Shown here: positions 1 to 51,297 of the stretch, in pieces
Numbering within the stretch: position 1 is the stretch's first letter
Layout: the number at the start of each line of letters is the position of its first letter
Source of the DNA: Syntrophobacterales bacterium
GTDB lineage: Bacteria > Desulfobacterota > Syntrophia > Syntrophales > UBA2192
DNA length: 51,297 nt
Direction: 5' to 3'
NCBI GenBank assembly: GCA_018053845.1
Contig: JAGPKU010000010.1
Coordinates: 1-51,297, forward strand
Translations under genes and position numbers: made by a program
Notes under the pieces: generated by a model
The model's input: the letters and a program-made list of their open reading frames with translations, nothing else
Database searches by the model: none
Told to the model about the DNA's origin: nothing

Positions 1-1
1 C

Positions 2-565
2 AACAAGTCCGTCTCCGAAGCGCTGAAGGAGGCCGTCCGCCTCGTCGGCCGGGCGCAGGATGCCGGCATGAAGGTTCGGGCCGGCGTCATGAACGCCTTC
101 GGCTGCGCCTACGAGGGTGCCGTGCCCGTATCCCGTGTCCTGAAGCTGGTGAAGGTTTTCAAGAAGAGCGGGGCAGACGAGATCTGCCTTGCCGATTCCT
201 CGGGCCTTGCCAATCCCCTGCAGATGGAAGGTGTGATCCATCGCGTTCGGGCCTTGACAGGAGAGACCGCTCTTTCCCTGCACCTTCACAACACGCGGGG
301 CTTGGGGCTGGCGAATGTCTACGCGGCGCTCGAACAGGGCGTCTCGATCTTCGACACCTCCCTGGGCGGTCTCGGCGGCTGTCCCTTCATCCCGGGCGCC
401 CGGGGCAACATCGCTACGGAGGACACGATCGGAATGCTCCACGGGATGGGCATCAGGACCGGCATCGATCTATGCCGCTTGATCGAAACGAGCCGCCGCT
501 TCGAGGTCTTCATGGGGCGGGCATTTCCCGCCCTGCTTTCGCACATCCAATCACCTCCCTGCTGA
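2..565 (+). CDS. Hydroxymethylglutaryl-CoA lyase, C-terminal part (5' end outside window)
   Basis: The enzyme splits 3-hydroxy-3-methylglutaryl-CoA into acetyl-CoA and acetoacetate at the end of leucine breakdown, in the cytoplasm. The frame is open from base 2 and 187 residues are visible. Seen in the sequence are NAFGCAYEG (visible residues 31-39), the metal-binding HLHNT (His94 and His96), and the glycine loop GGLGGCPF with the presumed catalytic Cys127, followed by GNIATED. This order and spacing follow the human enzyme, so the family call is firm. About 110-130 residues of the barrel must lie upstream of the window. No terminator was recognised between its stop and the next gene. Related HMGL-like enzymes such as citramalate synthase lack this GGLGGCP loop. 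Confidence 0.9.
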   Translation, partial: NKSVSEALKEAVRLVGRAQDAGMKVRAGVMNAFGCAYEGAVPVSRVLKLVKVFKKSGADEICLADSSGLANPLQMEGVIHRVRALTGETALSLHLHNTRGLGLANVYAALEQGVSIFDTSLGGLGGCPFIPGARGNIATEDTIGMLHGMGIRTGIDLCRLIETSRRFEVFMGRAFPALLSHIQSPPC

Positions 566-713
566 GTTCCGTCCCGCCACATCAATTTGCGAATTGACAG
601 GTTTGCCGGATTGCCCTATAAAGTTTCGCGACCTGAGGGATGGACATTTCACAGGGCCGCCGGGACCTAAGTTTGCATGCTTTTTCGAGTGAATGAAGCC
701 GGTGGGAGGAAAG

Positions 714-2234
714 ATGCATCGACGCGAGCGGACCCCATCCGTCCTTTTTCTCTTCCTGTGTCTGACCCTCCTCTTATCCTGTTCCCCTGCCTATTTCGAC
801 CCCATCCGGACGCCTCCCGAACCCCTCAACGTCAAGAGCCTGGACAAACTGTCCTGGAATGAGCTTTGGGCGGGGATCGTGTTCAACGGCGAAAAAGTGG
901 GGTTCTCCCGCCTGAAGATCGTGCCGCTTCCCGATGAGAAGCTCTTCCGCCTCGAGTCGGAGGCGCACCTGCGGATCCGGTTCCTCGGCCTCAGCAAGGC
1001 GATCTCCATGAAGAGCGAGGACCTCGTCCGGGCCGACCTGCAGTCCGTCTCCCTGCGGCACGAGATGGTCCTGGACGGCAAGACCCTTCGGATCGAGGGC
1101 AGCGTGCGGGACGGGGTCCTGCATACTGTCCAGACATCGGGTGCCGAGGTCAAGCGGTCGGAGACGAAGCTTCAGGGTCCCCTGTACCCGGCGGCGGCGA
1201 TCAATCTCTACCCCGTTCTCAGCGGCCTGGCCGTCGGCCTGAAATACCGCTATGACGTCTACGAACCGCAGACCCAGTCCGTCACGGCGGTGTCGCAGGC
1301 CGTCGACGCGTTTGAAAGCAGCCGGTCCCTCGGCGTCGAGCCTTCGTGGAAAGTGAAAACCTCCATGCTCGGCCAGGACGTGGAAACGTGGATCAACCGC
1401 AAGGGCGAGGCCGTCTTCGAACTGGGGATGAAGGGGGTCCTCATTACCCACCGGGAGACGGAAAACGAGGCCCGCCGCTACCTCTCCGAGGCGAGCCTCA
1501 ACAAGAAGGACCTGATCCTCGATTTCAGCGTCGTCAAGACGGAGAAGCCCCTTGCCTGCCCCCGGGAGGCCACCCTGCTGGATGTTTCCCTTGCGGGCAT
1601 CGCCGGGGAGCTGCCGCTGCTGCAGGGCCCCGGCCAGGAGGCGTTGCAGGGTGCGGGGGACGGGGCCGCCGTGACGTACCGCATCCGCCGCAACCCCGGC
1701 CCGCCCGCGAAGATATCCGGCCCCCGGTACGACGTGGACAGCTACCGGTGGCTCCTGCCGGCAAGCCAGGTGGAGAGCGACCACCCGGAGATCGTCAACA
1801 CGGCCCGGGAGGTGACGAAAGGCCTCTCCGATTCCCTGGCGAAGGTGAGAAAGCTCGCAGCGTGGGTGGCCGACACCGTGAAGGACGAGCCCGTGGACAG
1901 CTTTTCCGCCCTCGAGGTGCTCCGCACGAAAAGGGGCGAGTGCCAGGCCCACACGATGCTCTACACGGCGCTGGCCCGTGCCGTCGGGATCCCGACCCGC
2001 ATGGCGGGCGGGCTCGTCTATTTGGAAGGCGTGGGCTTTCTCTACCACGCGTGGGCGGAGAGCGACGTGGGCGGCTGGGTTTCCGTGGACCCGACCTTCG
2101 ACCAGGTGGGAGTGGACGCGACGCACATCAAGCTCGTCGAGGGGCCCGGCTGGCTTGCCATCGTGCCGCTGGGACGCGTCGTGGGCCGCGTGACGGCCAC
2201 GGTCATGGACTACAAGGCGGCCTGCCGCCCGTAA
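714..2234 (+). CDS. Transglutaminase-like lipoprotein
   Basis: This 506-residue protein starts with a short basic segment and a hydrophobic stretch ending in a lipobox (LLSC, Cys23), so it is probably a lipoprotein outside the cytoplasmic membrane. Near the C-terminus is a transglutaminase-like papain-fold core: Cys410 in RGECQAH, His445 in YHAW and Asp459 in VDPTF form the expected Cys-His-Asp triad. In bacteria such domains act as proteases, amidases or cross-linking enzymes; the substrate cannot be told here. The ATG at 714 is preferred over the in-frame ATG at 693 because GGGAGGA lies just before it, although the spacing is short. It heads a plus-strand group with the next two genes (24 bases to the following ATG), which suggests a joint envelope function. 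Confidence 0.85.
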   Translation: MHRRERTPSVLFLFLCLTLLLSCSPAYFDPIRTPPEPLNVKSLDKLSWNELWAGIVFNGEKVGFSRLKIVPLPDEKLFRLESEAHLRIRFLGLSKAISMKSEDLVRADLQSVSLRHEMVLDGKTLRIEGSVRDGVLHTVQTSGAEVKRSETKLQGPLYPAAAINLYPVLSGLAVGLKYRYDVYEPQTQSVTAVSQAVDAFESSRSLGVEPSWKVKTSMLGQDVETWINRKGEAVFELGMKGVLITHRETENEARRYLSEASLNKKDLILDFSVVKTEKPLACPREATLLDVSLAGIAGELPLLQGPGQEALQGAGDGAAVTYRIRRNPGPPAKISGPRYDVDSYRWLLPASQVESDHPEIVNTAREVTKGLSDSLAKVRKLAAWVADTVKDEPVDSFSALEVLRTKRGECQAHTMLYTALARAVGIPTRMAGGLVYLEGVGFLYHAWAESDVGGWVSVDPTFDQVGVDATHIKLVEGPGWLAIVPLGRVVGRVTATVMDYKAACRP

Positions 2235-2258
2235 CCCCATCGAGGTGACATCGCATTC

Positions 2259-3497
2259 ATGGAACTGTGGCGCCGGGTCATCCTGCTGGGCTCCATCTTC
2301 GCGGCGATCCTCGTCGCGCTTTTCGCGAGCCTGTCCCCCGTCGTGATCGTCCAGCACGTCGACTTCCGGGACAAGCAGAAACGGGAGGGGTCCTACATGG
2401 GATTCCGCCTGATGACGGAGCGTGCGAAACACCTCGCCGGGTTGCCGCTGCATGATTACATTGCCGAGGTCACCAAGTGGCGGCTCTTCGCCGTCGGCGG
2501 ACCGGCCTGGGAGGCCGTCGCGATCAACGCCGTCGCCGCTCAACAGAAACAGCCGCTCGGAAAGGAGTGGCAGCGGCGTCTGCCCTCGGACAAGTACCCC
2601 GCGGGCGTTCTTTTTTTCAGGCCCGGCGAGCCTCCCGTCCATGAGCTCGCCTCCCTGTTTGCCGGGTCCCGCGAGTCGGCCTACCTTCGTCTCGAGACCA
2701 ACGGCCCGCCCCTCTTCCTGAAGGCGGAGCACCGCGCCTATTCCAACGAGGATTTCCACCTCGGCGGCGGGTTTTCGAGCGCCCCCACGCCCCCGACGGA
2801 CTTCCTCTTCCCCGGCCGCAGGTGGAGCCCCTGGGTCGCCGCGGCCGGCCTTGCCCTCTACGTGCTGCTTCCCTGGCCGAAGCGCCCCCCCGGCGCGCAG
2901 GCCTTCCGCCGCTGGCGGGTCGTCGCAACGGATGCCGTCGCCCTGCTGATGACGGTGCCGTTCTTCGCCTTTCCCTTCTTCATCACCGGCGGGACCGTGC
3001 AGGCCTTCACCGAGGGCTGGCCCCTCTTTTTCTTCTTCTGGCCGATCCTGCTGATCGGCCTTGTCCTCGTGTGGCTCGCCGCCTGGGTTTCCGCCTTCGC
3101 CCTGCAGGTCACGCCCGAGGGGCTGCGCATCTGGACAGACCGCGGCGAGCGGGCTTTCGCATACGGCGAGATGGAGTGCTTTCAGCCCGTCGTGACCCGG
3201 CCGCCGAAATGGCTCATCGCCCTCACCTGGCTTGCGGCGCTTTCGGGAAAAGGCTCTTCGCGGATCGGCGCCACGGGTCGGGCGATGATCCTCGGCTCGT
3301 CGGCGTGGGGGAGCCTGGCGATCCGACTCAAAAACGGCAAAGAACTCTTCCTCGGCATCACCGACCAACTCGGGACGGACATGATCGGCGCGGATGCGAT
3401 CGTCGACGCGCTGAGGAAGGCCGGCGTCCGGGAAGTGGACGACGTCAGAGAAGTGCGCAGCCTGGGCCTCGAGATGGTCCGGCTGCCGGAAGCGTAA
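2259..3497 (+). CDS. Multi-span membrane protein of unknown function
   Basis: I do not recognise a named family. The 412-residue product has an N-terminal membrane segment (about residues 7-29), a roughly 155-residue loop probably outside the membrane, then three hydrophobic segments (about 189-206, 225-250 and 258-285) and a C-terminal soluble part. Just after the last clear segment the text LQVTPEGLRIWTDRGERAF looks like the beta-rich start of a bacterial PH-like domain, where a polypeptide repeats strand-turn-strand units. A GAGGTGACA element lies 12 bases before the ATG. It sits between the transglutaminase-like lipoprotein and the giant secreted protein on the same strand, so it may help assemble or process them; this is inference only. 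Confidence 0.75.
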   Translation: MELWRRVILLGSIFAAILVALFASLSPVVIVQHVDFRDKQKREGSYMGFRLMTERAKHLAGLPLHDYIAEVTKWRLFAVGGPAWEAVAINAVAAQQKQPLGKEWQRRLPSDKYPAGVLFFRPGEPPVHELASLFAGSRESAYLRLETNGPPLFLKAEHRAYSNEDFHLGGGFSSAPTPPTDFLFPGRRWSPWVAAAGLALYVLLPWPKRPPGAQAFRRWRVVATDAVALLMTVPFFAFPFFITGGTVQAFTEGWPLFFFFWPILLIGLVLVWLAAWVSAFALQVTPEGLRIWTDRGERAFAYGEMECFQPVVTRPPKWLIALTWLAALSGKGSSRIGATGRAMILGSSAWGSLAIRLKNGKELFLGITDQLGTDMIGADAIVDALRKAGVREVDDVREVRSLGLEMVRLPEA

Positions 3498-3587
3498 ACG
3501 AATAGCCCATCGGCCCTCGCGGCCGCGCGAATAACGTTGCTGAAAAGCGAATCGAGTCACAACTCACCCACGCTGTCGGAGGTTCCT

Positions 3588-6500
3588 ATGCGCCGTCTCA
3601 TTACGGTCATCGCCGCCCTCGTCCTGATCGTTTCCGCATCGCCCGCATCCGCCCAGAATCAGCAAGTCCTCCAAGCCCTGAAGGCGTTGAACGGCATGCC
3701 CGAGAGCTTCAGCACTCCGGCGAAGGCGGAGGCGACGGCCAAGGCGTTCTTCGAGATGGTCCAGAGCACCTCGGGCAGCGAGAACGCGATCGAGGTCCTC
3801 AAGCAAATCAAACGGGCCACTCCCAAGGCGGAATGGAACGAGGGCTGCCGGCGCGCCGAGAACCTTCTCATGCACACCGTCCAGCAGACCCTGGACGGCA
3901 CCATCGTAGAGACCATCCAGACCCGCGCCGGGGGCAAGAAACTGGGATCGATCCACGGCTACGGCTACAGCGGCAAGTGGCCCATCAAGCCCGAGACGCA
4001 GCTCACCTTCGACGGCGACTTCGACGCGTCGTTCTTCGGCACCGAACTGGCCGACACGAGCCCGGAGAACAGAGAGGGCATCATCCAGGACGTCAGCAAG
4101 CGGCTGAAAGCGAAGCTCGGCACGGGGCCCGCGGGCCTCGGCATCGTCCTGAACGGCTACGGCTGGGAAGGAAGGGCGGACGTCTACGTGACCTCCGCGG
4201 GCAAGCAGTGGGCCATCCGCCAGTCCATGACGCGGCTCTACCTCATCGACCCGGTGACGGGACGGCCCGTCAACATCACGGCCACCCCCGGTGCCCTCTT
4301 CGCCGAGACGCAGCTTCGGCTTCTCAACAAGTACTATCCCGGTCTTTTCGAAAACGGCAGGCTCCGCGAAAATTTAACGAGCGAGCAGATCCGCCGGATC
4401 CTCATGGACGACCCCCGCATGGGCGAACTCTGGAAATTCTGGCTTTCGGGCACGCGGTACGGCACCGGCCAGGCCGCCGCGGGCGTCATCGACTTCACGT
4501 GCCACGTCTCGGAGGTCGCCGAGGCGACCACCACGCTCGAGCAGCGCACCAAGGTGGCCAAGCAGGTGGCCCGCGCCGCCAACGTGTTCGTCAACGCCAT
4601 GGACGGAGCCAAGCTGCCTTGGCGGGAGTTCTTCTCGGAGGGCGAGATGCAGTTCATGCGGGACTGCGCCACCCTCGACCGTGCGAAGATCACCTACGCC
4701 GAGGCGGCCGAGCGGCGTGTCAACCTGCTCAAACGGCTCAAGGGCCGCGACTGGAGCGCCGCCGACATCGAGGCCTACGACCGGGCCGTGACGGAATCGC
4801 AGAGTGCGCTCAACGACCTGAGGGCGGCCGAGGGACGGGTGATGGCCCAGGCCGGCGGGGAGTCGGCTTTCGTCGAGAACGCCGTCAAGATCATGCGCCG
4901 CCAGGCGCAGGTCGCCCACCGCGAGTTCGTGCTCGACGTCATGGGCAGGCCTCCGGCAGAGAGGGCGCGGCTGCTGCAGCAGTACGAGTCGGACCTGCGG
5001 GCCCTGCTCGATCACTACAGCAAGAAGAAGGACGTGCCCCAGGAGGCCATCCAGTGGGCCAGAGAGGCCCTCGAATCCGTGAAGGAGCTCAACCGAATCT
5101 CCAACGAGCGGTCGGCGGCGCTGGAGGGCTTCGGCACGAAGATCCGGCGCGTCTGGGAGATGTTCAACGAACCCGTCAACACCCGCGAAAACGTCCGCAA
5201 GCTCCTGGGCGAAACGCCGATCGGCGAGGCCCTCCTGAACCGGATTCCCGAGTGGGCCTTTGCCTCCACGCGCCCGCCGGCCATCACCGACATCGCCTTC
5301 GCGAGCCCCTCGAAGCTGGTCGCCGAGACGGTCTGGACCCAGCTGAATCAACCCGTCAACGCCCTCATGATGCTCGATTTACTCTGGCAGCTCACGGACA
5401 TCTGGCGCGACAACACGACCACGGAGGTGCAAAAGCTGACCTCCACGGGAGGGGTGGTGGCCATGCTCGTGGTCCCTCACCTTTATCTCGTGCCCATGGT
5501 CTACCACGCGAGCCTCCAGGGCGACCCCAGGCAGCTGACCTACGTCATGGCCTGCTACATCTGCCCGCCTGCCATGCTTCCCATGCTGGTGGAATCGATG
5601 GGCGGCCGCATCGTCGCGGGCGCCAAGCAGGCGCTCTTCCAGAATGAGCTGGAGGCCATGTTCCAGGCATCGAGCTTCAAGCCCGAGCCGGGCACGGAGC
5701 CGAAGGACTGGGCGGAAAACCGCGATGCGATCCGCTACACCTGGGTTGCCCTGAACACGGAGCTCGACTCCTACGGTCGCGAGGGCGAAAGAAACCTGGC
5801 CGCCTACATCCGCATCCTCGCCTCCGACACACGCTCGGAGATCCCCCTGTCCCAGCCGAAGAAGATGTCGGGCCTGCAGGCGATCTATCTGCCGGGCGGC
5901 GTGGCCAAATCGTTCCGGGCCATGATCCAGGACGGCGACCACAAGCTGTTCCGGGAGAACGCCGCGCTCGGCAACGCGCTGGCGGAGCTGCAGAAGTTCA
6001 ACTGCGACCGCCTCGTCCCCTACATGGACAAGCCCCCCGCCTACTGCCGGTATGCATGGGCCGAGAGCAAGAGCGGCATCCAGCTCGACCTCATCAACAA
6101 CGCGTTCAAACCGGGCGAAGCCGAACGACTGCAGGCCGAGGGAAAGTCGGGGGAGAACATCGTCCGCATCGTGAACGCCATGCTTGCCCAGCGCGCGAAG
6201 CTCCAGGACGCGGTGATCACGCAGCTGGCCGAGGCCATCATCCTCTCCTTCGAGGAGGAGAAGCGAGCGCGCAAGATCGTCGAGCTGGGCCTGCTGGACG
6301 AGATCCTGAAGGAGCTTCTCGCCGTCGGCGAGGAACTCGGCATCAAGGAGGAATTGCTGGCGGCCTTCCAGGAAGCGCTGCGCAAGCAGGAGGGCGTGAA
6401 GGTCGGCACCGACGAGCTGAAAAAGCCGGAAGGCCCCGCGAGCCAGACCGCAAAGGCCAAGGAGCAGATCGCGATGCTCGCCGACACTTGGCTCAAGAGC

Positions 6501-9500
6501 TACCGGCAGGTCAACACGACCCGCCGCTTCCTCGTCGGGCTGGCCGGTGGTTACGGCGTTCCGCAGTCCGACCTGGACCGCTTCATGCACGGCAAGCCGC
6601 CCCTTGCCGTGGAACCCGCCAAGGACGCGGAAATCGCGCGGGTGAGCCAGGAAGTCATCACGGCGACCTCCAAGGACGTATCAGCGATCCTGTTCAACTT
6701 CAAGGGCCAGTCCCGCGCGCCGAATTCGCTGGACGCGGAGGCGGAGGGCACCCTCCTGCAGTATCTTTACACCGCACGCATGATCGAGCTCACGGCGGGA
6801 ATCACCTACGGAATGGTCTCCCTGTGGACCGGCGGGCCGGGCGAGAAGGAGACCCCGTCGGCATTTGCCGACCGCGCCCGAGCGGAGCTGAAGCGGCAGC
6901 TCGACATGAAGTACAAAACGCCGCTGGGCAGTCCGCCGGACTTCACCCCTGTCCTGGACCGTTACTGGACACTGGCCCGCGGCTACGCGGAGAAATTTGC
7001 CGCCCTTCGGGAGGCCTACGGCGGCTCCTTCCAGGTCTCCATCGAGGGGCCGACCGAAGTGGAGGCGATGAAGGATGTTACCCTGAAGATCGCAGCGAAG
7101 CGCCAGGGCAAACCTGCGGACGAAGTGCTGCGGGACGCGAGGGTCGAGTGGACGGTGGACAGGGCGCTCAGGAACACCGGCGCGATCTGGTGGTTCTCCC
7201 CCGTGGAGGAGACCGTGATGAACATCACCGTCACGGTCACCCGGGAAGTGGCGGGCAAGAAAGTGTCGGCGAGCGCGACGCACCGGCTCACGGTCAAGAA
7301 ACCCAAGGACGACAAGAAGGACGACAAGAAGGACGACAAGGGAGGCGACAAGAAAGACGACACCAAGTACGTTGCATCCTGCTCGTTCGAGTACACCGAC
7401 TGGGGCGAGTGCGTCCGGGCGACGAAGAAGCAGACCCGGACCGTGAAGGTGAAAACGCCGGCGGGCTGCGTTGAGCGTTACAAGCCCGTTCTGGAGCGGG
7501 ACTGCACGCCGCCCCCGACGGAGCAGGAAAAACGCCACCAGTACTTCAACTGCCTCTGCCGCTGTTCCAGCGGGTGGGCGGGGCACATCGGCGTCTGGTA
7601 CGACCCCGAGGGCAAGTCGGTGCCGGAATGCAAGAGCAGCGGCCCCTGCTTCGGGGGGGCCGGCGCGTTCGGCTGCACGAGAAGGCACTTCTTCGTCGGG
7701 CCCAACGACTGCGCGAAGGGCTGCTGGGAGGCTGCCTTCGGCAAGGGGACCTACGACCCGGCCAAGGCGGACAAGATGCGCAAGGACGAGAACAAGAAGT
7801 ACAAGAAGCCCCTCAAGGTCACGATCAAGGCCTCCAAGAACCCCGCCGACTTCGGGGACATCGTCGAGCTGACGGCGGAGACGACGGAAGGCTCCGGCGG
7901 CTACAAGTGGACGTGGGGCGGCTGCGCCCAGGACGCCAAGGACGATCGGGCCAAGGTGCTCAACTCCAGGGACTGCAAGCCCTGCACGGCGAGTGTCACG
8001 GCGACGGACATGGACGGCGACAGCGCCTCGGCCTCGCTCGAGGTGAAGTGCACCGCGCTGCGGGTGAAGCTGACCAAGGAGACCCCGAAGGAGAGCACCA
8101 TCCCCATCGGCGGCAAGGCCACGTTCCTCGCCGAGGTGTTCTCCGGGGACAAGCCGGCCTCCGGGAGCTTCTCGTACCTCTGGGAGCACAACCCCGACGC
8201 CCTGTTCGGCGACCCGAAGAACCCGACCTATGAAACGAAGGGCGGCTCGCAGTCCCGCAACACGGCCACGTTCAAGAAGATTGGGACCACGCCCGTCTGG
8301 GTGTCCGTCCTCAAGGAGGTCGACGGCCGCAAGATGACCGTCGGCGAGTCGGAGCAGATCCCCATCCAGGCCGTGAGCCCGAAGCTCAAGCTGAGCGTCA
8401 GCAAGAAGGAGCCCCTCATCGGCGAGAAGGTGGTGCTCACCGTGCACGAGGAGCCCGCCATGAGCAACGACCTCATCGCGTTCTGGTGGGAGATCAAGGG
8501 CGACGCGGCCAACGCCGGCCCCGAGCCCAACATCCCGAACCAGCGCTCTTACTCCTTCAAGCCGAAGAACGTGAAACCCGTGTCGGTCACCGTCCACGCC
8601 AAGGCAAAGGAGGACGGGAGCGACCTCGGCCAGGCGGATGCCTCCGTCACCGCCAAGGGCTACACCGTCGCGATCGGCGAGCCGCGCTACCTCGGCCCCA
8701 AGCCGAAAATCTGGAAGTGCGACACCCAGCTCGGAGGTGCCTGCCCCGGCCTCGTGGACGTGGGGGACCAGCAGTTCGCCGTCCACCACGACGTGTTCAT
8801 GAAGGCCACGGTCACCCCGGCGCTCTCCGGCGCCCGGTACCGCTGGGCGATCGACCCGGCGGGCAGCTGCGGCCTGCCGGGCGCGGGCGACGAGATCAAG
8901 ATGAACTGCAGCGAGACGGGGACCTACACGGTCACGCTCAAGGTCGCCAACGGCGACGGCGACCAGGTCGGCGAGGCATCCCGCCCGGTGACCATCAGCG
9001 TCTCGCAGAAGGACCTCGACGGCTCGAAGAAGGCCAAGGAGGCCAGCGACAAGCTGCAGAAGGCCAAGGGCCTCGTGGCCGAGGGGAAGCTCGACGAGGC
9101 CATCGCCCTGGCCAACGAAGCCGCAAGCCTCGACCCCAAGAACGCCGAGGCGAAGAGTCTGGCGCAGAAATGGGGCGGCGAGAAGCAGACGATCACGCAG
9201 CAGCTGGACAAGACGAAGAAACTGATCGCCGAGAACCGTTTCGACCAGGCCGAGGAGGAGTTCGCGCCGGTCCGGAATCTCCACCCCAAGTACCCTCCCG
9301 TCGTCGAGACGGAGAAGCTGCTCCGGACGAAGAAGGACGAGTACAAGAAGAACGTCACCGACAAGCTTGCCGGCGCCAAGGCGAAGGCCCGCAAGGGGGA
9401 CTACGACGGGGCGATCAAGGACGCCGAGGACGCGGCGAAGCTCGACCCGGCCAACAGGGATGCGGCCGCCACGGCCCAGACGCTCCGAAAGGAGAAGGAG

Positions 9501-12500
9501 ACGATCCACCAGCAGATCGACAAGGCGAAGAAGTGGATGGGCGAGAACAAGTTTGCCGACGCCCAGAAGGAGCTGATCGTCGCCTCGAATATCAACAGCT
9601 ACTACCCGCCGGTCCAGCAGGCCAACCAGGAGCTGGGGACGCGCTGGAACAAGTACAACGCCGAAGTTCGCGACAAGGTCTACGAGGTCCGCTCGGCCAA
9701 CGAGAAGAAGGACTTCGACAAGGCGCTGGCCGTGGCGGCGGCGTGGCGGGCCTCGACGAAGCTCGATCCCTACGCGGAGAAGGAGCTCAAGCAGCAGGAG
9801 GACTGGGCGAGGCAGTGGAAGGCCCGGAAGGACAGCCAGATTGCGATCCTGAAGTCCGCCGGAGAGAAGGTGAAGGCCTACGACTACGCCGGGGCCCTGA
9901 AGCTCTACGACGAGGGGTTTGCCAACGGGCAGAACATCTACAACGGCGCCGAGCCCGAGTACAAGGAGGCCGTGGAGCTTCGGAGCCAGGCCTACACGAA
10001 GAACAAGCGCCTCGGAGAGCTCACGCCGCATATCAGGAACGCCGCCGAGAACAAGGATTCCTACTATGGCCAGACTCACGTCCTCGACGGCGCCCTGAAG
10101 AACACCGACGAGGCCATCGCCCTGCAGCCGACGAACGAGCAGTTGAAGACGTGGCGCGCGCAGATCGTGGCGCGGGCCGAGAGGACGAAGGCGGACAACG
10201 AGCGCATCGCGGCGGGGAGGAAGCATCTCGACGCGGCAGGCGGCGCGGAGAGGGCTTACCTCACGAACGAATCCTCCATCCAGGCGCGGCAGCTCCAGTG
10301 GGGCGAGAAGCTCGAGGAGCAGCAGCAGATCTACCTCACGACGGCGATCGAGAACTACCGGGCGAGCCTGCAGTACATCCCCGACGCGAACGTCGAGAGG
10401 AAGATCAAGGAACTGGAGGCCACGCTCGAGGGCCGGAAGAAGGTCCTGGAAAACTACCGGCTCTCGGTCGCGCTCAAGAACGAGGCCGACGCACTCGCCC
10501 AGCAGGCGACGAAGGACCCGGACATCCAGTCCGCGGCCCCGAAGTACGACGAGGCCGCTGCAAAGTACCGCAAGAGCCTCTCGCTTTATCGGCCCTCCAA
10601 CGCCGAGATGATCGAGCGCCAGGCGTGGAACCTCGAGTATGGGAAGCACGACCGCTGGGTCAAGAAGCACTGGGCCGACGGCCAGGCGCTGGAGAAGGAG
10701 GCGAAGTACACGGCGGCCCTGGCGGCCTACGACAAGGCCATCGCCTCGTTCCATCCCACGGTCGAGCAGAAGGACCGGATGTGGATCGTCGTCCACGCCC
10801 AGGATCTGCGCAACCGGATCAACGGGGCGAAGAACTGGCGGGCCGACGGCGAGGCCAAGCAGAATGCGGGCAGAATCCCCGAGGCGATCGCCAGCTACCG
10901 GCAGAGCCTGAAGCTCCTGCCCGATCCGGCCCTGGAGGAGCACGTGCGGATGCTGGAGGGCAAGCAGGCCGAGGCGGGCCAGAAGAAGGCCGCGGCGGAC
11001 AAACTGTGGCAGGAGGGCACGGCGCTCTTCAACCAGGGGCGGCCGAGCGATGCGCTCGCGAAGTTCAAGGAGAGCCTGGGTTACTGGTCCGATTCCGCTC
11101 GGACGAAGTACGTGGCGGACCTGGAAACCCGGCGGGCGAAGGCCGCGGCCCTGCGGGGCGAAGGCTCGGCGCTGCAGAGCCAGAACCGTATCAAAGAGGC
11201 CATCGCCAGGTACAAGGAGAGCCTGGCCCACTGGCCCGACCCGGCCCTGACGGCTCACATCGCCGCGCTGGAGAAATCACTCACAGGGGTCAAGCCCCCG
11301 ACCGGGACGCCCGGCGGCGTCGACGGGACATGGGAAGTCAGTTTCAACAACTACCACGGCAAGATGGAGCTCCAGCGAAGCGCAGGCGGATGGAGCGGGC
11401 GGTTGTGGCTCGATGCGCACCAAACGTGGGAGCAGCTGACGAACATCTCCTACGACCCGGGAACGGGGAGGATGGAGTTCACAAGGCCCATCTCCGGGGC
11501 GACCCAGCGCTACTCCGGTGTCCTTTCCGGGGACAGGCTCGAGGGGACCTTCACCCAGCAGAATTCCTCTGCGAAATATAGCTGGTGGGCGAAGAGGACC
11601 GCGGCAGGGGCCGCCGTGACGGCGGGGAGCGGCGCGACGGGAAGTTCCCCGGGGACGACGGCGCCGGCCGACACCGGCTTCTACCTCGTTGATCTGACGC
11701 CCTACGGAGGGAAAAAGTCTGCCGCGAGAACCGTCAAGGGCATTCAGGTGGACGACGGCTCGTGGATCCGACTCAAGGCGACGCACGAGAAGAAACTGCG
11801 GCTGGACATCCCGCTGCCCCAGAAAGTATCGGCAAGCGCCGTGGCCGTTGTGAGCAATCTCGATAACGCGCACAACGTGCCGGACAAGATGACGACCACC
11901 GTTCTGACCGTTCACACGACCTCGGGGGACCGGAGCTTCGAGATCAAGGCCGGCGTCCACTCCTCGGAGTGGAACCGGGGCGAGACCGGCGGCGCCACCC
12001 ACGCCTGGCCGAAGGAGACCAACATCGGGGGGCCCCGCTGGATGGCCGTATTCAACCTGCCGGCCGGCAGCGTCGTTACGGGCCTGCGCTTCGATCACCG
12101 GGACACGGACAGGAAGTACTACCACGGCGATGCCGCCCCGGGCTTCTGCCTGCGGGGCATCACGCTGGTCGGCTCGCCCGTCTCAACCGTATCCCCGGGC
12201 TCGGCGACGACCTCGACAGGCTCCTGGGCCGGGGCCTGGAGAAGCGACCCCGGGCCCGACGGCGAGGTCGTGACCTTCGACCTGTCCCAGGGCGGCAGCC
12301 GCCTCACGGGAACCTTCCAGGCCGATGTGCCCTACACGTCGGCAACCGGTGCCCGGCAAAAAGAGTCCTTCCGGGGCACCCTGGAGGGGACCGTGTCGGG
12401 CAGCCGCGTGACGGGGACCTTCCGGGAGTCGAGCGACACGAAGCCCACCGGGTCGTTCGAATTCACCATGGCCGCATCGGGAAACCTATTCACGGCGCTG

Positions 12501-12884
12501 GTGCGGGGAGAGGACACGAGCGACACCTACACGGTCCGCCGCTTCGGTTCCGCCGCTTCTTCCGGATCCGCCGTCAGCTCCGGACAGACGGCGGCGCAGT
12601 CCGTCACGGCGGAGATCACGAACCGCTCCGGGGAGAACACGCACATCTTCCCCGACGGCGAGACCTTCGGGCCGGGAAACCGGCTTGCCCCGGGGGAGAA
12701 GCGCAAGGTGGCGGTGAGCATGAAAGCCGACGGCTCGGTGACGTTCAAGGCCGGCCGCAACGGACAGGTCATGGCCACGAAGACCTGGCGGGGGGTGCCC
12801 GGCGACGCGTCGCGCGTGCCCGTCGTCGTCTTCGACGACGCCAACCCCTACGACAAGTTGACGGTGACCACGGGGCTCCGGTAG
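3588..12884 (+). CDS. Giant secreted multidomain protein (3098 residues)
   Basis: The ATG at 3588 is chosen over the upstream TTG at 3537 because GGAGG precedes it by five bases and the protein then begins with a clean signal peptide cut after ASA (residues 20-22). In order I see an alpha-rich region with a hydrophobic stretch at about 617-671; a Lys/Asp linker at 1237-1260; a cysteine-rich segment at about 1261-1385 starting with a thrombospondin-like WGECVRATKKQTRTV; four Ig/PKD-like beta units at about 1405-1805; many degenerate TPR-like helical repeats at about 1808-2565; a lipocalin-like barrel unit at about 2578-2672; a galactose-binding/NPCBM-like unit at about 2698-2865; a second lipocalin-like unit at about 2880-2987; and a short beta tail. 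No enzyme motif is visible. It is probably an extracellular or periplasmic scaffold. Domain names are by eye. Confidence 0.8.
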   Translation: MRRLITVIAALVLIVSASPASAQNQQVLQALKALNGMPESFSTPAKAEATAKAFFEMVQSTSGSENAIEVLKQIKRATPKAEWNEGCRRAENLLMHTVQQTLDGTIVETIQTRAGGKKLGSIHGYGYSGKWPIKPETQLTFDGDFDASFFGTELADTSPENREGIIQDVSKRLKAKLGTGPAGLGIVLNGYGWEGRADVYVTSAGKQWAIRQSMTRLYLIDPVTGRPVNITATPGALFAETQLRLLNKYYPGLFENGRLRENLTSEQIRRILMDDPRMGELWKFWLSGTRYGTGQAAAGVIDFTCHVSEVAEATTTLEQRTKVAKQVARAANVFVNAMDGAKLPWREFFSEGEMQFMRDCATLDRAKITYAEAAERRVNLLKRLKGRDWSAADIEAYDRAVTESQSALNDLRAAEGRVMAQAGGESAFVENAVKIMRRQAQVAHREFVLDVMGRPPAERARLLQQYESDLRALLDHYSKKKDVPQEAIQWAREALESVKELNRISNERSAALEGFGTKIRRVWEMFNEPVNTRENVRKLLGETPIGEALLNRIPEWAFASTRPPAITDIAFASPSKLVAETVWTQLNQPVNALMMLDLLWQLTDIWRDNTTTEVQKLTSTGGVVAMLVVPHLYLVPMVYHASLQGDPRQLTYVMACYICPPAMLPMLVESMGGRIVAGAKQALFQNELEAMFQASSFKPEPGTEPKDWAENRDAIRYTWVALNTELDSYGREGERNLAAYIRILASDTRSEIPLSQPKKMSGLQAIYLPGGVAKSFRAMIQDGDHKLFRENAALGNALAELQKFNCDRLVPYMDKPPAYCRYAWAESKSGIQLDLINNAFKPGEAERLQAEGKSGENIVRIVNAMLAQRAKLQDAVITQLAEAIILSFEEEKRARKIVELGLLDEILKELLAVGEELGIKEELLAAFQEALRKQEGVKVGTDELKKPEGPASQTAKAKEQIAMLADTWLKSYRQVNTTRRFLVGLAGGYGVPQSDLDRFMHGKPPLAVEPAKDAEIARVSQEVITATSKDVSAILFNFKGQSRAPNSLDAEAEGTLLQYLYTARMIELTAGITYGMVSLWTGGPGEKETPSAFADRARAELKRQLDMKYKTPLGSPPDFTPVLDRYWTLARGYAEKFAALREAYGGSFQVSIEGPTEVEAMKDVTLKIAAKRQGKPADEVLRDARVEWTVDRALRNTGAIWWFSPVEETVMNITVTVTREVAGKKVSASATHRLTVKKPKDDKKDDKKDDKGGDKKDDTKYVASCSFEYTDWGECVRATKKQTRTVKVKTPAGCVERYKPVLERDCTPPPTEQEKRHQYFNCLCRCSSGWAGHIGVWYDPEGKSVPECKSSGPCFGGAGAFGCTRRHFFVGPNDCAKGCWEAAFGKGTYDPAKADKMRKDENKKYKKPLKVTIKASKNPADFGDIVELTAETTEGSGGYKWTWGGCAQDAKDDRAKVLNSRDCKPCTASVTATDMDGDSASASLEVKCTALRVKLTKETPKESTIPIGGKATFLAEVFSGDKPASGSFSYLWEHNPDALFGDPKNPTYETKGGSQSRNTATFKKIGTTPVWVSVLKEVDGRKMTVGESEQIPIQAVSPKLKLSVSKKEPLIGEKVVLTVHEEPAMSNDLIAFWWEIKGDAANAGPEPNIPNQRSYSFKPKNVKPVSVTVHAKAKEDGSDLGQADASVTAKGYTVAIGEPRYLGPKPKIWKCDTQLGGACPGLVDVGDQQFAVHHDVFMKATVTPALSGARYRWAIDPAGSCGLPGAGDEIKMNCSETGTYTVTLKVANGDGDQVGEASRPVTISVSQKDLDGSKKAKEASDKLQKAKGLVAEGKLDEAIALANEAASLDPKNAEAKSLAQKWGGEKQTITQQLDKTKKLIAENRFDQAEEEFAPVRNLHPKYPPVVETEKLLRTKKDEYKKNVTDKLAGAKAKARKGDYDGAIKDAEDAAKLDPANRDAAATAQTLRKEKETIHQQIDKAKKWMGENKFADAQKELIVASNINSYYPPVQQANQELGTRWNKYNAEVRDKVYEVRSANEKKDFDKALAVAAAWRASTKLDPYAEKELKQQEDWARQWKARKDSQIAILKSAGEKVKAYDYAGALKLYDEGFANGQNIYNGAEPEYKEAVELRSQAYTKNKRLGELTPHIRNAAENKDSYYGQTHVLDGALKNTDEAIALQPTNEQLKTWRAQIVARAERTKADNERIAAGRKHLDAAGGAERAYLTNESSIQARQLQWGEKLEEQQQIYLTTAIENYRASLQYIPDANVERKIKELEATLEGRKKVLENYRLSVALKNEADALAQQATKDPDIQSAAPKYDEAAAKYRKSLSLYRPSNAEMIERQAWNLEYGKHDRWVKKHWADGQALEKEAKYTAALAAYDKAIASFHPTVEQKDRMWIVVHAQDLRNRINGAKNWRADGEAKQNAGRIPEAIASYRQSLKLLPDPALEEHVRMLEGKQAEAGQKKAAADKLWQEGTALFNQGRPSDALAKFKESLGYWSDSARTKYVADLETRRAKAAALRGEGSALQSQNRIKEAIARYKESLAHWPDPALTAHIAALEKSLTGVKPPTGTPGGVDGTWEVSFNNYHGKMELQRSAGGWSGRLWLDAHQTWEQLTNISYDPGTGRMEFTRPISGATQRYSGVLSGDRLEGTFTQQNSSAKYSWWAKRTAAGAAVTAGSGATGSSPGTTAPADTGFYLVDLTPYGGKKSAARTVKGIQVDDGSWIRLKATHEKKLRLDIPLPQKVSASAVAVVSNLDNAHNVPDKMTTTVLTVHTTSGDRSFEIKAGVHSSEWNRGETGGATHAWPKETNIGGPRWMAVFNLPAGSVVTGLRFDHRDTDRKYYHGDAAPGFCLRGITLVGSPVSTVSPGSATTSTGSWAGAWRSDPGPDGEVVTFDLSQGGSRLTGTFQADVPYTSATGARQKESFRGTLEGTVSGSRVTGTFRESSDTKPTGSFEFTMAASGNLFTALVRGEDTSDTYTVRRFGSAASSGSAVSSGQTAAQSVTAEITNRSGENTHIFPDGETFGPGNRLAPGEKRKVAVSMKADGSVTFKAGRNGQVMATKTWRGVPGDASRVPVVVFDDANPYDKLTVTTGLR

Positions 12885-12931
12885 TATGGGCTGAAACTGG
12901 CTGGACGACAGGTGCGAGGGAGGGTGACACG

Positions 12932-13504
12932 ATGAGAAGGCTCGTTGCGTTTTTCGCGGTAGCATTGGGGTTCCTGTCCGCCGGCAGCCTCTGGGCCTCG
13001 GCGCCGGTGAAGGTGACCGTCACGGGATGCGTGGCCGGGGGGGTGCTCGTGACGGAGAAGACCGACTTCGGCACCCATGCCAGCGAGGGCAGGTATCGCA
13101 TCCGGGCCGTCGCCCCGGGCGGCGCACCGTTCGATCTCGCCCCGCACGAGGGCAAGCGAATCACCCTTGCGGGCCATCTCTTGCCCGGGGACCTGTTCTA
13201 CGCAGAGGCGGCGTCCCTGCGCGTCTTGGGCCCCTGTGTCGTGACAACGCCGCCGCCCCCGGAATCTTCCCGCGTGTTTCACGAGCCGACCTACAAGGAC
13301 ATCCGCGTCGACCGGTGCTGGAAGTTCGGGGACGAATGCGACCAGGTCGCCGCCGACCGGTTCTGCCGGATGCACGGATACGCCGGGTCCGCGGGCTGGG
13401 CGCATGCGCCTCACCGCCCCACGTACGTCATCGGCGACAACCGGATCTGTGACGAGACCTTCTGCGAAGGCTTTACGTACATCCGCTGCTGCGGCTCCCC
13501 GTGA
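12932..13504 (+). CDS. Small secreted cysteine-rich protein with VTGCV domain
   Basis: The 190-residue product has a signal peptide (cut near ASA, residue 24). The ATG at 12932 is set by the GAGGGAGGG tract just upstream; longer readings in the same frame only antisense-shadow the preceding gene. The mature part has two pieces. The first runs from VTGCV to VLGPC and looks like a small beta barrel with two cysteines; the next gene carries the same unit. The second, about the last 70 residues, is a Cys-rich module with the order RCWKFGDEC, AADRFC, GDNRICDETFCEGF and IRCC, matching a module I recall from other uncharacterised bacterial secreted proteins. Disulfides, and hence an extracytoplasmic place, are likely. 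It lies 47 bases behind the giant gene and may be cotranscribed. The function is unknown. Confidence 0.8.
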   Translation: MRRLVAFFAVALGFLSAGSLWASAPVKVTVTGCVAGGVLVTEKTDFGTHASEGRYRIRAVAPGGAPFDLAPHEGKRITLAGHLLPGDLFYAEAASLRVLGPCVVTTPPPPESSRVFHEPTYKDIRVDRCWKFGDECDQVAADRFCRMHGYAGSAGWAHAPHRPTYVIGDNRICDETFCEGFTYIRCCGSP

Positions 13505-13667
13505 GCCGGCGCGGGGCCTTCAGTCCCGGGACGCCTGAGGGGCGACATGGAGAAGGCGAGGGTACCGGCCTTCCAGCCCGCCGACGAGGCCAGGCTTGCG
13601 GACACCGTGAAGGACGGCCTGCCCGAGCGGGACAAACGGGAGAAGGGCAGAGGCTGGGGGAGAAACG

Positions 13668-14324
13668 ATGAACAGGTATTCGATGGTTCGGGTCGCAGCA
13701 CTGCTGATATGTTCAACGATACAGGCGCCTGTGGCGGGGGCCACCCCGCCCGTGCCCGTCGAGACCGTGACGGGATGCGTCAGGGGCGGCCGGATGCTCA
13801 TCGAGGCACCCGAGCGCTTCAAACGGGAGCGGCCGCTGAAGATCAGCCCCTGCACGAACATCCCCTTCGATATTCGGCGCTTCGAGGGTAAGGAGATCCG
13901 CGCCACGGCCGGCATCGACCTTTACAACGGCGCCTTCGTGTGCCCGCGGGATGTCGTGGTCCTGGGAGACTGCAAGCCCGAATCGGTTGCCGCCCCGGCG
14001 AAGAAGGCTCTCCCCCGGCAGATCAGCGACGACGAGGCCGACGAGATCGTCTGGGCCCTGCCGGAGGTGCAGGGCATGATCCGGCGTATGGAGGGGACGA
14101 AGGCGGCGCCCTTCTCGATGATCACGGGGTACCCGAACCCGGAGGCCGAGCCGGGTAAGCCGGGCGCCTTCTACGAAGTGTACGTCGGCGAGCGGCATGA
14201 AACCCACACGGTGCGGGTCCTGACGGTGGTTGTCGACGCTTACAGCGGGAAGGTGTCCGTCTACGACGAGGCGGCCGACAGGGTCATCCCCATCGAGGAG
14301 TACCGGAAGAGGACGCTCAAGTGA
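13668..14324 (+). CDS. Secreted protein with VTGCV domain, paralogue of the preceding gene's N-terminal unit
   Basis: The 218-residue product opens with a hydrophobic signal-like stretch (about residues 8-24) and then VETVTGCVRGGRML. The region from this motif to VVLGDC parallels the unit in the gene at 12932: VTGC, a GG turn, a Pro-Phe-Asp element, EGK, and a closing Gly-x-Cys. The rest (about residues 115-218) is different and contains a possible beta domain with FYEVYVGERHETHTVRV, reminiscent of PepSY-like repeats, but I would not name it. GGGGGAG lies six bases before the ATG; a second in-frame ATG at 13683 is a weaker option. The last gene of the 714-14324 group, it is followed by a GC-rich hairpin. 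Confidence 0.75.
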   Translation: MNRYSMVRVAALLICSTIQAPVAGATPPVPVETVTGCVRGGRMLIEAPERFKRERPLKISPCTNIPFDIRRFEGKEIRATAGIDLYNGAFVCPRDVVVLGDCKPESVAAPAKKALPRQISDDEADEIVWALPEVQGMIRRMEGTKAAPFSMITGYPNPEAEPGKPGAFYEVYVGERHETHTVRVLTVVVDAYSGKVSVYDEAADRVIPIEEYRKRTLK

Positions 14325-14348
14325 GCTGCCGTGGCGGCGCGATCCCCG

Positions 14349-14367
14349 GGGCCGGGAAATCCGGCCC
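14349..14367 (+). terminator. GC-rich hairpin after the envelope gene group
   Basis: A perfect 7-bp stem (GGGCCGG/CCGGCCC) with a GAAAT loop starts 25 bases after the stop codon at 14324. No U-tract follows on either strand, so factor-independent termination is uncertain. Confidence 0.3.
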
Positions 14368-14436
14368 GGAACCCCGCCCGATCCGATCATCAATGACGCC
14401 GCCGGGCTCTCCGGGGCGGCCGGAATCCCTGTTCGT

Positions 14437-15216
14437 TCAGCCTTTCCGGGGGAACCAGGGCACAAAGGCGCTGGTGCGTCGCCGGTAGTCCGCGAAGGCG
14501 GGATTTTTCTCCATGAACCTCTCCGTCATGGGGACGCCGGAGACGAAGAGAATGATGTAGGTGATGGTCAGCGGCCCGATGATGGAGGCCCATCCCCAGG
14601 GCACCGAGAGGGCCACGAGGTAAAGACCCCACCACATCGTGACCTCGCCGAAGTAGTTGGGGTGTCTCGAGTACCGCCAGAGCCCGCGATCCATGATCTT
14701 TCCCCGGTTTGCAGGGTCCTCGATGAACCGGTCCAATTGCCGGTCCGCGACGGACTCGAAGGCGAATCCCGCCAGCCAGACCACCACCCCCAGCAGATCC
14801 AGCGCATTCAAAGGGCCCGCCGCAAAGGTGTTGATGAACAGCACGGGGGTGACGTTGAGCAGGAGGATGGCCCCCTGGAGCAGGAAGACCTGTAGATAGC
14901 TCCGGATCACGAAGGACGACCCCCATTCCTCCCGCCATTTCCGGTATCGCTCGTCCTCCCCTCTCCCCCGGTTGCGCAGGTGGATCCGGACGGCGAGTCG
15001 AAGCCCCCAGCACAGCACCAGCAGGTTGGCGACCCACTGACGGGCGGAAAAGGAGCCGTAGAGAAAGAGTGTGACCCAGGCCGCGAGGATGAACCCCGGC
15101 CCCCAGGCCACATCGGCGATGCTGTTGTCTTTTCGCCCGAGGGCGACCAGGAAAAGGGCCGTCATGTACGCGAACAGGACCGCCGCCGCGGTGAAAAGAG
15201 TGTCCAGCAGGGCCAT
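14437..15216 (-). CDS. DUF1295 family membrane protein (steroid-5-alpha-reductase-like fold)
   Basis: The 259-residue product is almost wholly made of membrane segments. It carries the DUF1295 signature set: IADVAWGPGF near residue 33, RKWREEW in a cytoplasmic loop, GLWRYSRHPNYFGE near residue 180, and a closing Tyr-Arg-Arg and Pro-Trp-Phe-Pro. The RHPNYFGE box is shared with isoprenylcysteine methyltransferases and 3-oxo-5-alpha-steroid 4-dehydrogenases, so a membrane reductase or methyltransferase acting on a lipid is plausible; the substrate is unknown. GAGGTGACCCG sits directly before the ATG. It follows the DUF2177 gene by 79 bases on the same strand, a pairing I have met before in other bacteria, and the two are probably cotranscribed. 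Confidence 0.88.
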   Translation of the reverse strand: MALLDTLFTAAAVLFAYMTALFLVALGRKDNSIADVAWGPGFILAAWVTLFLYGSFSARQWVANLLVLCWGLRLAVRIHLRNRGRGEDERYRKWREEWGSSFVIRSYLQVFLLQGAILLLNVTPVLFINTFAAGPLNALDLLGVVVWLAGFAFESVADRQLDRFIEDPANRGKIMDRGLWRYSRHPNYFGEVTMWWGLYLVALSVPWGWASIIGPLTITYIILFVSGVPMTERFMEKNPAFADYRRRTSAFVPWFPRKG

Positions 15217-15295
15217 CGGGTCACCTCATGGCATACCGCATTCGGCCGAAGGGCCCGGTGCCCGCCGGCACGCCGAAGCCGCACGGGCTTCCCGC

Positions 15296-15697
15296 TCAGG
15301 GCATGAGCCACCGGCCGATCCCGTAGCTTGCGGCCGAAACGCTGGCAGTCAGGACAACGCCCCAGAGGATGTCCACGACGACGACCTTGACCGGCCAGTC
15401 CTTCAGGGTCGCCAGGTTGGTCAGGTCGTAGGTGGCGTAGGCGAAAAAGCCGAAAAGTCCGCCCAGAACGGCTGCCTGCGGCAGCGACCGGTCCTCCAGG
15501 GCCGGCAGGGTCGCAAAGATCAGGATCCCGAGAATGTAGAGCAGGTAGAAAAGAATTGCGGCCGCCCAGTTGACGTTCGGCCTCAGGAGCGGGCCCAGGT
15601 GGCTGCGGTAGAACGTCCGGGCCGCAAACCCGAGCCAGACCATGTCGATGGCGAAGAACACGGGCACGGTCAGCAGGTACAGATAGATCACGTCCAT
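15296..15697 (-). CDS. DUF2177 family membrane protein
   Basis: A 133-residue protein with four membrane helices and the DUF2177 hallmarks: an early DMVWLGF box (near residue 18), a PLLRPNVNW loop, and GFFAYATYDLTNLATL followed by W near residue 90-106. The family has no established function. GGAGGTG stands seven bases before the ATG. It is the first gene of a short minus-strand unit with the DUF1295 gene, which suggests a common role in membrane lipid chemistry; that is inference from pairing. Confidence 0.88.
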   Translation of the reverse strand: MDVIYLYLLTVPVFFAIDMVWLGFAARTFYRSHLGPLLRPNVNWAAAILFYLLYILGILIFATLPALEDRSLPQAAVLGGLFGFFAYATYDLTNLATLKDWPVKVVVVDILWGVVLTASVSAASYGIGRWLMP

Positions 15698-15892
15698 GGG
15701 GGCACCTCCGGGAATCCGGGGTAAGGATGGCCCGATTCCGCGACCGTGCAGGCCGCAATCACCGCGCTTCGGCCCGGCGGGTTGCGTGACCGGCTCTGCC
15801 GGTTCCGTTCTATTCAGTAAGGTCGCGCGGCTGCGTTGTCAAGGGATACTTGACGGCGTGATCCGGGAGCATCCCCCGTCCGGCGAAAAAAT

Positions 15893-15917
15893 GGGGGCGG
15901 TCATGCCGACCGCCCCC
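15893..15917 (-). terminator. Terminator downstream of the CMD-like gene
   Basis: A perfect 10-bp stem (GGGGGCGGTC/GACCGCCCCC) with a five-base loop. Read on the minus strand it is followed by ATTTTTTC, as expected for a factor-independent terminator about 100 bases behind the gene ending at 16016. The plus strand has only TCTGTTTTC. Confidence 0.75.
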
Positions 15918-15934
15918 TCTGTTTTCAAAACCTC

Positions 15935-15955
15935 TTGCCTTCAGCCTTGAGCCTT
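15935..15955. repeat. Heptad array (NNGCCTT)x3
   Basis: Three seven-base units in register: TTGCCTT, CAGCCTT, GAGCCTT. This belongs to the degenerate NNGCCNN family seen at several intergenic places in the window. Confidence 0.6.
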
Positions 15956-15990
15956 TTTCACGTCACCCTCATCTCCTCTCTCTTTTCCCG

Positions 15991-16018
15991 ATGCCCGATG
16001 CCCGATGACCGGTGCCTA
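15991..16018. repeat. Heptad array (NNGCCNN)x4 ending on a stop codon
   Basis: Units ATGCCCG, ATGCCCG, ATGACCG and GTGCCTA are in exact seven-base register. The last one overlaps the stop codon of the minus-strand gene ending at 16016. Confidence 0.65.
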
Positions 16019-16408
16019 TTTGATCGGCCACTCCCCGCGCTCCTTCAGCACCTCGCGGTAGACGTGCAGGGCGTCGTTGACGGCGGGCATGCCGGCGTAG
16101 GTCGAGAGCTGGAAAATGATTTCGGCGATCTTCCGGGGGTCGCAGCCCACGTTGAGGGCCGCGTTGACATGGAGCTTGAACTCCTCCGTGGCGCGCAGGG
16201 CCGCCAGCATGGCGATGGCCGCGTACTGCCGCTCAGGCAGGGTCAGCACGGTGCGGGAGTACAGATTTCCGGTGATGTGCCGGGAGAGGTCGTTGGCCAG
16301 CTCCTTGTCGAACTGGCGCCACATCAGGAAGGGCGGGTCCATCTTGATGCCTTTCCCGAACAGTTTCGATGCCGTCTCCTGCGTCCTCTTGTTGATGTCG
16401 TCGCTCAC
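16016..16408 (-). CDS. Carboxymuconolactone decarboxylase-like (AhpD superfamily) protein
   Basis: The 130-residue helical protein matches the carboxymuconolactone decarboxylase family in length and in its core: an ERQYAAIAMLAAL helix followed by EEFKLHVNAALNVGCDP and a helix with IIFQLSTYAGMPA. The CxxC redox pair of AhpD peroxidase partners is absent and only one cysteine is present, so a peroxidase role is unlikely; decarboxylase or an unknown small-acid role fits better. The start is GTG at 16408, supported by GGAGGTAGG five bases upstream. A terminator lies downstream at 15893-15917. Confidence 0.82.
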   Translation of the reverse strand: MSDDINKRTQETASKLFGKGIKMDPPFLMWRQFDKELANDLSRHITGNLYSRTVLTLPERQYAAIAMLAALRATEEFKLHVNAALNVGCDPRKIAEIIFQLSTYAGMPAVNDALHVYREVLKERGEWPIK

Positions 16409-16518
16409 GATCCTACCTCCTCCTTGAGTTCTATAAATGGTTTTGCAACCGCATGGTCCAGGGACGCCCGATTCCTATTTGAAATCCTCACGGGTGTCAA
16501 GGGTGAAAACGGCGCGCC

Positions 16519-17832
16519 TCACTTCACCACGTACACGTCCCGGTCGCGGTCCTGCAGGATCAGGTAGTGGACCCCCTGCTTGGCCTTGTCGACGCCGTTG
16601 AAGTGCATCTCGCCCTCCAGGCGGCACGTCGCGCAGCTGCGGCTCGGGATGATGACGGCGTAGACGCGGTTGCCGGTGCTCGCCATGGAGTTGACGGCGA
16701 TGAAGCCCCCGCAGTCCTCGCAGATCCGAACCGTCTCCTCCTGCTGCTCCCGGATCCCGTCGGTGTCGTAGTAGATGTTGCGGTTGCGCCGGGCGTATCG
16801 CGCGCCCTTGACGATCTCCTTCTTGAACGCGCGGCGCTTCCGCCAGAGCTCGAGGACGTCCTTCGACACCTCGCGGATGTACCGGGTGATCTCGTCGGAC
16901 TGGCGGATCGCCCCGGGGTTGTAGTCCGGCTCGCGGACGTGGCTGTAGTCGAGCCCCGCCATGGCGAGGATGATCCCCACGTTGACGTAGGGCAGGGCCC
17001 CCTCGATGGAGTAGCCGCCCTCCAGGACCGCGATGTCGGGGTTGAGCCGCTCGTTGAGCCTGGCGTATCCCTGGGCGGAGAAGCGCATGTTCGTGATGGG
17101 GTCCGTGTAATGGTTGTCCTGGCCCGCCGAGTTGATGACGAGGTCGGGCTTGAACTCCTGCAGGATGGGCAGGATGACCTCCTCGAGCACGTAGAGGAAC
17201 CCCTCGTCGGAGGTCTCCGGCGGCAGGGGGATGTTGATCGTCGTCCCCAGGGCGTTGGGCCCGCCGAACTCGTCGGGGAAGCCCGAGCCGGGGTAGAGGG
17301 TCCTGCCGTCCTGGTGGATGGAGATGCAGAGCGTGTCGGGGTCGTGCCAGTAGATGTCCTGGGTGCCGTCGCCGTGGTGGCAGTCCGTGTCGATGACGGC
17401 CACGCGCCTGTGGCCGTGCCTGCGGCGGAGGTGCTCGATCATGACGGCCTCGATGTTGATGTTGCAGAACCCGCGGGCGCCGTGGACGACGCGCATGGCG
17501 TGGTGCCCCGGGGGGCGCACCAGCGCGAAGGCGTTGTCCACCTCGCCGGTGAGCACCTTCTCGGCCGCTGTGATGGCGCCTCCCGCCGAGATGAGGTGGC
17601 TCTCGGTGATGACGCTTTTCGCGTCGGGGACGCAGATGTGGATGCGGTCGATGTCCTCGATCGCGGCCAGGCCCGGCTTGTACTCCACGATGTTCTCGAA
17701 GTCCAGGAGGCCCTCCTCGAAGACCTGGTCCTGCGTGTACAGCAGGCGCTCCTCCCGCTCGGGGTGGGTGGGCGAGATGGCCCAGTCGAAGGCGGGGAAG
17801 AAGACGAGGCCCGTTTTCCTGAGTCGCTTCAT
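16519..17832 (-). CDS. HDAC/acetylpolyamine amidohydrolase family deacetylase with C-terminal zinc knuckle
   Basis: A 437-residue zinc-dependent amidohydrolase of the histone deacetylase/AcuC family. Against HDAC8 all key residues are present: His110-His111 in RPPGHHA, zinc ligands Asp150 and His152 in DTDCHHGDGTQ and Asp239 in GQDN, and the transition-state Tyr274 in EGGY. After the catalytic domain (to about residue 300) comes a basic helical stretch and a CxxC-x25-CxxC knuckle (Cys371, 374, 400, 403), which is not part of the usual family. The ATG overlaps the stop of the upstream hydantoinase-like gene by four bases (ATGA), so the two are translationally coupled. In bacteria the family removes acetyl groups from polyamines, small amides or proteins; the substrate here is open. 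Confidence 0.9.
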   Translation of the reverse strand: MKRLRKTGLVFFPAFDWAISPTHPEREERLLYTQDQVFEEGLLDFENIVEYKPGLAAIEDIDRIHICVPDAKSVITESHLISAGGAITAAEKVLTGEVDNAFALVRPPGHHAMRVVHGARGFCNINIEAVMIEHLRRRHGHRRVAVIDTDCHHGDGTQDIYWHDPDTLCISIHQDGRTLYPGSGFPDEFGGPNALGTTINIPLPPETSDEGFLYVLEEVILPILQEFKPDLVINSAGQDNHYTDPITNMRFSAQGYARLNERLNPDIAVLEGGYSIEGALPYVNVGIILAMAGLDYSHVREPDYNPGAIRQSDEITRYIREVSKDVLELWRKRRAFKKEIVKGARYARRNRNIYYDTDGIREQQEETVRICEDCGGFIAVNSMASTGNRVYAVIIPSRSCATCRLEGEMHFNGVDKAKQGVHYLILQDRDRDVYVVK

Positions 17833-19508
17833 GACCGCACCCCCCCTTCCCCGAGCCGCGCGATGAGGCCCGGCTTCACCTGGGCCTTCAGGCGGATGTT
17901 CTTCCCGGTCGCGTAATAGCCCCGCACCATGTTGAACTCCTGGTCCTCGACGATCTCCGTCTCGATCTCCGCCTCCCGGGCGCCGAGCCTGCGGGCGCGC
18001 TCCCGGAGCTTCTCCATGCAGATCCGCAGAACGTCCCTGCGGGTGAAGTGGGCGGGGATCTTCATCTCGAGGCCCTCCTCGGCGATGGTGAGGCTGCCCC
18101 GCTCCGTCTCGGCCAGGATCGTGATCTCCGCCGTCGTCCTGGCCAGGGCCGCCCCGCAGGCATTGGCCACCTCGGCGTTGGGGGGGATCACAACCCCGCA
18201 GCCCAGCATCTCGCCCAGCCGCGACGCCACGGCCCCCGCGGGCCCGCCGACGATGAACAGCCGCGAGGGGCGGAGTTTCTTGCCCTCCAGCAGCTCGTGG
18301 ATCGTGTAGACGGGCTTGTTGTTGACCTCCTCGACCATGGCGCCGACGGCCGCGGCGATGTCGCGGCAGGTCTTCTCGAAGACGGCCCGGGCCGCCGCCT
18401 CCACGGAGAGGCGCATCTTGCCGGCGATCTCCGCCACGGCCTCCTGCGCCTTGTCCCGGTCCCCGATCGGCGTGAGCCCCAGCACGATCATGGCGTCCGT
18501 CGGGGTCGGGAAGGGTCCGCCGAAGGCCGCTGCGGGCCCCTCGCGCCGGGGCCCGAGGATGAGCCGGCCGTCGTCCACGCGGACCCGGCTGTCGCCGCCG
18601 AGGCCGATGGATCGGGTCTTGAGGCCGCGGATGAGCGTCTTGTGCCCCTCGATGGTCACGCCCAGCGGCTCGAGCAGGGGCACGCCGTCGGCCAGCAGGG
18701 CGATGTCCGTCGTCGTGCCGCCCATGTCGACGGCGACGCCGTCGGCGCCGGAGCACTCCGCAAGGCTCAGGATGCCCATGACGCTTGCCGCCGGTCCCGA
18801 GAGAATGGTCTGGACGGGCTGTTCGGCCGACCGGCGGATCTCGAAGGTCCCGCCGTCGGCCTTGAGGATGTAGATGGGGGCCGTGATGCCCGTGCGGGCC
18901 GCAAACGCGAGGATCTCCTCCACGAAGCGGCTGTAGAGATCGAAGACCGAGGCGTTGAGGTAGGTCGTGGCGATGCGCCGGCGGAAATTCAGGTTGCCCG
19001 ACATGCGGTGCCCGAGGGAGATGTGCCGGAAGTCGCCCCGGACGAGATCGGTGATCGCGTTTTCGTGCGAGGGGTTGCGGGTGCTGAACTTTCCCACGAC
19101 GCCGAGATGCGAGATGCCCGCCGCCTTGAGCTCCGCTGCGGCCCCGGTGATCTCCCCCTTCTTGAGCGGGGCGACCTCGATGCCCCGGTTGCTCACGTAA
19201 CCGGAGACGAAGCGCGTGTCGTCGTTGACCCGGAGCGCCTCGGGGGCAAGCCCCGGGCCGCTTGCCACGATCATGCCCACGCGGTCGGTCTTTCCCTGGA
19301 CGATGGCGTTGGTGGAGAGAGTCGTGCTGAAGACGACCCGTTCCAGCGTGGAGAGGTCCTCGCCGTGCAGGATCTCGTCCATCACGCCGACAAGCGACGA
19401 GACGAGGTGAAGCTGGTCGGTGGGGACTTTGGCTTTCTTCCGGACCTGGAAATTCTCGAGGAGGACGGCGTCCGTGTGGGTGCCCCCCACGTCGATGCCG
19501 AGAATCAT
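17829..19508 (-). CDS. Hydantoinase/oxoprolinase family protein (HyuA-like)
   Basis: The 559-residue product begins with the ASKHA-fold phosphate-binding loop IDVGGTHTDAVLLE (residues 4-17) and has the second phosphate loop VDMGGTTTDIALLADG near residue 265. Both are typical of the ATP-dependent hydantoinase/5-oxoprolinase A subunit. AAAGGAG lies five bases before the ATG at 19508. At about 560 residues it is shorter than full HyuA proteins (650-700) and no HyuB subunit is next to it. Instead it is coupled by a 4-base overlap to an HDAC-like deacetylase. That pairing suggests joint action on an amide- or N-acyl-containing substrate, but this is inference. Confidence 0.88.
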   Translation of the reverse strand: MILGIDVGGTHTDAVLLENFQVRKKAKVPTDQLHLVSSLVGVMDEILHGEDLSTLERVVFSTTLSTNAIVQGKTDRVGMIVASGPGLAPEALRVNDDTRFVSGYVSNRGIEVAPLKKGEITGAAAELKAAGISHLGVVGKFSTRNPSHENAITDLVRGDFRHISLGHRMSGNLNFRRRIATTYLNASVFDLYSRFVEEILAFAARTGITAPIYILKADGGTFEIRRSAEQPVQTILSGPAASVMGILSLAECSGADGVAVDMGGTTTDIALLADGVPLLEPLGVTIEGHKTLIRGLKTRSIGLGGDSRVRVDDGRLILGPRREGPAAAFGGPFPTPTDAMIVLGLTPIGDRDKAQEAVAEIAGKMRLSVEAAARAVFEKTCRDIAAAVGAMVEEVNNKPVYTIHELLEGKKLRPSRLFIVGGPAGAVASRLGEMLGCGVVIPPNAEVANACGAALARTTAEITILAETERGSLTIAEEGLEMKIPAHFTRRDVLRICMEKLRERARRLGAREAEIETEIVEDQEFNMVRGYYATGKNIRLKAQVKPGLIARLGEGGVRS

Positions 19509-19573
19509 GGAAACTCCTTTGGCGTCCGGCGGAGGGCTCGAGGCGTTCGGAAAGCAGAGCCCCAAAACAGAAA

Positions 19574-19622
19574 AGGCCAAAGGCCTTGTGCCCTTAGCCT
19601 TATGCCCCGCGCCTTTTGCCTG
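19574..19622. repeat. Heptad array (NNGCCNN)x7
   Basis: Seven consecutive units in exact register: AGGCCAA, AGGCCTT, GTGCCCT, TAGCCTT, ATGCCCC, GCGCCTT, TTGCCTG. The GCC at positions 3-5 is kept in all seven while the flanks vary. This is the longest array of the family in the window. Confidence 0.7.
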
Positions 19623-19734
19623 TCCATGTAACATAAGCCGGTGCCGGCGTCAATTCATCCTTCGCCTTTTCATCGTGCCCGTTCTGCGCTATAAGGAGGC
19701 GGACGGCCCGGAATCGAATCGCAAGGAGTGAAGG

Positions 19735-19759
19735 GCCCCGCCCGCGGGGCGGGGCTTTT
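19735..19759 (+). terminator. Terminator-like hairpin upstream of cca
   Basis: A perfect 9-bp stem (GCCCCGCCC/GGGCGGGGC) with a three-base loop followed by TTTT on the plus strand. No plus-strand gene ends just before it, so it is either an attenuator in the cca leader or the end of an unrecognised short transcript. Confidence 0.65.
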
Positions 19760-19834
19760 CGGCAAGGAAAGAATCAAACAGGATTGCGCGCCCTGACCCC
19801 GCCTGCCGGGCGGGTCCTGCGGGCGCCCCCGGTC

Positions 19835-21277
19835 ATGCTCTCGCGCTACCAGCCCTTTCTTGAGATCCTGCTCGAGCTTGCGCCGGACCTCCACGTGGCC
19901 GGGGGGGCCGTGAGGGACCGCCTGCTGGGGATCCCCGTCGCCGACGTGGACCTCGTTTTCGCCCCCGGGCAGGAGGGGATCGCCTCGCGGTTCGCGGAGA
20001 GGGCGGGGGCGACGCGAATCGCCTTCCGGGAAGGCGAGCCGGGCCGTTCGACGGAGCGCGTCGTGGTCCGGTCGGGGGAAGACACCCTGGTGTTTGATTT
20101 CACCCTGCGGCGCGGCGCCTCCATCGAGGAGGATCTCTCCGGGCGGGATTTCACGGTCGCGGCCATAGCCCTGCCGCTCGGTGCGTTTCTCGAGGGGGAT
20201 TTCACCCGGCTCGTCGATCCCCTCGGGGGGCGGGAGGCCATCCGGGACCGGGAGATCCGCGCCGTCTCCGACGGGGCTTTCCGCCGGGACCCCCTGCGGC
20301 TTCTGCGGGCCTTCCGCCTTGCCGCCGAGCTCGGGTTCTCGATCGACGCGGGTACGCGGGCACGGATCGAGCGCGACAGCGCGCTTCTCGCCGGCGTCGC
20401 GGGCGAACGGGTCCGCGACGAGGTCTTCCGGATCCTGGCCGTCAACCCCTGCCGCCCCTTCATCGAGGCCATGGACCGCGCCGGTCTGCTGGAAGGGGTC
20501 TTCCCGGGGCTCCGTGCCATGAGGGGCGTCGAGCAGAACGGCTACCACGCCTTGGACGTGTGGTCCCACACGATGCTCTGCCTCGGGGAGCTCGAAGCCC
20601 TTCTCGAAAACCCCCGGGATGAGTTCGGCGGGGCCGCGGACGATTTCCCGGCTTACCTGGCCGGCGGGTTCGTCCCGGGCCGCAGCCGGGCCTCTCTCCT
20701 GAAGCTGGCGGCCCTGCTGCACGACGCCGGGAAGCCGGAAACGGCGAGCCGCGGCGCGGGGGGCGAGACGCACTTCTACGGCCATGCAGCGGCGGGCGGG
20801 TCCGCCGCCGTGGGCGTGGCGGAACGGCTTCGGCTGGCCAAGGCCGAGAGGGACTACCTGAACCTGCTCGTTGCGAGCCACATGCACCTCGTCCATCTCA
20901 CGGCCCAGCCGGCGCTGACGAGAAAGTCGGTCTTGCACTTTTTCCGAAAATACGGTGAAGATTACCGGGCCCTGCTCCTGCTCTTCGCGGCCGACACCCG
21001 AGCCACCGTCGGCCCGAAGATGACGCCCGGGCGGCTCCGGCGCATCCGGGAGGCCGTCGCGGCGATGCTGCGGCTCTTCGAAGAGGAGCTTCGGCACCGC
21101 CTGCAGGGCCCGCCGCTCATCTCGGGGAGGGACCTCGTGGGGCGCTTCGGCCTCGAGCCGGGGCCTCTCGTCGGCGAGATCCTCGAACGGGTGGAGGAGG
21201 CGAGGCTGGAGGGACGCCTACGCGACCGAGAAGCCGCACTGGAGTTCGCGGCGGCGCTGCTGAAAGACGGGGGGTAA
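19835..21277 (+). CDS. cca: CCA tRNA nucleotidyltransferase / poly(A) polymerase family, with HD domain
   Basis: The 480-residue enzyme adds or repairs the CCA end of tRNA. The N-terminal nucleotidyltransferase head shows VAGGAVRDRLLG (residues 20-31) and the catalytic DVDLVF, then RRDPLRLLRAFRLAAELGF of the neck. A long C-terminal part carries an HD phosphohydrolase motif (LLHDAGKPE, with the closing His in YGHAAAGG), as in many bacterial CCA enzymes. The start is uncertain: ATG at 19835 leaves a normal lead of 19 residues before GGAVRD but has no clear ribosome site, while an in-frame TTG at 19784 would add 17 residues. A poly(A) polymerase role is the main alternative, because the two activities are hard to separate by eye. 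Confidence 0.88.
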   Translation: MLSRYQPFLEILLELAPDLHVAGGAVRDRLLGIPVADVDLVFAPGQEGIASRFAERAGATRIAFREGEPGRSTERVVVRSGEDTLVFDFTLRRGASIEEDLSGRDFTVAAIALPLGAFLEGDFTRLVDPLGGREAIRDREIRAVSDGAFRRDPLRLLRAFRLAAELGFSIDAGTRARIERDSALLAGVAGERVRDEVFRILAVNPCRPFIEAMDRAGLLEGVFPGLRAMRGVEQNGYHALDVWSHTMLCLGELEALLENPRDEFGGAADDFPAYLAGGFVPGRSRASLLKLAALLHDAGKPETASRGAGGETHFYGHAAAGGSAAVGVAERLRLAKAERDYLNLLVASHMHLVHLTAQPALTRKSVLHFFRKYGEDYRALLLLFAADTRATVGPKMTPGRLRRIREAVAAMLRLFEEELRHRLQGPPLISGRDLVGRFGLEPGPLVGEILERVEEARLEGRLRDREAALEFAAALLKDGG

Positions 21278-21332
21278 GAGGTCTTTCTCAACCTCTCACC
21301 TTCTTCACTTCTGTCGCGATGGAGGAGCGACC

Positions 21333-21800
21333 ATGGCCAGGATGTCATTCGGCAAGAAAGGGAACCGCGTCCGCACGACCGTGGCGGGAACCCGGCCCGC
21401 CGGCGAGAAGCCCGTCGAGCAGGTCGTCCGGGAGCTGAAGGAAGGGATGCAGAGGCCGCCCGGCGAGGATTACCGGGAGCGCTCGCTCGCCATCCACGGC
21501 CTCATCTGCGCGCGCTGCACCCGCGAGTTCGACGCCACGAACCGGCACCTGCTCACGGTCCACCACAGGGACGGCAACCACCACAACAACCCCCCCGACG
21601 GCAGCAACTGGGAGAACCTCTGCGTGTACTGTCACGACGATGTCCACAGCCGCGGGCTGCTGGGCGACTACTACGGCGGCCGGGGGGCCAGGGAAAGACA
21701 TCTTGTCCGCTCGAGCACCGAAGGGGCCGAACCGGGGCGTTCGGGGTTTGGGGAGAAGCTTCGCAGGGCCCTCGAGAAGAAGGAGAAAAAAGGCAAATAG
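21333..21800 (+). CDS. YajD-like HNH nuclease family protein
   Basis: The 155-residue product has an HNH zinc-finger core: Cys59-x2-Cys62, then His77-His78 with HRDGNHHNN, and Cys97-x2-Cys100-His101. This is the layout of the YajD/HNH family, whose biological role is not settled. The N- and C-terminal tails are basic, fitting nucleic acid binding. GGAGGAG lies six bases before the ATG. It is 55 bases behind cca on the same strand and may share its transcript, which hints at a link to RNA processing, but that is weak. Confidence 0.85.
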   Translation: MARMSFGKKGNRVRTTVAGTRPAGEKPVEQVVRELKEGMQRPPGEDYRERSLAIHGLICARCTREFDATNRHLLTVHHRDGNHHNNPPDGSNWENLCVYCHDDVHSRGLLGDYYGGRGARERHLVRSSTEGAEPGRSGFGEKLRRALEKKEKKGK

Positions 21801-21851
21801 CCGAAAGCCGTCGAAGACTTACCCGATCGGGCCAAAGTGCATGGAAATGAC

Positions 21852-21880
21852 TTGATTTTCGGGAATGCCTGTGATATAGA
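21852..21880 (+). promoter_or_regulatory. Sigma-70-type promoter of the CoA-transferase operon
   Basis: TTGATT (21852-21857), a 17-base spacer and TATAGA (21875-21880). It stands 136 bases before the GTG start at 22016, in an AT-richer patch than its surroundings. A second TTGACA follows at 21914 but lacks a good -10 box at normal spacing. Confidence 0.55.
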
Positions 21881-22015
21881 CCGGCCCGGTTTTCATAACG
21901 CGTTGCAGACGTGTTGACAGACCCCTCCACCCTGTATCCCGATTCAGCGCAGTGCACCCGAGTCGTTTCGACAGGGCGCAAGGGGTTTCAATACAAAGAG
22001 AGGAGGTAGATTTCA

Positions 22016-23008
22016 GTGGAAGTCTTAGCACAGGGAATTGGCGCGATCTTTACAGATCCGGATGCCGACAAGGCGAGGGCGTTTTTCAGGAAGAAGAGCC
22101 GCGCACTGAAACCCAAGGTCATGTCCGTGAAGGAGGCCGTCGAGAAGTTCGTCCATGACGGCGATTACCTCTGCATCGGCGGCTTCGGCGCGAACAGGAT
22201 CCCCGCGGCGGTTTGTCATGAAATCCTCAGGCAGGGCCGCAAGAACATGGGCTTTGCCGGTCATACCTCGACCCACGATTTCCAGATTCTCTGCGCGGGC
22301 GAGGTGTTCGACAAACTCGACGTGGCCTACATCGTCGGCCTCGAGGCCCGCGGTCTTTCGCCCAACGCCCGCCGGTACATGGAGAGCGGGAAGGTGAAGG
22401 TCTCCGAGTGGACGAACTACTCCCTGTCGGTTCGCTTCAAGGCCGCCGCCGCCGGCGTCTCCTTCTACCCGGCCCGCAACATCATGGGCACCGACACCTT
22501 CCAGTACAGCGGCGCGAAGATCATCCAGTGTCCCTTCACGGGGACCAAGTATGCGGCCATGCCCGCCATATGGCCCGATGTAGCGGCCATTCACGTCCAC
22601 GAGGCCGACATCTACGGCAACTGCCGCATCCGCGGCATCACCGTTTCCGACCTCGACGTGGCCCGTGCCGCCAAGTATCTCATCATCACCACCGAGCGGC
22701 TGATCCAGAACGACGAGATCCGCAGGGACCCCAGCTACACCTCCATCCCCTACTGGTGCGTCGACGCCGTCTGCGAAGTGCCCTACGGCAGCTACCCCGG
22801 CAACATGTACGGTGAGTACTTCTCCGACGAGGAGCACCTCAAGGAGTGGCTCAAGGTGGAGGAGAACCCCGAGGAGCTCAAGAAATTCCTCGACAAGAAC
22901 ATCTACAGCTGCAAGGACCACTTCGAGTACATCGAGAAGAACGGCGGGATGCACAAGCTCCTGAAGCTTCGGGAGAAGGAATTCATGTTCTCGAAGGCGA
23001 GAGACTAG
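22016..23008 (+). CDS. CoA-transferase family I, alpha subunit (glutaconate CoA-transferase-like)
   Basis: The 330-residue product has the length and pattern of glutaconate CoA-transferase subunit A: VKEAVEKFVHDGDYLCIGGFG near residue 40, the substrate-side FSxxR-like region with AAAAGVSFYPARNIMGTD, and the AIHVHEADIYGNCRI segment near residue 200. The two-subunit enzyme moves CoA between an acyl-CoA and a free acid; the acid pair cannot be read from the sequence. The start is GTG at 22016 behind GAGGAGG (nine-base spacing). The beta gene follows after 20 bases. A promoter upstream and a strong terminator downstream frame a two-gene operon. Confidence 0.88.
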   Translation: MEVLAQGIGAIFTDPDADKARAFFRKKSRALKPKVMSVKEAVEKFVHDGDYLCIGGFGANRIPAAVCHEILRQGRKNMGFAGHTSTHDFQILCAGEVFDKLDVAYIVGLEARGLSPNARRYMESGKVKVSEWTNYSLSVRFKAAAAGVSFYPARNIMGTDTFQYSGAKIIQCPFTGTKYAAMPAIWPDVAAIHVHEADIYGNCRIRGITVSDLDVARAAKYLIITTERLIQNDEIRRDPSYTSIPYWCVDAVCEVPYGSYPGNMYGEYFSDEEHLKEWLKVEENPEELKKFLDKNIYSCKDHFEYIEKNGGMHKLLKLREKEFMFSKARD

Positions 23009-23028
23009 AAAGGAGGATGACAGAGCGT

Positions 23029-23799
23029 ATGGCTGACTACAATACGATGGAACTGATGATTTGCACCGCCGCTCGAGAACTCGAAGACGGTGCGTGCGTC
23101 GGCGTGGGCACCGGTGCCCCCTGTGCTGCGGCGATGCTGGCCCAGAAGGCCCATTCCCCGAACCTGGTGATCCTGTTCGAGGCGGGCGGCGCGGCCCCCC
23201 TGATCCCCGAGATGCCCATCTCCGTCGGCGACTCCCGGACCACCTGGAAGGCCGTCATGGCCAGCGGCATGTGCGAGATCATGGAAACGGCCTGCCGCGG
23301 CATGCTGGACTACACCTTCCTCGGCGGCGCCCAGATCGACATGTACGGCAACCTCAACTCGACCCGCATCGGGCCGGACCACCAGAAGCCCAAGGTCCGC
23401 TTCCCGGGCAGCGGCGGCGCCAACGACTTCGCCTCCTTCTGCTGGCGGATGATGGTCATGACCCCTCAGGACCCCAAGCGCTTCGCCGAGAAGTGCAGCT
23501 ACATCACGACCCCGGGCTGGCTTCAGGGCGGCGACTCCCGGGCCAAGAGCGGCCTTCCCCTCGGGGCGGGACCCTACAAGATCATCACCAACATGGCCGT
23601 CATGGATTTCGAGCCCGAGAGCAAGCGGATGCGCATCATCGCCATCAACCCGGGATACTCGGAGAAGGACGTCCAGGACAACTGCGGCTTCGAGCTTCTG
23701 AAGGCCAAAAAGATCGTGGAGAACAAGCCGCCCACGAAGCACGAACTGACCATCCTGCGCGACCAGATTGATCCTTACCGCTACGTTATAGGAAGATAG
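23029..23799 (+). CDS. CoA-transferase family I, beta subunit (glutaconate CoA-transferase-like)
   Basis: This 256-residue partner of the preceding gene shows VGVGTGAPCAAAMLAQK (residues 24-40) and then Glu51 in ILFEAGGAAP. Glu51 is in the place of the catalytic glutamate of Acidaminococcus GctB (Glu54), which forms the glutamyl-CoA thioester. The ATG at 23029 is preferred: the ATG at 23017 directly abuts the AGGAGG at 23011-23016, whereas 23029 leaves 12 bases. A terminator follows at 23828. With the alpha subunit it should form a cytoplasmic alpha-beta assembly that activates an organic acid for beta-oxidation-type degradation. Confidence 0.88.
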   Translation: MADYNTMELMICTAARELEDGACVGVGTGAPCAAAMLAQKAHSPNLVILFEAGGAAPLIPEMPISVGDSRTTWKAVMASGMCEIMETACRGMLDYTFLGGAQIDMYGNLNSTRIGPDHQKPKVRFPGSGGANDFASFCWRMMVMTPQDPKRFAEKCSYITTPGWLQGGDSRAKSGLPLGAGPYKIITNMAVMDFEPESKRMRIIAINPGYSEKDVQDNCGFELLKAKKIVENKPPTKHELTILRDQIDPYRYVIGR

Positions 23800-23827
23800 C
23801 GCCTGCGGTAAGCGTTCTCATCGGAAG

Positions 23828-23861
23828 GGGTCTCGGCATCTCGGTGCCGGGGCCCTTTTTT
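23828..23861 (+). terminator. Terminator of the CoA-transferase operon
   Basis: An 11-bp stem (GGGTCTCGGCA/TGCCGGGGCCC, with two G-U pairs), a six-base loop and TTTTTT. It lies 29 bases behind the beta-subunit stop. Confidence 0.85.
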
Positions 23862-23894
23862 CATGCGCGCCTCATGGCGCCGGACCCGGCGTCC

Positions 23895-24095
23895 TCAGGT
23901 CACGACAATCCGAACGTTATCCCTGTTGGTGACGAGCTTGTCCCCCACCGAGGTCCCGCAATAGGCGCAGCTGTAGTCGTACTTTTCGCCCTGGGGGAGG
24001 ATCAGCAGGAGGCGCTTGCGAACCCGCACGGCCCTCTTGCATCGGGGGCAGTAAAGCTCCGTGGCGTCGAAGTCTCGGTACGTTTCCCGTTTCAT
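23895..24095 (-). CDS. Small zinc-ribbon protein
   Basis: The 66-residue product has two CxxC knuckles, CPRC and CAYC, about 30 residues apart, with basic residues after the first. This is a zinc-ribbon layout. No family name is recognised. The ATG at 24095 is used; the in-frame GTG at 24101 is possible. There is no clear ribosome site. It follows the NAD+ synthetase gene on the same strand by 56 bases. A role in binding nucleic acid or in protein contacts is possible but not shown. Confidence 0.6.
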   Translation of the reverse strand: MKRETYRDFDATELYCPRCKRAVRVRKRLLLILPQGEKYDYSCAYCGTSVGDKLVTNRDNVRIVVT

Positions 24096-24115
24096 AGGCA
24101 CAGGGCGAAATGCTT

Positions 24116-24136
24116 ATGGCTGAGGGCTGAAGACAG
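24116..24136. repeat. Weak heptad array downstream of nadE
   Basis: On the minus strand, units resembling TCAGCCC and TCAGCCA are seven bases apart with a degenerate third unit. It lies between the small zinc-ribbon gene and the nadE stop. Confidence 0.35.
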
Positions 24137-24151
24137 GAGAAAAATTCCGGC

Positions 24152-26281
<2,130 letters not shown>

Positions 26282-26355
26282 GTCGGGGCTCCCAAACGAC
26301 CCTGCTCAACTTCCCCGCTTCACCACTGCGCTCTTCGTGCAGTGCCCGCTTGCGT

Positions 26356-26964
26356 TCAGCCGCCTTGAAGGCACAGGCGGTGAGTCTCGATCGCTCTCTT
26401 GCCCGCCTCCTCCATCGATCGGCCCAGGGAGATGAACCCGTGCCTTTTCAGGATCACAAAGTCGGCGTTGCCCAGGACGTCGATGACGCCGCGGGCCAGC
26501 TCGAGACTGCCGTAAGGCTGCGTTTCCAGCGTCTCCGGGATGTCCGCCGGGGCGCAGCGGAGGATCTCCCGGCTGTGCCCGTGGAAGACCGCCTGCACGT
26601 CCCGGCGGGCCCGGTAGACGGCGAAGTGGAGCATGCTCTCCGACGAGGGGTCCCGGGCACCGCCGGCGTATACGATGCCCCTCTCCATGTCGCAGCCGTG
26701 CACGGTGACGAACCGGTCGTCGGCGAGGCGGTCCTTCCAGCCCACCTGGGAGCCCGTGATGATGAAGGCGTCCTCGCCGGGCCGGATGCGGAAGCTCAGG
26801 TTCCCCTGGGAGAACTCGCCGTAGGGCGGGGCGAAGTTTCGCCGGTGGAACTCGGCGCACCAAGCCTTCAGTTCCTCGAGGCGCGCGTCGGCTGGAACCG
26901 CCCGCGAGACGAACTCCACCCTGAATTTCACGCCGACGTGCACTTCCCTTGCCGGTCTCTCCAT
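26356..26964 (-). CDS. Class II aldolase/adducin family protein
   Basis: The 202-residue protein shows the zinc-binding layout of class II aldolases and epimerases: Glu109 in SSES, the His128-x-His130 pair in VFHGHS and His175 in LKRHGFISLG, with a glycine-rich SQGNLSFRI phosphate-side loop near residue 52. Such enzymes cleave or epimerise phosphorylated sugars, or act on 5'-methylthioribulose-type substrates; the substrate here is not evident. The start MERPAREV at 26964 is accepted, although no strong ribosome site is visible. The gene is divergent from the sigma-54 activator gene and lies upstream of nadE. Confidence 0.87.
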   Translation of the reverse strand: MERPAREVHVGVKFRVEFVSRAVPADARLEELKAWCAEFHRRNFAPPYGEFSQGNLSFRIRPGEDAFIITGSQVGWKDRLADDRFVTVHGCDMERGIVYAGGARDPSSESMLHFAVYRARRDVQAVFHGHSREILRCAPADIPETLETQPYGSLELARGVIDVLGNADFVILKRHGFISLGRSMEEAGKRAIETHRLCLQGG

Positions 26965-27004
26965 GGGGATGAGCGGTTATTCCTTTGCAGAATCAGGCAC
27001 TTTC

Positions 27005-27033
27005 AAGGTAATGAATCGGCAGGGTTTTGTCAA
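27005..27033 (-). promoter_or_regulatory. Possible promoter of the aldolase/nadE genes
   Basis: On the minus strand TTGACA (27033-27028), a 17-base spacer and TACCTT (27010-27005). The -35 is perfect but the -10 is weak. It lies 41 bases before the aldolase ATG. Confidence 0.35.
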
Positions 27034-27055
27034 AGGAAAAGACGAAGCAAAGTCC

Positions 27056-27084
27056 TTGACAACCGCATGTCCCGGTGCAATCAT
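27056..27084 (+). promoter_or_regulatory. Promoter of the sigma-54 activator gene
   Basis: TTGACA (27056-27061), a 17-base spacer ending in TGC, and AATCAT (27079-27084), so an extended -10 type. Transcription would start near 27091, which fits the proposed TTG start at 27139 rather than any upstream start. Confidence 0.55.
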
Positions 27085-27138
27085 AAACGGGCTTTTTTGT
27101 ATGCATTTTTCGCTGTCGTTTTTCCTGCAGGGGGGCTC

Positions 27139-28545
27139 TTGGAAACGACCGACGTCAAGCAGCTGCTCGAGAAAATCCAGCTCTACGAGGGGGTGCTGAA
27201 CAACCTCCTCAGCGGCGTTCTCATCACCGACCCGGACGGGTACATCATCTTCTTCAGCGAGACCTACGGCAAGTTTCTCGGCATGGACCCGAAGGCCCAG
27301 ATCGGGAAGCACACGACCGATGTCATCGAGAACTCCCGGATGCACATCGTGGCCAAGACGGGAATCCCCGAGATCAACCATCCCCACCAGATCATGGGCC
27401 GCAACCAGATCGTCCAGCGCATCCCGATCTTCATCGACGGCAAGCTCGCCGCCGTCTTCGGCCAGGTCATGTTCGAGGACATCAAGGATGTCCAGATCCT
27501 CGCCGACAAGCTCAACATCCTCGAGTCCAAGGTCCAGCTCTACGAGAAAGAGCTGGAGAACCTGCGGGCCTCGAAGTACAGCTGCCGCAACATCGTGGGG
27601 GTGAGCCCGGTCATCAACGAGCTTCGCAAGCTCGGCCAGCGGGCCGCAAAGGTCAACTCCCCCGTGCTGCTCGTCGGCGAGAGCGGCACGGGCAAGGAGC
27701 TCTTCGCCCACGCCATCCACCGGGCAAGCGACCGCCATCGCCGGCCCTTCATCCGTCTCAACTGCGCCGCCATCCCGAAGGATCTGCTGGAAGCGGAGCT
27801 CTTCGGGTACGAGCCGGGCGCCTTCACGGGGGCCGGAAGCAAGGGCAAGCCGGGCAAGTTCGAGCTGGCCCACCAGGGGACGATCTTTCTCGACGAGGTG
27901 AGCGAGCTGCCCCTGGAGATGCAGCCCAAGCTGCTGCGCGTCGTCGAGGAGAAAGTCGTGGAACGCCTCGGGGCGACAAAGCCCGTGAAGTGCGATTTCC
28001 GCCTCATCGCGGCGACCAACGAAAACCTCGAGGACTGCATCCGGAAGGGCAAGTTCCGCAAGGACCTCTACTACCGCCTCAACGTCATCCCCCTGCACAT
28101 CCCGCCGCTCAGGGAACGCAGGGAGGACATCCCGCTGATCGCCTCCCATCTCATCGGGAACCTCTGCCGGGATTTCGGGCTGCCGCCCAGGGGGATTTCC
28201 CCCGAGGTGATGCGGATCTTCGAGAACCACGACTGGCCGGGAAATGTCCGTGAACTCTCGAACATCCTCGAGAGGACCCTCTCCCTGATGGACGAGCGCG
28301 ATGACACGATCCGCGTGGAACACCTCCCTCTGGTCTTCCGGAGCCTCAGCGTCCGAGCGGAGCGTTCGCAGACGAAGATCCTGAAGGATCTCCGGACGAC
28401 CTCCGAACGCGATGCCGTCCTGCACGCCATCCGCATCGCCAACAACAACAAGAACGAGGCCGCCCGCATCCTCGGCATCCACCGCACCGCCCTATACAAG
28501 AAAATGAAGAGACTGAACCTGCCCCTCGACCATTCGCCATCATGA
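27139..28545 (+). CDS. PAS-domain sigma-54-dependent transcriptional activator
   Basis: The 468-residue protein has a PAS sensor (about residues 15-110, with LSGVLITDPDGYIIFFSE), a coiled linker, an AAA+ domain and a C-terminal Fis-type helix-turn-helix. Seen are the Walker A loop GESGTGKE (about 180), the sigma-54-contacting GAFTGA (about 227), Walker B IFLDEVSE, RKDLYYRLNVIPLHIPPLR, and ARILGIHRTALYKKMKRL at 445-463. The start is judged to be TTG at 27139 behind a GGGGGG tract; no in-frame ATG downstream of the proposed promoter fits. There is no receiver domain, so the PAS domain probably senses a small ligand. The symporter operon behind it has a -24/-12 promoter and three candidate binding sites, making it the likely target. 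Confidence 0.9.
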   Translation: METTDVKQLLEKIQLYEGVLNNLLSGVLITDPDGYIIFFSETYGKFLGMDPKAQIGKHTTDVIENSRMHIVAKTGIPEINHPHQIMGRNQIVQRIPIFIDGKLAAVFGQVMFEDIKDVQILADKLNILESKVQLYEKELENLRASKYSCRNIVGVSPVINELRKLGQRAAKVNSPVLLVGESGTGKELFAHAIHRASDRHRRPFIRLNCAAIPKDLLEAELFGYEPGAFTGAGSKGKPGKFELAHQGTIFLDEVSELPLEMQPKLLRVVEEKVVERLGATKPVKCDFRLIAATNENLEDCIRKGKFRKDLYYRLNVIPLHIPPLRERREDIPLIASHLIGNLCRDFGLPPRGISPEVMRIFENHDWPGNVRELSNILERTLSLMDERDDTIRVEHLPLVFRSLSVRAERSQTKILKDLRTTSERDAVLHAIRIANNNKNEAARILGIHRTALYKKMKRLNLPLDHSPS

Positions 28546-28563
28546 TGTAGAAGAACGTCTATA
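28546..28563. promoter_or_regulatory. Candidate activator site 0 (degenerate)
   Basis: TGTAGAAGAACGTCTATA is a 7-4-7 imperfect palindrome that starts on the base after the activator's stop codon and directly abuts site 1. It shares the TGTAGA arm with the other two sites but is poorer in the second arm. Confidence 0.4.
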
Positions 28564-28581
28564 TGTAGACTTTCGGATACA
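28564..28581. promoter_or_regulatory. Candidate activator site 1
   Basis: TGTAGACTTTCGGATACA. Its reverse complement matches site 2 at 16 of 18 bases. The arms TGTAGAC and GGATACA make an imperfect 7-4-7 palindrome of the size expected for a Fis-type helix-turn-helix dimer. Confidence 0.65.
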
Positions 28582-28632
28582 TGCCTCGGAACACCCCGTA
28601 ATCAATGGGCTAATTTCGTTTGCAGTTCAATG

Positions 28633-28650
28633 TGTATCCAATAGTCTACA
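28633..28650. promoter_or_regulatory. Candidate activator site 2
   Basis: TGTATCCAATAGTCTACA, 69 bases centre to centre from site 1 and about 104 bases upstream of the -12 element. This is the usual range for sigma-54 enhancer sites. Confidence 0.65.
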
Positions 28651-28732
28651 AAACTTCTCTCTGGCTCGATCGTGTAATTTAAAATAATCAATAAATACAA
28701 GTGTTTATTGGTTTCCCGGCGGTGTTCGTTTC

Positions 28733-28748
28733 TGGCACGCGAGTTGCC
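28733..28748 (+). promoter_or_regulatory. Sigma-54 (-24/-12) promoter of the symporter operon
   Basis: TGGCACGCGAGTTGCC matches the consensus TGGCAC-N5-TTGC exactly. It lies 126 bases before the first ATG of the operon and just downstream of a gene for a sigma-54 activator. Confidence 0.88.
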
Positions 28749-28873
28749 TTAGAATAATAGTCGAACTGTGTTCAAAACCATGAGAAAGGAGGTGGAAGGA
28801 GAGGTCCGATCGATTGGGTTTCATTTGCGTTCTTATTTTTCTTCAAGAATAAGGAAGGAGGGAGGATTGACAA

Positions 28874-29332
28874 ATGATTACCATCAGTGACAAAGCGAGG
28901 GATGTCCTCATGGTCGTCGCTGCCCTCTGCTGGGCTTTCGTCATCTACGCCAGCTGGGTCGGCGGTCCTGCCAAGGATTTCCAGCTCATCTACTTCGGCA
29001 TGCTCGCGACATGCGTGCTGACCGTCGTCTACTACCTGATGGGCGCCGTCGTCAACCAGAAGATGACGACGACCGTGCTCATCTGGCCCGTCCTCCTCAA
29101 CGGCATCCTGCAGGCCATCGCCTTCACCCTCGTCTACACGACCAAGGGCGTCAAGGCCGATTTCATTCTGGGGATGCACCCCGGCTTCATCGGGGCCATG
29201 ATCTTTTTCTGGGGCGGCAACTTCATCTGCTCGACCCTGTCGTTCTGGGTGCTCTTCGAAAAATACGTGGCGCCCGATGACGAGTGGGAAAGCTTCTTGA
29301 AGGACGTAGCCAAACTGGAAAAACTTCACTGA
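28874..29332 (+). CDS. Small four-helix membrane protein, presumed symporter partner
   Basis: The 152-residue product has four hydrophobic segments (about residues 10-30, 37-57, 67-89 and 103-127) and a short charged C-terminal tail. I do not recognise it as DUF485 or DUF4212, the small proteins that accompany other sodium:solute symporters, although size and place are alike. A strong AAGGAGGGAGGA tract precedes the ATG. The symporter gene follows after 18 bases, and both lie behind the sigma-54 promoter. A role as accessory subunit of the transporter is inferred from the pairing alone. Confidence 0.8.
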   Translation: MITISDKARDVLMVVAALCWAFVIYASWVGGPAKDFQLIYFGMLATCVLTVVYYLMGAVVNQKMTTTVLIWPVLLNGILQAIAFTLVYTTKGVKADFILGMHPGFIGAMIFFWGGNFICSTLSFWVLFEKYVAPDDEWESFLKDVAKLEKLH

Positions 29333-29350
29333 GAAAGGAGGGAGGGACCC

Positions 29351-30835
29351 ATGGACGAGCAGTTGATTCAACCTACGCCGTTGATCATCGGCTATACCGT
29401 TGTCTTCATCCTTGTATCCATCGGAATCGGCATCTACGCCAACAAGTACGCCAAGTCCGCCGAGGGCTTCTTCGGCGGCACGAAGGCCTTCGGCGGCATG
29501 GTCATCGGCCTGGCCTCGGCGGCAGCCGTCATGAGCGCCTTCGGGTTCATCGGCGGCCCGGGCCTCGTCTACAAGTTCGGCTTCACCTCCATCTGGATGA
29601 CGATCGCCTGCGGTCCCGGCTTCGCCTACGGCTACTGGGTCATCGGCAAGCGGATGCGGGCCATGGCCGAGGTGACCGACGTGGCGACCCTGCCCGACAT
29701 CGCCCGCGTTCGGTTCCAGAGCCAGGCGGTCCGCGGCATCCTGGCCATCGGGCTGTGCCTGGCGGCCATCGCCTACCTGTCCTCGCAGGTCAAGGGCGGC
29801 GCCAAGCTCATGAATCAGATGCTCGGCGTCTCCGAGGAGATGGGTGTCGTCATCATGTTCGGCACGACGCTCGCGTACATGCTCGTCTCCGGCATGTCCG
29901 GCTCGATCCTGACGGATGCCTTCCAGGGCCTGGTCATGCTGATCGGCGTGGCGGGCGTCATCGTGGCCTTCTTTGTCATGACGGGCGGCGATCTCATGGT
30001 CATCCAGAACTCGCCGCAGTTCGGCCCCACCTTCGTCGACGGCGCGGGGGCCATGCCCTTCCAACTCATCATCACCTTCGCCATGGTCTTCTTCATCGGC
30101 ACCATGGGCCAGCCCACGATGCTTTCCAAGATGTACGCCGTCAAGACGCACAAGGACCTCAAGGTTGCCGGCATCATGGGAGGCGTGACCTACGGCCTCA
30201 CCTCGCTCGTCTGGATCCTCGTGGGCTACGGGGCCATCTGGCTCGTCGCCACGGGCGCCGCGCCCCCCATCAAGGACCTCGACAAGGCGGCTTTCCTTTT
30301 CCTCTCCAAGACGGGCGGCATCCTGCAGGCCCTCGTCATGGCGGCGCTTCTGGCGGCCATCATGTCCACGGCGAGCTTCTTCATCTCCCTGGCCGCCGGC
30401 AACATCACCCGCGACCTCTTCGGCGCCTTCGGCCACGAGATGCCCCTGGACAAGCAGGTGATCTACGGACGCTGGATCCAGGTCGTCGTAAGCCTCTTCG
30501 CCATCGGGTTCGGCTACTGGGGCGGCCGCGCCGTGGCCATCCTGGGGACCCTGGGGTGGGGCTTCTTCGCGTCGGTGACCATCCCCACCTTTGTTATGGG
30601 GCTTCTGTGGAGACGATGCTCGAGAGAGGGGATCCTTGTGGGGCTCTTCTTCGCGGTCATCGCGAACATTACGCTTCCGATTCTCGAAAACTTCAACATC
30701 TACCGGTTGCCTTACCCCTATTATCTCTTCACGCTCGGGGGGGCGATCATCCTGACCACGGTGGTTTCCTTCTTCACGAAGAGCTGCGCCGGCGATAACC
30801 TGCCCGAGCAGCTCAAGCCGGTCTTCAAATTGTGA
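29351..30835 (+). CDS. Sodium:solute symporter family transporter
   Basis: The 494-residue protein has about thirteen membrane helices and the SSF pattern: KYAKSAEGFFGGTKAFGG near residue 31, the TM2-3 stretch LASAAAVMSAFGFIGGPGLVY, VTDVATLPDIARVRF, and the GYGAIW and AAIMSTASFFISLAAGNITRDLF segments further on. It should bring an organic acid or amino acid into the cell with Na+. AAAGGAGGGAGGG lies before the ATG. The substrate is unknown; a CoA-transferase and acyl-CoA genes nearby would suit a carboxylic acid. It is the last gene of a two-gene operon that ends at the hairpin at 30847. Confidence 0.9.
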   Translation: MDEQLIQPTPLIIGYTVVFILVSIGIGIYANKYAKSAEGFFGGTKAFGGMVIGLASAAAVMSAFGFIGGPGLVYKFGFTSIWMTIACGPGFAYGYWVIGKRMRAMAEVTDVATLPDIARVRFQSQAVRGILAIGLCLAAIAYLSSQVKGGAKLMNQMLGVSEEMGVVIMFGTTLAYMLVSGMSGSILTDAFQGLVMLIGVAGVIVAFFVMTGGDLMVIQNSPQFGPTFVDGAGAMPFQLIITFAMVFFIGTMGQPTMLSKMYAVKTHKDLKVAGIMGGVTYGLTSLVWILVGYGAIWLVATGAAPPIKDLDKAAFLFLSKTGGILQALVMAALLAAIMSTASFFISLAAGNITRDLFGAFGHEMPLDKQVIYGRWIQVVVSLFAIGFGYWGGRAVAILGTLGWGFFASVTIPTFVMGLLWRRCSREGILVGLFFAVIANITLPILENFNIYRLPYPYYLFTLGGAIILTTVVSFFTKSCAGDNLPEQLKPVFKL

Positions 30836-30846
30836 CCCTCTCTCCC

Positions 30847-30880
30847 GTTCCAGGAGGGGCCTTGCCCCTCCTGGAACCTC
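30847..30880 (+). terminator. Terminator of the symporter operon
   Basis: A perfect 14-bp stem (GTTCCAGGAGGGGC/GCCCCTCCTGGAAC) with a CTT loop, 11 bases after the stop. The following CTCTCTGTTTTG is a mixed U-tract. Confidence 0.75.
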
Positions 30881-30977
30881 TCTGTTTTGTGCAGAGAGAC
30901 GGTCCCAGGGGTCATATCCCCCGGGTCCAATCGTAAATATATGACATCATTGGATACATAAAAAAGGAGGTGCGATC

Positions 30978-31889
30978 ATGGCACAAAGACCGTTGGATCG
31001 TGTCGCCGTCATAGGCGCCGGTGTGCTGGGGGCGCAGATCGCCATGCTGGCGGCCCACGCGGGCTACACCACGAAGATTTACGACCCCGTGGCGGGGGCC
31101 TTCGAGAACACCTATAGCAAGATCTGGAACGACCTGAAGGCCAAGGGGGTCACCCCGCTCATCCCCTGGGAGAAGTGGGAAGCCGCCAAGAAGGCTGTCA
31201 AGCAGGTGGGGTCGATCGACGAGGCCGTGAAGGACGCCCAGCTCATCATCGAGGCGGTCTTCGAGAACATCGAACTGAAGAACAAGGTTTTCAAGGAACT
31301 GGGCGAAAAGTCCCCCAAGGACTGCATCATCGCCACCAACAGCTCCTCCATCCCCGTCTCGAAGATGGAGGCCTCGAGCGGCCGCCCCGAGCGCTGCCTG
31401 AACATCCACTTCTATTTCCCCCTGCAGGGCGTGAACATGGTGGACATCATGGGCGGCACGAAGACCCTGCCCGAGGTCTTCAAGACGGGCGTCCAGTGGA
31501 TCATCTCCGTAAACTGCATCCCGCTGAAGGTCAAGAAGGAGATCCTCGGCTTCTGCTTCAACCGCGTCTGGCGAGCCATCAAACGCGAGGTGCTCTACAT
31601 GTGGGGCAACGGCTTTGTCGACTTCCGCGACAGCGACCGGGCGTGGCGCGTCTTCACGGGCATGAAGGAAGGCCCCTTCGCGCTCATGGACAAGGTAGGC
31701 CTCGACACGATCTACGACATCGAGATGGTCTACTACAACGAGTCCAAGCTGCCCCATGACAAGCCGCCCGATGCGCTCCTGGAGATGGTCAAGCGCGGCG
31801 AGCTGGGCGTCAAGAGCGGCAAGGGCTTCTACACCTACCCCGACCCCGAGTTCCTGCGGCCCGACTTCATGACGCCGAAAGAAGACTGA
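30978..31889 (+). CDS. 3-hydroxyacyl-CoA dehydrogenase family protein, divergent active site
   Basis: The 303-residue protein has a Rossmann loop (Gly13-x-Gly15-x2-Gly18) for NAD and the family's NSSSIP, GFCFNR (Asn195) and GVKSGKGFYTYP motifs. The family oxidises (S)-3-hydroxyacyl-CoA. Two places differ from the usual site. After His144 the common HFFNP reads HFYFP, and twelve residues on, the glutamate that normally pairs with the histidine is Asp156 (MVDIM in place of LVEII). So the substrate may be unusual. AAAAGGAGG precedes the ATG, and a terminator follows at 31911. The gene stands alone between two terminators. Confidence 0.88.
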   Translation: MAQRPLDRVAVIGAGVLGAQIAMLAAHAGYTTKIYDPVAGAFENTYSKIWNDLKAKGVTPLIPWEKWEAAKKAVKQVGSIDEAVKDAQLIIEAVFENIELKNKVFKELGEKSPKDCIIATNSSSIPVSKMEASSGRPERCLNIHFYFPLQGVNMVDIMGGTKTLPEVFKTGVQWIISVNCIPLKVKKEILGFCFNRVWRAIKREVLYMWGNGFVDFRDSDRAWRVFTGMKEGPFALMDKVGLDTIYDIEMVYYNESKLPHDKPPDALLEMVKRGELGVKSGKGFYTYPDPEFLRPDFMTPKED

Positions 31890-31910
31890 CGGCTGGATTC
31901 GACCCGGCCA

Positions 31911-31950
31911 GGGGTCTGCCCCGCCCGCATGGGGGGCGGGCCCCTTTTTT
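31911..31950 (+). terminator. Terminator of the 3-hydroxyacyl-CoA dehydrogenase gene
   Basis: A 12-bp stem starting with GGGGTCTGCCCC and pairing with GGGGCGGGCCCC (two G-U pairs), followed by TTTTTT. Confidence 0.82.
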
Positions 31951-32003
31951 CTTCGCACAGCGTCCGTTTGTCCTTCACCCATGCCGCTGTTACATTGATC
32001 ACA

Positions 32004-32957
32004 ATGGGCACCGCCTCTTCTGCCGAAGCCGTCCGCTCCTTCGATCTGGCCGAGTATACGGGACCCGTGCGTGTCGAGATCGGGGGCGGCGCGATCCGCA
32101 TCGTCCGGGGGAAGAAGAAAGTCTTGATCCCCGGGGACGCCCTGCTCGGCATCCATCATCTCCCCTGCTCTTGGCGCGCCGGACGCTCCGGGCCGAGCCT
32201 TCGAATCCGGTTTGATTACGGACGCCCCGAACACCCCCAGAAAACGCAAATCGCGCTTGCCGCCGATGACCCGGTGCTTCCCGTTTTCCTCGAAGCCCTC
32301 GCGGAGCGTTTCCCGGCCCAGCTCCGCCTCGGTACCGACGAGAGCGAAAAAACGCGGATCCTGTCCGCGGGGCACCGGGGCCGCTACGGCCTGCACGCCC
32401 TGCACATCCTGACGCCGTCCGGGATCGTCACGGCGATGCTTATCGTCTTCGCCCTCATCCTCTCCCTCATCCTGGCCGAGTCGATGCCGGCCTCCTCCGT
32501 GGGCGACGAGACGCTGAGGGCCATACGGCGCGTGCTCCTCGGGATGGCGCTGATCCCGGCAGCCGGCATGGCGCTTGTGCTGGCGAAGCGGCTGATGGTG
32601 CTCCAAACCGACGAGCGGGGATTGACCGTGCGCCGGCTCTTCGGCCGTCTCCGGGTGCCCTGGCGGGAGGTCGAGGTCGCCGAGCCCCGCTCCGACGCCT
32701 TCAAGGTCTACAGGGGGCTGTTTTGCTGCGACTCGGACCGCGTGGAGGTGGTCGCCTCCCGGAGCCTTGCGGAAATCCCCCTGCTGCGGGCCGGCAGGAG
32801 GGTCACGACGGTGCGCATGCCTCTCGAGGAAGCGGGGCCTTTCTTCCGCGAGCTGTATTACCGGGGCAAGGTGACACGGGAGACGGCCGAGGCCTTCGGC
32901 GGCTTCATCCCGCGCCTGCCTGCAGGGTCTTGCCCGAGAACGCCGCAGGCAGGATGA
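32004..32957 (+). CDS. Membrane protein with PH-like C-terminal part, unknown function
   Basis: The 317-residue product has a soluble N-terminal half (about 1-135), two membrane helices (about 143-162 and 174-196) and a C-terminal part that begins LQTDERGLTVRRLFGRLRVPW, a beta pattern typical of bacterial PH-like domains behind a helix pair. The N-terminal half also contains a PH-like stretch (VRVEIGGGAIRIVRGKKKV). No named family. The ATG at 32004 has no clear ribosome site; the upstream ATG at 31929 lies in the terminator stem and was rejected. Its last 53 bases overlap tail-to-tail with the gene on the other strand. Confidence 0.65.
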   Translation: MGTASSAEAVRSFDLAEYTGPVRVEIGGGAIRIVRGKKKVLIPGDALLGIHHLPCSWRAGRSGPSLRIRFDYGRPEHPQKTQIALAADDPVLPVFLEALAERFPAQLRLGTDESEKTRILSAGHRGRYGLHALHILTPSGIVTAMLIVFALILSLILAESMPASSVGDETLRAIRRVLLGMALIPAAGMALVLAKRLMVLQTDERGLTVRRLFGRLRVPWREVEVAEPRSDAFKVYRGLFCCDSDRVEVVASRSLAEIPLLRAGRRVTTVRMPLEEAGPFFRELYYRGKVTRETAEAFGGFIPRLPAGSCPRTPQAG

Positions 32958-35265
32958 AGCGCTCTTTGCGGCCCGGGACCCGGAGCAGGATCTCCCTGCC
33001 GAGGGAGGCGCCCTTGAGAAGCGGGATCTTCTTTCGCTCGGAGAAATCAAGCGGCAGATAGGCCGAGGCCGGGGGCGCCGGCGGCAGCAGCCCCATCCGC
33101 ATGTAGGTCTCCGCGATCAGCTCGGTGCAGAAGATGCTTCGATAGAGGGGCTTGCGGGGCCACCAGCGCAGGAAGAACCGCATCTGGATCACCCGCCGGA
33201 TCACCTCGATCTGGGGAGGGAAGGGCAGACGGTGCACCTTGTAGATGTAGTCGAACAGTGCGCGGATCATCTCGGGGCTCCGGGCAACCCGGAGCTGCCG
33301 CCAGGCGTAGACGTCGGTCTCGTAGGTCAGGAGCCGCTCCCGGAGGGAGACGAGCTGGGGGCCCCCCTTGCGGAACCCCAGGATCCGGTCCGTGATGGAC
33401 TCGAGAGGGGTCGATTCCCAAAGCAGGGCATCCTCGTGGTCGGGCATCTTTACGACGAGCCCGGCATGGGTCCAGTTCTCCGAGGGGTGGGGTTGCTGGT
33501 CCCGGTCGAGGTATAGGCCCTTGAAGAGCACGATGTCCCCCGTCTGGAAGCGCAGGGCCACATCGTCGTAAAGCACGGTTGTCTCCTCGCGTACGGGCAG
33601 CTCGACGGTGAACGTCGATCCTTGCCCCTCTTGCGAGTCGACGCGGATCCTGCCGCCGTGCAGCTCAAGGAGCCGTCGCACCACGGACAGGCCGATGCCG
33701 AGGGACGGCTCGCCCAGCGTCCCTTCCCGGGCGACTCCGCTTGCCCGATCGAAGATGCGGGGAAGGATCTCGGGCGGGATCCCGATCCCGCGGTCCTGAA
33801 ACGAGACGAGGGCCCACGAACCTTCTTCCCTTTCCACGGGCCGAAGCTCGATGCGGACATCGCTTCCGGGCCGGGAGAACTTCACGGCGTTGAGAAAGAG
33901 CTGTCTGCAGATCTCCGCGAAATGAACCGGGTGGGCGAGCACCGGCACGGGCCGGTTCGGAAGCGACATCTCGACGGAGATGCTCTTCATCGCCGCCATC
34001 TCCTTGAATTCCCCGCGGCTGCGCTCAAGGAAGTCGGCCAGGTTCACCGGCTCCATGTCCTGGCGATAGGTCTCCGCCTCCAGCCGGGTCGCTTCCTGGA
34101 GGCGGTCGATGAGCGCCAGGAGACGTGACGTCCTGGCGTGGATTTCGGCGTTTGGCCCTTCCTCTTGGAACGCCGTCAGCCGGTGGATCGCCTGGATCGG
34201 CCCCCTGAGATCCTCCGTGACGATCCGCATCAGATCGTCCTTTTCGCGGCCGAGCTTCTCCATCGTCTCCATCTGGCTCTGGACCGTTTGGGTCGCCTCG
34301 AGGATGTCGCGGTTGATGAGGTTGAGGATCCGGTTCTTCTCGTTGAGTTCGCGCGTCTGCCTCCGCACTTCCCGCCTCAGCAGGTACCAGTTCGCCAACA
34401 GGGCAAGGAACAGCAGCCCCGCGCCGCCGCCGACGAGTGCCTTGAGCAGCCAGGGCGGCAGCAGTCTTTTCTCCCGCAGCCCCCACTTGTCGGAGAGCGC
34501 GGCGATGTCTTCCTTCCGGATTTTCGCCAGCCCCGCCTCGACGAGATCGAGGGTCTCGCGGTTTCCCTTGCGGAAGGCCGCCCGCAGGGGATGGGTGGCG
34601 AGGTCGGTGATCACGCGGAACTGCCCCCGCGCATCGTGCTTCGAGAGGAAGTAAAAGGCGACGGGGTAGTCGACGGCGAAGGCGACGATCTCGCTTCGCA
34701 GGGCGCTCATGACCACCTCTTCGCTGTTGGGGTAGAGCTTCAGCCGCAGATGGGGAAGGTTGTACTGCATGTACTCGGCGGCGTAGTGATCGCGGCTCAC
34801 GCCGACGATGACGGGCGTGGATGCGAGATCCGATACGGACTGGACGTCGAGTTTGTCCAGGACAAAAAGAGACAGGGTGTCGTCGAGAAAACCGGGAGAG
34901 AAGTCGAGATAGGCGCTACGGGGGTCCGAATAGAAAAGACCGGCGTGGAAATCGGCCCTTCCGTCGCGGACCCTCTCGATTGTCTCGTCGAGATCGCCAA
35001 GGTAGAAGCGGATGGCATGACCGTTCCGGGCCGCCCAGAGGTGCCAGAACTCAACGAGGATCCCCTGCGGCGCTCCGTCGCGATCCGCAAAGGAGAAGGG
35101 CGGAGCGTTTCGCTGGGAGGCGACGACAAATGTTCTCCCGCCTTGCGCCTCGGTGGATCGAGGATTCCCGTCCGCGGCGTGAGGGGACGTCAAGACCAGC
35201 GCGGCCGCCGCAAGGGTGAGCGACAGAAACCACCGGGATCTTGCCTTTGCGTGCCTATCCGTCAT
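32905..35265 (-). CDS. Fusion of solute-binding domain, degenerate histidine kinase and permuted papain-like domain
   Basis: The 786-residue product has a signal peptide, a periplasmic solute-binding domain of family 3 (about 41-265: FVVASQRNAPPFSFADRDG, then repeats of the lobe motif), one membrane helix (about 270-297) and a coiled coil. The next part resembles a HisKA domain, but the H-box reads VTEDLRGPIQAI and the phosphate-accepting histidine is Glu351. A HATPase_c domain follows with DRGIGIPP and GIGLSVVRRLLELHGG. The C-terminal 230 residues look like a YiiX/DUF830 permuted papain fold: GDIVLFKG, His600 in THAGLVV and Cys713 in FCTELIAE. GGAGGG lies eight bases before the ATG at 35265. 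No response regulator gene is near. Autophosphorylation on the usual residue is not possible, so the signal output may be the papain-like domain. Confidence 0.85.
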   Translation of the reverse strand: MTDRHAKARSRWFLSLTLAAAALVLTSPHAADGNPRSTEAQGGRTFVVASQRNAPPFSFADRDGAPQGILVEFWHLWAARNGHAIRFYLGDLDETIERVRDGRADFHAGLFYSDPRSAYLDFSPGFLDDTLSLFVLDKLDVQSVSDLASTPVIVGVSRDHYAAEYMQYNLPHLRLKLYPNSEEVVMSALRSEIVAFAVDYPVAFYFLSKHDARGQFRVITDLATHPLRAAFRKGNRETLDLVEAGLAKIRKEDIAALSDKWGLREKRLLPPWLLKALVGGGAGLLFLALLANWYLLRREVRRQTRELNEKNRILNLINRDILEATQTVQSQMETMEKLGREKDDLMRIVTEDLRGPIQAIHRLTAFQEEGPNAEIHARTSRLLALIDRLQEATRLEAETYRQDMEPVNLADFLERSRGEFKEMAAMKSISVEMSLPNRPVPVLAHPVHFAEICRQLFLNAVKFSRPGSDVRIELRPVEREEGSWALVSFQDRGIGIPPEILPRIFDRASGVAREGTLGEPSLGIGLSVVRRLLELHGGRIRVDSQEGQGSTFTVELPVREETTVLYDDVALRFQTGDIVLFKGLYLDRDQQPHPSENWTHAGLVVKMPDHEDALLWESTPLESITDRILGFRKGGPQLVSLRERLLTYETDVYAWRQLRVARSPEMIRALFDYIYKVHRLPFPPQIEVIRRVIQMRFFLRWWPRKPLYRSIFCTELIAETYMRMGLLPPAPPASAYLPLDFSERKKIPLLKGASLGREILLRVPGRKERFILPAAFSGKTLQAGAG

Positions 35266-35403
35266 CGGCCGCGCCCTCCGGGTCGTGCGGTCTGATTCTA
35301 ACAGCCCTGCCGATCCGAGGCCAGAGAAAAACTTGGGGACTTGCTCCTTTTCGTGTCTGTGACTGTGCTGACTGCGTATCAACGGTTCAGCGGAAGAGGC
35401 TTC

Positions 35404-35927
35404 ATGAGACGATCGGTTCTGAAAATGATAGAGGAGTTCAGGCTCCACTGGAAGCACTGCGTTTTGCAGAGCCTCTTCGCCACGGCGGCCGTGTTCGTGG
35501 TTCTCTGTTTCCTGAGCCTGCGGGACGCGGTGACCATCGCCTCCCTCGGGGCGTCGACGTTCATCGTGTTCGCCATGCCCGACAGCGTCACGGCCAAGCC
35601 GCGAAACGTCATCGGCGGGCACCTCGTCGGGCTCTTCTGGGGGTTCGTGTTTTCCCTCGTTGACCATGTCGCCGTGCGCGCAAGCCTCGCATGCTACGCC
35701 CTGGACGTGGGGCTGTCGATCTTCACCCTGGTCGCGACCGACACCGAGCACCCCCCGCGGGGGGCACCGCTCTCGGGGTGGCCATCACGGGCATCTCCCC
35801 GAGCGTGCTGGCGTCGGTCGTCCTGGGGATCGTCCTGCTTCCCCTGATCCCCCGGTTCTTCAAGCCCTGGCTGCGGGATCTGACGTCACAAAGAAGGGTC
35901 TGCGTGCTGAAGTGCCCGAGTGCGTGA
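35404..35927 (+). pseudogene. HPP family membrane protein, reading frame broken by a one-base shift
   Basis: The first frame, from ATG 35404, gives three to four helices with MIEEFRLHWKHCVLQSLF, GASTFIVFAMPDS and VIGGHLVGLFWG and reaches TDTEHPP, then turns into nonsense. The family continues HPPA-x2-TALGVAITG, and exactly this (AGGTALGVAITG, then SPSVLASVVLGIVLLPL) is read one base back from the run of six C at 35751-35756. Joined, the product has about 174 residues, a normal HPP length. Either one C was lost (mutation or sequencing error), or the ribosome slips -1 on C_CCC_CCG. The HPP family is thought to include nitrite or ion transport proteins. Divergent from the kinase-like gene. Confidence 0.75.
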
Positions 35928-35940
35928 GGGAAGAAAAGAA

Positions 35941-35986
35941 AATCCCCCTTTCCTCCCCCTTTGCAAAAGGGGGATAGAGGGGGATT
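35941..35986. repeat. Palindromic repeat, also a possible two-way terminator
   Basis: A 46-base imperfect palindrome: outer arms AATCCCCC/GGGGGATT and inner arms TCCCCCTTT/AAAAGGGGGA. T-rich bases follow on both sides (TGTTTTG on plus, TTTTCTTTTC on minus). Elements of this form occur in many copies in other bacterial genomes, as I recall. It separates the convergent HPP and PhaC-like genes. Confidence 0.65.
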
Positions 35987-35993
35987 TGTTTTG

Positions 35994-36014
35994 CAGCCTG
36001 CTGCCTGTAGCCTG
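35994..36014. repeat. Heptad array (NNGCCTG)x3
   Basis: Units CAGCCTG, CTGCCTG, TAGCCTG, directly downstream of the minus-strand PhaC-like gene. Confidence 0.65.
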
Positions 36015-36025
36015 CGCGAAGCGCG

Positions 36026-37807
36026 TCAGTCCGACTTGAAGAAGTCGTTGACCAGCGCGAGGTACTCCGCCAGCAGCACTTTGCTCACGACGAAGATGTG
36101 GCCCGCGTTCTTCTCGATGAGGCGGTTCAGCCCGCCGCGGGAGACGCCGATGTTCTTCCCGATCTCGCCCCAGAGTTCGCAGGAGACGCAGGAGCCCGTC
36201 GGCGCGATGGGGTCGCGGGTGCCGCGGTAGCAGAAGATGAGGACGCCGGCCTCGTCCAGGGCGCCCATCCGCACGGGCTTGCCGTCCAGGTCGGGGATCG
36301 AGGAGGGCAGGGCGTAGGTGCCCTCGACGAGCGCGTTGCCGAGGAAGAACCGGCTGATCCACTCCCGGTGCGCCCGGGCGGGGAACTTGGTGCCGTGGGT
36401 GAGCCAGTAGAGAAAGGGCGCCGAGTCCTCGATGGCGCCGGGCCGGTAGGCGCGTCCGTAGAAGCCCATCGACACGGTGTACTGCACGCCGGGCTGGATC
36501 TCGTTCATCCCCGCCTCGATGACGTGGGGCGGGATGTTCACCTCCCCGTAGAGCTCCTTCATGAGCAGGGGGTCGTACTCCTCGCGGATGACCTTGCGCA
36601 TGGCGGCATGTCCGCTGTCCCTGTCGTCGAATTTGACGGGGGTGGCCATGACGGCGATCTTCCAGATGTCCATGGGCTCGCCGCGGGCCATGCACTCCTC
36701 GGCCCGCCGCGCGAGGTAGGGCAGCATGAGGGTGCCCGCCATGCAGTAGGCCATGATGTAGACGGCGGCCCCGGGGTGTCGCTTCTGGATGATGTCAAGG
36801 TAGGCGTCGGGGACGGTCTTGCCGTAGAAGTCCAGCCCGAGGTTCGCCTCGGCGGGGCCCGGGTCGCCGTGGTCCACGAGATAGACGTGGTAGCCCTCCC
36901 GGAGCATTCCTTCGACGACGGATTTCCCCTGGGCCAGGTCGAAGATCTCGGGCTTGTTGATCATCGGCGTGGCGAGGTAGACGACCTTGCCGTTCGGCTC
37001 CGTCCCCTTCGGCAGGGGGTAGTGACGCAGGGTCACCGAGTGCAGCCGTGAGCCCTTGATCACCTCGTAGGGCATGCAGCCGATCCTGCCGCCCATGAAG
37101 CGATCGGAGAAATCGCGGATGTCGAAGGCGTTGTGGCGCCACAGGGCCTCGATGCGGGCGCGCCCCTCTTCCAGCCAGGTGCCGAGGGACATCCCGTCGC
37201 TGCCGTCGGGGTTCTTCTTCATGAAGGGCATGTCGTCGATGGGCTGCTCCGTGATGAGCACCACGAGCGACTTCAGGAGGTCCTTCATGGCTTTGAGGCG
37301 CGTCAGACCCAGCGAATTGTAGGAGAGCTCGAGCCATCGGAACTCCTTCATGCAGTTTCGCAGGAGCTGCTTGCCCTCCTCCGACGTGGAGACCTCCAGC
37401 GCGACGCGCGGATCGAATTTCCCGTTGCGCATGAAGCAGCCGCACAGGTTGTACAGGAGCCTGGCGTAGGTCTGGTAGATCCAGCTGTTCATCTCGGCGA
37501 AGGCGTCGGGGTTGCGCCCCGCCCTCGTGGCGATACGGGCCTGCGTCTTGATGGGGCCCGTCAGGGTGGCTTCGATGAGATGGGCCTGCCAGCCCGCCAG
37601 AGCGGCCAGGGGCCCGAAAAGCAGCGGCTGGCCCGCCATGGTCTTCAGAAGCTCCCGGTACAGGAAGAGGGACCGGATCTGGCCTCCCGCCAGCTTGCTC
37701 TTCCAGGGCATGGCCGATGTGTACCCCTCCACGTTGTCGGCCGGCGTGCGGCCGACGAGGGAAAGAAGCTCTCGGGCCGATATCCTCTCCGCGCTCTTTT
37801 TCTTCAT
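36026..37807 (-). CDS. PhaC-like polyhydroxyalkanoate synthase homologue with altered box
   Basis: The 593-residue protein has the size of class I PHA synthases: an N-terminal region of about 250 residues followed by an alpha/beta-hydrolase domain. The nucleophile box reads AYCMAGT (Cys355) where synthases have GxCxGG. The other triad residues are Asp532 (RGTRDPIAP) and His570 (NAGHIFVV). ATPMINKPEIFDL and VYLVDHGDPGPAEANLGLDF near residues 283-330 are in the style of PhaC. AAGGAG precedes the ATG by eight bases. It lies outside the main pha operon and may polymerise other monomers or act as a thioesterase or hydrolase. Confidence 0.82.
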   Translation of the reverse strand: MKKKSAERISARELLSLVGRTPADNVEGYTSAMPWKSKLAGGQIRSLFLYRELLKTMAGQPLLFGPLAALAGWQAHLIEATLTGPIKTQARIATRAGRNPDAFAEMNSWIYQTYARLLYNLCGCFMRNGKFDPRVALEVSTSEEGKQLLRNCMKEFRWLELSYNSLGLTRLKAMKDLLKSLVVLITEQPIDDMPFMKKNPDGSDGMSLGTWLEEGRARIEALWRHNAFDIRDFSDRFMGGRIGCMPYEVIKGSRLHSVTLRHYPLPKGTEPNGKVVYLATPMINKPEIFDLAQGKSVVEGMLREGYHVYLVDHGDPGPAEANLGLDFYGKTVPDAYLDIIQKRHPGAAVYIMAYCMAGTLMLPYLARRAEECMARGEPMDIWKIAVMATPVKFDDRDSGHAAMRKVIREEYDPLLMKELYGEVNIPPHVIEAGMNEIQPGVQYTVSMGFYGRAYRPGAIEDSAPFLYWLTHGTKFPARAHREWISRFFLGNALVEGTYALPSSIPDLDGKPVRMGALDEAGVLIFCYRGTRDPIAPTGSCVSCELWGEIGKNIGVSRGGLNRLIEKNAGHIFVVSKVLLAEYLALVNDFFKSD

Positions 37808-37911
37808 GGGGCTGCTCCTTGCAGGTCAGCGTGCGGGCCTTTCACGGGCCAGGGCCTCGTCACGGGATCCGAGCTCCGGGACGAAGGACAGACTGCCGTT
37901 AACCCTTCCAT

Positions 37912-37965
37912 GCAAAAGCCCGACCAACCCGGGCCGTTCACGGCGGCTTCACGGTCGGGCGGGCG
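37912..37965 (-). terminator. Possible terminator of the methyltransferase gene
   Basis: On the minus strand CCCGACC, an inner GCCG-TGAA-CGGC hairpin, then GGTCGGGCTTTTG. The stem begins within the last codons of the methyltransferase gene. The long inner loop makes it doubtful. Confidence 0.35.
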
Positions 37966-38827
37966 GACGGACAGGCGTTTTCCGCGATTCATTCCCGGCA
38001 AAAAGAAGGTGGACGATCCGGTTGCCCAGGACGGACATCGCCTGGGGGGGGAAGAAGTTCAGCCATCCCCAGCGCTCGCGGTGGTGCTCCAGGACGTTGC
38101 TCTCGCCCAGGACCTGCAGGCCGCAGCCCCAGGTCTCCATTTCCCGGCAGTCGCTCAGGGCCCAGCGGAACTCGAGGCTGCCCTGCGCGATTCGGGACAG
38201 GCAGGGGTCGTAGCGGCCCATGCCGAGGGCGCAGGGGGCAAGCATCTCGAGCAGCATCTGCGCCCCCGGGAAACGCGCCGAGATGTGCCCGAAGACGGAA
38301 CGGACCTCCTCCTCGGGGAAGTACATGAAGAGCCCCTCGGCGAGAATCAGGACGGGTTGCCTACCGGGTGCGATGGGACCGAACGTGGCGGGGTCCGTCA
38401 CCGATCCGGCGATGCAGCGGTAGCGCTTTGTTTCGCGGAAAAAGATCCGGCGCAGGGCGACGACCTCCGGCAGGTCGACTTCGAACCAGCGGATGCTCCC
38501 GTTGTCGAGGCGGGAAAACCGGGTGCTCAGGCCTGCCCCGAGGTTGATCACGACGGCCCGGGGATGCCCGCGGATGAAGGCCGCCGTCGCCTCGTCGAGC
38601 AGTTTCGTGCGGACGGCGATTCCCGTCTGGGTCATCCAGGCCCCCTCGAATTTGGAGAAGTCGTAATCGAGATTCTCGCAGATCTCCAGGGCGATCGGGT
38701 CCCGGACGATCGCGTCGGGACGTCGGGTCTCGACCGCGCGGGCCCAGAGGGGGATCAGCAGGGTCTCGCAGACCCCGGTGAGCCGGACGGGCTCTTTCCA
38801 AGGCCGGTGAAGGATTGCCGGTTTCAT
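37949..38827 (-). CDS. Leucine carboxyl methyltransferase-like SAM-dependent methyltransferase
   Basis: The 292-residue protein matches the LCM/PPM-type class I methyltransferases of bacteria: an early SAM-side Arg-Asp element (VRDPIALEI), the glycine motif VVINLGAGLSTRFSRL (93-106), the acidic ribose-binding FEVDLPEV (115-122) and VLILAEGLFMYFPEEEV further on. The natural substrates of bacterial members are mostly unknown; polyketide or small-acid O-methylation are options. No good ribosome site is seen before the ATG at 38827. It is followed by the PhaC-like gene on the same strand 141 bases on. Confidence 0.82.
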   Translation of the reverse strand: MKPAILHRPWKEPVRLTGVCETLLIPLWARAVETRRPDAIVRDPIALEICENLDYDFSKFEGAWMTQTGIAVRTKLLDEATAAFIRGHPRAVVINLGAGLSTRFSRLDNGSIRWFEVDLPEVVALRRIFFRETKRYRCIAGSVTDPATFGPIAPGRQPVLILAEGLFMYFPEEEVRSVFGHISARFPGAQMLLEMLAPCALGMGRYDPCLSRIAQGSLEFRWALSDCREMETWGCGLQVLGESNVLEHHRERWGWLNFFPPQAMSVLGNRIVHLLFAGNESRKTPVRPPARP

Positions 38828-39062
38828 GATGCTCGGTGCCGGTAGTCCGGAATCGGGTTGGGTCCGGGGTTGACCGCTGAATGGGTCCGAAGGGTCGGAC
38901 CGGCCTCAACTGCATCCGGGGCATGCGCCCCGTCTTGTCGCGTCGCGTCCTGCCGCAGGTCGAAGGGTCGGTCGGAGAGCTGTCCGCAAGAGGATGTCGG
39001 ATAACCAGTTCTTATCTAACACGATTCTTCGATACAAGCAAGACGTTGTAACGCAGGCAAAA

Positions 39063-39088
39063 GGCCCCCGCAGACACTCCGGGGGGCC
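39063..39088 (-). terminator. Terminator of the pha operon
   Basis: On the minus strand GGCCCCC-x-...-GGGGGCC closes a stem of seven to eight G-C pairs around an 11-base loop, followed by TTTTGCC. It lies 34 bases behind the stop of the maoC-like gene. Confidence 0.7.
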
Positions 39089-39121
39089 GGGAGAGAGGCA
39101 CGGAAATGGTTGTTGCGCCGG

Positions 39122-39550
39122 TTACTTCTTCGCCGCCTTGGGCGCCATGATCACGGCTTCCCCATCCACGAGGAGGGTGCCGTCCTGGTTGACGCAGGTC
39201 GTCCGGAGCTTCACGCGGTTTTTCTCCGCCAGCTTTTCCGTCACCTCCACGCGGGCCGTCACGGTGTCGCCGATCCGGACGGGGGCCTTGAACTCCATGG
39301 TCTGGCTCAGGTAGATGGTCCCGGGGCCGGGCAGCTTCATGGCGAGGACGGCCGAGATGAAGCCCGCCGAAAGCATCCCGTGGGCGATCCGGCCCTTGAA
39401 GAAGGTGTTCTTCGCGTAGGCCTCGTTGACGTGGGCCGGGTTGAAGTCCCCCGTGATCCCGGCAAAGAGGTAGACATCGGTCTCGGTTACGGTCTTGGCC
39501 GTCTCCGCCGCATCGCCGACATTCATCTCGTCAATCGTCTTCCCGATCAT
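39122..39550 (-). CDS. phaJ: (R)-specific enoyl-CoA hydratase, MaoC/PhaJ type
   Basis: The 142-residue hot-dog-fold protein has the hydratase-2 signature GDFNPAHVNEAYA with Asp35 and His40 at the same five-residue spacing as in Aeromonas PhaJ, and FKGRIAHGMLSAGFIS after it. It turns trans-2-enoyl-CoA from beta-oxidation into (R)-3-hydroxyacyl-CoA, the monomer for PHA synthase. GGGGGG lies close to the ATG. It is the last gene of the pha operon, behind the GAF protein by 67 bases, and a terminator follows. Naming it PhaJ rests on motif and context; a general MaoC dehydratase is the alternative. Confidence 0.85.
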   Translation of the reverse strand: MIGKTIDEMNVGDAAETAKTVTETDVYLFAGITGDFNPAHVNEAYAKNTFFKGRIAHGMLSAGFISAVLAMKLPGPGTIYLSQTMEFKAPVRIGDTVTARVEVTEKLAEKNRVKLRTTCVNQDGTLLVDGEAVIMAPKAAKK

Positions 39551-39578
39551 CGTTCCCCCCTTTGGTCTCTTTTTCCTT

Positions 39579-39606
39579 GAGCCTGATGCCTGATGCCTGT
39601 GACCTG
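39579..39606. repeat. Heptad array (NNGCCTG)x4
   Basis: Units GAGCCTG, ATGCCTG, ATGCCTG, TGACCTG, between the GAF gene stop and the phaJ ATG, inside the pha transcript. Confidence 0.65.
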
Positions 39607-39617
39607 CGGCGCAGCCG

Positions 39618-40655
39618 CTAGAACCAGCTCTTGAAGATCCAGACGTTCTCGCGCAGATCCTTCACGTCGTCCCTCAGCATCGCCATCAGCTGCATGTTCT
39701 GGATGGCCACGCCGCCCATGTAGGCGATGGCGTTGACGAACTGGATCTCGTCGTCCGTGAAATCCCGGGGCACGGCGCTGTAGAGCCGAAGCACGCCGAT
39801 GACCTCTTCGCGGGACTTGATGGGCACGCTGAGGATCGTGACGATGCCCTCTTCCTTCTTCTCCTTGCGGTACTGGACGCCGGCGTCGGTGGCGGCATCC
39901 TTCACCACCACGGGTTTCCCCTGGAGGGCCTGGGCGATGCTCTTCTCCGCCGAGATGGGGCCCTTCTTGAGGTACTTCTCGGAGAGGCCGTAGCTGGCGG
40001 CGAGCCGCAGCGTCACGCGGTTCTCGTCCAGCAGGCGGATCGTGGCCGCCTTTACGGAGAGGGCCTTGGCCACATCCTCCGTGAGCGTCTGCAGGATCGT
40101 CTTGATGTCCGTGCTTGCCGTGATGCTGGCCGCCATGCCGAGGAAGATCCGCGTAGTGTTCCGCAGCTTCTCGATCAGGCAGGCCTTCTGGATCGCCATG
40201 CCGCCCTGCTCGGCGAGCACCGTGAGAAACTCGATCTCCGTCTCCGAGAAGTCCCGGATGTCGGCCGTGTAGAGCGTCAGGCACCCGATCACGTCATCCT
40301 CGGACTGGACGGGGACGACCAGGATGGAGCCGATCCCTTCCTTGACCTTGGACTCCCGGTTCTGGACGCGCTCGTCGTTCTGGGCGTCCCGGTAGTGGAT
40401 GAACCCTTCCTTCTTCAGCAGCTTCATCGTCGGCGCCATGCGGCTCGGCGCGGCGTGCATGTAATTTTTTGAAAGCCCCGTCTGCGCCGCGGCGATGTAC
40501 TGGTCTTCCGCCTCGTCAGAGGCCAGGAACAGGCAGGCCGCCTTGGCCTTCATCGTGTCGACGGCGGACTGCACGATCATCTCCAGGAGCTTGTCCCGTT
40601 CGATCGTCGTTCCCAGGGCCCTGCCGACCTTGCTGATTGCCTTGATGTAGTCCAT
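39618..40655 (-). CDS. Tandem GAF-domain protein in the pha operon
   Basis: The 345-residue product consists of two GAF domains (about 18-160 and 185-330) with no output domain. Each ends in the same style: GIGSILVVPVQSEDDVIGCLTLY and GIVTILSVPIKSREEVIGVLRLY, then an Asp-Phe-x3-Glu-Ile helix, so the halves are an internal duplication. GAF domains bind small ligands or join protein partners. GGGAGA lies before the ATG, which is 21 bases after the phaC stop. Its fixed place between phaC and phaJ suggests that it senses something relevant to PHA storage, or scaffolds granule proteins; this is inference. Confidence 0.85.
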   Translation of the reverse strand: MDYIKAISKVGRALGTTIERDKLLEMIVQSAVDTMKAKAACLFLASDEAEDQYIAAAQTGLSKNYMHAAPSRMAPTMKLLKKEGFIHYRDAQNDERVQNRESKVKEGIGSILVVPVQSEDDVIGCLTLYTADIRDFSETEIEFLTVLAEQGGMAIQKACLIEKLRNTTRIFLGMAASITASTDIKTILQTLTEDVAKALSVKAATIRLLDENRVTLRLAASYGLSEKYLKKGPISAEKSIAQALQGKPVVVKDAATDAGVQYRKEKKEEGIVTILSVPIKSREEVIGVLRLYSAVPRDFTDDEIQFVNAIAYMGGVAIQNMQLMAMLRDDVKDLRENVWIFKSWF

Positions 40656-40676
40656 GGTCTTTCTCCCTTTCCGGGG

Positions 40677-41870
40677 TTAGTCCCCTTCGGCCGTCGCCCC
40701 GGCCTTTTTCTTCCTGGAGGCGGTCTTCTTCGTGTCGCCGTTCACCGGCTCGGGCGCCTCGTCGCGCTCCGTGAGCCATCGGATGATCTTCGGGCCGAAC
40801 TGTCTCTGCGTCTTGGAACTCACGTAGATGCCGATGTGGCCCGTGTCGAGGCAGAGGTCCTCCTTGTCGGTGCTGCCGATCTTGCTCGTGATCTGGTCGC
40901 AGGCCGCGGGCGGCACGAGGTGATCGTACTTGCCGTAGATGTTGAGCACGGGCATGGTGATGTTCTTCAGGTCCACCTTCTTGCCCCCGAGAACCAGCTC
41001 GTTCTTGATGAGCCGGTTTTCCCGGAACATCCACTGGATGAATTCGCGGAAGGCCTCGCCCGGCAGATCGGGGCTGTCGAAGATCCAGCGCTCCATGCGG
41101 ACGAAGTTCTCCACGAAGTCCTTGTTGTGGATGTTCTCCAGAAACCCCACGTACTTGTCGATCATGAGCCGCGCCGGGTTCAGGAGAAGGAACCCAAGGT
41201 TCATGATGTCGCCGGGGATGTTTCCGTAGGAGGCCACCAGCTTGTCGGGGTCCAGCGAGCGGGCCCAGACGTTGAGCAGCCCCGCGTCGTGGTCGAAGTT
41301 CGTCGGCGTGACCGTGAGCACCAGGTTCTTGACCTTCTCCGGGTGCAGCGCGGCGTAGATGACGCTCATCGTCCCGCCCTGGCAGATCGCCATGATGTTG
41401 AGACGATCCAGGCCGTGCTTCTCCAGGATGAAATCCACGGCGCCGTCGATGTAGCCGTTGATGTGATCGTCGAGGTTCAGGAACCGGTCCTTGCGGGTCG
41501 GGTAGCCCCAGTCGAGCATGTAGATGTCGAGGCCCGCGTTGAGGAAGGTCTCCACGACGCTGCGGCCCGGCTGCAGGTCGAGCATCGTCTCCCGGTTGAC
41601 CTGGGCATAGACGATGAAGAGCGGCGTCTTGAGCGAGGGTTCCGTCCTGGGGTGGTAGTGCTTCAGCTTGACGCGGTCCTCCTGCCAGACGACGTCATAG
41701 GGGGTGACGGCGATTTCCGTCTCCAGCGGGCTCAGGAGAACCTCCCTGGCCTTCCGGAGCTGGTCGTAGAACTTCGCCGTGTCGCCGGCCACCCGGGCCG
41801 CGATCAGATCGGCGGCCATGACGTAGGGGGCCATCATTTCGGAGAGGCGGGCTTTCTTGTCACTTCCCAT
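40677..41870 (-). CDS. phaC: Class III polyhydroxyalkanoate synthase, catalytic subunit
   Basis: The 397-residue enzyme polymerises (R)-3-hydroxyacyl-CoA into PHA at the granule surface together with PhaE. Its triad is Cys163 (AICQGGT), Asp316 (YGKYDHLVPP) and His345 (DTGHIGIYVS). The spacings of 153 and 29 residues are those of Allochromatium PhaC (Cys149, Asp302, His331), and the length suits class III. YMLDWGYPTRKDRFLNLDDH near residue 120 is also typical. The C-terminus ends in a Lys-rich tail beyond the usual length. Its start overlaps the phaE stop by 11 bases, so the two subunits are translationally coupled. Confidence 0.95.
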   Translation of the reverse strand: MGSDKKARLSEMMAPYVMAADLIAARVAGDTAKFYDQLRKAREVLLSPLETEIAVTPYDVVWQEDRVKLKHYHPRTEPSLKTPLFIVYAQVNRETMLDLQPGRSVVETFLNAGLDIYMLDWGYPTRKDRFLNLDDHINGYIDGAVDFILEKHGLDRLNIMAICQGGTMSVIYAALHPEKVKNLVLTVTPTNFDHDAGLLNVWARSLDPDKLVASYGNIPGDIMNLGFLLLNPARLMIDKYVGFLENIHNKDFVENFVRMERWIFDSPDLPGEAFREFIQWMFRENRLIKNELVLGGKKVDLKNITMPVLNIYGKYDHLVPPAACDQITSKIGSTDKEDLCLDTGHIGIYVSSKTQRQFGPKIIRWLTERDEAPEPVNGDTKKTASRKKKAGATAEGD

Positions 41871-42768
41871 TTCGTTTCACCTTCCTCTCGAGCTCCTTCA
41901 CCCGCTTTTTCAGGGTGTGCAGGTCGCGGTACAGCTCGTCCATGTCGCGGTTGGTGGGGATGGGCAGGTTCTGCAGCAGGTCCATGAAGAACTCCGCACG
42001 GGCCGCGCGGTAGTCGTGCAGGCAGTTGAGGGTCTCCGTCAGGGTGTTCATGTAGTCGTCGGAGCGCAGCAGGGCCATGTAGTGGTCTTCGAGCTTCTGG
42101 ATCCAGAGCTGGTAGAGGGCCCTGGAGTCCTTGACGGCGGCCTTGCCCTCCTTCTCCATCTTGGCGATCTCTTCCTGGACGGCGTAGTAGGCTTTCTCGA
42201 CGGGGATCATGAGCAGCTGGATGAACTCCGTCAGGGCCGACTGGTAGTCCGAGGCCTTCTCGACGGCCTTGTTGAACCGTTCCTGGTAGTAACGGTTGAT
42301 GCCCAGCTGGGGGATGTTGAGGATCTTCCGGAAATCCTCCGCCTGGGCTTCGTAGAAGGTCTTCGTCATCTGCTTGACGAACTCGGCCATGTTCTCGGGC
42401 TCGCCGGCGGCCGTTGCGCCCGTCATCTCCGCCCACTGCTTTTCGAGTTTGACGGCGTACATCCAGAAGGGCTGCATCACCTTCAGCATCAGGTCCGGGA
42501 CGGATTTGGCGGCCTGGATGTCCCCGGGCCCCGGCAGTCCGGCAGCGGAGGACAGGGCCTGGAAGAACTCGAAGAGGCCCTTGGCGATCTCGTCGGGACC
42601 CGGCGCCTTCGTCTCCCCGCCGGCGTCTGCCGGCACGGCGCCGAGAGGGGCCTGCCAGGCCTGGGCCGTCCGCTTCAAGGCCTCTTCCCACGCCGCGGCC
42701 TGGCTCTGGACCCAGTCTGCGAACACGACGCTCTGTGCGCTCTCCGGTGTCTTCTCCTTTTCGGTCAT
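41860..42768 (-). CDS. phaE: Class III polyhydroxyalkanoate synthase, PhaE subunit
   Basis: The 302-residue, mostly helical protein lies directly upstream of class III phaC and overlaps it. The C-terminal third has the PhaE pattern: SALTEFIQLLMIPVEKAYY, an Arg-Asp-region DDYMNTLTETLNCLHDYRAARAEF written here in parts as DDYMNTL and NCLHDYRAA, then LPIPTNRDMDELYRDLHTLK and a terminal basic coiled coil. PhaE is required for activity of PhaC and has no catalytic residues. GAGAGGGTAGG precedes the ATG. The upstream gene, three bases away, is a shorter protein of similar character. Confidence 0.9.
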   Translation of the reverse strand: MTEKEKTPESAQSVVFADWVQSQAAAWEEALKRTAQAWQAPLGAVPADAGGETKAPGPDEIAKGLFEFFQALSSAAGLPGPGDIQAAKSVPDLMLKVMQPFWMYAVKLEKQWAEMTGATAAGEPENMAEFVKQMTKTFYEAQAEDFRKILNIPQLGINRYYQERFNKAVEKASDYQSALTEFIQLLMIPVEKAYYAVQEEIAKMEKEGKAAVKDSRALYQLWIQKLEDHYMALLRSDDYMNTLTETLNCLHDYRAARAEFFMDLLQNLPIPTNRDMDELYRDLHTLKKRVKELERKVKRNGK

Positions 42769-42771
42769 GGC

Positions 42772-43302
42772 CTACCCTCTCTTTTTCGACGCTTCGGCGT
42801 CGTGGTGTTCCGACGGCTTCCGGCCCGGCTTCCGGGACTCGTAGAGCTTCCCGTAGGAGGCCATCAGGGCCTGGAACTGCTCGGCCTGCTTCTGCATGAG
42901 CCCCTCGAAGCCCTTGACGATCTCGGAGGGGTCCGCTTCCTTGACGCCGGGCCTCTTCTTCGTCTTTCGCAGGGATTCCTCGAGCTCCTCGACCTTCTTT
43001 TTCAGGGCCTCGTGCTCCCTGGCGAGCGCCTCGTAGTCCTCCCGGGGGACCATGCCCATGAGACCGATGAATTCCTGGTAGGACTGCACGAAGTCCTCGG
43101 CGGCCTTTTTCCACATCTCGGCGTACGGGGCGGCGGGGTCGGGGTTCCGGTCGAGGCCGTAGAATTTCTGGAAGAGGGCGAGCTGCTGCTCGAAGGTCTT
43201 GAGGCCCTCGCCGGCCAGGCGGCTCAGGGTCTCCATCTGCTCCTGGCCCTTGGCGGCGCTGAGCAGAACGTTTCCCCAGAACTCGAGGAATTTCCTGTCC
43301 AT
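42772..43302 (-). CDS. PhaE-like / phasin-like coiled-coil protein
   Basis: The 176-residue product begins MDRKFLEFWGNVLLSAAKGQ and is helical throughout, with a long charged coiled coil (about residues 95-125) and a basic C-terminus. In the middle, KKAAEDFVQSYQEFIGLMGMVPREDYEALAREHE recalls the PhaE/PhaP style in fragments such as VQSYQEFIGLMGMVP. So it may be a granule-binding protein or a second, short synthase partner, possibly for the PhaC-like protein encoded just upstream. The ATG at 43302 is set by AAAGGAGGG. Three bases separate it from phaE. Confidence 0.7.
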   Translation of the reverse strand: MDRKFLEFWGNVLLSAAKGQEQMETLSRLAGEGLKTFEQQLALFQKFYGLDRNPDPAAPYAEMWKKAAEDFVQSYQEFIGLMGMVPREDYEALAREHEALKKKVEELEESLRKTKKRPGVKEADPSEIVKGFEGLMQKQAEQFQALMASYGKLYESRKPGRKPSEHHDAEASKKRG

Positions 43303-43343
43303 GGGGCGGTCCCTCCTTTGCCGGTCAGCGGCCGGGCCCGGGT

Positions 43344-44945
43344 CTATGCCGCGCAGCCGCCGTTGCAGTTCAGTTCGTCGTCGATGCCGTCCAGGTCGAG
43401 CTGGAAACGCACCGGCCCGCGGTACCGCTCCCGGAAGCGCCGGTGCAGGGCGCACTCGGAGGTCGGCAGGGACCAGGACGTGGCGATGGCCCCGTGTCCC
43501 TTGGGGAACACGCTGATCTCCACGTCGATGAAATCGGCCGGGGCGAGCGCCGCTTCCCGGTCGACGAGGTCGTCCCCCTCGGCGTAGCAGAGCAGCCAGC
43601 GGATGCCCTTTTCCTGAAGGCGCTTGAAGTTCAGGGGTCTGCCGAACAGGGTCACCGGCAGGGTGCCGTCGCTCGCAACGGGCCTGGTGTAGGAGTCGAA
43701 GCTCAGCTGGGTGATGCCGATGGGAAGGTCGTTGCGCTCGTAGATGAGCCAGTAGTTCAGGGCCGCGGCCGTCGGGGTGATCCGGATGTGGTCGAGGTTC
43801 TCCCGGTTGAACATGGAAAGGTCGCGGTAGAAGGTGAAGACCGGGGCCTCGCGCTCCATGCTCTTGAGCTTGTAGACCCAGCTCATGACCTTGCCGTCGA
43901 CGATCCGGTTGCCGTTGGGCAGGGTCTTGACCGCGTAGCCCAGGTCCCGGAAACGGGGGGGGATGTGCTCGAGGTATTCCACCAGGGCCTTGCTGCGGGT
44001 GCCGTCCATGGGAGCGACACAGGTGATGAAGGCGTCCACGAGCCCGTCGAGCTCGCCGGACATCAGGTTGAGGGCCGCCACGAACCCGCCCTGGCAGAAC
44101 CCGTTGAGGGTCACGGGCCTGCCGTGGCGCTCGCGGATGACCTCGCAGAAGCGCTTCATGTCGAGGCAGTCGTCCTCCCCGGTCATGGTCTGCACGGCCG
44201 GGTTGGCGTGGATGTCCTTCATGATGCGGATGTAGGTCGGGATCCCCTGGTTGGCGAAGCAGTGCGTGTAGCTCTTGTTCTCGTCCGGCAGGAAGGCGAG
44301 GATCGAGGCCCCCAGGACGTAGGGCGGGATGATGAGGACGGGCTTTGCGCCCGGGCGGACCTCCGCGCAGCCCTTCCAGGGCAGCACCTGGTAGAGGATG
44401 AAGCGGTCCGTCTCGGCCGCCTTCACGTACCCGCCGTCGTCGAAGTGGAAGCCGAATCGGGGCCCGATGTCCCGGATGGCCCGAGGGTACTCGTCCGTGA
44501 GGAGTTTGAGCAGGTGGGAGAGGCGCTCGGCGTGCTGGGCGATGTCTTCTCCCTCCCGGTCGAACAGGGTGTTGAGCCATGCCGATTGCCGTCTCTGCAT
44601 CTCGCCGGCGTGAAACTGGTTCATCGACCGCAGGGTGCTGAGCATTCCCTTCCGGGCGATGTCCATGTTGAAGTGCAGCAGCTCGAGGTAGTCCCGGGCC
44701 GTTTCCTGCGGCTGGTGCTCGACGATCTTCCGCTTCTCGGTCCGCTGGAAGGAGTTGAGCGCCACCCAGTACGGGGCCATGAAGTCGAAGTAGTAGCTCG
44801 AGACCCCGTTGACATAGGTCTGCGAGGCCTTGAGCAGCTCCGCCGAGGACAGGGCCATCTTGAGGCCGACCTCGGCGGGCTTCAGCGGCAGGTTCAGGAG
44901 GGTCCCCATGAGGTCCCTCGACGGCACGCGCGTGAACGGGAACAT
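43344..44945 (-). CDS. PhaC-like polyhydroxyalkanoate synthase (large, class I/II-like)
   Basis: The 533-residue protein has a PHA synthase hydrolase domain after an N-terminal region of about 200 residues. The nucleophile box GFCQGGF (Cys284) fits GxCxGG, and Asp458 or Asp459 (AEGDDLVDRE) and His484 (PKGHGAIATSW) complete the triad. The N-terminus, with PSRDLMGTLLNLP, is not that of a standard class I enzyme. Having this next to a class III PhaEC pair is unusual; it may accept other chain lengths or be a depolymerase/thioesterase-like relative. GGAAGGGAAGGA precedes the ATG. It lies between the phasin genes and the PhaE-like genes within one operon. Confidence 0.82.
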   Translation of the reverse strand: MFPFTRVPSRDLMGTLLNLPLKPAEVGLKMALSSAELLKASQTYVNGVSSYYFDFMAPYWVALNSFQRTEKRKIVEHQPQETARDYLELLHFNMDIARKGMLSTLRSMNQFHAGEMQRRQSAWLNTLFDREGEDIAQHAERLSHLLKLLTDEYPRAIRDIGPRFGFHFDDGGYVKAAETDRFILYQVLPWKGCAEVRPGAKPVLIIPPYVLGASILAFLPDENKSYTHCFANQGIPTYIRIMKDIHANPAVQTMTGEDDCLDMKRFCEVIRERHGRPVTLNGFCQGGFVAALNLMSGELDGLVDAFITCVAPMDGTRSKALVEYLEHIPPRFRDLGYAVKTLPNGNRIVDGKVMSWVYKLKSMEREAPVFTFYRDLSMFNRENLDHIRITPTAAALNYWLIYERNDLPIGITQLSFDSYTRPVASDGTLPVTLFGRPLNFKRLQEKGIRWLLCYAEGDDLVDREAALAPADFIDVEISVFPKGHGAIATSWSLPTSECALHRRFRERYRGPVRFQLDLDGIDDELNCNGGCAA

Positions 44946-44994
44946 CGTCGATCCTTCCCTTCCTCCGGATCGGTCCGGATCCGGGAACCGTTCG

Positions 44995-45261
44995 CTACTT
45001 CTTCTCCTGGAAGAAGGCTTCCATCTTCTTGAAGTTTTCGTCCACGAGCTTCTTGTAGTCGTCGTAGCCCTTCTTGTACATCGAAGCCCACTCCCTGGCG
45101 GCCTTCTTGCCCTCCTCGGACATGCCCGAGGCCTGGTCGATGTAGAGGTTGAAGACCTTCTCCATCTGCTCCTGGAGCATGTTGAGGTTCTTGAAGGCGT
45201 TCTCGTAGGCCGACTTGTTGAAATCGATCATCTGCTTGATCAGGTCCTTGGGCTGCATCAT
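44995..45261 (-). CDS. Phasin-like granule protein 2
   Basis: The 88-residue helical protein is a close paralogue of the gene upstream. Shared are the FxFxKS element near residue 13, MLQEQMEKVFNLYIDQ, SEEGKKAAREW, and the closing VDENFKKMEAFF. Phasins coat PHA granules and control their size. AAGGAGGG lies five bases before the ATG-ATG start. It is the second gene of the pha operon. Confidence 0.82.
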   Translation of the reverse strand: MMQPKDLIKQMIDFNKSAYENAFKNLNMLQEQMEKVFNLYIDQASGMSEEGKKAAREWASMYKKGYDDYKKLVDENFKKMEAFFQEKK

Positions 45262-45291
45262 ATCATCCCTCCTTGCGGCTGTCGCCGGTTT

Positions 45292-45567
45292 TTAATTCGC
45301 GGACTTCGCGGCCTCGGCGAAGAAGTCCTCGACCTTCTTGAAGCTCTCGTCCACGGCGGCCTTGAAGTCCTCGCCGCCCTTCTTGTAGGCCTTGATCCAC
45401 TCCTGGACGGCCTTCTTGCCCTCTTCGGGGAAGCCCTGCGTCTGGTCGAGGTACATCTCGAACATCTTCTGGCTCTGCTCCTGGAGCATCGCCATGGCGT
45501 TGTAGGTGTTCTCGAAGGTTGACTTGTAGAAATCGAAGGTCTGCTTGACTACTTTCTTGGGGTCCAT
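45292..45567 (-). CDS. Phasin-like granule protein 1, first gene of the pha operon
   Basis: The 91-residue helical protein begins MDPKKVVKQTFDFYKS and has MLQEQSQKMFEMYLDQTQ, EEGKKAVQEWIKAYKKG and VDESFKKVEDFF, in the same order as in the other two small phasin-like proteins of the window. The ATG at 45567 is chosen because GGAGGA stands eight bases upstream and the promoter predicts a transcript start near 45600, which excludes the longer reading from 45618. It should bind the granule surface. The preceding promoter carries a 15-bp palindrome. Confidence 0.85.
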   Translation of the reverse strand: MDPKKVVKQTFDFYKSTFENTYNAMAMLQEQSQKMFEMYLDQTQGFPEEGKKAVQEWIKAYKKGGEDFKAAVDESFKKVEDFFAEAAKSAN

Positions 45568-45606
45568 GGAAAAATCCTCCTTGGGTGTTTGGGTTCTTGT
45601 GCCGTG

Positions 45607-45635
45607 AATATAAACCACCCTCGGCGGCTTGTCAA
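45607..45635 (-). promoter_or_regulatory. Sigma-70 promoter of the pha operon
   Basis: On the minus strand TTGACA (45635-45630), a 17-base spacer and TATATT (45612-45607). Nearly consensus; it sits 40 bases before the first phasin ATG. Confidence 0.82.
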
Positions 45636-45642
45636 GAAAAAA

Positions 45643-45657
45643 TGTTGCATTGCAACA
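45643..45657. promoter_or_regulatory. Palindromic operator upstream of the pha promoter
   Basis: TGTTGCATTGCAACA is a perfect 7-1-7 palindrome, seven bases upstream of the -35 box. It holds TGC-N3-GCA, the core I recall for PhaR sites in alphaproteobacteria. A second site of the same form lies at 47924-47938. Confidence 0.72.
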
Positions 45658-45975
45658 AAATCAAATCAAAAATTCGTGAATCGTTATATCGTCAATAATA
45701 TCAGTTATATGTATTATCTATGCCCTGCTTATCCCGGCTTCCTGGCGGCGTTTTATATCGCAATGTAGCATTACGGGCGCCCTCGCGGTGCCTGCAGGCA
45801 GGGGACAGCGAGTCGCGGGACACGGCATCTGAAAGAGTTCCGGGCAAGCGGGGCGGGTCAGGGGCGGCCCTCAGGTGCGGGTCACGAAGGAAGTGCGGCG
45901 CAACATCGCGTCTCCCGCCGCCCGCGAAAAACTATACACGAAAGCGGTGCATCCCGGCAACGGGAAAAACGGCCC

Positions 45976-47364
45976 TCAGCGGTCGCTGCGTTCGAGCAGG
46001 AAGCGGATGATCCGGCTGTAGTGACGGTCCAGCACCCTGCGGGACCGGAACAGCCCCATGTGACCCGCGTCGCAGCGAAGAACGAGCCTGTCCGACGGGG
46101 CGACCCCCTCGATGAGATCCACGTGGCCGATGGCCTGGCCGCAGGGGGCGATGTTGTCCTTCGTGCCGCCCAGGGCCCAGATGGGCACCGACGCGGGGTA
46201 GTCCTTCACGCCGATCCGCCGTCCCCGGATCTCCAGGGAGCCCCGGATCAGCGCATTGCGGACGAAGACCTTCTTGTACGTGTCCCGGAGAAAGCTCTCG
46301 GGGAAGTCGTGGCTGTAGTTGTACCACTGGTAGAAGGCCATCTGGCGGCCGGCGGTTTCCTCGTTGCCGTCGCGAAGGTCCGTGAGGAGCTTCTTCAGGT
46401 TGTCGAAGTGCTGGGGCATGCCCAGGATGTAGAACCCGAGCACCTGCAGCCGGCCGTCGTAGACTGCACGGCCTTCGCCGGGCAGACCCGGCGGCACCCG
46501 GCTGCCCAGGACCGTGGTCAGCAGGTCGATGTAAGGCTCGCCCATGGCCCTCGCGAAATCGGAAAGAAACCCCCTCTCGGCGTCGGTGTTCATGGGGGCG
46601 CCCGCCGAGCCGAAGGTCCTGCCCAGGTGCGGGAAGAGGATGAGGGTCGCCATCAGCAGAGGCCCCGGCTGGCAGACGGCCACGAGGTGCGCGGGGTGTC
46701 CCGTCTTTTCCTTCAGGGTCTCGAGGATCACCCGGTATTGTTCCACCTGGCCCTCGAAGTCCTCGTGATGCCTGCGGCCCTCCACGTACAGGGGGATCTC
46801 CTGGGCGCATTTCTGCTCCACGATCGCCATGCGCGTCAGGCCGCAGTCCCGCATGAAGAGCGCGACGCGCTCGGCGATGTTGGAGTGGTGGCCGGCCCGG
46901 GGGGCGAAGACGACGGTGTAGTTGCCGATCTCGTGGCGCTGCGCTTTCGAGAGGTCGATGAGGCGCATGCCCGGGAGGTCGGCCAGCACCTCTCCCGCCT
47001 CGCTGAAGCCCTGGCAGGGAGGCGCCTCGCAGAAGAGCTTCAGGAATTCCGCCTCGCCGTGGCGCGTCCGTTCGTAGCGACGCGCGGGCAGGGAGATCAC
47101 GTCCGCCATCGCCCGGGCCATCTCCCGCTCCATGCCGTCGAGGCTGTCGGCCAGCAGAGCGGCGGGACGTTCGACCACCGTGCCGGTCAGGAGGAAGCGC
47201 CACATCTCGAGGCCGATGCTGCTTGCCGCGGTGAGCGAGTCGAGCCAGAGCAGTGACCAGCGGTTGCCCAGGCCGACCATGTCGGCGGACAAGTCGAGCG
47301 TCGACCGGACGGATTTCAGGGATGCGGCCACTGCGGGTGCGAGGGTATTGAGGGTGTTGGGCAT
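45976..47364 (-). CDS. phaZ: Intracellular polyhydroxyalkanoate depolymerase
   Basis: The 462-residue hydrolase has the intracellular depolymerase nucleophile motif AVCQPGP (Cys231), Asp403 (GGTKDNIAPC) and His435 (DAGHMGLF). The Cys-Asp spacing of 172 residues equals that of Ralstonia PhaZ as I recall it, and the box is not the GxCxGG of synthases. It releases hydroxyacids or their CoA esters from the granule. The start at 47364 (MPNTLNTLAP) is supported by AGAGGAGGG; the longer frame to 47520 lacks one. It lies between the phasin operon and the third phasin on the same strand. Confidence 0.88.
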   Translation of the reverse strand: MPNTLNTLAPAVAASLKSVRSTLDLSADMVGLGNRWSLLWLDSLTAASSIGLEMWRFLLTGTVVERPAALLADSLDGMEREMARAMADVISLPARRYERTRHGEAEFLKLFCEAPPCQGFSEAGEVLADLPGMRLIDLSKAQRHEIGNYTVVFAPRAGHHSNIAERVALFMRDCGLTRMAIVEQKCAQEIPLYVEGRRHHEDFEGQVEQYRVILETLKEKTGHPAHLVAVCQPGPLLMATLILFPHLGRTFGSAGAPMNTDAERGFLSDFARAMGEPYIDLLTTVLGSRVPPGLPGEGRAVYDGRLQVLGFYILGMPQHFDNLKKLLTDLRDGNEETAGRQMAFYQWYNYSHDFPESFLRDTYKKVFVRNALIRGSLEIRGRRIGVKDYPASVPIWALGGTKDNIAPCGQAIGHVDLIEGVAPSDRLVLRCDAGHMGLFRSRRVLDRHYSRIIRFLLERSDR

Positions 47365-47562
47365 GTTCCCTCCTCTGCGTACCAATGGATTTGCCGGGCG
47401 TTCAGAAAGCGGTGCATGCTTCCGGCCCGGAGTTGGACGGGGGTAAGAAGGCGCGAAGGTGAGAACGTGAGAACGTGAGAAAGGCGATATCCGTGCCGGT
47501 GCCGTAAACGAGATTTGCAAGCCGGCTCCGCTCTTCTCCCGCGATCAGCTTCTCACCCTCTC

Positions 47563-47581
47563 CCTGCGCGGTCTGCGCAGG
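47563..47581 (-). terminator. Hairpin behind the third phasin gene
   Basis: A perfect 7-bp stem (CCTGCGC/GCGCAGG) begins four bases after the stop at 47585 but has no U-tract. Confidence 0.35.
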
Positions 47582-47584
47582 AGC

Positions 47585-47842
47585 CTACTCCTCGAAATAG
47601 AGATTGAAGGGCCGGAACCCCTCGTCGATGACCCCCTTCATGGCGGCCGTGTGCTGGCGGAGAGCCTCGAGCCAGTCGGTGATCGCCCGCTTGCCCTCGT
47701 AGGGCATGACGGGGGACTGCTCCAGAAGCCTCTCCAGGGTCTTTTGCGACTGCAACTGGACGGCAAGCGACGCATCGAGCGTCCGGGTGATGGCGGTGTG
47801 ACAGAACTGCAGGGTCTGCTTGGCTACAGGGTTGGTTTGCAT
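47585..47842 (-). CDS. Phasin-like granule protein 3
   Basis: The 85-residue helical product is a more distant paralogue of the two phasin-like proteins at 44995-45567. It keeps the order VAKQTLQF, LQSQKTLERLLEQ, EGKRAITDWL and a closing VIDEGFRPFNLYF. The ATG at 47842 is set by GGAGG eight bases upstream; the longer open frame reaching 48319 runs back through the promoter and was not accepted. It has its own promoter and palindrome and is divergent from phaR. Confidence 0.78.
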   Translation of the reverse strand: MQTNPVAKQTLQFCHTAITRTLDASLAVQLQSQKTLERLLEQSPVMPYEGKRAITDWLEALRQHTAAMKGVIDEGFRPFNLYFEE

Positions 47843-47888
47843 GTCGAGAGCCTCCACGGTGATGCGAATCAGCGCTGTTTGGGGGCTG

Positions 47889-47917
47889 GTTCTAAACTGT
47901 TCGAAGAAGCTTGTCAA
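47889..47917 (-). promoter_or_regulatory. Sigma-70 promoter of phasin gene 3
   Basis: On the minus strand TTGACA (47917-47912), a 17-base spacer and TAGAAC (47894-47889). The -35 context CTTGACAAG is identical to that of the pha operon promoter. Confidence 0.7.
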
Positions 47918-47923
47918 GTCCGA

Positions 47924-47938
47924 TGTTGCGGCGCAACA
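47924..47938. promoter_or_regulatory. Palindromic operator between phasin 3 and phaR
   Basis: TGTTGCGGCGCAACA is a perfect 7-1-7 palindrome six bases upstream of the -35 box. It differs from the operator at 45643 only in its three central bases and so shares both TGTTGC arms. Confidence 0.72.
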
Positions 47939-47981
47939 AGGCCTCGGAGGCCCCGATTTCGGCAAGGTGTAGATTAAGGCA

Positions 47982-48010
47982 TTGATATTCAAGGAATTAT
48001 CTGATACACA
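47982..48010 (+). promoter_or_regulatory. Probable promoter of phaR
   Basis: TTGATA (47982-47987), a 17-base spacer and TACACA (48005-48010) with TG one base before it, so extended -10 type. It lies 82 bases before the phaR ATG and about 45 bases from the shared operator. Confidence 0.5.
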
Positions 48011-48091
48011 ACAGCTGACTTTCCCCTGCCGGTATTCGTTTGTTGCACGGTTACATCCAGTTTCAGCATATGGAGGGAGGAGACGGGGACT

Positions 48092-48571
48092 ATGGCCGAT
48101 CGGGTGGTGATCAAAAAGTACAACAACCGGCGACTCTACGACACCGAGAAGAACGCCTACGTGACGCTGGCGACGCTTTCGGAGATGATCAAGGAGGGCC
48201 GCCAGATCGAGGTGATCGACGCCCAGACCAAGGAGGACGTGACGGCCTTCACCCTCACCCAGATCATCCTCGAGGAGGCGAAGAGCAAGCAGTTCCTGCT
48301 GCCCGTCCCGCTGTTGCACCTCATGATCCAGTTCGGCGAGACCGTCCTGGCGGAGTTCTTCGAGAAATACCTGCAGCAGGTCGTCCGAAACTACCTGGCC
48401 TACAAGACCTCGGTGGACGCGCAGTTTGCCAAGTGGCTGGATCTCGGGGCGCAGCTCTCCCAGCAGGCCCCGCAGGTGGCGCCCCCCTTCAACCCCTTCC
48501 TGAGCGTCTTTGACATGTTCCCCAAGACCCCCGGGGAGAAGCCCGGGGGGCCGAAGAAGAAGGGGCCCTGA
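48092..48571 (+). CDS. phaR: PHA synthesis repressor PhaR
   Basis: The 159-residue protein has the PHB accumulation regulator N-terminal domain almost complete: VVIKKYNNRRLYDTEKNAYV (residues 5-24), then LSEMIKEGRQIEVIDAQTKE and VTAFTLTQIILEEAK. After it a second conserved helical part (about 65-110) and a proline-rich tail. PhaR binds both DNA and PHA granules and keeps phasin genes off until granules form. A GGAGGGAGGAG tract precedes the ATG. Its gene is divergent from phasin 3, with a palindromic operator between them, so autoregulation is likely. Confidence 0.92.
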   Translation: MADRVVIKKYNNRRLYDTEKNAYVTLATLSEMIKEGRQIEVIDAQTKEDVTAFTLTQIILEEAKSKQFLLPVPLLHLMIQFGETVLAEFFEKYLQQVVRNYLAYKTSVDAQFAKWLDLGAQLSQQAPQVAPPFNPFLSVFDMFPKTPGEKPGGPKKKGP

Positions 48572-48624
48572 GGGGCGGGGCGGCCGTCCGCCCCCGGCGA
48601 AACGGCCTGCGGAAGGGCATACCC

Positions 48625-49017
48625 ATGCGAAAGTTCGACATCATCGACCCCTGGCACCTCGAGGGCCGCTACACCTATTCCACGGCGGTCCGCAGGGGTC
48701 CCTTTCTCTTCATCTCCGGGGTGATTGCGCGGGACCCCGACACGGGCAAGATCGCGGGCAAGGGCGATATCGTCGCACAGGCCGACTTCATTTTCCGCAA
48801 GATCGAAAAAATATTGGAAGCGGCGGGCGGGACCTTCGACGACGTCGTGAAGACTACGGACTATGTGACCACCCTCGAGCGCTACGGCGAGACGGCCGCC
48901 GTCCGCAGAAAATACTTCAGGAACGGCTACCCGGCCGCCACAGGTGTCGTCGTCAAGGCCCTCGTGAACCCGGAGGCGCTCATCGAGATCGATGCCGTCG
49001 CCATCATCGAAACATAG
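48625..49017 (+). CDS. RidA/YjgF family protein
   Basis: The 130-residue protein has the RidA fold signature: an early GPFLFISGVIARDPDTGKI, a middle helix QADFIFRKIEKILEAAGG with FDDVVKTTDYVT, and the terminal PAATGVVVKALVNPEALIEIDAVA. RidA enzymes hydrolyse reactive enamines and imines from PLP enzymes, but the Arg that is catalytic in the RidA subgroup (usually in PxR-x3-V) is Thr or Val here (PAATGVVV), so this is probably one of the Rid subgroups with another task. GGAAGG precedes the ATG. It lies 53 bases behind phaR. Confidence 0.85.
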   Translation: MRKFDIIDPWHLEGRYTYSTAVRRGPFLFISGVIARDPDTGKIAGKGDIVAQADFIFRKIEKILEAAGGTFDDVVKTTDYVTTLERYGETAAVRRKYFRNGYPAATGVVVKALVNPEALIEIDAVAIIET

Positions 49018-49065
49018 GGGACAGGGAACATTTTTTGCTTGATTATAGGGGTGTGTCTGTTCAGA

Positions 49066-49155
49066 ATGAACGCGACGAGATTGAACCCGGTGATCCACAA
49101 CCTGCTGTTTCGGTTCGTCATGCTTGCCGTCTGCCTCGCGCTGTACGCCTGCTGA
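49066..49155 (+). CDS. Possible 29-residue lipoprotein-like peptide
   Basis: The open frame gives a basic N-terminus, a hydrophobic stretch and ends directly after LALYAC, so the last residue would be the lipidated cysteine of a lipobox. There is no good ribosome site (GGGGTG 12 bases upstream) and no match I know. It may be chance, a remnant, or a very small lipopeptide. Confidence 0.22.
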   Translation: MNATRLNPVIHNLLFRFVMLAVCLALYAC

Positions 49156-49250
49156 CCGGTCCGCTGAGCGGGGCAGGTCGTGCCCCGCGGCGTTCTGAAG
49201 CGGCCCAGGTCTTGCGAACCCTGCGATCCGGGAGCCCGGAGGGTCTGCTG

Positions 49251-50231
49251 TTGCACAGGAAAAAAAAGCGCCCTGCCTTTCTTCTTTCCCTGCGGGCCAT
49301 CCTCCTGGCGGCCAGCCTGCTGCTTGTCGGCCAGCACCTGGCTGCAGCGCCCGCCAGGGCCGGCATGCCCGTGCCCATCCATGAGTTCCCCTCCGCCATG
49401 CTGCTTTGCGGGGAGAGGGTCCCCCTCGAGAGGCAGGACGTCTGGGAGATGATGGACCAGGCCTTCGTCCTGTCCGTCTACAACCAGGAGCAGGTCATCC
49501 TCTGGATCAAGCGCGCCAACCGGTATTTTCCCCACATCGAGCGGCGGCTGCGGGAGCGGAAGATGCCCGACGATCTCAAGTACGTGGCCGTCGTGGAGAG
49601 CTCCCTGAGGACCTATGCCGTTTCGTCGGCCAGGGCGACGGGGCCCTGGCAGTTCATGGAGAAGACGGCGAAGCGCTACGGGTTGCGCGTGGACGGCGCG
49701 ATCGACGAACGGCTCCACTTCGAGAAGGCCACCGAGTCGGCCCTCGATTACCTGGCCGATCTCCACCGGCAGTTCGGCAGCTGGGGCCTGGCCCTGGCGG
49801 CCTACAACTGCGGCGAGGACCGGGTGGCCAAGAGCCTCGAGATGCAGCAGGCGGAAGGCTACTACGACCTGGACCTCCCGCTGGAGACGGAGCGGTACCT
49901 CTTCCGCATCCTCTCGGCCAAGGTGATCCTGACCAACCCCGAGCGCTACGGCTACCGCACCTCCGCGATCCGGGTCTATCCCGTCGTCGAGACGGACCGC
50001 ATCGAGCTGCAGGCCCACCGCGAGGTGCACGTCAACGTCATCGCCCGGGCCTGCGGGACGAACTACAAGACCATCCGCGAGCTCAACCCGGAGATCCGCA
50101 ACTCGTCGCTGCCCCCGGGCCGCTACAGCCTGAAGGTCCCGAAGGGCGCGGCCCGTGACTTCCGCGAGAACTTCGAGAAGATCCTCTCGCAGGAGACGCC
50201 TCCGAAGAACGGGCAGAAGAAGAGGATGTAG
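49251..50231 (+). CDS. Lytic transglycosylase of the MltD/SLT type
   Basis: The 326-residue protein starts with basic residues and a hydrophobic segment (about 10-35), then an SLT (goose-lysozyme-like) domain: catalytic Glu116 in VAVVESSLRTYAVSSARATG, GPWQFMEKTAKRYGL and LALAAYNCGEDRV. A short C-terminal unit (VNVIARACGTNYKTIRELNP to the Leu-Pro-x-Gly turn) resembles LysM, as in MltD. It cuts peptidoglycan between MurNAc and GlcNAc in the periplasm. The start is TTG at 49251, seven bases behind GGAGGG; no ATG or GTG in frame gives a signal sequence. It follows ridA by 233 bases. Confidence 0.88.
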   Translation: MHRKKKRPAFLLSLRAILLAASLLLVGQHLAAAPARAGMPVPIHEFPSAMLLCGERVPLERQDVWEMMDQAFVLSVYNQEQVILWIKRANRYFPHIERRLRERKMPDDLKYVAVVESSLRTYAVSSARATGPWQFMEKTAKRYGLRVDGAIDERLHFEKATESALDYLADLHRQFGSWGLALAAYNCGEDRVAKSLEMQQAEGYYDLDLPLETERYLFRILSAKVILTNPERYGYRTSAIRVYPVVETDRIELQAHREVHVNVIARACGTNYKTIRELNPEIRNSSLPPGRYSLKVPKGAARDFRENFEKILSQETPPKNGQKKRM

Positions 50232-50246
50232 CCGCCGCGGGCGGCT
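50230..50246 (+). terminator. Hairpin at the stop of the transglycosylase gene
   Basis: A 7-bp stem (AGCCGCC/GGCGGCT) with a GCG loop starting within the stop codon. No U-tract. Confidence 0.3.
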
Positions 50247-50250
50247 CCAT

Positions 50251-50278
50251 CAGCCGACAGCCAACAGTCAACAGCCAG
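50251..50278. repeat. Heptad array (CAGCCNN)x4
   Basis: Units CAGCCGA, CAGCCAA, CAGTCAA, CAGCCAG in exact register, 20 bases after the transglycosylase stop. Confidence 0.68.
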
Positions 50279-50382
50279 CAATAGATCCTCCTTCCCGTCT
50301 TGTGGCCTGAAGCCTTTCCCCATAAGTTGTTGCAAATCTTTTCAATCCATCGTAACCATGGGCGCCGAACCATTGTGTGCCT

Positions 50383-51045
50383 ATGGAATTCGAAATCATC
50401 CGCTCGAGAAGGAAAACGATCGCCATCGAGATTACGAGGGAGGGGAAGATCATCGTCCGCGCGCCCCTTCGGCTGGCGCGCCGCGAGGTGACGGCTTTCG
50501 TGGATCGGCACCGCGACTGGGTCGCGCGGAAGCGGGACCAGGCAAAAAAGCGCGGCGAGCAGGCATGGCCGCGGACGTTCCGCGAGGGGGAACTCTTTCC
50601 CTTCCTGGGCGAGATGCACCGCTTGCGGCTTGTCGAAGGCGGGGCATATCTGCGGAGGGAAAACGGCGAGTTCCTGCTGGGGGCCGACCTGGCCCGCAGG
50701 GCCGCCGCTGTGTTCCGCACCTGGTACCGGGCGAGGGCCCGGGAGGTTCTCGAGGACCGGGTGGAGCGGCTCGCCCGGCGGATGGGGCTCACGGTGCGCG
50801 CCGTGCGGATCACCGACGCGAGACAGCGGTGGGGCTCCTGCAGCGCCTCGGGAACCCTGAATTTCCCTTGGCGTCTCGTCACGGCCCCGCCGGGCGTCAT
50901 CGACTACGTCGTCGTCCACGAACTGGCCCACCTCGTCGAGCTCAACCACTCCCGTCTCTTCTGGGATTGCGTCGCCCGGGTCCTCCCGGATCACCGCAGA
51001 CGGCGCCGGTGGCTCCGGGAGCACGAGCATCTGCTCGAGGTGTGA
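50383..51045 (+). CDS. YgjP-like metallopeptidase domain protein (DUF45)
   Basis: The 220-residue protein shows the zinc site HELAH (His179, Glu180, His183) with a further NHS (His189) and FW, the pattern of the YgjP/DUF45 family, preceded by RWGSCSASGTLNFPWRLV, also typical. The N-terminal half has the expected beta strands with RRKTIAIEI. Members are thought to be zinc peptidases of unknown target. ATG at 50383 is used; an in-frame GTG at 50377 is possible. There is no strong ribosome site. A terminator at 51171 separates it from the convergent gene on the other strand. Confidence 0.9.
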   Translation: MEFEIIRSRRKTIAIEITREGKIIVRAPLRLARREVTAFVDRHRDWVARKRDQAKKRGEQAWPRTFREGELFPFLGEMHRLRLVEGGAYLRRENGEFLLGADLARRAAAVFRTWYRARAREVLEDRVERLARRMGLTVRAVRITDARQRWGSCSASGTLNFPWRLVTAPPGVIDYVVVHELAHLVELNHSRLFWDCVARVLPDHRRRRRWLREHEHLLEV

Positions 51046-51170
51046 CGCTTCCGCGATCCCCGCGGCTAGGCGCCCGGACGGGGCGAGGCCGCACGCGGCA
51101 GGCCTTCGAAGAGGGGGAAACGGAATCGGAAACAGGGAGGGGAGGGGGCGATGCCCCTCAGGACAGGCAA

Positions 51171-51197
51171 GGGGGCTTCCCGGACCGGGAAGCCCCC
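51171..51197. terminator. Terminator between convergent genes
   Basis: A perfect 12-bp stem, GGGGGCTTCCCG/CGGGAAGCCCCC, with a GAC loop. U-tracts are poor on both sides (TTCG on plus, TTGCC on minus), but it lies midway between two convergent genes. Confidence 0.6.
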
Positions 51198-51220
51198 TTC
51201 GCGCGGTGGCCTAAAGGCCC

Positions 51221-51297
51221 TCAGCCGTAGATCTCGGGGTTGAGGCAGTCGGGGGGCCGCTCGCCCCGCAGCATCGCCAGCAGGTTTGTCGCGGCCT
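51221..51297 (-). CDS. D-isomer 2-hydroxyacid dehydrogenase family, last 24 residues (rest outside window)
   Basis: The visible minus-strand frame ends NLLAMLRGERPPDCLNPEIY plus one Gly. The Asn-Leu-Leu-x-x-Leu-x-Gly-Glu-x-Pro-Pro-x-x-Leu-Asn-Pro-Glu pattern is the usual C-terminus of glyoxylate reductase and phosphoglycerate dehydrogenase-like enzymes. Only the tail is seen, so the exact substrate cannot be given. Confidence 0.7.
   Translation of the reverse strand, partial: AATNLLAMLRGERPPDCLNPEIYG

Follow-up and report, generated by a model that had tools for sequence, protein, structure and literature searches.

Overall organization of the fused gene

The window, a 51,297-nt stretch of contig JAGPKU010000010.1 from a Syntrophobacterales bacterium, encodes, on the reverse strand at 32905–35265, a protein of 786 residues in one uninterrupted reading frame. 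The frame starts with ATG and stops at 32905–32907; its position, strand, and length were confirmed exactly. All features of the gene given below lie on the reverse strand.

From the N-terminus to the C-terminus, the chain is composed of a signal peptide (residues about 1–33; 35167–35265), a family-3 solute-binding domain (residues 47–262; 34480–35127), a transmembrane helix (residues about 273–295; 34381–34449), a long and strongly conserved linker helix (residues 301–342; 34240–34365), a DHp/HisKA-like hairpin (residues 343–408; 34042–34239), a HATPase_c domain (residues 446–559; 33589–33930), and a permuted papain-like domain of the NlpC/P60, YiiX/BcPPNE type (residues 566–765; 32971–33570). 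A first-pass annotation of this DNA had proposed the same order in one chain, which our analysis bears out.

The signal peptide has a basic start followed by a hydrophobic stretch, with a predicted helix at residues 4–25, and orthologues have a hydrophobic segment too. The transmembrane helix is evident from hydropathy in all six full-length proteins, and is followed by a basic stretch (RREVRRQTR) that obeys the positive-inside rule. With one transmembrane helix and then this basic stretch preceding the kinase modules, the kinase modules and the papain-like domain are predicted to be cytoplasmic, where the first-pass annotation had also placed the C-terminal domain. The linker helix is part of a longer predicted helix (residues 281–352). 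A structure model of the full-length chain has a pLDDT of 54.9 and a pTM of 0.35, too poor a quality to guide the assignment of domain contacts, and was set aside.

Distribution and gene neighborhood

The C-terminal domain is found in 7 of 155 genomes of the order Syntrophales. The full chain is present in six of them: the window genome, two genomes of the same genus (G001, 80% identity; G006, 77%), and three genomes of another family (G046, G047, and G085; 42–44%), hereafter the second family. The seventh carrier (G039) is broken by a contig end and is not counted among the six full-length proteins. Because five further genomes from two Syntrophales families encode the full-length chain, an assembly fusion or frameshift is ruled out as its origin. 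In a scan of a named genome collection, the C-terminal domain also appears in Syntrophaceae, Smithella, and deltaproteobacterial metagenome-assembled genomes. Four other genomes of the window genus lack the gene, indicating that its distribution is patchy.

Wider samples of the phyla of the window and of Paenibacillus contain no further confident members beyond Syntrophales and Paenibacillales (the latter described below). The viral contigs searched contain no relative, an anti-phage defence library gives just weak HATPase matches, and the sole match in plasmids is weak, standalone, and in Nonomuraea. This actinobacterial relative of the papain-like domain (Nonomuraea gerenzanensis, L076:4001–4633) lies behind an ABC-type solute-binding protein gene, with no kinase beside it.

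Within the window, the fused gene has no operon partner. An HPP-family gene lies divergently upstream, and a convergent open frame (31929–32957, forward strand; 342 residues, no Pfam match) lies downstream and shares 53 bp with the 3′ end of the fused gene. In G001, a relative of this frame sits beside the fused gene (L037:8134–9045); G006 has none there. The fused gene is accompanied in both families, at a distance of a few kb, by a closely similar sodium:solute symporter gene (window 29351–30835, forward strand; L034:11230–12001). In two of the three second-family genomes, the fused gene adjoins a gene for an M28-family peptidase that has a hydrophobic stretch at its N-terminus (L036:9704–10720; L034:2830–3828). 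Neither the third genome nor the window genus has this neighbor, which is not counted as part of the system.

Two other regions of the window are recorded here. Among the reverse-strand genes at 36026–41870 are those of a PhaC-like alpha/beta hydrolase (40677–41870), a double-GAF protein, a leucine carboxyl methyltransferase-like protein, and a 593-residue protein that Pfam does not recognize; they are possibly a polyhydroxyalkanoate-type cluster. At 3537–12884, the forward strand contains an open frame of 3115 residues starting with TTG, inside which the other strand contains an open frame of 1525 residues.

The sensor domain

The periplasmic domain scores 66.3 bits against the Pfam family SBP_bac_3 (PF00497; cut-off, 26.4 bits; E 3e-18). 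Its nearest relatives are the sensor protein of PDB 3h7m (E 1.8e-13), ancestral amino-acid-binding proteins, and BvgS. Residues R116, which is invariant, and D199, which is Glu in one protein, align with an Arg and an Asp of amino-acid-binding solute-binding proteins. The Arg and the Asp of family-3 solute-binding proteins hold a bound amino acid by its alpha-carboxylate and alpha-amino groups. With R116 and D199 at the amino-acid-holding positions, an amino-acid-like ligand is a reasonable guess, and the ligand is probably small and amino-acid-like.

The phosphoacceptor histidine is lost

The DHp region is predicted to form a helical hairpin. No HisKA match in the window protein reaches the Pfam cut-off, and the G047 orthologue has a weak match at the same place (E 1.2e-4; 22.5 bits, below the curated cut-off of 26.9). 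When the window protein is aligned with ordinary kinases, its V-T-E-D-L falls under M-S-H-E-L, and Glu351 (34213–34215) falls under the H of SHELRTP. The alignment and the weak HisKA match together indicate that residue 351 occupies the phosphoacceptor position. The window protein thus has Glu351 where the H box of a sensor histidine kinase has its phosphoacceptor His.

The residue at this position is E, E, and Q in the window family and Q, R, and R in the second family. None of the six full-length proteins retains the His. The first-pass annotation had named a homologue with His at 351 as evidence against its reading, and its proposal passes this check. That annotation was right that Glu351 of VTEDLRGP stands at the phosphoacceptor place, but the Glu itself is not conserved. 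Gln or Arg in others of the six proteins rules out a functional phosphate mimic. The conserved feature is the loss of the His, not a meaningful Glu.

Sensor kinases with an SBP_bac_3 domain, including BvgS, the 3h7m protein, and three proteins in our data (L012, L013, and L015), share with the window chain the order of periplasmic family-3 domain, transmembrane helix, DHp, and HATPase. Unlike the window chain, the latter three have no papain-like domain, and they retain the His (MSHELRTPL) and intact ATP boxes, indicating that loss of the His accompanies the presence of the extra domain.

The HATPase_c domain of the window protein is readily recognized (Pfam E 6.7e-24), and all three ATP-binding boxes, N (LNAVKFS), G1 (D-R/H-GIGIP), and G2 (GIGL), are intact in this protein and throughout the full-length chains of its genus. 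In the second family, the N of the N box is replaced by S, the DxGxG motif is lost, the G2 box contains an Arg (GIRL), and Pfam barely detects a HATPase (E 0.08, 0.08, and 1e-5). The ATP-binding boxes are therefore degraded in three of the six proteins, indicating that ATP binding is inessential to whatever the chain does. The earlier description of an ATP-bound pseudokinase with its motifs kept fits the window genus, but not the second family, where the N and G1 boxes are gone, and an ATP-gated pseudokinase is thereby ruled out as a general rule.

The papain-like domain

As a single sequence, the C-terminal 230 residues have no match in Pfam, NCBIfam, or the PDB. In particular, the domain does not match Peptidase_C92 (PF05708), and a Paenibacillus relative scores 19.6 bits, below the cut-off of 27. 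A family profile, in comparison, matches BcPPNE (PDB 3kw0) with an E of 2e-5, and of 3.7e-8 after addition of the Paenibacillus relative. The predicted structure of the domain, which is of middling confidence (mean pLDDT 63), agrees with the profile match. It is superimposable on 3kw0 (Z 12.2; 144 residues, 3.3 Å), on YiiX (2if6; Z 9.8), and on the T6SS effector TseH (6v98; Z 6.5), the next match having a Z of 3.5; Foldseek gives an E of 6e-6.

Residues His600 (33466–33468), Glu617 (33415–33417), and Cys713 (33127–33129) align with His49, Glu64, and Cys154 of BcPPNE, and are predicted to be the catalytic His, the third triad residue, and the nucleophile, respectively. A His-Glu-Cys triad has been described for BcPPNE and YiiX (PMC3142127). 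All three residues are invariant in 15 sequences, comprising the full-length fused proteins and standalone relatives. The papain-like fold with His600 and Cys713 that had been suggested at first reading is thus confirmed by both the profile search and the predicted fold, and Glu617 completes the triad.

Besides the fold and the order of the triad, the domain shares with BcPPNE-type enzymes a Ser/Thr before the His, and its standalone Paenibacillales relatives are equally small and without a membrane segment. It differs from them in falling below the C92 cut-off, in being attached to a receptor, and in residues around the active site. Tyr127 of BcPPNE, the signature Tyr of NlpC/P60 proteins, aligns with Phe682 in a badly predicted region (pLDDT under 50), suggesting that catalysis may differ or be weak. 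The acidic residues Glu67 and Asp68, which hold the lysine in BcPPNE, correspond to Pro620 and Leu621. These substitutions, taken together with Phe682, suggest that the substrate is probably unlike that of BcPPNE.

Known enzymes of the permuted type work on lipids or acyl groups. A fatty acid occupies the active site of YiiX, and a lysine that of BcPPNE (PMC3142127); Tox-Act1 cleaves phospholipids (PMC12994826), and LnsA has a part in the N-acylation of lipoproteins (PMC7387801). By analogy, an acyl or lipid group at the membrane is our best guess for the substrate.

Conservation of the modules

Among the six full-length sequences, which are few, the identity between the two families is 52% for the sensor, 51% for the linker helix, 49% for the papain-like domain, 31% for the HATPase, and 27% for the DHp. 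Comparisons inside the genus give the lowest dN values for the linker helix (0.02–0.05) and the papain-like domain. All modules are under purifying selection, which is strongest on the linker helix and the hydrolase. Nearly every measurable dN/dS is ≤0.26 (about 0.13–0.26 for the HATPase), the two exceptions, DHp (0.57) and the transmembrane helix (0.49), being in short regions. Judged from these substitution patterns, the gene is not decaying. The pattern fits a receptor that depends on its sensor, transmission helix, and enzyme but not on kinase chemistry.

Standalone enzymes are encoded next to receptors in Paenibacillales

The scan of named genomes also identified a standalone relative in Paenibacillus spiritus (L046), 36% identical over the domain. 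The standalone enzyme is present in 11 of 150 genomes in a sample of the family and gives 22 strong matches in 346 genomes in a sample of the order, amounting to 26 distinct genomes. The standalone enzymes are 32–38% identical to the window domain. Four of them were tested and contain no hydrophobic segment, suggesting that they are cytosolic, like the fused domain.

The enzyme gene is located directly upstream of a 7TMR-DISM receptor gene in 26 of the 26 genomes, which are related and do not represent 26 independent events. The two genes usually overlap (gaps mostly −44 to +19 nt). Pfam searches with seven partner receptors detect 7TMR-DISM_7TM in all seven; six of them also have kinase domains, and the other has GAF-GGDEF. 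The remaining partners were recognized by sequence resemblance only. The kinase boxes, where read, keep SHELRTP, SHELKTP, or AHEINTP, indicating that the enzyme need not be the sole output in Paenibacillales. Two of the partners are short (L073:5978–8215; L074:6401–8611); in these, 7TMR-DISM is directly followed by one kinase unit, and the first kinase and receiver of the longer hybrids are missing.

The kinase and GGDEF outputs of the Paenibacillales receptors, and the further type of receptor joined by fusion in Syntrophales, point to one theme, namely that the enzyme subfamily works with transmembrane receptors. The subfamily looks like a dedicated partner of transmembrane receptors that is fused to a dead kinase in Syntrophales. 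The first-pass annotation had held that a separate gene for the C-terminal part in relatives would speak against its proposal. Such genes do exist in Paenibacillales, yet their tandem arrangement with receptor genes in all 26 genomes strengthens the link from receptor to enzyme rather than refuting it.

A model for the fused receptor

We favor, with some reserve, a model in which the window protein is a single-chain, ligand-gated transmembrane receptor-enzyme whose substrate, met at the cytoplasmic face of the membrane, would be of the acyl/lipid or amide kind. The periplasmic family-3 domain would bind a small ligand, and the ligand-induced change would travel through the one transmembrane helix and the conserved long helix. 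The dimeric histidine-kinase fold, no longer able to phosphorylate, would receive the change and serve as a scaffold, and the enzyme would target a lipid or acylated molecule at an acyl ester, thioester, or amide group. We infer the dimerization, the gating, the ligand class, the enzyme activity, and the substrate; what the analysis shows directly is the order of the domains, the missing His, the differing state of the ATP site, the intact triad and fold, and, in another phylum, the pairing of standalone enzyme genes with receptor genes.

At about even odds, the model extends to a class of receptor-coupled permuted papain-like enzymes. In Paenibacillales, the enzyme would be a cytosolic protein encoded in tandem with a 7TMR-DISM receptor; in Syntrophales, it would be fused to a solute-binding receptor whose dead kinase does no more than carry the signal. 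There, much as in receptor guanylyl cyclases, a ligand outside the cell would exert direct control over an enzyme directed at lipids or acyl groups.

Kinase-dead homologues can also work on partner two-component proteins, as DivL does (PMC4211667) and as the ChrS pseudokinase reportedly does (PMC9491836), and about 20 other kinase matches are present in the window genome. The dead kinase could then pair with or dock on another kinase or a response regulator and control it, the papain-like domain providing a side activity or an input. We consider this unlikely, because no kinase or regulator gene adjoins the fused gene in the window and the DHp, which in DivL has a conserved docking patch, is the worst-conserved module between the families (27%), whereas few parts are conserved as well as the enzyme domain.

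To a similarly small degree, we credit the proposal that the papain-like domain has no enzyme output and instead serves as an inner-side sensor, which binds a lipid or ligand and gives the receptor its input. The fatty acid in YiiX and the lysine in the BcPPNE active site (PMC3142127) are compatible with binding, and in Paenibacillales, where the receptor kinases are intact, the enzyme could be an input. However, a binding domain would not need the Cys, His, and Glu that are invariant in 15 sequences, and, the kinase being dead, the Syntrophales protein would be left without an output. Least probable of all is an old histidine kinase losing its function while its sensor or hydrolase alone still matters, since, although the DHp and HATPase diverge fastest and the ATP boxes are lost in one family, the frames are open in six of six genomes, the kinase modules are still under purifying selection, and no lineage is seen with the kinase fold deleted.

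Implications and comparison with known systems

Histidine kinases are usually taken to signal by phosphate transfer. In the receptor-enzyme that we favor, the kinase fold seems to survive as a mechanical connection to an enzyme of another kind. If so, ligand-to-enzyme coupling could be measured in a single protein, and the travel of a signal through the DHp/HATPase fold could be tested without phosphorylation. In addition, the receptor-linked subfamily of Paenibacillales places permuted papain-like enzymes whose role is unknown in a functional context. Our literature searches, which covered few subscription papers, turned up no account of this architecture. Each part is known, but, as far as the searched literature shows, the way they are combined, how that combination evolved, and the receptor-linked enzyme subfamily have not been described.

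DivL of Caulobacter is a precedent for a dead histidine kinase kept as a conformational module (PMC4211667). As in the window protein, the kinase fold is kept, the phosphoacceptor His is replaced, and no autokinase activity is expected. However, the input of DivL is a response regulator and its target is CckA, whereas the window chain has an enzyme attached and its DHp surface is not conserved.

The 7TMR-DISM operons of Paenibacillales tie the same enzyme subfamily to a transmembrane receptor. They differ from the window protein in having two genes instead of one, another receptor type, and an intact partner kinase or GGDEF domain.

The animal receptor guanylyl cyclases are composed of an outside ligand domain, one transmembrane helix, a pseudokinase domain, and then a catalytic domain. 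The resemblance of the window chain to them is one of design only, as their kinase fold and their enzyme are unrelated to those of the window chain.
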